From: Bryoerythrophyllum caledonicum
Taxonomy: Eukaryota > Streptophyta > Bryopsida > Pottiales > Pottiaceae
NCBI GenBank assembly: GCA_963971425.1
Contig: OZ020517.1
Span: 9,302,501 to 9,366,500 of the forward strand
DNA length: 64,000 bases
Reading direction: 5' to 3'
This document shows positions 1 to 64,000 of this stretch, one piece after another. The notes beneath the pieces are model-generated. The model saw nothing but the letters and a program-made list of their open reading frames with translations, ran no database searches and was not told the origin of the DNA. Both the position numbers and the translations under genes were made by a program. Positions within the stretch are counted from its first letter, which is position 1; each line of letters starts with the position of its first letter.

Positions 1-1
1 A

Positions 2-3000
2 ACTTGCACACATTGCGGAGTTAGACAATACCCGTCGCATGATTTAGACGGATTTACTATTGATAAAAGAGGCGAACCAGAAACACCCCTCCACACATAT
101 TATAAGAGAGACACATACAACATGTGCCTAAAAAATCTGGGAACCAACAAAGCCCTTGGCCCGGACCATATACCCAACTCAATTCTAAAAAACATGCCCC
201 CAAGATTCCACGATCTTCTATCATTATTTTTCCTCCATTGTTACAAACAAAAATCCATTCCCGCATCTTGGAAAACAAGTTTAACAATCTTATTATACAA
301 AAAAGGCAACCCCTCCGCACTATCTAACCACCGTCCTATTGCCTTAGCTAACACCATTTACAAATTATACACTAGTACACTTACATCAATATTATCCGCC
401 TACGGAGAAATACACCAAATAACACGGCAACTTCAAACCCTCATAGCCGCTCTTGAGGATGCAAAATTCACGAATAAAGACATTTACATACTCTATATTG
501 ACTTCAAAAACGCATTCAGTTCCATTGACCACCCTCGATTGCTAGCCGTCATGAGTGATCTTGGGTACTCGGAAGACGCAGTCAAACTAGTCGGCAGTAT
601 ATACTCCCAATCTACCACTACATACGTCGGAGAATTCTTTGGTAAAACACGCCCTATCCCCATCCAACGTGGTACCATCCAAGGCGACACATTGAGCCCA
701 TACCTCTTTATTATTTTTCTAGAACCTCTACTGAGATGGCTTCAAAGAGGCAATAATGGCTACATATTTGGAACCTCTAAAGTCATCGTAAATTCGGCCG
801 CATATGCCGACGATCTAGCGGCCATCTCCGGACGTCTTAAATCACTCCAAATTCAATTAGACAAAATAGACAAATTTTGTCTATGGACCGGGATAGAACT
901 TGGGGTCCACAAATGTGCCATAACCGGATGCCCAAACAAATCCAAAATAAATCCAACGGCCTTCAAAGCCCTAATCCAAGCTACCAATATCCACTTTCGT
1001 AACCAACCAATTCCGGTACTCAACCAAAATCAACCTTACATATACCTTGGAATAAACCTAGTTCCATCGTTAAAATGGAAAATTCAAACCCACGTTACTA
1101 CTTCAAAACTTATTAAACAATGCAATGAACTTACACTATGCCCCGCTACATTGCAACAAAAAATAAAAATGATTGATACCATCATACGTCCAAGTATCTC
1201 ATATAGTTTTTATGCGGTTCCTTATTCCATGCCCGCCATAAACAAACTTGACAAAAAAATCATAGCCATACAAAAGAAAGTATGGAGACTCCCAAAATGC
1301 ACGCCCAATGTCATAACACAACTCCCCCACAAACTATTCGGATTAGAAGCTTTTTCCCTCAAAAATGCCTATCTACTTTGCATTGGAGAACAACTCCAAA
1401 ATGCACTTAACAACGAGGGACGACTAGGCCTAATTTACAGTGGACTCCTTCGGCACATCCTTGCCATTTATGGAGGAGCACAATACCTCTAAAGACTGAA
1501 AAAAATTGATTGTCTAAGGTCCCCCATTACCCGCACACTCTTTCTACTCAAAACAGAAGGTCAAACATTCGTGAAAAGCACACTAGAAGATTTCCTACTA
1601 GGCCCCGCACCGCTTGAACAAAATTGGGCAAACGAAATACATAATCTCCCTAGACTTGACCGACAATTATCCGCCAAACTCCTACAAAAACTTTTTTCCG
1701 CAAACATTACCGATCTAAAACAAATTACACTACCAAACGGAACACAACTTATGGACGACAAAAACTACAGAACATTCTACGGTTCCCCTCACAAATTAAT
1801 AAAAAGTGCATTGAATATTGCTAAACAATTATTTTGTCAACCCACATATCTCCCTGAATGTCCAAACCCCCGCACTACTCACGCCCGACCTTACACACTC
1901 AAAGACCCATACATTATTGGTCACAATGACACACATCCCAACATCAATCTCCCATTAATCCCTCCAAACCGGCCACACTCATGGCCATACGCCCCTCCAC
2001 CACATATATTAAAAAATTCTTCCATATACCCAATAAACAACATAACCGCGCACAAACATAGAAAGTATATTGACTCCAACAACATAAACAAACAACACAC
2101 GTTGTACCTATGCCATTGGTCCCACAATAACACCACCTACAACAAATGGCTCCCGCAAAGAAATCTTTTCCCCTGGCACAACCCAAACGCTTCCTCACAT
2201 AACACATAAATCCTCACACAATACTACCTTAAAACTCAAAACAGTTACTACCTGAATATCACACAAATACACCATCCCCAAGCACAGCCTCGAGATAGAA
2301 GATTTGTCACGCCACCTCTTATTATCCCCCTCCTTAACATTTCTACAACCGAATGTAACCCCAAAACTGACATCCTCACACAAACGAATTCAATCAAAAT
2401 ACAACAAGATAATGCCCACATATACAAAGGTAATGGTAGACATCTAATAACCATACCACTCGCTAGACTACAATGGCTGTGGAACCAATATCACAACGCA
2501 CTACAAACCCCCATCAACATTGAACCAATACCCCAAACATTTGAAACCGAAATTGTTTGGCTATACCAAAGATATAAATACCGTGTATCCAAAAATGACC
2601 CCCTTAAAAATGCACACTACACGTTACCCAATCCAATCCTAGACCACCTTATTACATCTCTAAATATCACACATTCACACTTCTCATCTCCCGTTACATG
2701 CTCCACAAAAATTTCAAAATTCTACTCTCCATTCGAACGTGATAAGATTTTTGGTTCTCTTGGTAAAGCTTTTGATTATAGATGGAGCGGAATAGGCCTT
2801 GCACACCCTCACAACGAAGAAGAAACACAACAAGCAACACATTGGGCACGCCTAGCGGCAAACAATGATCCCAACCACAACATCACCATTATTATTACTC
2901 CCAACACTAATTGGTACCACAACCCTAACCCACATTTAGGCCCATTCCCGGACTCTCACATCATAATACTATTTGAAGCGGACTCTATGATTTACAAAGA

Positions 3001-3342
3001 ACCCACTATACCACGGCAAATACAAACACCCCGCCTCGAACCAACAACTCTACGTATCCTATGTATACATCACCAAACTCGAGAGATAGGTACTCCGGAA
3101 AACCTCACTCATCTCACTTTGATAACAAAAAACCTAAACATTAACAAGGTATACACCGAAATTGCGCCTCCCACACCTATTTCAACCCGTGTAAACCATA
3201 ACAAAAAATGGTCTAAAACCCCCTACACAATCATCCCTCCACTACCAATTACCGAACTGAGCCTCCCCATCCTCTATTACCAAACTAATACCGACCCTAA
3301 ATTTGACCCCAACTTTAGCTACTACACTGACGGCTCCTTTAA
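2..3342 (+). pseudogene. LINE ORF2 N-terminal part: reverse transcriptase domain, linker and start of RNase H
   Basis: One frame runs from base 2 to the MITE at 3343, with TAA stops only at 1490-1492 and 2207-2209. The RT domain (about 122-950) has NKALGPD, then YIDFKNAF with the first catalytic Asp at 500-502, then IQGDTLSPYLF, then AYADDLA with the catalytic Asp pair at 809-814, and GIELGVHKC. RT would copy the element RNA at the target site. Between the block 'YGEIH' and 'TRQLQTL' (about 405-440) the usual QEGF-type RT segment looks shortened, which suggests a small in-frame deletion. The frame reaches YTDGS, the first RNase H motif (Asp at 3329-3331), just before the MITE. The first ATG of the segment is at 122, but the true start lies outside the window. 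Confidence 0.88.
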
Positions 3343-4150
3343 CCCCTAAAGGACCAAGGCAATTTTTCCTCAAAAACACTCCAAAACTGCCATTTTCAAC
3401 TCATTCAACACGAAATGATACAAAATGTTTTTTATAAAACTTTAACCATAGGATCTTGTACTTGAGTTGTATGAAAGTGTGTGGTGAAAATTTTGGTAAG
3501 TTTGACCACACGGATTGAAAGATATCAGCCTTTGAAGTGAGATATAATCTCTTTTTGAGGTCATACTAAACAACTTCAACAAACTTCGACCACCTTCTAT
3601 GGCAACTTTTGGCACTATGGGCTGTGAATTTATTATATTAACTTGAAAAGGATCATGTTAGGCACATGTGCACCAAATTTTAGAAGTAGAAGAGGTGTAG
3701 AAGATGTCCTAAAAAATCCTACAATGCACCTATGTGCCGAGAATCAACAATACACTTTTTCTTTTGCATATATCATATCCTTCTCAAATATTTGGAATTC
3801 ACAAATCCGTACGGTAGATGCAAAGATCTTAGTTTCCTTTCCAAGAAGACATTTTCAGTCTTTTAAATGGACAAAAACTCAAATTTCTATTGAATTTAGA
3901 AGTTATTAAAGTTTGGTGACAGTATTTGTGATATGTCACACCAAACTGCTGCACTATTTGTATATGTAAGTGAAAATAAATTGTAACTTTTGAACCGTAA
4001 GTCGGAATTCTACGAAATTTGTGTCTACACAAAGCTAATCAAAAGTTGTTTATTCAATAAAAAATCTCAGAAAATAATGCCTAGAATTGAGAACGTGGTA
4101 CCTTACCCAAACTCAAAACGTCCCCCGAGGGGACATCGGTCCTTTAGGGG
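3343..4150. mobile_element. piggyBac-like non-autonomous element (MITE), 808 bp
   Basis: The ends are inverted repeats, CCCCTAAAGGACC at 3343 and its complement GGTCCTTTAGGGG ending at 4150. They are flanked by TTAA on both sides (3339-3342 and 4151-4154). TTAA target duplication with CCC-starting termini is the signature of the piggyBac superfamily. There is no transposase ORF. Removing the element and one TTAA restores the host LINE reading frame through the RNase H domain, which confirms both boundaries. Relatives lie at 33091-34013 and from 34521. Confidence 0.88.
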
Positions 4151-4154
4151 TTAA

Positions 4155-5598
4155 AGAACCAACCGAAGTAAGCCCGGGACATTGGCACCGAGAAAAAGCC
4201 GGTTATGGGATATACAATTCAACCAAACAAATTAAATTAGGCAAAAGACTACATGGACTCCAAAATATTCTAAGAGCTGAAATGATGGCTATACACAAAA
4301 CCCTAAAGATAATCACCACTCAATACCCAAACGAACCGGCTCACATTTTTACAGATTGTGTAAATGTATTATATCTTCTAAACACACACATTAAACACCC
4401 CACTTTACACAACAGTCACCCGGACAAAACTATCCTTACATCTATGGTTGCAATGCTCCAAAGTCACACACAAATTACTACATTCCACAAAGTCCGAGCT
4501 CATGCTAATATTGACGGCAATAAACAAGCCGACAAACTAGCAAAAGAAGGAAGAGAAAAAACCCACAAGAATGCCGAACACCCATACGAACACGCCCATG
4601 CCACCCCATATTACTTTCATAGATATGAATGGCCCTCTATGGGCGAAACTCCCGATAAAGGCCCTATACGATTCTTGGACAAATACCTCAAAAAACATGA
4701 TCTTATAAATAACCTAGAAAAACTTACAGAAAACTTCCTCAATATTGATAAATGGACTGGCAACCCAAACATTCACAACATATTGTCCAACAATTTTTGG
4801 AAAAACCCCATTATTACGGACCCACAAATCACATGCCTAATTAAATTCCGCACCGGACAATACATGGGTAATGCCCGCAAACAACTCTTCTTTGGAATAG
4901 AAAGATTTCCTATATCTACATGTCCAATTTGCAACACCACGGACCCAGACACATGGTTATATGTCTGACTCAAGTGCCAAAACCCCCATATACACTCACT
5001 AATTGTCAAAAGACATAACAAAGCCGTATGGGCTATTTGTAAACTACTTATATCATCAACCAAATCCCGTTGCTTCACTCTCATGAATGCCGGAACCTTT
5101 AATGACAACCCACAAGAAAATACGGTCCCCCCTTGGCTATTACCATGCACATGTTGCACTCAAAGATGCCATTGCAATGCAAGATTCAAACCGGACCTAC
5201 TATGCGTTAGAGGACTTTCATACAAAGACCCCCCACCAAACCACATAGACCCTAGTCTCACTATTCAGTTTATTGAATTCACATATTGCAATGATAGATT
5301 CTCCCCGGACACTATTGCTAACAAAACAAACAAATACCAACCATTACTTGACGATATTCAAGCACTGGGATGGAAAGTAGACCCCCTCATTGTCATCACC
5401 GCGGGTGCCAAAGCCACCACCTTCATTCCCTCAATGACAACCCTTGAAGAAATATTTAAAATCCCCATCACTTCAATCAAAACCACCTTCTCAAATATTA
5501 ATACTATTGCAATTCAACATGCTATGTCAATACTCTTGCATAAATGGAAACTTGAAAACAACCAACCCCTTCCTGACACATCAAACCCCCCTCCATAG
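4155..5598 (+). pseudogene. LINE ORF2 C-terminal part: RNase H and Cys-rich tail
   Basis: This continues the frame broken by the MITE. RNase H residues are visible: Glu in LRAEMMAIH (4279-4281), Asp in IFTD (4354-4356) and the final GNKQADKLA (Asp 4531-4533). With the Asp before the MITE, the full DEDD set survives. Downstream is a CPIC motif near 4920, then an in-frame TGA at 4966-4968. After that the frame is open again to the terminal TAG at 5596-5598, including a Cys-dense stretch (about 5146-5205) and ending NNQPLPDTSNPPP. RNase H would degrade the RNA strand of the cDNA hybrid. There are three internal stops over the whole ORF, so the copy is not functional. Confidence 0.85.
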
Positions 5599-5686
5599 AA
5601 CTGCACTTGCATTTCACCGTACGCGCCCTCCGTTTCTTAGAGACTTTTGGGACCTTGGGTCCCTTGATATTGGTCACTTGTTACTA

Positions 5687-5696
5687 GGTACATAGT
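5687..5696. repeat. 10-bp target site duplication, left copy
   Basis: GGTACATAGT immediately precedes the left terminus of the 14.6-kb element and is repeated exactly at 20331-20340 after its right terminus. A length of 9-11 bp is typical of Mutator-like elements. Confidence 0.88.
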
Positions 5697-5740
5697 CAAC
5701 GACGCTAGCATGTGAGCAATGAGCAGTGAGCAATGAGCCC
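5697..5740 (+). repeat. Left terminal inverted repeat of the MULE-like element
   Basis: It holds GCTAGCATGTGAGCAATGAG (5704-5723) followed by further TGAGCAG and TGAGCAA heptamers. It matches the complement of the right end with scattered transitions. Confidence 0.85.
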
Positions 5741-6329
5741 TTTAGTAAATTTGGCAAAATTAGTACTAAAAAGGGATTATTACTATTTTAAAATATTAGG
5801 AATTACTTAAATTAGTATATTTGATGGTCCTATGACAAAGTGTTTATGATTGCCTTTGGCAATAAGAAAGCCGTGAAGGAGTTGTGAATGTGGCCGTTTT
5901 GAAGTGAATTGTCTAATTAACAGGCATTGTTAAAATCACTCATTACTTTTGAGTAATTCCATTTGGTGTCGTTGCTAGATGAAACATAGTGGAAATTGAA
6001 TATTGGATGAACAGAGATTGGATGAAGCAAAACGAATATTTCTGTTCGTCTATGCCAATTCAGATGTGAAATTTTTTATTTTGTAGTGAAAAGTAAGAAA
6101 CCTAATAACAAGCAAGAAGAAATCTAATTGACTCCAATATACGATTAAAAACAGGGAACACATTTTCTTTTCTGAGAAAAATGCCTCCTTGATACCAAAG
6201 AGGCCATTTGATGCTCCAATTTAACAAAAAATTGCTAAAAAAAAAGAACATCGAATGGACCTTTCACAAATCCATTTAGCAGCCCTAAATTGAATCCAAT
6301 GTTTCAAACAGGTGAAGAGGGATAAAATC

Positions 6330-6600
6330 CATACCAAAAAAAACCAAAAAAACTAAAATAAACCTAAAAAAAACACACAAAAAACACTACATAAAAAAAA
6401 ACTACAAAAAGACAATACCCAGAAAAAAAAACGAATGAAAGACATTATACAAAAAAAATTATACCAAAAAACCACTAAAAAAATTAGAAAAGCAGAAAAA
6501 TTAATACAAACATAAACACAAAAAAACACCTGAACAAATTTTTTAAAAAAAAGAAAAAGAAAAACCAAAAAAAAACTAGAAAAAAAAACAAATTTAAAAA
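6330..6600. repeat. A-rich low-complexity tract
   Basis: About 270 bp made of A runs broken by C, T and G singlets. The long Phe-rich minus-strand frames here are artefacts of composition. It lies between the left TIR and the 3' end of the transposase gene. Confidence 0.8.
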
Positions 6601-6633
6601 GGATAGAAGAAAAACATTGCTAGGGTGAAATGG

Positions 6634-6653
6634 GCTCTTCGGTACCGAAGAGC
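6634..6653. repeat. Perfect 20-bp palindrome with CTTCGG...CCGAAG core
   Basis: GCTCTTCGGTACCGAAGAGC is a perfect palindrome about 0.9 kb inside the left end of the element. The same core recurs many times between 12783 and 15096 and near the right end at 19851-19864. Confidence 0.7.
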
Positions 6654-6837
6654 ATAATTGGAGCTCCAATTTTTTTTAAAACCATCAGAATGGATAAATG
6701 ACTTCCTAACAAAGTGAAGGACAATGCAATTATATAACCTATCAATATAACAGTTTTGTAGTTTAGGTCCCTATGCACATGAAAGTAATAACCATGCGCC
6801 TAACTATATGAAGGCGACCTAGGTTTAGGCTAATAGC

Positions 6838-9800
6838 TTAGAGATCAATGCCTCGCAAAAGTTGTTGAATCTCATCAAAATTGAGACTCTCAGCGTGAAC
6901 ATATTTGTCGACTTGGCAGTCAGCCTTACAGAGGTATCTGTAAACATAATACAAATGCTTGCAATTCAGCCACGATTTCCGTTTGCCAAGTGCACCAGTG
7001 CTCATGGTAACAAAATAATCACAAGTGCAAGACGGCAAGTCACTAAGTGAAATTAGATAGGTCTTCTGCTTCGGAAAGATACCCGAGTCTAGTGTGATGA
7101 TTCTGCCATAACTAGGGTATGGAATCATGGTAACGGATTTCACGGTTGCCCGAACATTCCTAGTAGTCTCCCATTTGTTAAGGTGATCCACGGTAGGTGC
7201 CTTTGGATTCCTCTTTATCGTCCTTCCATAACGCTTTGTTGGATGGCCACCCGCATCTGGGGGGGTGGGGCTTGGAGTGTTTGAAGTAGCTATAGAAGGA
7301 GACATGTTGAAAAGGCGTCTAGGAGACATATCAAAGTCCTTCGTCTGAAGCTCAAATCCCCCATCTTCCAATGCCAGAATCTCAGCCTTAGTGAGATTTG
7401 TACCACGTACAATTGGCCAAGTAGTTGGAAGAGGGGGCCAATCGTGCACATATCTAAACTTGCCAGCTTGGACACAACGCACAATATCGTCCGAACAAAA
7501 CCAGAAATCAGAAGAAATAATTAATCTGGTCCCCCACTCTGTCATTTTACCATTGTAAGAAGGGGCAGGAGTGCCCTTTACCTTGTCACGGCATACCTTG
7601 GCACCACATTTGGTCTTCTGGCCCACTTGGACGGCATAGCACTACTTGGTGACTTTAGTGCACCGAGCAATGTGCCATTGATGTGGATTGCACTCAGTTT
7701 TTAGGATTGAAGTTGCGTGGCCCCGGTCTGACAATGGTTCTATGGATGGAGTAATAACCACACTTGAAGGACCGGCGTCTATTCGAGATCGAGTAGAGCG
7801 GGTTTGTACACGGGGATGAGAGTAGTTCACCTTATCATGGCGGTGAGAGTCTTCATCAGATCCCGACGGAAGATCTAGTTTTCGCTTCGCGGATCCAAAT
7901 ACCTCCTCGCCTTCCAAATGGGGAACTCGAGTAGCAAATTGATTTGCGCCAGGGAGCTTTTTGATTGCTGTAGAAACCTTTAGTGGATCCTTAGATCGTC
8001 GGGCTGCCCGTAAACGAAGTTCGTCGAGGTGGGGCCCAGTTCCCGAAGCGTGACCCTGTAAATAGGCCCAATAGTTTGTGGTTTGCATCATTGCACGCAT
8101 CATATCGTCCGTCGTAGCAACATATAAGCACGTCCCTCTATTGCCCGACATTTGTAACCATCTATTGTGCACCGTCTCAGATAGGTTGCAGGATGGCATT
8201 TCAGCCAATTCTTCAATGTCGAGGTCCTGTCGAGCAGTCAACAGAATTCAGGGATTTAGGTTAGGGCATGTGAAATCGAAGAGCGAAGATACATAGGCTT
8301 AGGGTTAGTGTTTAGAAGACGTAGAGTATGTATAGAAGGAGGTAAATCAATGTAGGGTTAGGTTTGTGATAACTTACCATGTCCATGAAGCTACCCCATT
8401 GGCGGTAGCGGAAGTGCCAAAAACCGAGCCAATCGTCCAGCTCACGTACAGCCTCCTCCGTTGCTGCACGAGATGAGAGCCACCAACCTTTAATGCCGAG
8501 GTATAATACTTCGGCCTCTTCAAATGATTTTGCATCTCTATATTGTCTACATAGCTTGATATGTTGGTCTTGTAAATCAGTTCGGATAAGCTTTTTTGTG
8601 TGCCGATTGAGTGACGTTACCCAGTGAAGAAAGCATGTCTTCTCTCTATCAACCATCTTTGCTGTTGGGTCACCGCTTCCGTAGATTATCCTCACAGCGT
8701 TCCAGTTAGCCTGTGCACTATCCGCCATGAAACCCTTGAAATTAGGGTTTGTGATACCGTGGCGAGCCATCACATTGTTGAGAGCTGACCACATCAACTT
8801 CTGAGACTCAACGACCTCGCTCTGCATATCACACATGGCGATGCTCATCACCCGGCAGTATTCAGGATCGTACATATGGCATGCCATTGTAGTCCAACCC
8901 TTCACACGTTTGACATGGTTGAACATGATCCAGGAGTTCTGCAGGTCTCCGCCAATTTGCATTCGCCTTACGAGATCCACACCGCTCCCTGGACCTTCTT
9001 CAGACATCTTGAAGAGGTACACCTTATCTTTTCCTTGTCCCGGGAAAACGCTATCTTGGATGTATGCGTAGGGACTCTTCAACTTGAGTTTGATGATGTT
9101 GTCTAGTGGTCCTCCATTTGCATTGGGACGTAATGTAGAGATAGCGTTGCGGATGTTGGGTGAGCTTAGGATTCGAAATCTCTCCATCACCGCCACAAGG
9201 GAATCTCCACAAAGGGATTCGGGGACTCCCTCCCGATCAAGTGCAAACAATTCGGTGGACAAGAACTCTTTACTTGTGGCAAGAGCAATTGCAGAGTTCT
9301 TGCCAGTTGGGGTTCTGTGGACCTCATTACTCACAAGCTCAGAAACTCTTTGAAGAGACTCTCGACATTCTCCTTTTGCGGTCGGATGTTGGTGGGTGCC
9401 CACGTGAATACAAGCTCTTCCAATTCCACTCTTGTTAAGAATGTAATACATTCTGCACGGACAAGAGGCAATGCAAGAGGGCGGAGACTTACAAATTCGA
9501 CATTGGACAGTGGAATGCGCAGGTGGCTGCTCCCCTACGAGAAATACGTGCGTTGTAATGCCATCCCACTCCGTGTCGTTGTGGAAGCCGGAGCGACGCA
9601 ATCTCGGACAACTATCGTTCATGCATTGGAGGTGACCGACACAACTTGAGTATCTGAAGGTAAGACCATAGTCATTGACAATGTTAGTAGTATGTGTTTT
9701 GGTCCATAGGCGACCATCATATCTTTTGTCCATCCCTTCCATCTTACGAGCGTATGATGGAGACAAATTACTCGGCATGGGTGGGAACTCAAACATTACG

Positions 9801-10462
9801 TCACCATTGAACTCTGAAGGAAGAAATTGGACTTTCTCACACCGTAGAGCATCCAAATCCAAAAATTTCAAATCACTCTTTCCACGTGGTCTGCACTGTA
9901 ACTGCTTAAGACAATTGAGGATGCTTGTAGGATCTGAGGCTGGATGAAGAGGAGGACGTGAATTCTGAGACGGTAGAGTAGAGACTGACTGTGACAAAGT
10001 TTCAGGGACTTCAAAGACAGTTTCTGTAATTGGAGATAGGAAGGAGAAACGGGAATTTGATCTAGGAACAGATTCATCATCTGAGGACTCACTAAGTAGG
10101 ATAGTCGCACTATCAAATGATTCAACTTTGACTGGAGCTGGAGGAGACAAATGCACAGTCGGCTTCTTTGACTCTGAAGTGGAAACAGAGGGGCAAAGGA
10201 TTGGATTTCCGTAAACCCTATATTTTCCTGGCAAAAGTCTCCAGAGAAGGTCACCATCATGGATATGTTTCTTCTGCATAATTGTAGACAATACTAACTC
10301 TCCGTTTGGATCAAAGACTTCCTCCTCAATCCACATAGACCTCATAGCATAATTGAAACGATGAGTGAGCATCGATTCAAAGACCCATGCTACGTCATCG
10401 TCACCTAGAGGGACGGAGATTGGAACGCTTCCATCTCCACCACGAATAGTTGCCATAGCCAT
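6838..10462 (-). pseudogene. MULE-type transposase with SWIM zinc finger, two exons, one premature stop
   Basis: Exon 1 is 10462-8378 (ATG at 10462; donor GTAAGTT) and exon 2 is 8226-6838. The join is in phase and gives about 1,157 residues. The middle resembles the DDE/RNase H-fold core of MULE transposases: an Asp-containing block FMADSAQANWNAV and, further on, CFLHWVTSL, recalling the C..H signature of this superfamily. Upstream is a Cys-rich block (about residues 265-355). The C terminus has a SWIM zinc finger, CTC...NCKH (CxCxnCxH), followed by YYVYRYLC. Its product would cut and paste the element using its TIRs. An in-frame TAG at 7642-7644 (plausibly from CAG) interrupts exon 2; otherwise the frame is intact. 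The N terminus is unassigned. Confidence 0.78.
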
Positions 10463-11121
10463 GGCGTGTGGGAGGACGTAAACTGCTGCTACTACTACGG
10501 AATTGACCCAGTACGAACACTCTTACGAATGTGGGAATTTGTATGAATGGATATATGGTAGAAAAAGAAGGGTTGAAATAGAATAGAGACGTTGTGAGTA
10601 TATTAATTTGGTGAATTTAAAATGTAAGTTTTAGTAGTTTGGTAAGTTTTTTAGAAGTGCTAGTTACAGATGAGCAGCAGCTGGCGGCTAGCATGTATGA
10701 AATTAGAAATGTCTAAAATTATGTTACGATACACGTCGATCTAATAGTCTAATGAAAAAGTGGAAAAGAAGCTAAAATGGAAGCTACAAGAAAGGTTATT
10801 GCAAGTTAAATCTTAAAGCATTAATCTCGTGGGGTGCAAGTGATGATGCCTTAACGAGTATTTAGAAATTGGGTTTTAAATATTGTGATACTTGAGTTTA
10901 TTTCTAACATATCATAGTAGAAGGTAGTGGGCAAATAATGCAGATGACAGTTAGCATTGATTAATTTTGGTTATGAACTAATATTGTCATTACATATAAT
11001 ATTTACGCCTATTCAATATAGTTGAGTGGTTGGTATCTTTGAACTTTAGGGTAGCAAGTGGGACCGCATAACTATAGTGTGGAAATGCTTTAACGTTAAT
11101 GTGTAGTGGTTGAAAAGAGGA

Positions 11122-11481
11122 ATGCAGGAGGAGGTGAAGCGCAAACGCTATAAGTCTAGATTCAGGTTTTCCACTCCAAAGCAACTCCTGAAGTCTAGAA
11201 TGGCACGACGAACAAGGTCTAGGAGATTGGATTTGGATGGGACTTCGCTTAGTTCAACTTGTGATAACATGGTGTGTGGTGACCATTTCGAGCGCGAGGA
11301 GGAGGAGACGGGCATTGCGAGTTTATTAGGCAATAGGGACGACATCGTTCAAGGAATGCAAAGTGTTATAGTCATGGGAGAAGATGACAATTTGCGCATG
11401 ACCAACAACCCTGTGGAGTCAGCATATGACAAAGAAAACATGGATTTTTCGGCCGATGAATCTCAAAGGGTAATTTCATAA
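11122..11481 (+). CDS. Possible small accessory ORF of the transposon, function unknown
   Basis: ATG at 11122, 119 residues. The first 45 residues are rich in Lys and Arg (KRKRYKSRFRF, RRTRSRRLD), resembling a nuclear-localisation or nucleic-acid-binding tail; the rest is acidic. It lies between the two divergent element genes and is transcribed away from the transposase. It could be a first exon of a spliced accessory gene or an ORF by chance. I recognise no domain. Confidence 0.3.
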   Translation: MQEEVKRKRYKSRFRFSTPKQLLKSRMARRTRSRRLDLDGTSLSSTCDNMVCGDHFEREEEETGIASLLGNRDDIVQGMQSVIVMGEDDNLRMTNNPVESAYDKENMDFSADESQRVIS

Positions 11482-12701
11482 CTTTTCTGATGTGGTGTAA
11501 TATTTTGAATTTTCTAATGAGGTTTTGAATTTTTGTCTATATCATGAGTGGGCTTTGGGGGCTTTGGAGTATGTTTGGATTTTAGATCTAAATTTTTTTT
11601 CTATCTAAAAAATTAAATTGCTTTCCAAAATACATGGCTACTTTTTAAACCTGAAGTATCTGCAATATATTTTCTAATTATAAACACCTTCATTATGTGT
11701 GATTTTGAGCGTGTAATGACCACCACATGGTAGAACATAGATCCATAGAATTATGCAATGTGTAGTACAAATGTATGCCAATATCTTGAGTCAAAGAACG
11801 CTGACACTGTCCGCACTGGGAACGAAAAAACCACAATGCATTTTTCACTAGACTCTGATTTTACAATCTGTGCGGTCAAATTTAATGAAATTTTTTACGT
11901 GTCACATTGTAGTAGTGAACTAGAAGATCCTACGGTTGGATATAGTAGGAATTTTTTACACCCAGTATTGCAACGCCACATCTTAGAAGGGTAGTTTTGA
12001 AGTGTTTTTGGTGTGAAATTGTCAAGGAATTCTAGGGGTACGTCAAGGGGAAGTGGAAAGTATGCCTATATCTTGAGTCAAAGTATGATGACTAAAATTT
12101 AAGATCAAATGGATAATAGTGGTAATAAATTGTTTCAATTAGTCTTTCAACCATGCATCTCCAAGTAGTTTTATTTAAGTGTTTTGGTGTGAAACGGGAT
12201 GTAATCATGTGAATGAAGTTGTGCCTTTGAATGGATGTGCGTATAATGGATGAGAAGTTGGTAGGTCATTGGGGAGGTTCACGTCTGTTTGATTTCTCCT
12301 TTGAGTGTTGTCGGAGAGGGGGCGAAGTTGTTTTCAGGGAGATTTTTGGGAGCGGTCTGATGTTCTCAGTGTTGCGGTGCGTGCGCAAAGGGTTTGAGAG
12401 GGTTTGAGTTCGCAAGGATTGCAAGCATTTCACCACTTCGTCAGGTGTGTTCGGCAGTCGATCATCTCAGTCCGCCACTCTTTTCCTTCAAGCGCATTCG
12501 CAAAGTTTGTCGATCATTGCTGAACTGAATCGTCAGTTTGAATCTGGATTCTAGATTTTGGTGTCGGATCTGGATTTTGAACTATTCTTTGTTGGGGTAC
12601 TGAGACTTTAACGCTAGATCTTGATTCTATGAAGCTCCATATGATCTCGACTCTGAAGATGTGAAGTAACTTTGAAGTTCTGTCGGATCTGGAACTTCGA
12701 C

Positions 12702-12751
12702 GTCGATCTCAATCTCGATCTTGATGTCGATCTCGATCTCGATCTCGATCT
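12702..12751. repeat. GATCTC hexamer microsatellite
   Basis: Interrupted copies of CGATCT/CGATCTC inside the MULE-like element. The Arg-Ser rich minus-strand frame across it is an artefact. Confidence 0.75.
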
Positions 12752-13335
12752 GAAGACGTGAAGTTCGCAAGGGTCAATGAGACTCCTTCGCTGCCGAAGG
12801 AGCATGCTTGCCACTGCTTAGCATCCGAGACTCATCACCTTCGAGACCTATGATAACCTAATAGCAGGTGTGTTGCTTCTACTGCAGCAGCCTCGTGACT
12901 TTGGTGGCGCCTGCATCGTAAGTCGGTGTAGATGTAGGAAGCAACCGACTCTGAGCTTTTCTATAAACTGATGGCCTTCGGTGCCGAAGGAGGTGATCCA
13001 GCCTGCCTTCGGTGTCTATTTCATGTCAAGGGTTTGACTTCGTTGGATGAAGAAGCGACGTCAATATTATATAATAAGTTGTTTTGTTGGGGGGTGACGG
13101 TGGGGAAGGCTGAGTGTTGTGGGAACATGATTGGGGGCACCACGTGTTGGAACAGGCGTCTTGGGGTTGGGTGCGTTGTACGGGTTGGCCTGGGTTACGA
13201 TCACAGTGGTGGTGGGGGACCATATGACACTAGTCAGCACCTAAAGCAATAATCGATAGAATTGGGACTTTCTGTTGCTACGGCATGAAATGACTGAAGG
13301 AATATTGGGGGGATGTACTTTTGAAAGGAATAGCG

Positions 13336-13697
13336 ACCTGGTTGATCCTGCCAGTAGTCATATGGACGTCTCAAAGATTAAGCCATGCATGTGTAAGTAT
13401 AAACTCTTTTGTACTATGAAACTGCGAATGGCTTATTAAATCAGTTTTCTTCGATGGTACCTTGGCTACTCGGATAATCGTAGTAATTCTAGAACTAATA
13501 CGTGCACAAACTCCCGACTCAGCTGGCCAGGAAGGGACGTATTTATTAGATAAAATGCCGATGCCAGTATTGCGGTGAATCATGATAACTTGTTGAATCG
13601 CGCGGCCTCTTGCGAGCGTCGTGGTTTCATTCAAATTTCTGCCCTATCAACTTTCGATGGTGGGATAGAGGCCTACCATGGTGGTAACGAGTGATGA
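13336..13697 (+). rRNA. Truncated, diverged 18S rRNA 5' fragment (pseudogene)
   Basis: It begins with the universal 18S 5' end ACCTGGTTGATCCTGCCAG and continues colinearly through CTCAAAGATTAAGCCATGCA, GTACTATGAAACTGCGAATG, GTAATTCTAGAACTAATACG and GGGACGTATTTATTAGATAA to GGTGGTAACGAGTGATG, where homology stops. It therefore covers roughly the first 380-390 nt of 18S, with substitutions and small indels. It has an exact mature 5' end and a missing 3' part. It lies inside the MULE-like element, so it is not part of an rDNA unit and is not a functional rRNA. Confidence 0.92.
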
Positions 13698-14040
13698 GCC
13701 TCACCTTTCACGTGTCGATGGCCTGTCATGAGCTCGTGTCGATGGCCTGTGTCGAGCTCGTGACTTTGCAGGAGGGAGTGTTGTCAACCTGTAACGCGAG
13801 GGGGTGGGGAGAAGTGTTTGCTACTGGTGCCAAGTTCCGCCGGGTCAGGCCCACCTTGTCCGGCATCGGTGCACACATTGTGTTGACTTGCAGTCCCACT
13901 GAGATTTCGGTGCCGAAGTGTATGGTTTTTGGTGCTGAAGTATGGAAAGTATTATCAGGGTTTCGGTGCCGAAGTATGGAAAGTGTTGATGTTCAAGGGA
14001 GCACCTTAGTGCCGCATGATCCACACGAGCTCATGCGGCC

Positions 14041-14513
14041 GCGACACGACACGACACAGCACAGGCGGCCGCACCATCGACAGTGTGCCATATTATTCAG
14101 TGTCGAGCATGAGCTCATAATTTTCAGTGTGCCATATTATTCAAATGTATGTGAAGTGCCGAAGTGTATGGTTTAGGTGCCGAAGTGTATGCTAGTGTTT
14201 AGGTGCCGAAGACTCAAATATGATCAAGGTTTCGGTGCCGAAGGACTCAAAGTATGATCAGGGTTCCGGTGCCGAAGTATGGAGAGTGCCGATGTTAATG
14301 TGAGAGTGCCCATGTTCATTTGAGAGTGCCGAAGTTCATGTGAGAGTGTCGTTGTTCATGTGAGCACTGAGAATGCCGATGTTTATGTGAGAGTGCCTCA
14401 TCACAGCTCGACACAGGCAGCCGCATCATCGCACAGTGTGCCGTATTATTCAGTATCAAGCATGAGCTCATACTATTCAGTGTGCCATATTATTCATATA
14501 TATGCTAGTGCAG
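14041..14513 (+). repeat. Duplicated segment and short minisatellite
   Basis: A segment of about 110 bp at 14045-14155 (ACACAGCACAGGCGGCCGCA... to CATATTATTCA) recurs in diverged form at 14401-14513. Between them, 14281-14398 holds about five degenerate copies of a unit like GAGAGTGCCGATGTTCATGT, roughly 22-24 bp each. This is non-coding spacer of the MULE-like element. Confidence 0.7.
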
Positions 14514-15233
14514 ATGTGTATGCCTGTGTCGCGGCCGCGGTGTGGGCCTGGAGGTTACACTGAGGTTGGAATGTGAGGTTCCAAGTATTGATCGCGACCT
14601 TCACTTCACTTCAATTATTTTTGACACCGAGGGCCTTTGGTGGCGAAGAAGATGATCCAGCAGGCCAAATTTTTCTAGAAATAACGTTTAAGGTCAAAGT
14701 AATATTGACATCCAGTATGGTTCAACGCATAATCATAGAAACCTGTGAGTCTCGGCTGCTAGCTCCCGACGTCTACTTGAGAACTCTATTGCACATCATC
14801 ATGTCATTGAGAACTTAGGTGACCACAGGGCTTTCGGTGCTGAAGGACGAAATTAGTAATGAGTTCACGACTTTCTGCATCAGATGATGACGTGGGTGCT
14901 TTTAGAACTTGACAAGTCCGTTATGGAAATTTAATATATTGTGTCCCGATCCGTGGCCTTCGGTGCCGAAGGACCCTCTCTTCCAGACTTTTGATAATCG
15001 CTCGTTTGCAGCTTTTTTGATTTTGAAGGTTGAGGCTGGCAAAGTTTCTTTATCTGGAGATCTACTTCTAGCCTGATTTTTATCCTTCGGTGCCAAAGGC
15101 AGTTTCACAATTATTTTATTTTCCCATTCCGATCTCGACTCTGAAAAGTGATGCTTGTTGAAATGGTTTGATCTGTAAGCGTTGATTTCTTGGTCCATTG
15201 TCTTTTGTTCTAACATGGAATTACAATTTGCAG

Positions 15234-18200
15234 ATGGACGTTAACGAGAAGATACGGGAAGTCACTGTTCAGGCTACACATGGGAGAGATCAGGCTGACG
15301 GTGAAAGAATTGCTTCGCTAGAGGACGAGGTTTCGCTTAGAGTCGAGGATGTAATTGGAGGCTCGGTTGTTATCGGCGACTCACCTAATCAGGAAGGTGC
15401 AGCGGCTCTAGCGGGCGAGGCGATAGCTGGAGGCCAATCAAAGAGCATTGATGGTTTGGGTGGAAACAACAGTATGAGTCACCTAACCGTAGATGAGGCT
15501 GAAGACGCATTCAAACTAAAGGAAAAACTTGATTTGAATTCAATCATTCAAGAATTAAGGTTCAATCCATTTTCTCAATCCAGGTTGAAGATTCTATTGT
15601 GCAGGATGATACCTCTACCATTAGTTCGACCACTTCTGCTCTCCGATGTCAGAAGGTTGGAGTATGAGTTTGTTCATGGATACCATGAGGGTGACCGTGT
15701 ATTTTATGTTTCCATTACCGACAACAATGGAAACAGTCGCCAGGTTGATGACGAGATTATCAAAACTTGGGACCTCCAATGGGTGTATGAGAACGACGAT
15801 TTTGAATCGGAACTGTTAAAACATGCCAGTTGGTCCCAGCTCTCTTGTAAGATGTTCTTTATCTGGGACGGCAATCACAGGCATCAGGCCTGATCAGGAT
15901 ATATTTCACGCATGCATTTTGCGGATCGGAAGTGGCATTACTCGGTAGACTCTTTCGTATTGAATTCCAAGGGGAGTACTGGGATTTTACTTAATGCAAT
16001 GAATGACATCAATCGGTGAGTTTTCAAGACACATGTTCAAGGTCAATTACCAATGGTTTTTCGTTGGATTTTTATGGCTAGATATTAACGAATATGATGT
16101 TCTCACTTCTAGCTCTACTAAGAACGCTCATGTGAAGACTAATCTAGTCCATCGTTTGCACCGCATCAACACGTATGGACAATTGAAGCTAACCAATTTT
16201 AAGGACCTTCTCACCCACGAAGAATATAAGTCCTGTGAGAATCGGCCCAAGACTACGGCTTGGTATCCTCTGACATCAGAAGTATTCATCAAGTTTTTAA
16301 ATCGGGTATAGTTTCCTAAATTTTTTGGATTCAGAATTTGGGTTGACCATTTAGATATGCTCGATGAGCTAAATTGTATGGTATTTGCAGCATGAGGTTG
16401 CCGCAGCTGCAGATGAAGCAGGTCGACTCTATTTGGAGCGAACTTCTCCATAGAACAGGACTTCTCAAGGTATTCACAACGCAATGAATGAAGCATCCGT
16501 CGCAAAGTTAAAAAGTTTCAGGACAAAATTCGACAAAATGGCAACAGTGGCTAATCCAAAGCATGGCCCCGAATTCTTGGATGCGGTCAGTTCTCCTCCA
16601 CTCTCTAATTTATGTTCTAATTCAATTTGATTTCATTCTATTGAGATATCTACTCATGCTTGCAGATTAACTACCATTGGTCCAATTTCAAGAAGCCGGA
16701 GATGTCTTTAGAATAACTACAGAAGGTTTCGGGAACTACTGTGCCATTGCAATTCAAGGTTCGTTGGTTGCAATGGTGGAACGCTGGCGAAATGAATCGA
16801 GTTGCTCTAAGATTCCCACCTACTGGAGTGACAGATGAGAAACTCGATGTTTGGTTGCACAAAGCTTCGTTTTGGGCTGAGGTAAGTCATGTCGTTGCTT
16901 CAATCATTATATCTACTTCTCTGTAAGTATGATCACTAATGTGGTTCTCTTTAATCTATCAATTGGAGGCCGCGACAGTAAGAGTCGTTAAAGAGACTCT
17001 AGCATTGGAGAAGTTGAATGTGGACTGGGAAACGAACTCCAATGTTGACGAGATTGCTAATTACATTGAGAAGTACTGTATCATTGTATGGGACCAAGCC
17101 TTCTACTCTATATTCAGAAAGCAAGGAGGATTCGATCGGACAGCTATCTTCCTCAAAAATGAGGGAAATGAAAAGGCCATGCAACGACTCGTTTACCGGT
17201 AAGTTCACCTCATGTGTATATTGTCTTAATGAAATTGACTTTGATAAGTTAGCTTCAATACTTAAGAATTTGTAGTTTTATGATTTTTGGATTTATTTCT
17301 GCGAGAGAATAATTTGATTTCTTTGGTGCCAAAAGGGAGTCCGGAGTTACATGGAAATTTAGATCCAAATCATGTATATGAAATGTCTAATGACCCCTTT
17401 TTATTGTGTAGATATTTTAAAAGAGAACTGCACAGCAAAGGTGTCATTGATCGAAAATCAATGCCCAAGTTTTTCGGCGCCTGGACAGAAAAGGGTTCAA
17501 TGTGTATGCTTACCGCTGCCCAACTACGAGCGTTCAATTCATCCGAGCACCAGTCCTGTCCATGGTACCTTGAGTGCCCTCGCAAGTTTGCTCCAGCGGA
17601 CGAGGAGAACGAGAAGGCTAAACAAGCACCACCTGCTGAACTAGTTCAGGATCTCCATGATCTTGCAGAAGACTTAACCGATTTAACTGAGCCAATTGTA
17701 ATTGTGACAAAGAAGGGTGGCAAAAAGGCTTTGGAGTCGATGGAGGGGAAGAAGAAGAAGGATCCAACAGTTGGTAAGAAAGCGAAAGCTAGTGTCTCTA
17801 AGGGGAAGGAATTGGAATCATCCACAGTTGAAGTGGACCAGCCTCATGTTCCTTCAGCTACAACTACAGTTCCATCTCAAGTTCATACGGTGACCGACAC
17901 TCCTTTGTACCCTCCTGAATTGCTTTCTGTCACGACTGAGGAATTTGCTGCTTTGCAGCTCTATGCCAAGAGCTTCACACGCACTGTTACACACGGGATT
18001 GAGGCAACCGTTTTACCATTGTGTACTTCTATTCCGACGCTCATTGACTTCATGGTTTCGAATCATCAACTTCCTCCAGAGTGGTTGAAAATCTTGTCTT
18101 TTGCTCAAAAGGTATTAAATTCAAACCTCTCGTACTAATTGTACTTAATTAATTTTTAAGATCATATACATGTGCATAGTTTTCCATGATACTGTTGTTG

Positions 18201-19563
18201 ATTATATATGCCCTCTGTGCTAGGCTGGTCGAGGGATGGAGTGGCGTCTTGGTGGAATTCCCAAGCGTGAGGCTTGCCTCGATCTCATTATAGCGGACAT
18301 GCCAGATGGTTTGCCCATTCCTGGTTTGTCCCTTCGCCACTCAGTCATTCCAAAATAGAATGATTTTACAGAGGACTGGTCGGAGCCAATTTTTGAGTTT
18401 GCTAGAGACACTTTCCAGGATGACGGAGCTATTGTACTCTTCCATCCTGATAATCCAACCGTTCGTGAAGCAACAGACTCCTTTGCAGAGGCCTACGGAT
18501 TTGCGCCCCTCCATGATTGGTGGGGCGTTAACGAGATGCATCTCACGTCTTACAAGAGTGAGAAGTGCACTGTAAGTTTGACACCACACTTAGTCCATCT
18601 TGGGGTTCAATTTAATTTCATTTCCTTTATCCTTCTCATTTTTTTATTTTTGCAATACGCAGACAAAGCGGTTCTGGATCATTCTTTTCATCAAGACATC
18701 CTATAAAGATAAGGTTCATTCAAGGTTTTCAATTGAGAAAAACTTGGATGTTAGCAAAGTGGAGACTGACATCGTTGGTGAGGGAGTTCTCCATAACTTT
18801 TTGACCGCCAAAATGTCATTGAAGAATGGAGACGTACCTTGGCGAGGGGCTAGAGAAAAGAGCCCTATTCTACTCCAAATGTTGATAGAAAGCTTCTCGC
18901 AACCAAGGCATGTTGTCCTAGACTGCAACGCATCTACCGGTAACTTCTTCTACTTTCTATTTTCTTCAATCTTGTTCTATCATCACTCATTATTTACAAG
19001 TCTAATGGTGTCCTCAATGATCCTAGGTGCGAGCGTGCATGCTTGCAAGAAAACTGGGCGCCATGTGGTTGTCTTGGAGGCCGAAGCAGACATCTTTAAA
19101 GTTGTGCTTGCCCCTCTCGAATCATTGGAGATGTTAGAGGACTTAATGCAGAAGAAACGGAAAGAACCGGATCTTCTGGCAACTCCCTTGTGGTTAGGCC
19201 TCTTAAAAGGGTCCCTAAAAACCGATTGAGTAAGTAAGTCAAATCCTTGCATTCTCATTGTTCTGGTGAATTTCCTATCCTACAAATTATCATTGTTGTA
19301 GTATAATTTCTCACTTCTCTTCACTAATGTAACAATGTTTTCTTAATTAGTTTGGTAGATCAAATGAAGAGTCTGCCTAGCCCGATGTCTTTGCCTTGTT
19401 ATATTGAGGCTATTGCGGTTCAGCTCGGGGAGATTCAAACGCCACATCGTGCGCCAATTTCACGAGTATATGATAGTAGAGTGCACAAATATCTTGATTT
19501 GGAGGCTGTGGAAGCTTTAGACGATGGATCTAGTGCTGGATCAGCCAGTGCTGGAAGTTCCTA
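15234..19563 (+). pseudogene. Transposon-borne ParB-like plus permuted beta-class DNA methyltransferase-like gene, decayed
   Basis: ATG at 15234 follows a TTTGCAG acceptor-like site. Exons I can trace are about 15234-16013, about 16030-16305, 16391-16585, 16666-16881, 16969-17198, 17412-18111, 18224-18571, 18663-18939 and 19027-19229, with a possible tail at about 19350-19563. Joins from 16305 to 19229 all keep phase. The N-terminal part has FFIWDGNHRHQAW, recalling the GNHRxxA motif of ParB/Srx domains. A Lys-rich linker (about 17690-17820) follows. Exons 18224-19229 show DLIIADMP (like motif IV, DPPY), a variable stretch, then EKSP..L...LI and VVLDCNASTGAS...GRHVVVLEAE (like motif I and its flanks). 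Motif IV before motif I is the permuted beta-class order. Stops at 15891, 16451, 16714 and 18356 break it. The fold is inferred from motifs; activity and target are unknown. Confidence 0.6.
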
Positions 19564-19850
19564 AATCACCAGGGTTGTTGGTAGGCTTACGGCTACTTCA
19601 GTATGTTTTATTTTGTGCAATTTTGTTTCCTGACCATGCGACGGTTACCATTGTTTTTTCTTTTAATTTTGAACTTAATAGTGCGACTAAAAGGGCCACT
19701 ATTTTTGTGTTCTAATACATCTTAAAGCCGTTGCATTGCAAGTCCAAGAACTCTATTTCCTGAATTTTGAGTATTTGCTCCCCTTGATCCCACGCATCTC
19801 TAATCTTGATTTTTGTCACTAGTTATTTTTAAACGACAACCAACAAGCTT

Positions 19851-19864
19851 CTTCGGCACCGAAG
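19851..19864. repeat. Palindrome near the right end of the element
   Basis: CTTCGGCACCGAAG is the reverse complement form of the motif clustered at 12783-15096. It lies about 470 bp inside the right terminus. Confidence 0.65.
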
Positions 19865-20282
19865 GTTGCTCTGACCTTTTTTTCTAGTTAATTTGTTGTT
19901 TGTCTGAGTTCTTTGCCTTGTCTCGTATATATCTCTAAATTTCTATAAACTTACTTCACTCATTGCGGTTTTCTGATTTTCCCAATACCCCAACTAACGT
20001 CTTTCATTTCCAAGTCATTTAAAAATCTGAGTCTTAACATCCTTAAAAACATCACCATTTATGGACAAAGTCATTCATCTCCATTCATCCATGCAATCTA
20101 TCATCCATCTACATTCATCTTTGTTCTCCAAAGACATAGAATAATGGCCTAAATACCACCATTACTCTACTTTTAATGACTTATTTCTTCAATGGATGTA
20201 GGATTCTCGATTAAATTTTTAACTAAACTTCAAACAAATTTCTAGGTAATTGGCCTAAAATTTCAAAAATATTACCTCACTG

Positions 20283-20330
20283 CTCACTGCTCACTGCTCA
20301 CTACTCACTGCTCGCATGTTAGCAACCCTG
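20283..20330 (-). repeat. Right terminal inverted repeat of the MULE-like element
   Basis: Read on the minus strand it begins CAGGGTTGCTAACATG, then GAGCAGTGAG and four more TGAGCAG or TGAGTAG heptamers. It matches the left end at 5697-5740. Confidence 0.85.
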
Positions 20331-20584
20331 GGTACATAGTGTCCACCCTCGAAAAGGGGAAGTAGTTCCATACTACTAACCCATGCCCGGTGGGCATGGA
20401 CTTAGTGGTGGAATGAACGGACACTTTATCCACACGGCCCCCTTCGGGAACCGGCGTTCTTCTTCTTGTACTTGGAGTTGAGAGTGCCCATTCATGAAAG
20501 CACCACATTGAAATAAATAATTTTAAGGTTAGCCTACCCCCCATATTGTATTCCTTCTCAAATGTTACACCGAAGTCATTTTGA
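20331..20584 (+). mobile_element. Displaced 3' UTR tail of the LINE, with TSD copy
   Basis: It starts with the right copy of the 10-bp target duplication (20331-20340). Because the target is LINE 3' UTR, this segment should be the rest of that UTR. It contains a small GC-rich hairpin, CCATGCCCGGTGGGCATGG (about 20381-20399), and AATAAATAATT near 20512. I cannot fix the exact 3' end of the LINE without another copy. Confidence 0.6.
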
Positions 20585-20830
20585 GGTGCGCACGTCCCCT
20601 GCAAGCGCGCGCGCCGCCTTCATAAGCGTGCACCCGGTCCCTAACCGTGCGCACCTGATAAACAGGTGCGCGGGCGGCCGACCACGGTACGCGCCTAACC
20701 GCAAATGTTGCGCGCCCGGATCCTAACGATACGCACCCGACCATCAATGATACGTGCTCGATCCTCAATGGTACGCCCTTGGCCTCAAATGGTGCTTGTG
20801 CGGCCCAAAGGTGTGCGCACCTGCCCTTAT
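20585..20830. repeat. Degenerate 21-bp GC-rich minisatellite, about 12 copies
   Basis: The consensus is close to GGTACGCACCCGACCCTCAAT; units start with GTGCGCAC, GTACGCGC, GATACGCAC and similar. Units vary by several bases. GC content is far above the flanks. It follows directly after the presumed LINE tail. Confidence 0.75.
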
Positions 20831-21199
20831 GACATCACATAGAAAGTGGTATGACGTATCAGCATACGTATTTTTACCATGAAGTAAGTTGTAAATTCGA
20901 TTCAGGATTTGTAAATAAAAAATTACACGCAAGTGTCTGCTAAAAAGTGTTGTCCGTGCGTCAGTTCGACCGTTCACTGTCTTTGGGCCCCTGTCTGTCT
21001 ATGTAGACAACCTTGACTGTCAAGTTCAGAGTCACAAATATATATATGATATGAATGAAAATTTGTTGTACAAACTATAATTTGAACACAATAGGTTAGT
21101 CCAGTTAAACCTTGAAGGTTTTTGAGGCTTTAAGAGTCAACATACGGAGTTTTATGCTCGGTTCGAGGATAACTTGAGACTCTAAAATGTCTCAAATTA
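20831..21199. other. Unassigned AT-rich spacer
   Basis: I see no coding frame, RNA gene or repeat ends that I can support here. Confidence 0.5.
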
Positions 21200-21622
21200 A
21201 TGAATATGGCATTCTCCCAATTATCGTATGAAGAAAGCTCAAGCTCCCACACAAGCCGCTACTACTCTTCGGGTATGGAGATTCATGGCAAACCTCTACG
21301 TATACAATTGTTGGAGAGGAAGATCTCACCGAAAGAGGAACGCTTGAGAAGGAAAAGGGCTTTCAAGGACTTGAGCACGAGAAGAAAAAGGGCCTTGGAG
21401 AACGGCTTGCAGCATGACCATGCCAACTCCCAAGCATTGATAGAGATGTTTCAAGACTACAATGTTCCATCGAATGTTATTGAGGCAATGGTAGAGGAAG
21501 ATATGGATGCATTCACTTTGATAATCTATCCTGATGTCACAATGCTGCTCGAGCAACTACAGTGGAAGCACAAGTTGAACATCAAGCTTGGACTGGCCGA
21601 AAGAATGAAGCAAGCCATTTAG
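21200..21622 (+). CDS. Small ORF of unknown function, 140 aa
   Basis: ATG at 21200, stop at 21620-21622. The N terminus is Ser/Tyr-rich; the middle is strongly basic (KEERLRRKRAFKDLSTRRKR). The C-terminal 60 residues, ending GLAERMKQAI, look helical and faintly recall a SAM-like module (acidic EEDMDAF, then hydrophobic spacing). It may be a fragment of a larger gene or of a transposon. Conservation has not been tested. Confidence 0.35.
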   Translation: MNMAFSQLSYEESSSSHTSRYYSSGMEIHGKPLRIQLLERKISPKEERLRRKRAFKDLSTRRKRALENGLQHDHANSQALIEMFQDYNVPSNVIEAMVEEDMDAFTLIIYPDVTMLLEQLQWKHKLNIKLGLAERMKQAI

Positions 21623-23059
21623 GCTGTAAGAGGGCCATGCCATCCTTGGTGATGGTCAAGTCAACAGTTCTAGATTTTATACAAATCACTCTCATATTAA
21701 GTTTGGAGTTTTATTTTTTTATATTATACGGGAGGCAACAAACAATAGTGAAATATACGTAGCGTACTAGTTAGTGTAACTGCAAGGAGATTCTCTTTAT
21801 TTTTTCCCACATTCGACCCTCGACCACTTCGTATCAAAACATTGTATTAATTATCATATAATTATGTAAATTGCTTTTAGAATCGTGCATGCAAAAAAAA
21901 ATTGAATGCAGAAGTAGTGACGTTGGTTTTATCAAAATCCCTACCTTCCTTTCAGTTTGAAGTTAGTTCTGGAATATGAGAGCTCACTGGTTTTTTGATT
22001 GCCCTCTTGATATCCATGGAGTTGAACGATTGAGTCATGAAGTGTTTTCCGTTGAATGGTAACTTAACATGTCTCCCATGTGTTGATGGTCAAGTGAGCT
22101 TACAAGTCCATTGAGCTTCCCATTGAGGTCTTTGTAATTACGCTGAATCTTTGTGATGGCCCAAGTATCCGATCACAAACACATAATGTACAAGGTGCAA
22201 ACATGAAATAATAATTTAGAAGACACAACACGAGGTCATGAATCTATCAACCAAACAAGTTTTATATTAAAAGAGGAGCCAGAGTATGCTTGAAGCTACA
22301 GATGCTTGCTACATCAGAAGAACACACCACACTAACACAGTTTGCTAGCAAACGAAATGTATTTAATCACTAGAAGACAAGACTCTTGACTCATCACCCG
22401 ACTCACTTATCACCGTCACCGGAACTAAAAGGCTACCAATCTTCCGCACAACAATTCTTCTTTTTGTCGCTGTATTTCCATCCGTTGATGCACCACTTTT
22501 CTTCATTGGTGTTGTCTTCTCAACTGTCTTCAACGTATCAAAAACCAAAACACCAACAAGACAAACAATATTATGCTATGTAAGAATTACCAAGTTACAA
22601 AATGCATGTCCAGCAAAGAAGCTTACAAGCATTTTGCACCTTCGCCTGTAATTGTAAGGCATGGGACCATTGCAATCCCCGTTACTTTTTATGCTTGGTT
22701 GTACAGTACATTATGATGTATAATGATGCTAGTTGTAGTCCCAAGCTTCGAATCATCAACTAAGCTGGATCGGCCATCCACTTCTATACCCTTCCTACAT
22801 TCCATGGAGGAAAATATAGTTGGAGTTCTCCTAATGAATTCACCAATACATTCATAAAGCATGACTACATATTTAATCACATTGTCTCTCTAAGCCATTA
22901 TGTATTTTTTACAATTTGAAAGATGGTTTTCGAAAAGAAAGTATGGACTTTTATTTATGATCAATGTATTAATGGTTCAACTTCTTATCTAAGTTAATTC
23001 TATGATATTGAAAAATAGAATTCTATTTATGTTTGATAAGATTATATTAATCCACAATT
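21623..23059. other. Intergenic, no supported feature
   Basis: AT-rich sequence. Short open frames on both strands look random, and no TIR or tandem array is evident. Confidence 0.5.
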
Positions 23060-23689
23060 CTATAGTATTAAGCAACAACCAACCTCTTCAATGCTATTGG
23101 ATTCTCTCTTAAGATGGACCACCTTTCTAATGCCATAATTGCATGATTCCTTGGTCACATCTATAACCCCTTCTTCAATATCTTGATAAATTCGTTTTGT
23201 AATGTTGAAAAAAACTTCTTGAACATTGTGAGAAGATTTTGCTGATGTCTCCATGAACATCAAACCATTATCTTTGGCAAACTCTTCGCCTTCATGTGTG
23301 GAAACAACTCTTTCATGTTCATTGTCACACTTATTGCCAATCAACATGATGGTTGTGCTAGGATTGGCTTCTTCTCGAATATCTCCCAACCAACTTGCGA
23401 GGTGATCAAAGGACAATCTTTGGGTGACGTCGTACACCAATAACACACCACAAGTTCCCCTATAAAATGATCTTGTGATTGAACGGAAGATTTCCATACC
23501 CGCAGTATCAGCGATTTGGAGTTTGATGCGTTTTTCATCAATCTTGATTGTTTGAAATCCTACCTCCGCACCTATGGTTAAGTCATGCACATGGTAAAAT
23601 TCATTGTTGATAAACTTTCCTTGTAGACATGATTTTCCAACCCCTGAATCTCCAACAATAATATACCTGAACATATATGCATATGACAT
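23060..23689 (-). CDS. Divergent intronless Rab2-like small GTPase, 209 aa
   Basis: The start is the ATG at 23689 because MSYAYMFRYIIVG matches the canonical Rab2/RABB1 N terminus; the frame upstream of it is AT-rich and not Rab-like. The P-loop GDSGVGKS, switch-I VHDLTIG, GNKCD and ETSAK are intact, and NHLASWL-type Rab2 segments are recognisable. The G3 motif is unusual: IADTAGME replaces the normal WDTAGQE, so the catalytic Gln is Met and the invariant Trp is Ala. The C terminus is GCCLIL, ending in CLIL (CaaL) rather than the usual Rab double-Cys end. Rab2 proteins direct ER-Golgi and endosomal traffic. No intron is present, which suggests a retrocopy that kept its frame. It may be a functional paralogue or an unexpressed copy. 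Confidence 0.85.
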   Translation of the reverse strand: MSYAYMFRYIIVGDSGVGKSCLQGKFINNEFYHVHDLTIGAEVGFQTIKIDEKRIKLQIADTAGMEIFRSITRSFYRGTCGVLLVYDVTQRLSFDHLASWLGDIREEANPSTTIMLIGNKCDNEHERVVSTHEGEEFAKDNGLMFMETSAKSSHNVQEVFFNITKRIYQDIEEGVIDVTKESCNYGIRKVVHLKRESNSIEEVGCCLIL

Positions 23690-24264
23690 GATTTCATATG
23701 TTATGCAAACCGCTTTCCAATATAAATATATCACAATAGTATCCCTAACCTTAGAAGCACAATAGAAATACACATACAACAGAAAATAAATAGGTTGCAC
23801 ACGAGTTTTTTTTACTTTATATCCTTCAAAATGAAATGCAAAAGTTGAAAGCAAAAGGAAAAATGTCATAGTGATAAAAATATAAAAATTAGAACAAAAG
23901 TGAATCGTACGATATCGCAAAAGTAAAATCATTTCACAAAAATAGAACTTTGAGTGAGAGGCAGAAATCTATATTCCAATTTGAAACCTGACTTGTTATT
24001 AGGGAGGAAAGCAAAGGCGTGATAATAAGAAAAACATACTCAGAATGCCTGCCTTACAAAAGGTGACATAAAAGAGGTGTACAAGTGATTTCACACACTA
24101 GCAAGTGTGACTCCTTTGAGAAGATTTTTGTTGTGAGGGTCTAAAGTTTTCCACATATTTTGTCACCCACTAAGTCCTCTCAGTTGAACTCAAACGTCTG
24201 GAATCTATGTCTGCATTGTCTAGCCCCCAAAATGCCAAAGAAAACTAGGAATGAACAAATCTAT
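23690..24264. other. Spacer upstream of the Rab2-like ORF
   Basis: AT-rich; nothing supported beyond possible promoter sequence of the Rab-like gene. Confidence 0.45.
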
Positions 24265-24660
24265 GGTATCCTACAAACTGTACTCCTCCACATGGAAGCA
24301 AACGCAGCACCTCCCTGCAAAAAAAAACCCTAAACCCTATCCATTCTCGAATATGCAACCACTGCCAAACCCTGTCAATCCTCTACATGGAAGCCTCTCT
24401 GCAGAAGAGATGAAAGAGGTCTCCCTAACAACCTCGGTGAGAATGCAGCCATTCTCAGACTCTGTCAAGTTCGCTCCACATGGATGCGAACTCAGAAGCT
24501 CCCTGCAAAAGAGAAAAGAAAAGACGCTCTCCCAGAAAGCTGATTGACTATTTGGTGACACCCACGGTGAGAATGCAACCATAGCCAGATTCTTTCAGTT
24601 CAGTCCTCATAGAAGCCAAAAAGAGATAGAAAGGACACCTACCACCATTCTCAACAGGCC
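24265..24660. repeat. Degenerate tandem repeat of roughly 100-130 bp units
   Basis: Three diverged units begin near 24347, 24440 and 24567 with GAATATGCAACCA or GAATGCARCCAT, each followed by a variant of CTCAGACTCTGTCAAG. It lies just 3' of the GnT-II gene. Confidence 0.55.
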
Positions 24661-24708
24661 CTGAGAAGTAGAAGGATCCGTGGTGGTGTGAAAACTTGGC
24701 TGGCGCTC

Positions 24709-26787
24709 TCAATGAGCGACAGGGGTGGCTCTATACATGGCGGAGTAGGCCAGGCAGAGGCGCTGGTCGCGGTGGTCCCCCCAGCCGCCCCAGCCGCGGA
24801 ACCCAGAGGAGTAGCCTTTGATGCGGAAGGTGTGGACGGGCCAGCGGGGGTCGATGTTGGGCACCATGTCGCCGGAGTCGATCAGGCCCAGGCGCAGCGA
24901 CGAGTCGCGGCACTCCGTGTCGCGGCTCTTGCTGTAGCCCTGGTGCAGCCCGCACCGGCCGAAGTGCACCGCGCTCGTGCGTGGCCCCCGCAGCGTGTAG
25001 CGTGCGCCGCCGAACGTCGGGTAGATGGTGGCCCACATGGTGATGTCCCAGTTGTAGTCATCAAACGTGCAAAACACCTGCGCTTGCGCGTGGATCCGCT
25101 CCCACACCGTCCGGTTGAACGCGTACCCCACGTTGCCCACCTGTATGGGAAAAAACCTCGTGTTAGTGACGCGTTGTGGAGAACTGTGATGAAAGATTTA
25201 TCCAGAAAACAACACTGCTAACCTCAAACAGTTATCATGTTAGCTGCAGATTCTCCAGCTGGCTAGCATCCACAAAAAACTACATAACCTCAAAAAACAT
25301 CATGTTAGCTACTTGCGTACCAAATTCTAGAGGTAAAGGAGGGCTGTAATGTCAATTTTATAGCTCATTAGCATCAAGAGAAAACTGTTTAGAAGGAAAC
25401 GGTGCTTGCCTTCTCGGAGACGAGTTTTGAGAAGCCTTCCCCTCGGGATTTGACGTCGAAGGGGGCGGCGTTGACGGCGATGCATTGGGGGCACTTGGTT
25501 TGCTTGGCCCTGGCCAGGATCTGGATGTTGCGGTACGCGTTGGGGAGCAGGTAGTGATCCTCCTCGATGAAGAGCATGTGCGAGTCGAAGTTTTTGGTCT
25601 CCTGCAGGCCGTCCCAGACCGTGTTCATCATCCACCACCAGTGGTGCTTCAGCGACACGATGCGCACGCTGCGGTGGTTGCCGTACTGGTCGGAGTTGCC
25701 CGTGCACCCCAGGCGCGCGGCGTCGTCCTTGTTCTGGCAGTCACCCGGGCTGATTCCCGGGAACTGGCCTTGGTATAAGTGCGGCGACCATGGCGCGAAG
25801 ATCTGCTTCACCTGCAGAGAAAGAAGGGGGCACAGACAGAAATCAGCTTCCTCTCACACAGGAATCAGCGTCTGCAAACATCGGATCATACATACACACA
25901 TTCATCATCTGCAAAGATTGATATCACACACATAGATCATCATCTGCAAAATCATCGATTCATACACACACACAATCATCATCTGCAAAGATTGAGCACA
26001 TAAAAAATCATCCTGGTTAAATTTCTCCTGCAAACCCTACTCAGAGAAACCCGAGAATGCAAGCCCTGATCAGAGAATAATCAAGTCTCCCATTTCCTTT
26101 TCAGGTTATCTTTGTTGTAGTACCGTGCTAAGGAATTCAAGTGTACACAAGCAGATACATGAGAATTCCCACCCTGCTAAAAAACTGAGGTTTAAGCTAA
26201 GTTAAAATTTTGGAGTAAAAAATTTTAGGAGCAAATTTTTAGCAATGATTTTGGAGCAAATTTCTAGATCAAAGGTTTGAAAGCAAAGTTTCGGAATCAA
26301 AAGTTCAGAGCAAAGTTTTGGAAGCGGCATTCCGTACCTGACAGAAGCGGATTCCCTCCACAATGGCGTTCACGTCCTCGTAAAACCCATCGTGGCTGAC
26401 GATGAGGAGCGTCTCGTTGATCCCCCGCACTTCCTTCAACGCCGACACCACAAGCTCCAGATACTTGGCCCGCGAGTGCACGTACAAGACGATGATGACG
26501 CGATCGTCCGCCAGGGTCGGGAACAGGTCGCGGTTGCGCGGCGGCATACGGTTACGCGCCAGCAGCTGGCTCGCGAGCTCTTTCAGGGGCGGGAGGTCAA
26601 CGCCTCGGAGACGGAGCGCCTCCAAGTCCAGCGCGGGCGCGGCCCCATCCAGCCACTCCGTCGTCGCGGCGAGGTACGGCCCCAAGACGAACGCCAGGAT
26701 GACAATCTGGAGCACCAGAAGCACCCATAGCTGCCGCCCCCGCAAGCAGCTCGCTCCCCCGCGCTGCTTGCTGCTCAACAACCCCAT
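24709..26787 (-). CDS. MGAT2: Alpha-1,6-mannosyl-glycoprotein 2-beta-N-acetylglucosaminyltransferase (GnT-II)
   Basis: Three exons, 26787-26338, 25811-25410 and 25140-24709, give 427 aa, close to the roughly 430 aa of plant GnT-II. The enzyme adds GlcNAc to the alpha-1,6 mannose arm of N-glycans in the Golgi, making complex glycans. It is a type II membrane protein: a short Arg-rich cytosolic tail, then a membrane segment LWVLLVLQIVILAFVLGPYL. Family motifs include YVHSRAKYLELVVSAL, a nucleotide-sugar-binding FIEEDHYLLP (EED in place of DxD), FCTFDDYNWD, VHFGRCGLHQG and Cys pairs. The ATG at 26787 is the first in frame; the upstream frame begins only with GTG. Intron 2 uses a GC donor (AAG|GCAAGC). 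Exons are very GC-rich compared with the surroundings. Confidence 0.96.
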
Positions 26788-26844
26788 CGCCCTCCTCCTC
26801 TCACCATCCCCCCATTCCCCCCTCACGATGCATCAACCCCCTCC

Positions 26845-26995
26845 AATCCTCAAATCCTGTCACCAAACATACAATCTTCTCACCAATCCTCAAACCTTCT
26901 CATCAACCCACAAATCTTATCATCAATCCTCTCCTCTTCTTATCAACCCTTCACTCTTGTCGTCAACTTCCTCTCTCGTCATCAACAATTCCGCA
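26845..26995. repeat. CT-rich degenerate repeat upstream of GnT-II
   Basis: Copies of a unit like ATCCTCAAACCTTCTCATCA, about 22 bp, lie directly upstream of the coding start. It is probably 5' UTR or promoter sequence. I see no defined promoter element. Confidence 0.5.
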
Positions 26996-29452
26996 AAACC
27001 CCACCAGATCCACCGCAAATGGGGATGGTTCTCTTCGTCGTCAAATGAGATCAAGATGGCCATCGCGCACGGTTGCATGATGGCCTGGGTTCCACCGCCC
27101 TATTTTAAAAAACAACAAAGTCCATGCCTGCTTTCTGTTGCGTGTTTCTAGTGGTGCAATTGTTGCAATGACCCCACATAAATTAGGGTTAGCAATGCTG
27201 TTCCGGCCTCTTTTTCTTACTAAACATAACTGGCGGTTTGGGAAGGGAATGATGTGGTATGATTTCACAAGAGAGCAGTTCTGAGTCGTCAACATGTATA
27301 ATTGGCGAGTGTCATTCAATCATTGTTGTGGCTTGATCGGCGATCGGTTTCTTGAGCATAAGTTTCGTCTTTGTTTTCCATTTAGCGATCGGAATGTGCG
27401 TAGATGTTTGCTTTGATGGATCTACTACCTTTGTAGATTTCTCTATCGGCTACACCATTCGCCGTGGATACACTCTTGATGTGGATCACCGCCTACACTA
27501 ATTTACTTCAAGCACATGCAAGTCAAATTTCGTTTTTTCTTTTTCTTTCTTGTTTTGTTTTCTTGGCACACATGAGTGGCTATTTAGGCAACTTGCAGCT
27601 AGGATCAAATCCGCAACCTCATGTCTTTGGGTATCTCACACTATCACATGGGTAGTTTAGGGCCAACTTGGACCAATAAGTATTTGTTTTCAAGCAAATG
27701 TGAGACAATCAATGATTGCATGCGAAGTTCCAAATAGTGTAGGAACTCGAATTACTTTGGTACTCACTAAATTTAGTGGGGCTTACCCAAGGACCCTGCC
27801 CTTAAGTTCCCTTGATTTTAAGATTTGCATAGATCCTTTATAAAATACTTTATAAAATACTTGGCCATGTCTTAATTGCATGGGCTCATTTTTCTGGCAC
27901 TCCCATTTTGGGGGGGTCAGAGGCTTTTTTTGGCTTTTTTTTTACAAAATTGGGGCCTACAGCCCCATCTTAGTCTGTAGGTCCCCCTTGGCTAAATTTA
28001 GGTCCCCATCCAAAAACAAAATAGGGACCAGGTTTTGGCCCCACCACCTCCTCCCCCACCTGGTAAGTCTGAGCGTGGGGGGTTTCCTGTCAAATCGATA
28101 GCGACATTGGTGATGGAAATTAAACAACTACATTACTATAGTCTTAACTCACTATTTTTTGAAACTTAATAAGAGAGGGGAAAGGTTAAAATGGTAGAGC
28201 TATTCTAAATTTGATGTTTAGTATAGGCACACTATATGATTTATAAATGCTATTAGTTTTTACTCTTGATGAATATTTTTACCAACCATGTTGATAATGG
28301 TCACTCTCTTTAAGTAGTATAGAAAGTTGTACTCGTAAAAATCTTCATCAATAGTAAAAAGATATAGCACTTTCAAATCATAAAGTACCACTACACTAAA
28401 CATCAACTTCAGTGTAGCATGAAAAGTGCAATGTGAAAATTCCCCATAGTAACTGCGTTTGAAATTAATCTCCAGCAAATTAAATCTATCAATCAGGTAC
28501 TGACGACCTGAGAATCAACTCCAGACCGCTTGACTTTTATCGAATAATCAAGTTGAAAAGTGGTGCCAGACATGATCATTCTGCAACACTGACATGAATT
28601 AAAAGGTTGGGACCACATCGATCGGCCAATGAAGCAAAAAAACTGGCCTTCGACTGCTGAGACAAATTGGCCAGAAGGACCACAAGCAGTAGATTCACCA
28701 CCAAATAAATGAAAGGAAATGTATATCATGGACGTGACGGAAAAAGTAACAAAATGCACAACCACACCACAAAGCTCTTCACCATGTGACCATGAAAACC
28801 CATGTCCAGCCTTCTGCCACTCCCAAGATCCATAAAATGAGATACCATAACAGCAAATGACACAAGGTATCTAGATACTCTCGAGCTTTCTTTTCTAGAA
28901 ACCTTACATTCAGTGCTAATGGCAACATCAGCATTGTCAGTGCTAAAGGAAATGGCCCATGAATGCACGACACTAGAAGAAGGATGGAGGGAGCCGCTTT
29001 ATATACAACCGGACCTCATTGTACAAATAGGAAAAGGGCGAATAAATTACCACTATACCTTGAATATCGATCCTCGGAGCCAATGCACCCCCTGAATGAG
29101 CCACTACAAAAATGTTCCACCTTTAACACATCGCAGATCCCGTCCAGTTGGTGTCCCTCCATACGTTGGAGAACCGTGACCACACCTGGAGTATCAATCT
29201 GCGACGTTCTTCCATATCTCCGGTATTTGTACAAACAATCAAACCACTACCATTACATCGTCTTCACCGATGAGAACATGATCCTGCCAACTGCTGCAAG
29301 TTCACCAGGTGCCCATGATGAATTTCACAACCATTCCTGAGCTACGCATCACATCATCCTGAAATGAGAAGAAGATGAACACATGATCCTTCGAACCCTG
29401 TCAACTTCTGGAACTTCACCAGTATGCTGCAACTTCATCGCCTGCTGCAGAT
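26996..29452. other. Intergenic, no gene recognised
   Basis: It contains short simple repeats (a TTTATAAAATACT tandem pair near 27837-27860, G and T runs near 27905-27945). Fragmentary frames at 28490-28970 (minus) and 28960-29340 (plus) show no motif I can identify. Part of 29340-29452 is likely the 3' UTR of the membrane protein gene on the minus strand. Confidence 0.45.
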
Positions 29453-30190
29453 TCAGAAGAACAAGGACCACGGGAATCCGAGGGTTTCAGGCGCAAGAGG
29501 CGGGACCGGGAGCACAGCAGGCGTCTTAGAGGGAAGCGCGCTAGCGCTGGCGCTAACGAGAGAGAACACAGCGATTCCAAGCACGATGAGGAACCAGTGG
29601 CCGCCGTAGTCCATGAACATCGACAGGAGGCCGCGCTGCTGGTAATTGTTGTGGCCGTACCTGTTGTTCTCGTTCCAAGACGGACCCGACCATGGCCACC
29701 ATCCGCCCCAGCCGCCGCGGTTGTACTCGGGCGCCATGCCTCTGTAACCTGGAGCAGCGTACGCATCGCCGCGGTAGCCTCCTCTGCCGGGGTAGGCTCC
29801 TCCTCTTCCGCCTCGGTAACCGTAGCCGCCCTCGCCGTAGTAGGGCATGTTTCCACCGAAGAACTGGAACCCGATGATGGCCAGCACGGGGATCCACAGG
29901 AGCGGCAGCGGGAAGCTGTAGGACGGGCGCGCCGCGACCGCGGCCGCGGCCTGGTACGCGATCACGGGGTCCGGGTAGATCGGAGTGGCGCTCCGCATCC
30001 ACGGCATCCCCGTGATGAGCAGAATCACGCCGAGGATCGTCGCGGGAATCCACGGCGACGGCCCACGGTGGCGCTGGTGGCGCTCGTACTCCTGAGGATC
30101 ACCGCGCACATCACGCGCCTCGTAGCCCCCTCCTCGCGGCACGTAACCGCGCGGAACGTTGTACACGGGAGGCGGACCTCTCATCCACAT
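29453..30190 (-). CDS. Gly/Tyr-rich multi-pass membrane protein, 245 aa, function unknown
   Basis: ATG at 30190 (MWMRGPPP), single exon, stop at 29453-29455. Three hydrophobic segments stand out: WIPATILGVILLITG (about residues 47-61), PLLWIPVLAIIGFQFF (about 98-113) and HWFLIVLGIAVFSLV (about 201-215). Between the last two is a Gly/Tyr/Arg-rich stretch with GGYGYRGGRGG-like repeats and Trp clusters. High GC content and consistent third-position bias support real coding. No enzymatic motif is seen. The C terminus is Pro-rich. The low-complexity linker may face the stroma or cytosol, but the localisation is not determined. Confidence 0.7.
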   Translation of the reverse strand: MWMRGPPPVYNVPRGYVPRGGGYEARDVRGDPQEYERHQRHRGPSPWIPATILGVILLITGMPWMRSATPIYPDPVIAYQAAAAVAARPSYSFPLPLLWIPVLAIIGFQFFGGNMPYYGEGGYGYRGGRGGAYPGRGGYRGDAYAAPGYRGMAPEYNRGGWGGWWPWSGPSWNENNRYGHNNYQQRGLLSMFMDYGGHWFLIVLGIAVFSLVSASASALPSKTPAVLPVPPLAPETLGFPWSLFF

Positions 30191-31397
30191 CTCTCAAACC
30201 TCTCAAAAACCGCACCTCAAGCCCTAATCCGCACAAATTCCCTGCAAAACACAAAAATGACTTCTCCTCAACACAACAAAACTAGCAAATCGGTAACACA
30301 CTTCCAAACCAGCTCCTCTCCCAAACCACAGCAACTCCAACCACACTTCAAACCCTAATGCACAGATTGACTCCACAGAATCCACTCCAAATCACAAACT
30401 AGCAAACTAACTCCCTCCAAAAGAATTCTACGACCAGATCACGCAACCGACTGGTGGCCATCTAGTCGACGAGACGATCTACGCTGCTCGGCTCCCGCAA
30501 TTGAGAGGATTGACAAGAGAGACAGACGAAGTGTGCACAACTTTCAACACAGCACCAGCCTTCACAGCTTCAAGAGCATTTAACGACTGGTACAGTAGCG
30601 GGTATAAATGGATATCAAACGAGTATCACGCCGTCCTAGAGAGGGTATTACATGGTTATAAGACAAGTATCGGGTGGAGGAGGCGCTGGGCCGGGTTGCG
30701 TGCTGGCTGAGTCAACCCGGCCCGGGCGTTTATGGCGGGGTTCTGTCAGGAGGCTGTTCGCACGCCACGTGGTGGTTTGAGAGTGATTGGCTTATTTTGT
30801 CAGGATTCCGACTCGAGGCGACTTTTCTCCTTTTCCGCCGTCTTTTCTCCTTTTCCGTCGTCTTTTTGCGCCTTTTTTTCGTGGGTTTCGGTAGAAATTT
30901 TAGTGACTTGCGTGGATGGGTGTGTTACCAATTTCATTAAATAATCCTAGAGACAAATCACCACCAACTTGTATGGAAAAACTGGAGGCTTGTGAGGTGA
31001 AATTGAAAAAAATAATGAAATTTAGCTAGATAAGTATTTAGCCACCTTTTGAGATAATATCCACGGGTGTCACATAGGTATATCATGGGTATCATCTATA
31101 TATATAGATCACGGATATTGCACGGTATGGCCTAGGGCTTCACATATTATGTGCTTGAATAGCTTAATTAACTCCTTCATACGTTGTAGTATTTCTTCTA
31201 GTTTAGAGTTTTTTTTCTATGTGATTGATTCCTTTGGACAGGGTTTGTCAGCTCAGATCCTGCAAATGCTAGACTTGGGAAGTTGGTGGAACCTTTCAAC
31301 CCATGATGACCATGGTCATGAGAGGGCACCCAATGTTGATTGCAGGGAATATTATTGGATTGGTTTCATGTAACGAGAATGTCAGGTTTTATTCATA
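30191..31397. other. Intergenic with probable promoter of the membrane protein gene
   Basis: The first 250 bp are C/A-rich 5'-UTR-like sequence. Further on, pyrimidine tracts (30815-30880) and a TATATATATAGAT stretch near 31100 occur. No coding frame is convincing. Confidence 0.45.
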
Positions 31398-32238
31398 CAG
31401 TCTAACCTTGATAATATCACACTTGTTAATATAACACCTTGATATCGTCACCCAAAACCTTGAAACAGATTTTCTTAGTGTAAAACTACCTTGTTAATAT
31501 CACTATCACCCTTGATAAGATCACATTTTTTTTTTCAAAATCTGTAGTGTAAGTGTGACAATATCAAATATGGATGGATGAATAAGTGTGGATGATGGCA
31601 TATCTCGTTGGAATGTTTTACTGTATCTACAATTGGGGGTGATTCCTGAATGAAAAATGTGCGCTAATCATAGATTTTGGTGAAGACGAGGGTTGTAGGA
31701 AGAGCAAGGGTTCTGAGCTCCAAAAGCATTGAGACTCAGGAGAGGACAAGGGTTTGCTTGCGGGTGGTTTCTTTACAGATTTAGTACAGTACATGTCGCT
31801 GGGGTGTAAGTTCATTGATGGAATGGCGATTAATTGATGATACTATATGTGTAATGTGAACCAGTTACACCTTGTCACGTGTTATTTCTCAATGACCATT
31901 CGACATGAGGTGAGAAAAATCATATGTTAGGTTACAATGGATTTACTAGTTTGTTAAGTCTCAATATGAGATTTCACTAATTCATATATTTGATTTTTGT
32001 GATTTATAACATCTGATGGTGATTGATTCAAGTTGGAAAATCATGTGTATGACAGTTTGTAATCTAATTTAATTTTCTGATTTTTTTTTTAAAAAAATTG
32101 AATTTTTTTGGCCTTCTTTTTTGATAATATCACATTTTGCCTAAAATTGCCAAATGTGGTATTATCAAAATTGTCACACCTTGATAATATCACATTTTTG
32201 GGTGAAACGGAGGGTGTGATATTATCAAGGTTAGACTG
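31398..32238. mobile_element. pogo/Tigger-like non-autonomous element (MITE), 841 bp
   Basis: The terminal inverted repeat is CAGTCTAACCTTGATAATAT at 31398 and its complement ending at 32238. TA is present on both sides (31396-31397, 32239-32240). TA target duplication with CAGT-starting ends fits the pogo/Tigger branch of Tc1/mariner. Several inner copies of CCTTGATAATATCACA (direct and inverted, for example 31436-31450 and 32180-32200) form subterminal repeats. There is no transposase ORF. Confidence 0.87.
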
Positions 32239-33086
32239 TACTAAGTTTCGGCCGTTTGGTTGAGCGGATTTTGGACAATTTTGCTTGAAATTGGATGAGA
32301 GGCCATTGATGCAAAAATTCACCAAGATGTGATGCATGTGACCTTTCATTGGTCGTCGTGCAAAGGTCCAAGGGCAAGTTCCACCAACCATGACCGGTTT
32401 GACAAGGATCCAATCTGTTTTACTTTATTTGAATATTTTCATACCAAAAATAATATTATTTCCTTTGTCTTTAATGTTAAAAAGTCCAATGAAGATCTCT
32501 AAGTTTTCTGTGGAAAAGAAGAAGTCTTTTTGGTACCTTGCCCAACAACGTGTGAAAAATGCTTGACTTCGGTTAATATGCTATTTTTCACTAAAGAGAA
32601 GAATTTATTTTTTACATTATGAAGGGAAACAATGTTACTTGCTAGTATTGAAAATCTCACATTCAATAGAGTGTCCTAGCAAAAAAATTTAGAGGTGAAT
32701 TTAATCCAAGTGAAACAATTACATATAATGGGGTGAGGTACAAAAGCAAATTTAGAAATTTGAATACTTGTTTTTTGTTGTAAGATGTAATGATATTAGC
32801 TATGTAGGACAAATTAAAGTACAAAATCAATTAACATGTGTATTTGAAAATTTGAAAGCTTCTCTCTTTGCAGGAATTTTTTGAATATATTTGATCTTTC
32901 TTCTACTTTTAATAGTACATAGGTATAAACTATGTAAATTTAAACATTGCTATTTTCATTTAAAATGCATGACACACACTCACCATAATTTTACCTTTTT
33001 GCAAGAAACTAAAATCAACTTTCAATTATACATGTGATGCAAAATATTTGTAAGAATATAATACCATAAAACAACCATTGTTGTTA
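32239..33086. other. Spacer between MITEs
   Basis: AT-rich. A segment near 32530 (GGTACCTTGCCCAACAACGTGTGA) resembles one inside the next MITE near 33650, so part may be an older relative of that element. Confidence 0.4.
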
Positions 33087-33090
33087 TTAA

Positions 33091-34013
33091 CCCCTAAAAT
33101 TCTTTGCGATTTTCTTGTCAAAAACACTTCAAAACTACATATTCTAGTAAAAGAGAAGATAAGAGTAAAAAAAATCTTCCATTACTATTTTTAACCTTAA
33201 GATATTAATTTAGAGTATGTAAAAAACAAGTGGTAATTTTCTCAAATTTTTTCACCACATGAATTAGAAGATTATAGTATTTGAAGTGAAAAACATAGTC
33301 ATTTTGGGACCATTCAAAACAGGATCAGCACACTTTGTTTCCTCATGAAAAAATATCTCTTGCATCTTTTCTTTTAAGGAGATTTTACCAGATAAAAATA
33401 GACCATATAAGCTATACTTTCCCCAAATTTAAAATGAAAAAATAGTGTGTAGCATTCTCAAATTAGTATTGCAAGTAGAAGGAATTTAAAACTTGTTTAT
33501 TTGCATTTTATTTTTTTGTAAATTGTGGATCTTGAAAATTCAAAATCCAAACGGTGAAATCGAAGTTTCATACTCCTTTTCAAAGTAGAAAAAATTAAAA
33601 GTACAAAAAAGAAAAATCTCTATCTTTTATATGGCAAAGAAGAATTGTTTTGGGCACCTTGCCCGAAAAGGTGTGAGAACTTTTATTCTCTTTTAAAAAA
33701 GACATCAATTCCAAAAGTAGTTTTTTTTTCAAAATCACCAAATAGTATAATATTAGCTTCTTGTAAAAAAAATTCATAAATAATGGAGTGTTTTTGCTAT
33801 GTTGCCTGAGGTGCCCGACAAGTAGGAATTTTTACTTTGGGCATCATATTTTTTTTTTCCAATGTCCAAATGATGAATAAATTAGATCCCCATGAAGCTC
33901 TAACATTACCACACCTTCAAAAAAAGTTTCAATAAAATATATCTAAAATTGACATCATAGGAACCTACCCAAATTCTCAAAAAACCCGTTTTGGGACAAT
34001 TGTCTTTTAGGGG
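33091..34013. mobile_element. piggyBac-like non-autonomous element (MITE), 923 bp
   Basis: It starts CCCCTAAAA at 33091 and ends TTTTAGGGG at 34013, with TTAA at 33087-33090 and 34014-34017. The internal start (CAAAAACACTTCAAAACT) matches the element at 3343, so they belong to the same family. No ORF is coding-like. Confidence 0.85.
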
Positions 34014-34220
34014 TTAATGATGGTGGATTGATTGTGAACGAGGGTGATTCAGGAATTGGTGTCACATGTACTATTGACAATAATTAGTATTGCCACACAA
34101 GAATAAACATGGTTTTGAAGGAGAAGAAGAGTTGGAAGACCCCCCCATATCTCCATTGGGAAGATTTCACAATGAAGTACCAACTTTGAACTAAACTAAA
34201 ATATTTGCAACCAACCTTAA

Positions 34221-34516
34221 TCCTTTAAGGCCAATGAGCTTTTCTAGCCTGTAAGAATCTATGAGTGGTCTAGATGATGCAAAATGATATCTACACTCTG
34301 GATACATATTAGCACAAAAATCTACAAACTCATTTTGCAGAAATATTGTAGCTCACCAATGCTTGCACCAATTGTCGTGGCAATGATCTCAATAGATCCC
34401 CATCTTCCTCCACCTCTAAGTCATAGTCTAATTTTTCCTTAGAGGTGGCTTGTAGCACTTGCTACAAAGGTTCTTGTGCCAAAACGACCCATATATGGTC
34501 ATTTGGCCTTAAAGGG
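34221..34516. mobile_element. Short piggyBac-like MITE, 296 bp
   Basis: The left end TCCTTTAAGGCCAATGA pairs with the right end, which read inward is CCCTTTAAGGCCAAATGA. TTAA flanks both sides (34217-34220, 34517-34520). It is a different subfamily from the CCCCTAAAGGACC elements. Confidence 0.78.
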
Positions 34517-34520
34517 TTAA

Positions 34521-34850
34521 CCTCAAAAGGACCATGACTATGTTTCACCAAAACCACTTCAAAATTACTTCACTAAGATGAGATTATGAAACTAATCACA
34601 ACAACTCTAGACTAATTTCAATTGTAAGATCTTGAAGTTTGATACTACAGAATTTTCCATAAAATTGACCACACAAACTATAAGATTCATGTCTTTGAAA
34701 GGTGCAATGTAAATTTTTCCTTCCCTATAGAGATAGGGCCAACATACTTTGACTCAAAATAATGGCATATTTTTCAACACATCGCATAAAAATTATGGAA
34801 TTATGTTCTACCTAATGTTAAGTCATTAGACACCAAAATGGAGCGGATTA
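34521..34850 (+). mobile_element. Left half of a CCCCTAAAGGACC-family MITE (3' end not found)
   Basis: After TTAA at 34517-34520 the sequence CCTCAAAAGGACCATGACTA, then CCAAAACCACTTCAAAA and TTGACCACACAAACTATAAG, tracks the left part of the element at 3343. I cannot find a right end, so the copy is truncated or diverged. The end coordinate is approximate. Confidence 0.5.
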
Positions 34851-35255
34851 GGATAAGGAAAAGGGTCGTCCAATGATTCTGGGTATACACATCCTTAGCA
34901 TAGCAATTTCGTCTTTTTATGAAATAACTGATAGCGGATCCAAAATCCAATCGATAGATAGAATCAACACGTCTTTTTCTATTGGGGAAAAGAAAAAATG
35001 AAAGAATAATGAAATCCTTAATTTTTATGCATTTCGAGGGCTTCCAAGAACTTTCCAGACTACCTCAATAGATTGTACTATTCAACTTCACAGTACTACT
35101 ATTCAGCTCTGAAAGAGAACATAGACTATCAATATCTTTGAGCGGTTCCTTACCTCAAAGCAATTTATGACTGTACACTGCTCTCCCTTCTTTCCCATTT
35201 GTCATACGGTGGATAGTAAACAACTGCATCCATACTACACACTGAAATCATAACC

Positions 35256-35577
35256 ATGAATAGACTCAAGAGACTAAGTGGGACATTCCTGGTGCTCGTT
35301 TTCTCAGGCATCGCCATCACGGACTCAGCCCAACATGTCCAGTAACATCCACGCTTTGTCAGAGAGCTGTACGCTCAAAACATGGAACTACGTGCCTCTG
35401 AAAGTTAGGAACGACTTTCAACCACGAAATAGCATTCAATACACATATTTCGCCAACTGTAGGGATAGTCTATCCTCGAAAAAAGGAACAGTGCCTATTA
35501 AAATATTATCAGCTAACTCGTTGGGTCTGCACATTGTCAACAGTGGTGTAATTACACACTTTTCATTGAGAGGATGA
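35256..35577 (+). pseudogene. Possible broken secreted-protein fragment
   Basis: ATG at 35256 opens a signal-peptide-like frame (MNRLKRLSGTFLVLVFSGIA) that stops at 35343-35345. A second frame overlapping it stays open to 35577 (containing SCTLKTWNYVPLKVRNDF). This looks like one frame shifted by a small indel. I recognise no family. Confidence 0.25.
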
Positions 35578-35837
35578 CGAAGGGAAGGAAAAAATCTTTA
35601 CTGCGTACCTCTTGCCACGCACCATCTTTGCAACAGCATCTTTCCTCTCAAGACGTGACCTTGAGACCTGAAGCTTCGCAAGTTACTTTACAACCTCCAC
35701 AAACTAAGCAGTTACTAATCACAAGTCTTGTAAAGGGCGCCTAACTCAGTGCAAACAATGACATCTTAATATACAATGACGTTACAGAGGTATCAATACT
35801 CTAGTGAATCACACATTACGCCTTCTGATATTTGTGG

Positions 35838-38800
35838 TTAGGAAGGGACGGGGTTGGGTTGACTTGAAGTTTGAGATTTGCCTCCCTTAGAGTTTGAGGA
35901 GAACAATCCTTTCAGCGGATTCCAGCGATTCAATCTGTAAGAGGGATTCTTGAACGCTCTCACCGAGTTCGCACAGACGAGCAACGTGCCGCCTTCGTGC
36001 ATGAGTACCTATATCCAGTAATTTGCAATTGAAAGTTAGTGTCTGTACAGTTTGAGTGACAGGGAAATGTAATACTATTAACTGATAGATGACTATTGAA
36101 AAGGGAGAGAACGTACTGCAAGCCAAAGAGGAAGCACTCCTAAAACTGAGGGCAAACCAGCAAGGAATATAGAGAACAGTGCAAGCGCCACGCTTTGCTT
36201 AACCTGTAGTTGCACAATACAGGATTTCAGTTGTAAAATATTCAACAAATCCTAGATGATACAATGAAATAGAACAAAGAAATCAGATTGCCACATCTTG
36301 ATAACCAACATGATCTATGTGCTATGTAAAAATGAAATCTCATGGCAAAATTATGCAAAGCATCTAGAAGGCTAACCAGATCACATCAAGGAAGAGAATT
36401 ACAAGATGTGGAGAAGAAAACATTTCCTACAGTAAAATCAAGTCATACCAGAGAAGTAGTCTGATGGGCTTTGGCGATAACAAAGGGTACACCGTCAATC
36501 TCGTTTTGAAGTAAAAGTACATCTGCCACTTGCACAGCAGTTGCACTTGCATTTTTGGCAAGAACAATTCCTACTGTTGCAGCTGCTAAAGCTGGACCAT
36601 CATTGATGCCGTCTCCAACCATTACAAGACCCCCGCAGTCTGCTTGACATAATTGAAAGCATTGATTATTTGAACAATCGTCACAGCTTGAGTTACAGGC
36701 AAATATAATAAAAGTAAGTTTCTTAATATTCAACCTCTTATTGCGGCAAAAAGGCTGCACAGTTGCGTGACAAAATTTCAAGGCAGATGATAGAAAATTG
36801 TTAATTGAGGCTCTGAATCTTACCTTTTTCTTGTGTCAAGCGCTGCACTCTAGAGAGCTTGTCTTCGGGCTTTAAACCTGCATGAAACTCATCGATTTCC
36901 ACCATTTTTGCCACTCTTTCTGCAGTCCTGGCATTATCTCCAGTCAACATCAATACGCGTAGACCGCAAAGCGCCTTCAGAGTATTCACAACAGCAGCTG
37001 CGTTCTTCCTCAACTCATCCTCGAAATGAAACAATGTGACCTACAATATTTACGAGTTTGTGATTAGAAATATACATTTGCCAATTATCACCTCTACAAA
37101 TGTGACACTCCGGCATAGGTGAATTGGGGCATATAAAAATAATCCTGCTTTAAATTAACTCATGAGGTGCAAATACGATGGTGCATCGTAACCAAGTAGA
37201 CATTTGCACAAGAGTCCACTTCCAGACGACGATACAATTTAAAGACAAAATTACCTTCTTCTCCACAGATAGTGCAGCCTGGACCAACTCTTTGCTGTAC
37301 GCAGAGTTCCCAGCAGCTTCTCTAATTTTGGAAGCCTCGGAAGAGCTTGATTGTGAAGATGCTACATACTCCAAGGAGCCCAAGCGTGCCTCTTGTCTTT
37401 CTTTCTCTCCGGCCTAACCAAAAGACAAAAAATAGGCGACTGAGATCTCAACTGCTAGAAGAAGAATGTTCGACACTGCACAGGGAAGTTTCAAGAAGAG
37501 AACTTACTTCCACATTGACAACAGCTGCAAGTCCCTGTCCAGGAATTGATTCAAAGTTTTCAACTTCAACTCCTGGAAGACTCTTTCCTTGTGAGTGATC
37601 TACTACAGCCCTGCATCAAACATAGCAATATAATGTAAATATGGCACTGTCAAAGTATGTTGCTTCTAAGAAAGTGTAAATGCTTTGTTGGTAAACAAGC
37701 TAATTACCTTGCGATAGGGTGAGTGGCGCCTCGCTCCATTGCTGCCGCAACAGCAAGTGCTTGTCCCTCACAACTAGGAGTACAGCATGGACCTGAAGCT
37801 AAATCGTGACCACGAAGTGGCTCTATTGCTTTGCATCGAAGCTCTCCAGTGGTAAGAGTTCCAGTCTTATCAAATGCTACTGTATCACAAGTTGCTAATG
37901 CATCTAAAACCTCTCCTCCCTTCAAAAGAATACCCTGTAACAAAAGCACATGACAAGTCAGATGGATTGGTTCTAAATTGTTGACAATATGTAGTGGCTA
38001 GAAAAATAATGTTGTTGACTATATGTACTGGCTAACGCATTGTCAACAAGTAAACTCAATTCTCAAAAAAAAAACCATTAAAAACTTTTGCCAGACGCAA
38101 GACAAGCTACAATTAGTACCTTTCTGGCGCAGGAACTAACTGCAGTCGCATACGCAAGAGGGGCAACAGCCAAGGCACATGGTGAAGCAGCTACCATCAA
38201 GCCTAATGCCCGGTAAAGAGAACCTCGGATACCTGACAGCCATTACAAACCAATTTACTTTAACTTCACTTACTGCAGCATATAATAGTCAGACGACAAG
38301 ATAGGTTTTGCAGATTTCTAAAACCAAGTACTAGTAATTCAGATTCATATGCACAACCCTGTACGTATTCTACTTTCCTTGTTAAACTGCTACACGACAC
38401 GAGAGAATGATTACAGTAACAAACCTTGAGAATTCAGGAAAGGCCACTTGAATAACACAGGTCCAAGCAGAGCGACAGCAACTGACATGGCCAGCACTAA
38501 TTGGCTGTAACGTTCAGTAAATTCATCTAGCCACCGCTCCAACTTTGGACTACTTGATTGCGCATCTTGAGTGAGTTTCATGATTCGAGCCACTGTTGAC
38601 TCCGACCACACCCTTGTTGCCTGCAAATTCATGGAATCGTGATGAAAGACAGTTCTTAGAACCAAGAAAAACAATCGAGTGGAACACAGACACTGAATTC
38701 TTAATCCTAAAGAAAACATGATATTGGGTGGATGCCCTTTAGGCAAAAGAGGTTTTGTCAAATAAGATTAAAAAAATCTCCATCTTAAATCAAGAGATAA

Positions 38801-41521
38801 TTTACCTTCACAATCATGATTCCATCCAAGTTGCGGGCGCCACCAGGAATAGCATCGCCTGCTTGCTTTTCAACAGGAGTGGACTCTCCTGTCAGATGCT
38901 CCACTGTAACTGTAGCCTTCCCTTCGTACACATCCCCATCCACTGGAACTACCTGCAGAACAATGCCTTTTCAGTTTTCATTTACACAAGAATCGCTTCC
39001 AAACCTATCATATGCACCACCCCAAACGATTATTTGCACTAGGTAGAATCTATTTTATTACAAAGAAAGAGACACGGTCCACCACCACAACATACTAATT
39101 AAGAATTTTCAATAAAATCTTTCTTGCAGACAACTTCAGAGTATGTGGGCTTTTGATAGAACACACCTCACCAGCTTTAACTAGCACGTAAGCCCCTACA
39201 GCAACTTCCTTCACAGGCAGCTGCTTGTAAGGGACTGTTGATAGGGAAGGGGGGTTTCTTTCATTAAAATCGTCCAAAACAAGAGCAAACTCAGGGTTTC
39301 TATCTTTCAGCGCCTTCACGTCACCCATTGCCTTCGCTGTAAAATAGTCCTCCGCTGCAGGAACACATAGAGAGATCGACGATCAGGAACATACATAACA
39401 GTCGCCACTTCAGACAAAGAAGAGAAAGACTATCTCATAATCTGACGCCAACCGACGACATTAAACCGGAATCGTACCAAGGTGAGACAAACTGAACATG
39501 GCAAGGAGGAGGCCGCCTTCCAAAGCGCTTCCCATGATCACTGATGCCAAAGCTGCAAATGCCATAAGCACATGGATGTTGACATTCCCTCCAGCTATGT
39601 CAATGGTGGCGTCTAACAAAGCTGGCACCTGCCAAGTAAACACAAACCTATTCAACAGGAATTCACAATCTGTGGAGCTAAAATAAACATACAATACAAG
39701 TTCTACAAACTGAATTGTGGCCAATAGTTCTTTAAGCCACCAAGTTTCTCTAGATTCTGTAGCCACCAAACCGCTTCACCACCTGAAAAGAAACTGATCT
39801 TCTAACAAACACGATACAGAGTAAACAAACAGAAATTCATCATAAACTGCCTTCTACAATAAACGCAGTATCCAGAGTAAATCGTTTCCAAAGATCAGTA
39901 CAGACGCACTCCTGTTAGTGGAAGCGCAGGGATCACGAGCAGATTCTGGTACGAGGCAGCCTGGGGAAGAACCAACGGCACAACGGCTCCCAACAACAAA
40001 AGAACTGTAGAGACACACACGGCGGCGACATTTTCTCTCCACGCCTCTGCAATCACCGCAATTCCAAGCACTTCCGCCGCCTTCTTGATCAACTTCTGTA
40101 CAGCGTTCAAGGTGGCCGAATGTCCATGACTATGACCGCAACCATGTGAATGTCCATGATGCTCATGCTCATGCGAGTGATCATGGTCATGGTTACAGGA
40201 TCCATGAGAGTGGTCGTGTTCTTCCTCCTCCTGCCATCAATACACAGTCTCAATAAAACACGACCAGCAGGACCGTCACACCATCACTGTAAATAAGTTC
40301 GATAGCTTCACATGTAAATAGAATGAAAAAATATGTCAAGAATTCTAATCGTAAAAGGCCGTTCTAGTGTCACCAACAATGTATTGATTGATCCAACAAT
40401 CCTTGTTGCTTTACGAGAAATAGACGGTTTGTATCACTAATGTAGACAAGTAGTGTCACTTACTCGGACACTAAATATTATATAACACTAATTATCATTT
40501 CAGAATTATCGATTTCAGAGTGGCACAATACTTTAGCTCGTTACCAAAAAAAAAAAAACTCTTACAGCTACCTAATTCAACACAAATAAGGAGCATTACC
40601 TCTGATCCATGGGAATGGTCGTGATCATGGCCACCATGATTATGTGTCGACGAATGCGAATGAAAGGCAACTACAACTCGCGCAGCTACTGACGCGCCGA
40701 GCAAAATCTTATAAAATTGCGCATCAGGGAACTCGCTTCTCGTGCCAATCCTGGAACCAACCGGCCCGAGAGCACATACCGCCCTCAGCCGCTCCCCTGC
40801 AAACACCAAAAAATTCCAAGAAAACAACTAAACCTCAATGTCGCCACAGAAACCCTGAACCGGCTTCCAAACTTCCATAAAAATTCGCTGATCTCAGCGT
40901 TTCCACCGAGAGACACCTCACGCACTCCAGACAACTGCAAATAATCCTAACGAGAAAATCTAAACCTCACAAAACACCGCAATGCAGCTACATCAACCCT
41001 AACCCGACGCTCTTCAACATTAATTCTTCAACATAAAATTTCATTGGCCTCCAAAACAAAGACAATACCGCTGAAAGACGCCTCACGCACTCCGGAATTT
41101 TGCAAAAGAAATCTAACAAAGAAAATGAAATCTCACAAAAACACCGGCGCTCTTCAACATTAATTCTTCAACATAAAAATCCATTGGCCTCCAAAATAAA
41201 GACAATTCCACTGAAAGACGCCTCACGCACTCCGAAAATTTGCAAATAAATCTAACAAAGCAAACTAAACCTCACAAAAACACCGGCTCACTGCGCAACC
41301 CTAACTCACAGAAACCGAAGCTCCTCACCGCAAATCCTTCCATAAAAATAAAAACAAATCTCACCTCTACAACTGACGGCAATTGCCGCCTCGCGCGCTC
41401 CTCCAGAAACCTGCAAAAAACTCTTCCTCCGCAGCTCCAAACCGAAACTCTTCCTCGAAACGCCTCCATTGCTCGAAGTAATCGTCAAGACGCTCCGCGA
41501 AGCCCCGCAACACATCAACAT
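35838..41521 (-). CDS. HMA1: Plastid-type heavy-metal P1B ATPase HMA1, 15 exons
   Basis: Exons 41521-41365, 40796-40600, 40230-39910, 39628-39478, 39354-39167, 38952-38806, 38620-38425, 38232-38120, 37934-37708, 37610-37508, 37413-37255, 37040-36824, 36639-36449, 36203-36117 and 36008-35838 sum to 2,625 bp with every phase consistent: 874 aa, versus about 819 in Arabidopsis. It pumps Zn/Cu/other metals across the chloroplast envelope, driven by ATP. The N terminus is a Ser/Arg-rich transit peptide. A His-rich metal-binding tail (HGHSHGCGHSHGHS) follows. Then come the actuator HLTGES, SPCALA in the ion path (HMA1-specific, in place of CPC), phosphorylated Asp in FDKTGTLTTGE (about residue 512), HP in ATHPIAR, MLTGDN and MVGDGINDGPAL. 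The start is the first ATG of exon 1. Intron 1 carries a 140-bp tandem duplication. Confidence 0.96.
41011..41290. repeat. 140-bp tandem duplication in HMA1 intron 1
   Basis: Two copies start at 41011 and 41151 with TCTTCAACATTAATTCTTCA and end near ACACCGGC. A third, partial and diverged copy lies upstream at about 40895-40976. Confidence 0.85.
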
Positions 41522-42938
41522 GGTGTCCTCCTACCTAACTTAGCACCGCAAAAACTCCATCGCTCCGGAATCACGTCCAAACATATTGCGACGCGAACTG
41601 CTTCGTCCCGGTTCCCCGTCCAACGGTCGCACTCCCCAGCCCCCGGCAGGAGAAACTCTCACAAGGACGGCGACCCCGCCCGCTGGTCGGAGCTTCCGCC
41701 CGTAAAATGGCAGCACGCGGACTCACTTTTCAAATGTGGGCCACATGCTTTATGATGTCAAAATGAGGACAGAGTGTGCTCACTGTTGAAGCCATCTGGA
41801 CTCATTTTCCTGTATATTTTGGGACAGTATGGAGGTGTTGTTGCTCATATGGAGTCATTTGAGTGTTAAAAGGAGGCCACATCGCCTCACTTCAGGAGAA
41901 GGATGAGTAACGCATGTGACTGGCCATTTAAGTGTAAATTAGTGAGTGCGAATCAGTGAGTTATTGGCCGGTTAGTAAGGTGACTGGGTGACAGTGCATT
42001 AGTGATCTCTGGGTGGTTAGTGATGAGGTGACTGCCGCGAGTGAATTAGTGAGCTCTTGTTGATTAGTGAGGTTTTGGGGAGTTTGATTTTTCTTTCAGT
42101 GATGTGCAGAAGGGGCTGTGTTGGGACTAGAGAGGCTCGGTGCACGTGTTTCTTTGCGTTGGCCCTGTCCAGTCTCTCCACAGCCCTCTCTGTGTGTTAT
42201 TGGTGATTAGTGAGGTGGTTAGTGTGGTGATTAGTCAGGAAGCGAATGGAAGCCTTCGACTTCTTGCGTGCAAATCCTGACTTTTGGACGGATTTTTGCG
42301 CGTGAATATGAAGGCTCTCGCTCGTTACCTGCATTTGGAGAAGAATCATGGAGGCAATTTTATCTTCTATTTCGTGAGGAATTCATGGTACATGTATGAT
42401 TATCAGGTTGTTGATCCTGGTAGAATATAATCTCTTTGTCAATACTATGAGCTTGCTCAAACCATTGCCGCAAACCTGTGCACAAATCCCCACATTAGTT
42501 AGTCAGAAAGGATCAACGAAATAGATGCATCTGTGATCAATTTTGAGCTATTTAGTAGACACGACTCTAGTTGTGTTCTGTTACTTTGTGTGTTATTTCC
42601 ACACAAAGTATAATCAAAAGTGTGTAACGAAGGGTAGATTGTCCCTGGTACGATCAGAAGATGAAACTTGTGCAAATGGTGTAATATACCTTTGTATTAG
42701 CCTTGACGAAGCAAAACCAAACCTGCACCTTCGGTAGCTTTGGTTTAGCAAGCACCAACTGGAAAACAACGAGTATTCTGCAGAACAGGCCAATAAACTG
42801 TAAGAAAAACTGACCTTACAACATGGGGTACTCTGGGAAGTTGATACTCTTATCTAAAGAGGTTTAAGGTGCCATTTCAGTTTGTAACTTGAATTAAAGA
42901 AATGGCAACAATGATCACATGATTACACTGACCTCCCT
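41522..42938. other. HMA1 promoter side and spacer to the PPR gene
   Basis: From 41930 to 42240 the motif TTAGTGAG/TTAGTGATG recurs irregularly about ten times. Otherwise nothing is supported. The HMA1 5' UTR and promoter should lie just above 41521. Confidence 0.45.
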
Positions 42939-45355
42939 TCAAGGCACCAAGACTCGCCTCCCAGCTTTCCGTTTCTGCTTGCTCAGGCTCTGAAGAAAGT
43001 AGCGCACCAACTCAGCAAACGTGGGATGATCCATGCCCTGCCCTTCCATGTTCCTCCTCAAGGTCTCGCACGCCAGAACGAAGTTGCCCTTCCCGAACAC
43101 CTCGAACACCAACGGATCCGTGGCCACCTCCGCCACGGCCTCCAGGTTCCCAAACACCACCATCTCCTCCAACAACTTCCCCCTCATTATCCCCTCCTCA
43201 ACAAAGGCGTCCACCACAGCGCCATAGGTCACCAGGTCAGGCGCCACCCCGTTGTCCTGCATGGTGATCACCAGCTCGTGGAGCTCCCAGAACCGGTTCA
43301 TCTTGGCGTACGCCAACGCCATGATGTTGCAAGTGGTCAAATCAGGGAAGAAACCTGCGTAGTTCATGTTCTCGAACTCGACCCTGAGCTCCTCCATCGC
43401 AAAGTTGGCTGCATACGACAGGAGGAGCGCGTTCCAGAGGTAGTTCCCTACCGCCCTCCTCCTCATGCCAACTCTTTTCACGAACGTCCTCAGCTGGTAA
43501 AACAAACTCTTCTTCACGTAGCTCCGCACCATGGCTTTGATGGTCTTGTGGCCGGGTATAAAGGAGTAGCTCAAGAGGAGTTCGTAGTGTTGCTCCATTT
43601 CTTTGACGAGGCCTGCTTCGGCGTATGCTTGCACTACTGCGTTAAGAGTGGGCGAGTCGGCGTACATGTTGATCAGGCTCATCTCCTTGGCTGCTCTGTG
43701 CATCTCGGTGAAGAGATGCCCCTGGGCGTAGGCTTTGATCAGGGCTCTGTATGTGTGCTCGTCGGGGGCGATGCCGGAGGCTTTCATGCTGGTGAAGGTG
43801 CTCCACATGGTGTCGTACATCCCGTGTTTCCCATACGCGTGGATGAGACCTGTGTGTATAAGATTAAGAAAGTCACAAGATACCCCTTAAAGGCAGATCA
43901 CAAAAGAGAAGGGCGGATGGCGTTCATCTTATGCAAACATTTCCCTTCACTTTCAAAGATGGTTGGAGCTACTTTGACTTGAGTTGAGTGACCACCAAAC
44001 TCTTCTATGTAGGAAAGAGTAGTCAAACAAGTAGGGGGTAACTTATTGAGGTGTGCACAAAGCAAATACTCACCTGTATATGTGACAGTGTTAGGCATTG
44101 CATCGCCAGACAACACCATGTCCTTGAGAAGAAGCTCAGCCTCCATGAATTGTCCCCGCTCTGCGTAGCTCTGGAGAAGGCATGTGTAAGTCACCACGCT
44201 CGGTCGGAGGCCCAATTCACACATTTCAATGAAAAGAGCCCGAGCTTCCACTGGCATGTGCGCTCGGCCCAGCATGCGGATGAGTTTCGTGTAGTGCAGC
44301 TCGCATGAGCGGTAACCGTCTTGCTGTTTCCACCATTCAAACATCTGGTGAGACAAGAAGCAAATCAGTTAAACATCTAATGTTTGGAAATCAACGAACA
44401 AGGATCACTTAGAGACCATTCAAACATCTGATGCTTGGAATCAGCAAACAAGTACAGCACATGAACCTGGTTGCCCTAAAATACAAGGAGAATCAAACAT
44501 TACCTCCAGAGCTTCGGGCATGCGGCAGTGAGTATGCAAGTAGTCCACTACGGCCCAATACACAGGCGGACTCCACTCGGTCATGCTCTCTAAGATGTCC
44601 AAAGGACTCCGCCCGGAGCGAAGCTCTTCCACCACCTCGGCCCTCTTCTGCCTCCCAGATTTTTTGCGAGGAGGTGGTACAAAATCTTCATCCTCCACAA
44701 GCGCTGTGGCTGCATCCAAAAATGAACCAAATCAATTGTAATAAAGACCAATTTAGAGAGGGCTTTCTAAACTGCCAAAGTAAGAGAAACGACTCCCAAT
44801 CAATAGTGAATTGTAACAAAGTGGATCATATCTGCGTTTTCAAGAAAAGAATGGCTCACTTGTCTCAACGCCATCCGAACTGCCTCCAACGCTCAGCGCA
44901 CTGGATTCTGGTCGTGAACTTTCCTGAAAAATTGAAAGCAACTGTCTACTTATTATCAAGAAAAGCGAAACGAATGTCGGAAATCCTTCTACAAAAGATG
45001 GTGATTAAGGTCATTACAGCTGAGTGGTAATGCTCATCGTGTTGGCTAGACAGGGGCGACGTATACGCAACAGCTCTGGAAACCCTAATTCCTTTCGTGT
45101 CAAATTCTGCAACAAACAGAGACCATGAAGAGAAATTGGCAGAAATCACGCATCGAAATTGGAAACCCAACATTCTCAACAAGAGGCATATCCCAAAAAC
45201 AGCGATAGGGTATGTCGAAACGCACCTCGACCGCGGTGAAGAATGCGAAGATGTTGGCAGACACTCCCAAAACCCAAAACCCTGCAGCTCCTGAGACAGA
45301 TATTCAATCCAGGACTTGGATGCGCCCCGCCGCTGATCAACATCGTTCTGTGCAT
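42939..45355 (-). CDS. P-class pentatricopeptide repeat (PPR) protein, six exons
   Basis: Exons 45355-45226, 45106-45018, 44923-44860, 44709-44504, 44344-44074 and 43849-42939 give 556 aa with all phases consistent. The N terminus (MHRTMLISGG, then Arg- and Cys-rich, VLGFGSVC) is transit-peptide-like. A linker RKKSGRQKRAEVVEEL precedes a run of about nine 35-residue PPR units, with clear copies such as LRPSVVTYTCLLQSYAERGQ, APDEHTYRALIKAYAQG and VAPDLVTYGAVVDAFVEEG. PPR proteins bind organellar RNA in a sequence-specific way for processing, stability or translation. No E/DYW editing domain is present; the end is basic (KQKRKAGRRVLVP). Intron positions interrupt the repeat array, which is common outside angiosperms. 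The target and exact orthologue are not assigned. Confidence 0.93.
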
Positions 45356-46992
45356 TCACTCGCCGCGCTTCACCTCATCGCGAGGGAGTCTGCAATTGCG
45401 TACCGGAAACCGACCATAGCTAGAGCTCGGAATCCTCAAATCCGTAAACTGTCGGCTCTCAAATTGACGGCAGCTCTCAAATCTCTGCTCATGTGGTGTA
45501 ATCTGTGACAGAATTCCGTCGTGAAGGTGCAACGTCGTGTGATTAGAATGTCACACGACAACCGTCGCTGAACGTTAGTAACAAATTGCACGGGGCTCTG
45601 GAAAATCTACGAAGGTAATAGACCAGTCGGGAAAAAGGTGAGAAGCATCTACACGGGCGGTACATTTCACTGTTGACCTTTTCCACAGCTCGTAAACCCT
45701 TCATCGTCCAGGAAGCCCGAAATGGGACTCCGGAGGTGCTAGAACTCAATTTGCATGAAATCCATGAGGAACTAGGCTTTGAGATATGAGGTTCATATGT
45801 TGAGGTGCTAAAACTCATTACACAAACACTCTCCAACAATCAGATCATGATTTGGATTTATAGAGCTCTTGGAAAAGCTAGGAATACAACACAAAATACA
45901 CCAAAAACACTAAAATACAGTGAATATTATGCCACAAACTATGTTGTATTCCACACACATGCACATTGATTTTGGTCTTAAATTTTGATTGAACTTCGTC
46001 TTTAAGACATCCTTCATTGTTTTGTGATTGTGGATCTCTCTCCTCACATACGAAACTTCCGTTTTGATTCCTGTAAGGTTGGAACATAACTGTATACAAT
46101 CAAGTAGAAAAAAGCAAAAAAATCACCAATAATTATGTTTAAATATACTCTTCACATATGATATGTCAATGCAAAGCTATCAACCTAGTGCACATGTGAA
46201 CCATTCTAATTTGTAGTAAAAAAATTCTTGCAAGAATCTATTGATGGTTATAGTAGTACACCCTCCAAATTCCACAGTTTTCACTACTAATATACGGTAA
46301 CTTTAAACACTATAATCTATTCCATCAACCGTTGGATGTTGTGCAAAATTTCCCCAAAGTTCAAGCCATGGGTTAAGTTCAACTTTGTAAGGTTAGATAT
46401 TAATATTAGGCATTATATTTCCATCAAATTCCGGTTCAAAAGAAAAAACCAACAGAAATCTTGGTTTTCCAGAAACATCCTTAGACGGTTAAGGATTAAA
46501 TGTCTCAACCGATTGGAGATCAGGAAGATGGGTTAGATGGAGGAAAGCAAAGTGCATCGCTGCTCCGACCCGTGCAAATCAATCCAACAATTCAATCAGC
46601 AACGGCTCCCCGAAAGCCGGTCTCATCCACCACTTTTTGGTACATAATCACTTTCCTGACTCAATAATACCTGACTTAATCATCCACATGATCGTTCGTC
46701 GTTAAAAGTGACGTTCGTCCCTCCCTCGTCGTTTTTTTAACGTCTCCCGCTTCTCGTCAATAATGTCGACGTTCGTTCACCTCTCGTCCAGGTTTCTCGT
46801 CGCAGCAGGCCACAGTGGGAGAAGAGGAGCGATTGATTGCAAAGCTGCAATCGTTGTTGCTGCTTCGATTGCAACCTTCTCCGCCATAGCTCACCACCAG
46901 ATCTCAGCTCCATCCACACTCGCAAGCTCGCCCTCCCGCGCCTACCTCGTGTTGCAGCCGCATCACCACCCGGCGCCGATTGCTCCGTCGCC
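45356..46992. other. Shared upstream region of the PPR (minus) and COPZ (plus) genes
   Basis: 1.6 kb between divergent starts. No gene is supported; the region 45540-46560 is AT-rich with short random frames. The COPZ 5' UTR probably lies within about 46740-46992, where an ATG at 46763 opens an upstream frame that overlaps the COPZ start in another phase. Confidence 0.5.
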
Positions 46993-48432
46993 ATGGATGT
47001 AAGCATTCTCACTCGCATTTCCATTTTCGTTTAGGGTTAGAGTTTGGAAAAACCTGGAGTGGAAGAGCATTTTGCTGGATCTAGGCCTCAATTATGCGAG
47101 TAGAGAGCGTTGAGAGCAGTGCCGTGGATTATGTTGCCGTGGATCGGAGATTGCAGCCGAGGTTTTCGTCTTCTAGGGTTCTAGGGTTTCGTAGTTTGCA
47201 TTTACCTAATGGAAACAGGGAAGTGTTTTAGGTGTGAGGATTTGATTGATGTGCGGGGGTTGTAGGTCTCTACTCCGTTGGTGAAGAATGTGATTCTCCT
47301 AGATTCGGAGGGGAAGCGCGTAGCTGTCAAGTACTTTTCAGATGACTGGCCCAGCCTTTCCGCCAAATTGGCGTTCGAGAAATCTATTTTCACCAAGACG
47401 CAGCGAACAAGTGCTCGCACAGAAGGTGAACTTGATATAATTTTTGAAAATGTTTGGTTGTTGTATTGATATCAGTGGAGTTCGTTTTTGACAGTTTGTT
47501 TTCGAATTGCAGCTGAGATTGGGTTGTTCGATGGGTACATTGTTGTGTACAAATTCATTTCGGACCTCCATTTCTATGTAACGGGAGGTGAAGATGAAAA
47601 CGAGCTTATTCTGGCGACAGTGTTGCAAGGATTTTTCGATGCAGTGGGACTGCTTCTCAGGTTACACCGCGTTTCTTCTTTGTTTGCCTTATGGGTCGTT
47701 AGTGGAGACTCTAGAACTCACTGTGACTGTTATGTTGCAGGAACAACGTTGAGAAAAAGAGCATCCTGGAGAATTTGGATCTGGTTCTTCTTTGCCTTGA
47801 TGAGATTGTGGATGGCGGGTAAATTCACCTCTTTCTTCATAAGTTCGAAGGCTGAAGCATTGATAAATGTCTGCTTTCAGAGCACTGGTGCTAGATGAAT
47901 GTCGTTTGTGGGCACCTTGTCAAGTTTTTGTTTTTACCGATATGCTTGTGTCCTGGACATTTGTGGCTGTTTGAAGGTTACGGACAAGAGTCCCTTAATT
48001 GTTCTGCGGTCCTACAGAATCATATTGGAGACAGACGCGGACGTTATCGCGGGAAGAGTAGCGATGCGAGGTGCTGATGCAGATGTACCCCTTTCGGAGC
48101 AGGTACTGTCATTTCTAGTTTTTCTTTCCCCTAATTTTCAGAAGTTGGTCTGTCTGGTCGTCATTATGTTAGCTGATTCCAGCCACGGTCACTTGCTCTT
48201 TTAGATCACAAATGCAGAAATTTGTTCAGAATTGGTCTGCAGGTTTTTACAGTAGACTCTTTTTTACCGCATTCTTCTTCAAGCGTGTATTCTTGTGAGG
48301 CGTTCAGTTTCTTGTGATTTAATGTGTTTTCACAGTCTCCATTGTGTGACATTTCTCCTTTGTTTTGTGCAGACAATTTCTCAGGCACTTGCTACAGCGA
48401 GGGAGCATTTGGCAAGATCGCTGCTTAAGTAA
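46993..48432 (+). CDS. COPZ: Coatomer subunit zeta, six exons
   Basis: Exons 46993-46998, 47266-47425, 47513-47660, 47741-47818, 48018-48102 and 48373-48432 give 178 aa, the usual length for plants. The protein is the small longin/adaptin-sigma-like subunit of the COPI coat, which pairs with gamma-COP and drives Golgi-to-ER retrograde transport. Recognisable blocks: [77 protein letters not shown] and the C-terminal [18 protein letters not shown]. The first coding exon is only ATG-GAT, then GTAAGC. The start is chosen because the product then begins [10 protein letters not shown], as in other plant zeta-COPs. Confidence 0.95.
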
Positions 48433-49328
48433 AGCATTCGATGTAATCTGCTCACGGTGAGTAAACCTCATTCCATCATCTTCATGTTCATCGTGAACGA
48501 TACATCGTAGTTAATGGTTATGCCACTGAAGGTTCACCGTTGTTCCCAGGTGGTGCTCTTTTTAGAATTTCACGTTTCTCAGTTCTCTTGTATTAGAACA
48601 TGTAGTATACTTTGAGTTGAGAGAACCTGGAAACTGATTCTAGCACATATCTGAAAGATCCTCAGTTGAGTCCTTGGAATAGACAAAATTTCACTCTGGT
48701 ACTACAACTTTGAGTTATCACACTATTAGAGGTATCACACTATTAGAGCAGTGAGTCACTAAATACTTCCGGTCCTAACTAACTGTCTGTACTAACTATC
48801 AGTGGTTTTAATGGTGGCAGGCTGCTGACAGCCTGCTGGAGGACTACTTTGTCAGCTAAGCTTTAACTGTCAACACCACGAAGCCGCCCATCTTTCTGTC
48901 GGCTCTCTTTGTGAGCATTGATTTTGATGATATATTCATGGATATTCAAATCCTTTAATGAAAACGCTTGTATGAGCATATTCTCCGTTGGTTCTTTTTG
49001 TTTGGTCACGGAGTTTTTTATCTACTTTTGGAGTTTTTTTCCCCCATCGAATGTTGTGTCTTGCCTGAGACTTCCGTTGTTTTTCACATAGGAAGCAATT
49101 GCAGATTCCATCTGTTAGCTTCCACTCCAAGATTTTGCCTGCCTTGTATCTTCAGAGGTCACACCATATGTTGTCCAAATCATTTTTGTTTGGAATCTGA
49201 ATTGACTGCATTTGTCGTCCTGTTTTTGTGCATCAAATTGTCTATTCATTTCTCAATCAGTTTTGGAATGTAATCCTCAGATAAGCGTAAGAGCATGCAT
49301 TGCAACTCCTTTACGATATTTGTTGAAG
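48433..49328. other. Spacer after COPZ
   Basis: The first part should be the COPZ 3' UTR. A short direct repeat, TATCACACTATTAGAG, occurs twice at about 48717-48752. Nothing else is supported. Confidence 0.45.
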
Positions 49329-50557
49329 ATGAGGCAAAAACGGCCTACGAGAGTGTTTGAGCACGGCATCATTCACTTGATACTTTTGGGGTTGATCCTG
49401 AGTGCTGTAGATGGTGTTCTCTGTAAAGGTAAGTGAAACCACTCATGCTTCAGTTTACAAGCTGGATTTTCAATTTCCTGTTGAAGGCTTGTGAAGTTAA
49501 CAGTGGCATAATCTTGGTTTCAGGATTCTTCCCTGAGGTGATCAGTACCAGATTTGGCACAAGCAAGGGAGGCACACAGCTCAGAGTTCACGTGACAGGC
49601 AAGCTGGGGCTTGATGCTCTAAGGCCGCACTATTTGAGGATTAACGACTGGGATCCTGTGAAGACCACCAACCAATTTTTCATCAATGGAGCGATTGAAG
49701 ATGAGTTTGTTATGCCCCCTTCAACCCATTCCACCCAACGAAGGTGTTGTTCGACTGTCCTACTCTCTGGATGGTGTCCGCTACATCAAAGCTGGTGAAT
49801 TCGTCTACTATGGTAAGTAGGAACTACTTCATGATTTGTAGAATCGAGCTTCTATCTTTCGAACTTTCTGCATTACACAACTCTTGGGGCATAACACCAT
49901 TTTGTCCAGATACTAGTAAAGTCGCTTAAAGTTCCAATAAGATTTCTCTCTTTAGATTTCAATAATACTACTCTTCCTCACTCTTATTAGCTATCAGATC
50001 AATGGACGAGCTTCTGGGCGTCTCAACTAGAATCCTTTAAAGAGCTTGGTGGTCTCTTAGCTCAAGTTACAAGTAGTTTTAGCCGCCTTTGAGAGGTCAT
50101 GTTGTACCATGATTCTTACCCGTCTTTTTCCTCTTTGAACCGACAATACATATTTAGAGCTACCTAGGGCTGATTTTAAGAGAAAAAAATGAGAAAGAGG
50201 TAAATTGATGTCATCGTAGCTTTGCCTCACTTTACAAATAACTAAAGCCTAACCTTGAAATTGTTTCAGATGGAGAAGAATTGGCAACAACTGGCTTGGA
50301 TCCAGCTGTTGATGTGGAAGGTGTTTGACACCTCCAAAGTTCACTATTTCCTCGGACTAACACAGATGAGCCGTTGTCAATGAGCTTCACACCAACTTGT
50401 AGGGATGAAGACGGGGTTGTCACTGAGGCACGCTATTGAATTCCATACGAGTATGCTCGCCAACTGAATGCCAAGCTGAGTGTACACTGTCCTATTGAGT
50501 CTCCGAGACGCATCACACACATCTCCATCAATGGCCAGGATTATATGGCTGTTCAAG
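49329..50557 (+). pseudogene. Broken gene for a secreted or membrane protein with IPT/TIG-like (Ig-fold) domain
   Basis: Exons 49329-49428, 49524-49812 and 50270-50557 have good splice sites. Exon 1 encodes a signal peptide or anchor (HLILLGLILSAVDGVLC). Exon 2 begins FFPEVISTRFGTSKGGTQLRV, with the GGTxLxVxVTG pattern of IPT/TIG or filamin-type repeats. A run of five C at 49715-49719 shifts the frame by one; after it the natural frame continues as GVVRLSYSLDGVRYIKAGEF, an Ig-like strand pattern. Exon 3 then carries TGA at 50326-50328 and 50437-50439, both plausible CGA-to-TGA changes. I do not know the parent family with certainty; plant GEX2-like or fibrocystin-like proteins are possibilities. 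No downstream exons are identified. Confidence 0.6.
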
Positions 50558-53262
50558 GTACGCCTCTGCCATCCATGTCATTGCACTAGCGTTGAAGACC
50601 ACATGAATTAATTCTTCCTTACTGTCTCTGGCAACCACCCTGGCCTAATTGCCCGGCCTGCGTCCATAACTGCTCCAGCCCCGTTCCAGCCTGTGAAATT
50701 TTTACTTGTGAACATACTTCTAAATTCCTCACTATTGTTTGCAAGGAAGCCATCTGGTGTTGTGAGTCCCATATTCTTGATCGTTCTACGCTTGCAAAGT
50801 TCTATTCCTCACTGCAAATTCTTCAATCTATTTTACCTCTTCTATTGGACTTTGATGTGACTGGTCAATGTTGAACTAAATTTTCCTAGTAATAGAGGAA
50901 GAGAGCATTTCTAAATAGATAGATAACTTTACAAAGACACAAGCAAGGGGAAAATTCCACAACGAGTATGACTAACATGTGGAATTGATTGAATGAGGGA
51001 ACCCATTGTGAAATTTTCTTTTTAGTCAAGACCTTCTAACTACAAATGACCCAGTAAGCATGAGAAAGACTCATGTTTTCATAACAAAGGGTACAAGTTC
51101 ACCCCACTACACATTGCTATCCAATCAAACAAATTCCTAGGATGCATGATTATTCTAAATCATGAACTACCACTGACACTCATATCTTCTAAAATCCGCA
51201 AGAATTCTTGACAAGAATTCACATGCTTATCCATGTCTTCCTCTTATAATCTTGCAACTATTTAGGTTTAGGGTTTTAGAGTTGCAATCTTATATAGTGC
51301 AACTCTTAACACCTAGCTCATATGAAAGACGTGGAAATAATCAGCTCATATAAACATGCGACTCCAAGGACAACAGACTACTTCTTTTGAGGTTTCCTAA
51401 CCCCTAATAGATCCTAAACCCTAAAACACTTGCAATACCAAAATCCTAAACCTTAATAGACTCGATAATATTGCAGGTCTAAGTTCTAGTAGACCCTTCA
51501 TTCTCATAGACCCTAAACCTTAAAACACTAATAAAATAGAAGACTTCAGAAATCAAGAACATGCGACTCCGGCAATTCCAAGAACACCGGATAATTATCT
51601 CCTTTAAGAGATTCTAAGCACTTAACAAAATTGAAAGTCGTAGAAAGATCAAGAATATGCGACTCACAACACCAAATCACTTCCTTGCAAACATGGATGA
51701 GGAACATAGAAGTATCTTCAGGAGTGAGGAACTCACGGGCTCGACGAGTATGGGAACGGCATTGGAAGAGTTTGACGTGGAAGCCAAACATGGGCACGAG
51801 CGGAGACTGCATGGATTGAGAGTAGGGGCCATCGGGCAAGGTAGGCCAACAAAGTTTGAGACCAGCTAGCCTCCTCCTATTCATTCCACAAGCCCAATGA
51901 GGGAATCAATTCGCCCTAGGCAACACAAATGAGGTCGTTTTTGACCTTGTAAATTTGGGAGCAATAACAACAATCATTGCAACAGTCCGGCCAACAAGAT
52001 ATATAGGTGTAGTGGGCCTCAAAAATGGGAAACAATTCCCCACCAACATGGCTCCAAAACTCTAAAAGTTCGTTTGTCCCTCCAAAGGTAGAATCAAACC
52101 ACATGGAAGGCAATATAGCGTGCATTTTTAGCCTCCTTGTATTAATTGTTCATTGTATTTAGGCATGTGATGAAGACTTGGAGGCCAACATCATAGAGGA
52201 TGTCAGACTCAAAAAGAGGCCAACGACATAAACGGTGGCGCGGTGCCACACCTTTTCCAAAAAATTTAGTGGAGTGGTGGGGCGACCAATGCAAACTTTG
52301 TCTTACATCGTTCAGAGGGACTCGGAAAAGACTTCTTTCGTGGCTGATTTCAGTGTGAATGTTGGTGATGCTCTAAACCCAACCTAAAGACCTGCACAAA
52401 TCAATCCTCTATTAGCGACAATTTAAAATCAGCCAATTACCCAATATTGCTCCGTTCTATATCCTTTCTAGATTCAGGAAGGAAATGTAGTTTGTCACCA
52501 CATCACTTAAAAATTCATTGGTCAATGCATATGTCATAACATAATGAAAGACTACATTTCTTCTGTGAAATTTATGAAGGATACAAAAGAGAGTAGTAGT
52601 GGATCATTGGACGGTTTGGGGTTGCCCTACCTTATCTAGTTTACTACTAAAGTAAGAATACTTTCAATTGTGAAATTTTTTTGGATATGTTCTGTACATG
52701 TTTATATATTTGTGAATCTAAGATGGTTCAAACTTGACATTCATTTTTTCAATAGATTTTTTTAATGGATAAAAGTAGTTAAATGTCAATTTGCTTTAGT
52801 GCAAGCAATATTTGGAGGATAGTGCTTAAAAATGGGTTCTATCATAAAATGTTGGGCCACATCAACTCATCCACGTCCCCTTCAAAGTTCGGGTCTTCAA
52901 GAAATAGTTCACATTTATATTGAATTATAACTAGTTATTAGATTTTTGTATGCATACACCATAAGGTGAGCTTGGCACATCTTCCTGGCGGCTGCTGTAG
53001 GGGCCCAATCTACATGCGGGCTCCAATCCATGAGCCCGCAACCAGTCAACGGGCCCCATTGGGTGATCAATTATCAAGTTTAACAACTAGCTAGCAAACC
53101 CCATCTAGTGGTCTCCCTTAGAACCTTCAATAATTTTTTTAAAATATTGGGCTTAAATCTTCCTCCCAGCAATGATTTATGTTGCCCCTTTTCTCCTACA
53201 TCCTTTAGGCTTTTACTTGTTGCCCCTCTCTCATTCTTGTTTTCCATTAGTTCACATGGTTG
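50558..53262. other. Intergenic, possible coding relics only
   Basis: A minus-strand frame at 51884-51546 and another near 52125-51916 look like decayed coding sequence, but I cannot assign a family. Otherwise AT-rich. Confidence 0.4.
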
Positions 53263-53272
53263 TTCATATTGC

Positions 53273-53513
53273 GAGCAATGCTATCTTATGAGTGGTGAAC
53301 GATGAGCAATGATTAGTGAATAAAAACAATATAGAAAAAAAATAATGATTTTGTACTCTTCTTTGAAAACTAAGAAAAGTGTGACCTATTACTAAACCAT
53401 AAAAGTCATAAGTATAAATCTAATCTTAAATCCTAAATCCTTAATTTAAACTCTATATTCGATTGTTCATTGCTCACTGCTCACCATTTACCACTCACAA
53501 GATAGCAATCCTC
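53273..53513. mobile_element. Short MULE-like MITE related to the 14.6-kb element
   Basis: Inverted ends GAGCAATGCTATCTTATGAG (left) and, read inward from the right, GAGGATTGCTATCTTGTGAG continue into GTGGT and TGAGCAATGA-type heptamers, as in the TIRs at 5697 and 20330. Flanks TTCATATTGC (53263-53272) and TTCATACAAC (53514-53523) match at 7 of 10 positions, consistent with an old 10-bp duplication. Confidence 0.7.
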
Positions 53514-53523
53514 TTCATACAAC

Positions 53524-54830
53524 CGAGAGTCCTCATTTTAATTTTTAAAATAAATAAATGGATATCTAACAAAATCAGGACAAAATCACCATTTGTGGAC
53601 CAGTTAGACTCTGAATTCTTATCGGCTACCAGCCAATGCTTCTCATCGTATGAAAATTTCAAATGGTCATAACTTACTCAAATTTTGTCCAAATCAAGCT
53701 TATGAGGTGTTTTTTGACATCTACATTTTTCGTAGATGCCAAAAAAACATCTCATATGCTCTATTTGGATAGAAAATGAGTGAGATAGGCACTATAGAAG
53801 ATTATTGGTAAGATGCTTTGGCAGCTCTCGGCTAGCAGCCGACCACTATTTCTAGACTTTCATTTGTCCATATTTTTTAAATATCCGTTAATAACTTTCT
53901 AATCATGAGTTCAAAAACATTTTTAATCATATTTCCACAAAGTTTTCATAAAAACAATCCAATGTAAAAATCTCATAAAAAAAAGAATTTCCAGTTTTGT
54001 ATGTAACTCACAATTGTCAACACTTTGTTGACATATCAAAATACATGATATTTGTGTTTAAGAAAGATACTTGATATAATTTCGAATCAATTACAATATT
54101 TCATATTTTCAAATGAAAAACGGTATTCAGATTTTTAAAATCTATTTTAAAATTAGGCATGGAATTATTTTTAAAACTAAAAACTAAAAAGATTCTATTT
54201 TTAAAAATAAGTTTTAAAAAAAGAAATTCAAGTTAAAAATTTAAATTACACTTAATAATGAAATCAATATTAAAATCAACAAAAACAAATTAAAATTTAC
54301 CAGATAAATTGTCATAATTTAATAATACATTTACTGACTAATAAATAATGTTAATTGCAATTACATATGAATACTCAATATTTATTTTTTTAAGAGATTC
54401 AATTAAAACTTAAAAATAATCATTGAAATTACATATAGTTGATATGATAAAACCAAATAAAGCTGAGTAGAAACAAATTCATTGATCTCAACTTGGCAGT
54501 AGATGATGAAAGAACCACAAGTTTTGCAATAATCAACAAAGGAAATACTACACCCAAGTTGCTAATCTCTGCATATGCTGCATATGAACTCTGGGGTGTA
54601 AATATCAACCACTTGAATCCTTGGTAACTTATCATAACATACATCCTAGTCATGCATCCCACTTCAAAACTTGCACTTTATGCAGGTGAAATGAATACCA
54701 ACCTCTCAAGACTGCACTTTAATCGCACCTCTCCACAATCACACTAAATTGTTGTGTCTCTGGAATATCATTCTCCATTTCAGGGTATTTGCATATCCAA
54801 ATCAGCTGCTGCTGCTGCTGCTGCTACTCG
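53524..54830. other. AT-rich spacer and HISN5 3' flank
   Basis: 53900-54420 is extremely AT-rich. (GCT)7 lies at 54805-54825, immediately 3' of the HISN5 stop. No gene is supported. Confidence 0.5.
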
Positions 54831-57201
54831 TCAAGCTCTTGACAGGACACCTTTCGAGCTGCAGGCAAAAGAGAGCATTACATACTTCATTAGCTTCAAA
54901 GTGTTCAAAAGAAAGGTCTACATGTGACGGGTAACAACAATAAATGATTTTTTAATAGTAATAATAATAACCTTTACCTTGGTATGGTTCCCAAGCGACG
55001 AACATCATATTCAGTTGCTTGACGCAAAGCTCTCGCAAAAGCTTTAAATGTAGCTTCTATTATGTGGTGTGAGTTCTTTCCTGCAAGCTGCATCCAGAGA
55101 ATATCAAAATATTAGCTTTTCCCACATGTACTGTTAAGAATTGCAAGCAACTGATAGATTCATTATGTGAAAACCTGCAACCTTCCAAGCTAGTGAAGAT
55201 CATGAAGATCAATGTACCTGGCGAATGTGAAGAGTCATTCCTGATGTGTTCGCCATAGATTGGAAAAAGTGCTCAACCAACTGTGCACAGAACAACAAAC
55301 GAGTAGCTTGCAGTTGTATGAAACCTGGCTACCAATCATGATACTGCCCTATAAATCATAAAAGAAACCTTTACCTGAGTATCATAGTTTCCTACTCGGT
55401 CTGTTGGTATCTCAAGGTCATAACCTAAATATGGCCGCCCCGACAAATCCTGGCACACAATGTATGTGTTTCGTTAGACTCGACCTAGCTGAGCACAACA
55501 GAAAAAAAGGAAAATGTCAGGGAAGAGGAGTAGAAAAAGGAGACTAACCAGCACAACATGCACCAGAGCTTCATCTAGTGGAGCTGAAAAATCGCCAAAT
55601 CGCCTGATGCCTTTGCGGTCACCAAGAGCTTGCAAAAGTGCCTGAAGTATAGGCAATCATACATTTAAAAACGGTCCATAATGTGTTGCAATTCAGAACC
55701 TCTAAATTCTGGTAAGAATAGAACTATTTGTAAAGTGAGGCAAAGACACCATGACTTTTAATCTCTTCGGATATTAAAAAATCAGTCCTAAAATAGCAAG
55801 AATCAGCTCAAAGAGGAAAAAGGGTGGCAAAGATTCATGGTACAACGTGACCTCTCCTTCCTTCTCAAAGGTGGCTCGAACTAGTTCTAACTTAAGAATC
55901 CACCAAGCTCTTCCATTGATCTAAGAGCGAACAAAGAGTACTAAAAAGAGGGGTTGCCTTATGAGTGACTGTACAAATAACTCAACCTTATCTGTAAAGT
56001 TTTGATGTTATTTCTTCTAATTCAAATACAAGAACACTTTGTGGCATCTGAGAGTGACAGAGCACTTACGGTGCCCATGGCAAGGCCCACATCCTCATTC
56101 GTATGATGATCGTCAATGTAAGTGTCGCCCTTGGCCTTAACTCGCACGTCAAAGAGGCCATGCGAGGCCAATTGCTGTAATTCACAAGACGGTCACAATC
56201 ATTAGCAACCAAGGATATGATAACAAAGGTACCATTTCAGGTAGAAAACAATCAAGTCTGTTTTTATACAATGAGACAAAGATACCATGCCTCTTGACCA
56301 CTTTTCCAACTAATATCACCCCTAAATAGCTATATAATGAGCTCAAAAAGGGAAAAGGCGGCTAAAAGTACAACATGACGTCTTCTTCATTCTCTAAAAC
56401 TAACACCAAGCTCTTCCATTGACTTGATTGAAGTTGGCAGACTACCAAACTCTTCCAAATATTGAGAGTGAGTAAAAAATAGTATGAGAGGTATCTTGTT
56501 CAAACTTCGGGTGACTTTACAAACGACTCATTTGTGTTGTAAACATTTGGTACTCACGTCAAGCATGTGGTCCAAAAAGGGGATGCCGGTGTCGCAGTCA
56601 CAGATCCCGGTTCCGTCCAAATTGATGCTCACTTCCACACTGGTCTCCTTGGTTTCCCTTGAAACAGACCCTACACGGGAGCTCTCTGCAAAAACAACGC
56701 GTATGGTGAGGAGGAAACTAACCCTATTACTAGCTCTAACATCAAGAAACATAGAGTTTCGAGCTCTGAAAATATATCCAGACCACGTTACACATAGTAA
56801 ATTCCTATGGACAAGACTAATATACCATAAATACCACTGCCAGAGCTTCATAGCGTTCTTTAAAACCATCACCCTTGAACTTAGAAGAGCCAACTCGCAT
56901 GTAAACCAATGCATGATTCTAAGTTACTGTGAAAATCCAAGCTTAATCTGAAAGAACTTAAGAAAATTCTGGAATTTATTTTGAGAATTCCCTGCCCTAA
57001 TTGTGACTCACCAGCTTGGGCGACATCAGGCGCGACACCGTTGACAGCGGCAGCGGAGACCTTGACGCAACCCCGCCTCGACCGCCCAGCGGGCACCCTC
57101 AGGTGTGACGCTTGCGGAAGTCCTCTCCTGCCATGGGCGCTGGAGCACGGCGTCACGCGCACCATGGACGACGACGCAGCTGCGGCTGCCATAGTCGCCA
57201 T
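54831..57201 (-). CDS. HISN5: Imidazoleglycerol-phosphate dehydratase, plastidial, eight exons
   Basis: Exons 57201-57012, 56685-56558, 56174-56070, 55641-55549, 55449-55375, 55280-55218, 55087-54978 and 54858-54831 join in phase to 263 aa. The enzyme catalyses the sixth step of histidine synthesis, dehydrating imidazoleglycerol phosphate to imidazoleacetol phosphate, in the plastid. An Ala/Ser/Arg-rich transit peptide fills exon 1. Family motifs are clear: [11 protein letters not shown], the metal-binding [48 protein letters not shown] and the second metal site [20 protein letters not shown], then the usual end SSKGVLSRA. The first in-frame ATG (57201) gives a typical transit peptide. Confidence 0.97.
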
Positions 57202-57431
57202 TCCGGAGTCACCGCCCCAAACACCAAAACCCAAAAACCCAAAAACCCAAAACCCAAGACCCTAGACTCACAACGCTGGTGTGTTTTCGGAGTTGGAGAG
57301 GTGCAGAAAATGTTGTGGGATAACTTATGGCAAGTGTGCAGATGGCGACTCGAGTTCCATCAACCGATTCAAGCGAGCAAGACGACTCGTGCAACTGGAA
57401 TCTCTCTCCCTCTCTCTCGCCTTCCCAACAG

Positions 57432-57682
57432 GATGATATCCGTCTCATGACGTGATATCCGCCGGAGTAGGGTATACCCGCCCAGAGTGCTTATGCCCGT
57501 TTCAGAGATGATATCTGCCTCATGACGTGATATGTGCCTGAGTAGGTTATATCCGCCCCGAGTGCTAATGCCCGTTTCAGAGATGATATCCGTCTCATGA
57601 CGTGATATCCGCCTGAGTAGGTTATATCCGCCCCGAGTGCTTATGCCCGTTTCAGAGATGATATCCGATGTCCGTCTCACGA
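57432..57682. repeat. 75-bp minisatellite, three full copies plus a partial one
   Basis: Units start at 57432, 57507, 57582 and 57657 with GATGATATC. They differ by a few bases. The array begins about 230 bp upstream of the HISN5 start codon, so it may sit in or near that promoter. Confidence 0.88.
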
Positions 57683-59312
57683 AAATATGTGTGTCTAAAG
57701 ACCTGATGTCTGTCTAAAGATTAGACGACTGTTGATGCCTGCCTGAGAAGTTGATGACTTTATGTGGGTTTCGTACCCTACGTGTTGGTCGGGTTTGTAC
57801 ATAATTCATTCAAAAATGGAGGGTGTCCAAAATTTTGGGAAAATATTACATATTTGTCTAAGGTGATACCCATGCAATGTCATACCCTTGTAATATACAG
57901 GCAATATTTATGTAATACATCGGTGATACCCTTTTTGTTTGAACCACCGTGTTAAAAAAACTGCTTTGTGTAGATCCAGACCAGGTGTACGGTTGAGGGT
58001 GTCCAATCCAGACCAATGTATACAGTTTGTGTTCAAATGTGGACGGTGCAGACTTACTACAAGATGTGGGGCCTTTCTATCATGAGAACTTGACTAAATC
58101 ACACCCGAGTATCACCTAGGTATACCACAAGCATTAACCCCAAAAGGACCAAGTGTATGTTCAGGGGATAATTTTTTTTAGCTTTGACTCTAACTATCTT
58201 TCAATCTGTACACTCAATATCCACAATATTTGTACCACATCATCTCATACCTTACAGAGTGGTCAATTTTGTACAAATTGGAGAATATCCAAAAAAATCG
58301 GAGATTTCAAGAGATTAGTCAAGGTGATACTTGTGTAATGCTTGAATGATATCCATTGTGTCCAAACCACTATCATACTACTAAAATCATAATCCGCGCA
58401 GTGAACCACGCAGCGATCAATCGCGCTGTCAACCTTGGAGTAAACTATAGGAACGGTGCAGCCAACCTTGGAGTAAATCATGTTACCTTTTTTTAAATAT
58501 AGTTTGTAATATAAAAACTACATGAAAATGGTTGGACTAATGCGTTGCAAAGCATTAGCTTGAGTTTTTGGGTGTGACAAATATGCATTCGTGTGTTGCA
58601 ATCTGTACTTTTGATTAGAAATTGGACATTCAAAATATTTTTTGAGTTAAGCACTAAAAGATTGAATTGTAAATTATAAGTTGTAAACTTGGAGTGAAAA
58701 AGTTGTGAAGTTGGAGTTGTGATCTTGGAGGTTGGCATACAAAGTTGGAGTTGCAAAATTGCATATTCAAGTTGTGGAGATTGAAATTACAAGTTTTGAG
58801 GTGAGATTGCAAGTTTTGAGATTGTAATTGCAAATTGAGTTTGTGGGTGTGTGAATTTGAGATTGTAATTGCAAGTTGAGTTTGTGGGTGTGTAAAATTT
58901 GCATTTGTGTGTTGCAATTTGTGCTTATCCAAAATAAAATTGAAACTCTTGATTACAAATTTGACATTCATAACATTTTTGAAATTCCATGTTAAAATGC
59001 AAAAAATCTTAATTTTAATTAATTAAATTTTTTGTGATCAAGAGTTTTTTTTTGTGATCAAGAATTTTTTAATAAGTTAATTAATTTAATAAAATTAGTT
59101 ATTTTTTAAAGATTAATTAAATGCAAAAAAATTAATCAACCTAATTAATTTTTTTCTATTCTATTCTATTGCATTATTAAAATTCATGCATAGGTTTCAA
59201 AGATATATTTATATTTTATGTAGATTGTTGTTACCTTTCTTTTTTTTATATTTTGTGATATAAAAACTACATTAAAATGGTTGAACTAATGCGTTGCAAA
59301 GCAAGCGCCAAC
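57683..59312. other. Repeat-rich AT spacer
   Basis: Two diverged copies of a segment of about 120 bp (near 57781-57935 and 58255-58375) contain TTTGTACA...GTGTCC/ATATCC and AAGGTGATAC. Between them, TTAA plus CCCCAAAAGGACCAAG at 58134-58152 looks like the left end of a CCCCTAAAGGACC-family MITE without a visible right end. 58740-58920 holds TTGCAAGTT/GAGTTTGTGGGTGTGT repeats of about 47 bp. A segment of about 55 bp (ACTAATGCGTTGCAAAGCA) occurs at 58536 and 59286. Confidence 0.5.
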
Positions 59313-59662
59313 TGCTACACTAAAAATTATATTTAGTGTTGGCAACACTAAACACGAACAACAACACCAATTGTCAACAAGGGTAGAATTGTAGCAACTC
59401 TAATTGTCAATTCCAACACCAATTGTGAACAATAGTAAGATTCAAAGAATTGAAAAATGAAGAAGTTGACATTTAGTGTTAGATTTTGAAATATACATTA
59501 ATTGTGCAACTTGCAGCTTTGGCGGCTAAAAGGGAGGCTGCCATTAAGAAATGGTGGCCCCAATACACTAATTGTCCACAAGTTGACTAATAGTGTTGGG
59601 GCATGTTGGTGGTAAATACACCAATTGTCATCCAACACTAAATATAATTTTTAGTGTAGTGA
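59313..59662. mobile_element. CACTA-like short MITE, 350 bp
   Basis: The right end read inward is CACTACACTAAAAATTATAT; the left end is TGCTACACTAAAAATTATAT, and both continue TTTAGTGTTGG. The CACTA terminus fits the En/Spm superfamily, with the left end changed at its first two bases. Flanking triplets AAC and ATC match at 2 of 3. Internal inverted and direct copies of CAACACTAA and CCAATTGTC are frequent. Confidence 0.65.
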
Positions 59663-60600
59663 TCTTTCAAAAGATAACTTGTTGGGCACGAAGTGTCCAG
59701 AAGTACCACGTCATACAATGTAAGTTCATAAGAAGATCTTACAGTTACATTCTCAATAAGTTCATTGCCTATACAATCAAAAGATCCACTAAAAAATTCT
59801 AGCCTAGAGGAGGCTACCGGCCCACATGGGAACTGGCCCAAATCGAAACATGTGATGCTATTGGACAATGAAATGAACCTGCAGACAGTTCCAAGTTCCA
59901 AAGCTGAGCCTCCTCTTCCTCAAAAGAAGGTAGATATTCAGTGGGTGGCTTCACAGTCTGCCGGGTGACACTTTTGTCGCTTCCTGCGCAAAGCCTGTTA
60001 CAAATGGACATGAAATGCTACCCAGGACGAAATTTTTTATATGCACTAGAATACCGTACCCGAGGGTCGGATTTGGCTTAAAATATTCCTAAAAGTAGCT
60101 GCCGAACTTTTAGGAAAATCTTCTTCAAAAACACCAATTTTTAACATGGTGAAAAAACGGGTTTAGAAGATTTTATTTTGTTGGGGGAACTTTTCCGAAC
60201 ATATATTTGTAGAAATAAATAATTATTCGGCACAAGAGTGCCGAATCCAACCCTTGGGTTTAAAAAGAGAGTTTATACTCCAAAGCTGAGCCTCCTCTTC
60301 CACAAAAGAAGGTAAATATTCAGGGTTTAAAAAGAGAGTTTAGGGATTAAGGTCCACCTCAAGGAAATAAAAATCACTTTTTGCAACAACAGTATCATTA
60401 ACCACAGCATCCTTCAACCTGACGTGATGAGATCTTCTTTTTCTTCGTTATTGGAAAGTGTGGGTCCCATCGCATCGGACTATAAGATATTTCATGAAAG
60501 AGTAGTTGGCCAGGTGTGAGGACAAGAAGTCCAGAGTGAGCATCTTACGATATTTTTCACACCGAATTCTCTGATTCGGAACGACGACTCACCAAGCTTC
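59663..60600. other. Spacer, nothing assigned
   Basis: A short duplicated phrase, CCAAAGCTGAGCCTCCTCTTCC, occurs at 59895 and 60281. No gene or element end is supported. Confidence 0.4.
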
Positions 60601-60909
60601 ATGGATTGCTCTGAATGCTACAGTCTGTTGATTGAAGAAAAGTTGTTAGTATCTTGCACCTGGTCGGTTGGGTCGGTTGGGTCGGTTCGGTCGGTCGGTC
60701 GATTCATCAACGTCGTCTTGTTTTTCTTGACTAATTTTCCTCTTGGCTGTGAAGAATTAGCTATAATGAGAATGTTGTGTGAAGTTGTGGATTCATTTGT
60801 GTGTGTGTGTGTACATTGGGTAATGTCACTTGCAGCGCTTGCCTGCCTTTCAGGGCTTGTACATGGAGGAAAGAGGAATGTGTGGCGGCTCATCGATCAA
60901 ACCATGTAA
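60601..60909 (+). CDS. Weak ORF, possible first exon of an unknown gene
   Basis: ATG at 60601; the frame ends at 60909, but a GTAAGTG donor lies at 60906, so it could be an exon. It contains a GGTCGGTTG microsatellite (about 60664-60702, translating as a Gly-Ser-Val repeat) and a GT run at 60799-60812. The hydrophobic segment VMSLAALACLSGLV is signal-like. The microsatellite content argues against a conserved protein. Confidence 0.25.
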   Translation: MDCSECYSLLIEEKLLVSCTWSVGSVGSVRSVGRFINVVLFFLTNFPLGCEELAIMRMLCEVVDSFVCVCVHWVMSLAALACLSGLVHGGKRNVWRLIDQTM

Positions 60910-63900
60910 GTGAGATTTTTCTTTCCTCGCCATTTCGAGGTTTTCAAGAACGGGGTTCAAGCATTGCTTGCTTTCATTGATTTTTTAGAGCTGGAGGGTA
61001 GAAGATAAGCACAAAGTACTTACTTGGCGAATGTATGAACTATTGAAGCCGAGTTTGTGCGAATTCAACCTCAAGCTTCCTATTTTACCCAAGTAGCTCG
61101 ATGTTCAAAGTTTCAACTTAGTTCATCTTTGTCATTCAAGGAAATTTCTTCTTTTGAATTATCAATAATGTTACAAGAAAGGAGCAATGTATGAACCCCG
61201 CTAGTATTTGTGGTGCGATCTCTTTTCAGCTTTCACTGATTTCCTGTTTGGATGTACATTACGTTGTGAACTTAGTAAGCTGGAGAATATAGTACCCAAG
61301 GTGCATTTCATGTGCTTCCAGGTTTTGTGGCTCTGTAATGTTTGGTCATGTACTTGTAATGTGGGTTAGCCGTGTTGTGGTTGAAGGTTTAACACCCTGA
61401 ATCCTTTTTTGCTGAAATCTTACTATGTGCAGGAGGAAATCTAGTAGGCTGCAAGCTGGGAGGTCCAAACAAGGATGAAAGCATGTATGCTTTTTTATGT
61501 GCTTCTTAAACCTTTGTTAAACCTGCATTGCTGTTGATATTTATTTATTTCCAAGCATTGTGAATATTGTCGTTTCTTGCTTTTCAATCTCAAGGGAAAA
61601 ACCTGTCTTTGAGTTCAATGCATCATCTGTAAGTGTGAAGCAAATGTTCTGGAATTGAACCTGTCAGTGTGCTCTTGGCAGACTTATTCCGCATTACATA
61701 ACGTGGAAGTCAATTCAGGTGAGAATTGTGCACCTATGAAGACTAGTTCACCATCTTGTTGATGGATCCAAGTATGATATGTCTTGTATCTTGTTTAAGA
61801 TCTCAATGTGTCTTGTAACTTGTTCAAGATCTCCAATGCAAAGTTTAATGTTTGTTGACATGTTAAACACATTGTTCACTCTTTGCAAGCAGTGTTTTTC
61901 TGATCTCATTTGAATGGCCACTTTCCTCGTTCACTTCAATGCCCATTGTTTCACAGCAAGATCAAAATTGGTGCTGTGGCAGATATTTATGATTGGCACT
62001 TTGTTATTTCCCTCGGTGCACACAACAACAGTGAATGTCAGGAGGAAGAATATTGCCGCTGAGTACAACACCCATCCCTGTGTAAGGCATTCAGGTATTT
62101 AATTTCCTCCATTTGCATAGTCTCCGTATATACCATGACTGGTGTTGTCCGGTGCTGTCTCGGTGGCTGCAATTGTGCTGCATCAAATGTCATAAGTAGG
62201 ATTTCTACCTTTGTTGCATCGGATCTCCCTGAACTCAACGTCAACAAGAATTCGTTGTGATTAACTCCCGGAGCTTCCATTAAATTTTGACTGGCTCAAA
62301 CAACGAAACAACTGTCTGCTCACCATTGTTGGATATCAAGACGGTCATAGCTTTCACAGACAGACAATTTTTTATTCTCTTATTGGTGCCTTATTGTTGT
62401 ACATACCGGTAGGACGACCTAGAAGCTTGATAACGTAAGGACCACTTCTGTCCTGAGAATTGTCCCAAGTCCCGGAAATTATCAGGTCTTTGTTTGAATG
62501 GTAAGGCCTCCCACACATGATAATTGTAGTATTTCAATAGACTCAGGCAGTCATACCATGTTTCTTTCTAGAACAGTGTTTCTCTGTAGAAATCCCATGG
62601 GGCAGAGGGGAGAAAAACTTTATTTTTCTCACATTATTGAGAATTTGTTGATTATGTTTTCAGTTTGTAATGGGAAGGTTTGTTGTGTGAATCCCAAGAC
62701 ATGGCTCCCCTGCAGATAATTTATTTTTCATAATTTTCCGAAGGCAAAGGTTTTCCTTTTCACCAAGAATGAGAAGTCAAGATGCTACTCTGTAGTGTGG
62801 CCACACCTTGAGATCTCGCTTTCGGATTATATGAACAGAGTTTCGCTAAAGATTCCTCGTGGCCGCTGACGAGTGGTGGGGTGGCTGCTCCTACATTTGT
62901 TTCAGGAAGGTCGGTCCCTTGTCGCAGCTAAAAATAAGCCGGAGTGCAGTGTTTGGAACGAGATATTCGCCCGCCCAGGCCACTGCAGCCGACCATTGCA
63001 CGCCCTCCGCTCAGAAAACGCCACTGGTAGCGGCTACTACCAGTACCGACTAGTAGATGGGGGTGGCCATTCAAAGATGCCTGCAGTGGAGTACGACATG
63101 AATTCATCATGTTGGTGGTAAAACCAATGCTCCCCATCCCATGCCGTCACTACAGTAGTTCCTTTTTCTTTTTGTTTCTGTCTATCTCTTATAAGGCCCA
63201 TTTCAGACCAAGTACTGGACGAACAGTTATCTACGTGATGGGTACACTTGACCCTTGAACTGAAGTGGGCTTAATCTAACGGTCTCTGCTAACTGTTGTA
63301 ACCAGATTGTTTGAATTCAGTGGGTCCCAAGTTTCTTCCAACAAAACAAGAAAACAGAAAACACTCAACTGGGATGTTGAATACCAGCGGATCTAAGAGC
63401 ATACCCAGCAGTGACGGCAACAGGGACCCTGGAAGCAGCGTTTGCTGTGTCTATGTATATATGTATATATATATGGACCCCGACCGGGTTTCAGAGGATT
63501 TCCCGTCGGTCGTTCCAGCTACCCTCGGACCACATCATAGCGACCACTTGAAGGAGATAACGGCACAGGGAAGACCTTTTAGTGTGTCTTTTTTGCTTCA
63601 CTCTAAGTTCTTCATTTGGAGAGATCCACGTCACTTTTACACCGGAGTTACTGGTGGGGAGCTGTTTTCTACTCTTGAGATTTGTTGCGCTCTAAGGGCC
63701 ACTTCACACCAAGACCGAGGCCGCCGGTTTCAACCAACGAGAATACAAGAATGGCCAAAGTTTGGCCTCTCGGCCTTCACACCAAAAGCCGAAGCCCAAA
63801 AGTTGTCGGCCTCCATTGGCAACACTTTTAGAGAGTTTTGGCGCCAAAGCGACGGGCTCTCTTGTGCAAACTTGGGTCGCCTTTTTTAGCCGACCCAAAC

Positions 63901-64000
63901 TTCCTTCGAGAAGCCGTCAACTTCCTTCAAATTAAATGATTTGATGTATGTTTTTAGCCAAAGAGTTTGGCCTCTAGCCATTGCTTGGGCTGAAGTTTTG
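60910..64000. other. Unassigned sequence to the window end
   Basis: Several exon-like stretches with plausible splice sites occur (about 61432-61485, 61914-62090, 62740-63120), but I cannot join them into a frame or assign a family. They may be relics of one gene. The last 300 bp hold short inverted phrases such as GGCCAAAGTTTGGCC (about 63751-63766). No gene is supported. Confidence 0.4.

Follow-up and report, generated by a model that had tools for sequence, protein, structure and literature searches.

The window analysed here, a 64,000-nucleotide stretch of DNA from the moss Bryoerythrophyllum caledonicum, holds a 14.6-kb transposon with two genes, a transposase and an accessory gene encoded in the opposite direction, which joins a ParB-like to a DNA methyltransferase-like part; palindromes are scattered through the non-coding DNA of the element (Table 1). 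Bounded by terminal inverted repeats (TIRs) and target-site duplications and found again in near-identical whole copies, the transposon is a real element. The duplications measure 10 bp in all three copies in which both ends were seen (the window and two others), and two whole copies, F9 and F21, are about 96–97% identical to the window element from position 5712 on, except in a repeat-rich stretch near 14.2–14.4 kb.

Table 1. Features of the transposon, in window coordinates. F9 and F21 are whole copies of the element; L048 is a relative.
Feature	Position	Strand	Remarks
5′ target-site duplication GGTACATAGT	5687..5696	.	identical 10 bp again at 20331-20340
Whole transposon, 14.6 kb	5697..20330	.	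3′ end common to copies; F9/F21 alignment
5′ TIR, with subterminal GTGAGCAATGAGC-type repeats	5697..5737	+	
Palindrome TCTTCGGTACCGAAGA	6636..6651	.	
Transposase, second exon frame, 469 aa in F21	6841..8247	-	96% to F21; 39% to L048
Transposase, large exon frame, 736 aa stop to stop (predicted)	8315..10522	-	97% to F21; 43% to L048
Palindrome CCTTCGCTGCCGAAGG, 1 mismatch	12785..12800	.	
Palindrome CCTTCGGTGCCGAAGG	12975..12990	.	
Palindrome, core TTCGGTGCCGAA	13904..13919	.	
Palindrome, core TTCGGTGCCGAA	13960..13975	.	
Palindrome within 34-bp tandem repeat (14197-14277)	14229..14244	.	
Weak palindrome, 3 mismatches	14634..14649	.	
Palindrome, 2 mismatches	14831..14846	.	
Palindrome CCTTCGGTGCCGAAGG	14957..14972	.	
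Palindrome, 1 mismatch	15084..15099	.	135 bp upstream of ATG
ParB-like/methyltransferase-like gene, pseudogene in window copy	15234..19564	+	model from 16 copies and window
Exon 1, N-terminus and ParB-fold domain (GNHR)	15234..16015	+	
Exon 2	16113..16305	+	gene model
Exon 3	16391..16585	+	gene model
Exon 4	16666..16881	+	gene model
Exon 5	16969..17198	+	gene model
Exon 6, contains Lys-rich linker	17412..18111	+	gene model; 138 matching rows in genome
Exon 7, catalytic half of methylase fold, motif IV DMPDG	18224..18571	+	single exon
Exon 8, PWRGxREK and motif I	18663..18939	+	
Exon 9, end of AdoMet half	19027..19233	+	
Exon 10, C-terminus	19351..19564	+	gene model
Palindrome TCTTCGGCACCGAAGG	19850..19865	.	
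3′ TIR	20276..20330	-	
3′ target-site duplication GGTACATAGT	20331..20340	.	

Genome-wide, 33 sites resembled the 3′ end of the element at ≤3 mismatches, against none for a reversed-pattern control, and 22 of them have an exon-6 match within about 6 kb; the remaining 11, which have none nearby, may be decayed or non-autonomous copies. The two-gene layout that the original prediction proposed to look for elsewhere recurs, with transposase and accessory gene side by side, in the two whole close copies and in L048 (transposase about 40% identical). As for the class of the element, TIRs with a target duplication of 8–11 bp are described for Mutator-like elements (PMC6446971), in agreement with the 10 bp observed here. 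A SWIM-like CxC...CxH was spotted by eye in the second transposase exon frame, and the SWIM zinc finger profile PF04434 matched at E 0.17, short of the cut-off, in the transposase of L048. Since the Pfam MULE transposase profile matched none of the transposase frames of the window family or of L048, the designation as a two-gene, Mutator-like DNA transposon is provisional.

The accessory gene was modelled on 17 aligned sequences, namely the window and 16 of 20 fetched copies, with L019, L024, L026 and L028 excluded as gapped or truncated. It consists of 10 exons and not 11, because the stretch 18324–18371, considered and rejected as a 48-nt intron, is coding, and relatives conserve ...PxWN... 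there. Intact copies encode a protein of about 1121 aa, ordered as ParB/Srx-type fold, middle part, Lys-rich linker and permuted N6/N4-methyltransferase fold. When spliced by the family model, the window copy runs into 7 in-frame stops, beginning at codon 220, and also contains a frame shift. On the other hand, in 5 of the 17 sequences the reading frame is open throughout and every donor has GT (donors being the sites covered by the per-copy splice check), so that the gene is not a product of chance; these frames, together with dN/dS values of 0.28 and 0.30 in comparisons of intact copies from subfamilies A and B, also led us to reject a decaying captured fragment. The accessory protein is under purifying selection.

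The ParB-like, Lys-rich and methylase motifs on which the original prediction was built were all found where it had placed them in this plus-strand gene, with one correction: GNHRHQA is present, but the W quoted after it (QAW) is replaced in the window by a TGA codon, W being the reading of the majority of copies. GNHR, the GxxR phosphate (P) motif of Box II, is invariant in the 11 aligned rows of the ParB-like part, for which modelling yielded a predicted ParB/sulfiredoxin-type fold. The ParBc profile (PF02195) matched none of 11 members at E 10, and we therefore file this part by its fold only; the claim of ParB likeness holds for the predicted fold and fails for the profile. Foldseek returned no ParB match below E 0.001, searches of PHROGs and NCBIfam and of PDB sequences with a profile of this part gave nothing useful, and a protein search with its alignment gave 746 uninformative matches. 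The whole accessory protein, used as a query in a protein search, had no matches, and no DNA-binding domain was identified in it.

In the methyltransferase-like part, PF01555 was matched above the gathering score (35.1 vs 26.7 bits, in L021) and at E 1 or better in 8 of 9 members. In the structure model (pLDDT 62.8, translated introns included) it is predicted to fold as a permuted, beta-class N6/N4 methyltransferase with a recognisable AdoMet half, and in the alignment motif IV precedes motif I, as had been proposed. Since a ParB/Srx fold is predicted and PF01555 is matched, the protein is not one devoid of profile or structural similarity to these families. A protein search with the methylase part gave 2 uninformative fragments, and scanning its alignment over the genome and viral contigs gave nothing useful.

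The active site departs from the canonical motifs. Motif IV reads D-[MIVL]-[PSH]-[DEH]: the Asp is kept in all 19 listed sequences, the first P of (D/N/S)PP(Y/F/W) has become M, I, V or L, and the aromatic residue is Asp or Glu in 18 sequences and His in a decayed copy, so that F, W or Y occurs in none, in line with the earlier suggestion that motifs this degenerate may point to binding and not to methylation. Motif I, canonically DPFxGSG in beta-class methyltransferases, is D-x-x-[AT]-[SA]-TG, having lost a glycine; the TG ends the motif in all eight rows that reach it, and the acidic residue after the next strand is retained. CcrM and M1.HpyAVI, which belong to the closest solved folds and sequences for the methylase part, have a canonical catalytic motif, in contrast to the D-x-P-D/E of the transposon protein. 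Because the catalytic (D/N/S)PP(Y/F/W) is missing, we regard this part as a homologous fold and not as an active member of the family. The conserved acidic motif IV would also suit a genuine enzyme of another kind.

The non-coding DNA of the element carries dispersed dyad-symmetric sites with the core TCGG-NN-CCGA, whose outer base pairs are family-specific and change symmetrically on both sides (T:A, C:G or G:C at ±1); a contig from another source also has this core, flanked by another outer sequence. The window element has 11 such sites. Nine are located in the stretch between the two genes, at a distance of over 5 kb from both element ends, whose nearest sites are some 0.5 and 0.9 kb away; the palindromes are enriched upstream of the accessory gene. 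Among 13 upstream regions, which are not 13 independent cases because several loci are closely related to each other, the exact core is absent from three (L032, L035 and L041), L035 having a TCGT variant. In a strict shuffle test there was nothing countable in L009, L021 and L041, L037 was unremarkable (51 of 200) and L032 yielded an unrelated word; L039 has one core, without symmetric flanks, inside a coding stretch.

Related elements share the shape of these palindromes but not the letters, a hint of a self-recognition system such as some transposons use against silencing. The reading we favour, tentatively and at somewhat less than even probability, is that the accessory protein binds the palindromes of its element and marks its own copies against host silencing, the methylase fold being something other than an ordinary 6mA/4mC writer; the anti-silencing or self-modification role suggested originally is, likewise, putative. 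A dimer of the protein would bind the palindromes and perhaps load and spread in a nucleotide-dependent manner, as ParB does from parS; the bound protein would mark the copies of the element, so that promoters and ends stay accessible despite silencing, in a VANC-like role, and the methylase fold could serve to bind AdoMet or to contact DNA, or could be an enzyme whose chemistry is altered. A more specific version, rather unlikely in its entirety, is a private ParB/parS-like system, in which a nucleotide-switched ParB-fold dimer would load at element-specific palindromes, spread and hold the copy open, like plasmid VirB against H-NS in bacteria, with the remodelled methylase domain as an AdoMet-dependent sensor and with protein and sites co-diverging in each family.

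These readings have to be weighed against three others. The first, which is also what has been suggested in print for the algal proteins, is an active methyltransferase that deposits 4mC or 6mA on the transposon encoding it, in or close to the palindromes, for self-marking or protection. It would fit the PF01555 score, the nearest folds, which belong to DNA 6mA/4mC enzymes (bdelloid N4CMT among them), the invariant Asp and TG, and the 4mC or 6mA predicted for an Ectocarpus protein (PMC12477816); the altered positions of motifs IV and I make it improbable. About as doubtful is a transposition accessory that binds subterminal and internal palindromes and builds or regulates the transpososome, silencing being uninvolved. 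The second gene of MuDR, mudrB, is a precedent for such an accessory gene in a Mutator-type element, and the orientation opposite the transposase and the sites near the ends and between the genes agree with it, but most sites are remote from either end, and the usual binding site of MULE transposases is the TIR itself. Finally, the palindromes could be host transcription-factor sites retained to drive the genes, unrelated to the accessory protein, as their enrichment upstream of that gene and the CCGAC-like plant motifs in some arms would suggest; the outer base pairs changing in step between families, the sites towards both ends and the shared core in the contig from another source make this very unlikely.

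How parasites evade silencing can be studied naturally in transposons that bring along genes for chromatin or DNA modification. The present family adds a predicted recognition code of sequence-readable palindromes, intact copies for expression and a methylase fold with a catalytic motif altered throughout the family, and because of these the question whether the protein writes a mark or blocks one is directly testable; what was a short mention in an algal genome paper becomes a system for which both cis and trans candidates can be named. A mainly viral or prokaryotic family was considered and rejected: there were 2 viral-contig loci, at 28%, of which the inspected one (L046) codes for a 2758-aa protein of several domains that has the ParB-like motif in common, and one genome contig (L049), labelled as a cyanobacterial MAG, in which the gene is split as if by introns and a gap containing stops falls at motif I. 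A long frame of L049, at about 2221–3900, contains exons 5–8 and hardly any intron sequence.

The implied novelty of a ParB–methylase combination in a transposon did not hold, as it is already in print for algae: the account of Ectocarpus Sola1-1_Ec32, as far as available, describes a ParB-methyltransferase accessory gene with a product of 1104 aa and cites green and red algal transposons alongside (PMC12477816). Compared by description, both systems are giant DNA transposons with a ParB-like part and an N4/N6 methylase in one protein of similar length, encoded opposite the transposase; the Ectocarpus element is a Sola1, whereas that of the moss window is Mutator-like, with TIRs, 10-bp duplications and a SWIM-like motif, in a plant-type host, and the candidate target sites, selection test and active-site analysis given here have no counterpart in the portion of that account consulted. 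Beyond this precedent, no palindrome/ParB-methylase transposon system was found in the open-licence PMC literature. The same two domain types are joined in phage ParB-fold/N6_N4 methylase fusions, for which the available text suggests anti-defence or phage–host roles, although these are prokaryotic and enriched in prophages (PMC12704722), whereas bdelloid N4CMT is described as a host gene with a chromodomain, an active 4mC writer that silences transposons (PMC8885841, as far as consulted). For the VANC proteins of Arabidopsis VANDAL MULEs, the sources, as consulted, report proven binding and hypomethylation, a non-palindromic VANC21 motif (YAGTATTAY) and no ParB or methylase fold (PMC5735166, PMC10398659), whereas palindrome binding by the ParB-like transposon protein is putative. 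The likeness, which lies in the way of working and carries no evidence of homology, is that of a Mutator-type accessory gene with a short motif that is concentrated in the non-coding DNA of its own family and differs between relatives.

Within the 437-Mb genome, the transposon of the window G000:C4:9302501-9366500 is one of a family of copies. The two others for which both ends were in hand (F9 and F21) are also bordered by 10-bp duplications; from position 5712 through the 3' end they share about 96–97% identity with the window, except in a repeat-rich stretch near 14.2–14.4 kb. When exon 6 of the ParB-methylase gene was compared with the genome, at least 138 matching rows were obtained, at least 27 of them with identity of 80% or more, at about 24 places, all these counts being lower bounds. 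The close copies belong to subfamily A, about 95–97% identical to the window, or to subfamily B, about 90% identical. Sites resembling the 3' end were found 33 times in the genome, 22 of them within about 6 kb of an exon-6 match; the 11 with no such match inside about 6 kb (e.g. G000:C8:6110752, G000:C4:29153596 and G000:C14:14558643) are possible non-autonomous or decayed copies.

Features of the element and of its surroundings, in window positions
Feature	Position	Description
Transposon	5697-20330	TIR ends CAACGACGCTAGCATG... / ...CATGTTAGCAACCCTG
Target-site duplication		GGTACATAGT, present at either side of the element
Frame of 124 aa	11107-11481 (+)	Between transposase and ParB-methylase gene; Arg/Lys-rich start; preserved in both whole copies, F9 and F21, at 125 aa; may be a third gene, or an exon
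Two tandem arrays	14197-14364	Units of 34 bp and 20 bp, intergenic; palindrome core inside the 34-bp unit
Frame	23060-23968 (-)	By eye, resembles a plant Rab GTPase
Frame	24709-26832 (-)	By eye, resembles N-acetylglucosaminyltransferase I (GnT-I-type); with the Rab-like frame, suggests a plant host

The majority sequences of both subfamilies are open across identical exons with GT-AG borders. Donors were scored for GT copy by copy in 17 aligned sequences (the window and 16 of the 20 fetched copies), and five have both an unbroken frame and GT at all donors: L009, L020 and L021 in A, L014 and L018 in B. The window copy carries seven stops, the first at codon 220, which is Trp in the majority. 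The first gene model had taken 18324-18371 as an intron; this was rejected, and the stretch is read as coding, because relatives keep a ...PxWN... peptide there, and it was verified to be open in L021 and L018. The dN/dS between A and B was 0.28 (L021/L018) and 0.30 (L009/L014), and ranged inside the subfamilies from 0.11 to 0.52, values derived from very few changes. Open frames and dN/dS together therefore show that the protein is maintained, and the reading of the gene as a captured fragment was rejected.

The original prediction had proposed a search for the same two-gene layout elsewhere, and the one diverged pair of loci examined has it: the ParB-methylase segments of L034 are 26–41% identical to those of the window family, the DNA upstream of it (L048) encodes a transposase that shares 43% and 39% identity with the two window-family exons, and the two genes are divergent, oriented as in the window element. 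In profile searches neither the window-family nor the L048 transposase matched the MULE profile, and SWIM was matched weakly, at E 0.17 only, so that the term 'Mutator-like' rests on target-site duplication length, terminal inverted repeats and a SWIM-like pattern. The combination of ParB with a methylase, whose presence in a transposon had been implied to be a novelty, is not new, being in print for algal transposons (PMC12477816); such fusions occur in phages too, as the prediction had stated (PMC12704722). C5 or Dam-type methylases are known from other transposons (PMC5890265), as is TET/JBP (PMC12730594). In the open-licence PMC literature, we found no plant-type Mutator-like carrier of a ParB-methylase gene, no loss of the catalytic aromatic in such proteins and no co-diverging palindromes of such elements.

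Related sequences were also observed in other sets. L049 (CADCWO010000058.1), a contig recorded as part of an uncultured Synechococcales MAG, holds most of the ParB-methylase gene with intron-like breaks, and is thus probably eukaryotic DNA in the wrong bin. Many unannotated ParB-fold exon frames occur in public sequence sets (P0003-P0122), with 42–72% identity to the query among the 120 matches listed, and an IMG/VR contig (L046, 18-8294) encodes a 2758-aa multidomain protein in which GAHR/GNHR ParB-like motifs occur at least twice.

Palindromes were spotted by eye in the element and then counted by script. The 64-kb window has 12 sites like CCTTCGG-NN-CCGAAGG, with up to three mismatches, of which 11 fall within the element; F9 and F21 have 10 each. 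Across the 18 of 20 close copies with the 3' end found, which are non-independent, 63 palindromes with up to two mismatches lie in 102,544 bp inside versus none in 25,274 bp of flank. By blastn with default words, alignment between the upstream regions of L009 (A) and L018 (B) is confined to palindrome sites; with 7-base words, a 32-bp stretch immediately preceding the ATG and some short pieces align as well. All seven exact cores (TCGG-NN-CCGA) of the window are in non-coding parts of the element, and the core is absent from all seven spliced coding sequences of close copies; the diverged locus L039 has one core in a coding stretch, with asymmetric flanks.

Ten diverged loci were scanned for 10-base words occurring at least four times. 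Repeated palindromes lie upstream of the gene in three (CCTCGGTACCGAGG in L031, GGCGTCGGTGCCGACGCC in L034, CCTCGTCAACGAGG in L035), L032 and L042 have repeated words of other kinds, and L037, L038, L041, L044 and L048 have none. A blind test on 14 loci counted perfect palindromes (2-bp centre) that occur repeatedly, and compared the counts with those in 200 dinucleotide shuffles: no shuffle reached the observed count in L018, L014, L034, L035, L031 or L033 (the L033 word overlaps the core and that of L035 is a variant), one to five did for L038, L042, L045 and L032, the last with an unrelated word, and 51 did for L037, while L009, L021 and L041 had no repeated perfect palindrome to count. In the 13,691 bp pooled from upstream of 13 loci, partly near relatives (L032/L033/L045; L038/L039/L042), the core occurs 18 times and ranks top among all 256 four-base arms; the runner-up, TCGT, occurs four times, and each of the remaining 11 arrangements of the TCGG letters is seen once or not at all. 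The pool comprised two close copies and 11 of the 15 diverged loci; L036, L040, L043 and L044 lacked an exon-1 anchor and were excluded. At least one core lies upstream in 10 of the 13, and eight occur in their remaining 73,422 bp. L049 has three, of the GGTCTCGGATCCGAGACC type, in the 746 bp preceding the first matched codon, which may not be the start. A 20-base palindromic word is present three times, nearly unchanged, in each of the related L033 (1302, 7374, 7873) and L045 (154, 4890, 5382); it is seen several kb further downstream too, and may belong to a nested element.

In 30 distinct 18-base sites from nine groups, bases beside the core are complementary in 27 (±1), 22 (±2), 14 (±3) and 5 (±4), where 7.5 are expected. 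At ±1, subfamilies A and B and locus L037 have a T:A pair and L034 has G:C; in the remaining groups most sites have C:G. A centre of two bases leaves too little room for the loop of an RNA hairpin, and the natural reading, from sequence, is therefore a candidate dyad-symmetric DNA site that would be read by a dimer.

By analogy, we favour the ParB-methylase protein as a putative element-specific recognition and anti-silencing factor, whose methylase fold would serve as an AdoMet-binding or altered-activity module; a VANC-like pattern in cis and the behaviour of ParB and VirB both point to this role. The parS site is palindromic, and VirB is kin of ParB. ParB loads at parS and then spreads in a CTP-dependent manner (PMC12704722), and the plasmid-encoded, CTP-requiring VirB counters H-NS silencing (PMC10653881). 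VANC proteins, encoded by the VANDAL elements of Arabidopsis, bind short motifs that are concentrated in non-coding DNA of the protein's own family; they remove DNA methylation at these places and evolve together with the motifs (PMC5735166 and PMC10398659). The likeness of the present element to VANDAL is on the cis side, in family-specific motifs in non-coding DNA, and its 34-bp tandem units with the palindrome core recall the tandem repeats in which VANC motifs lie.
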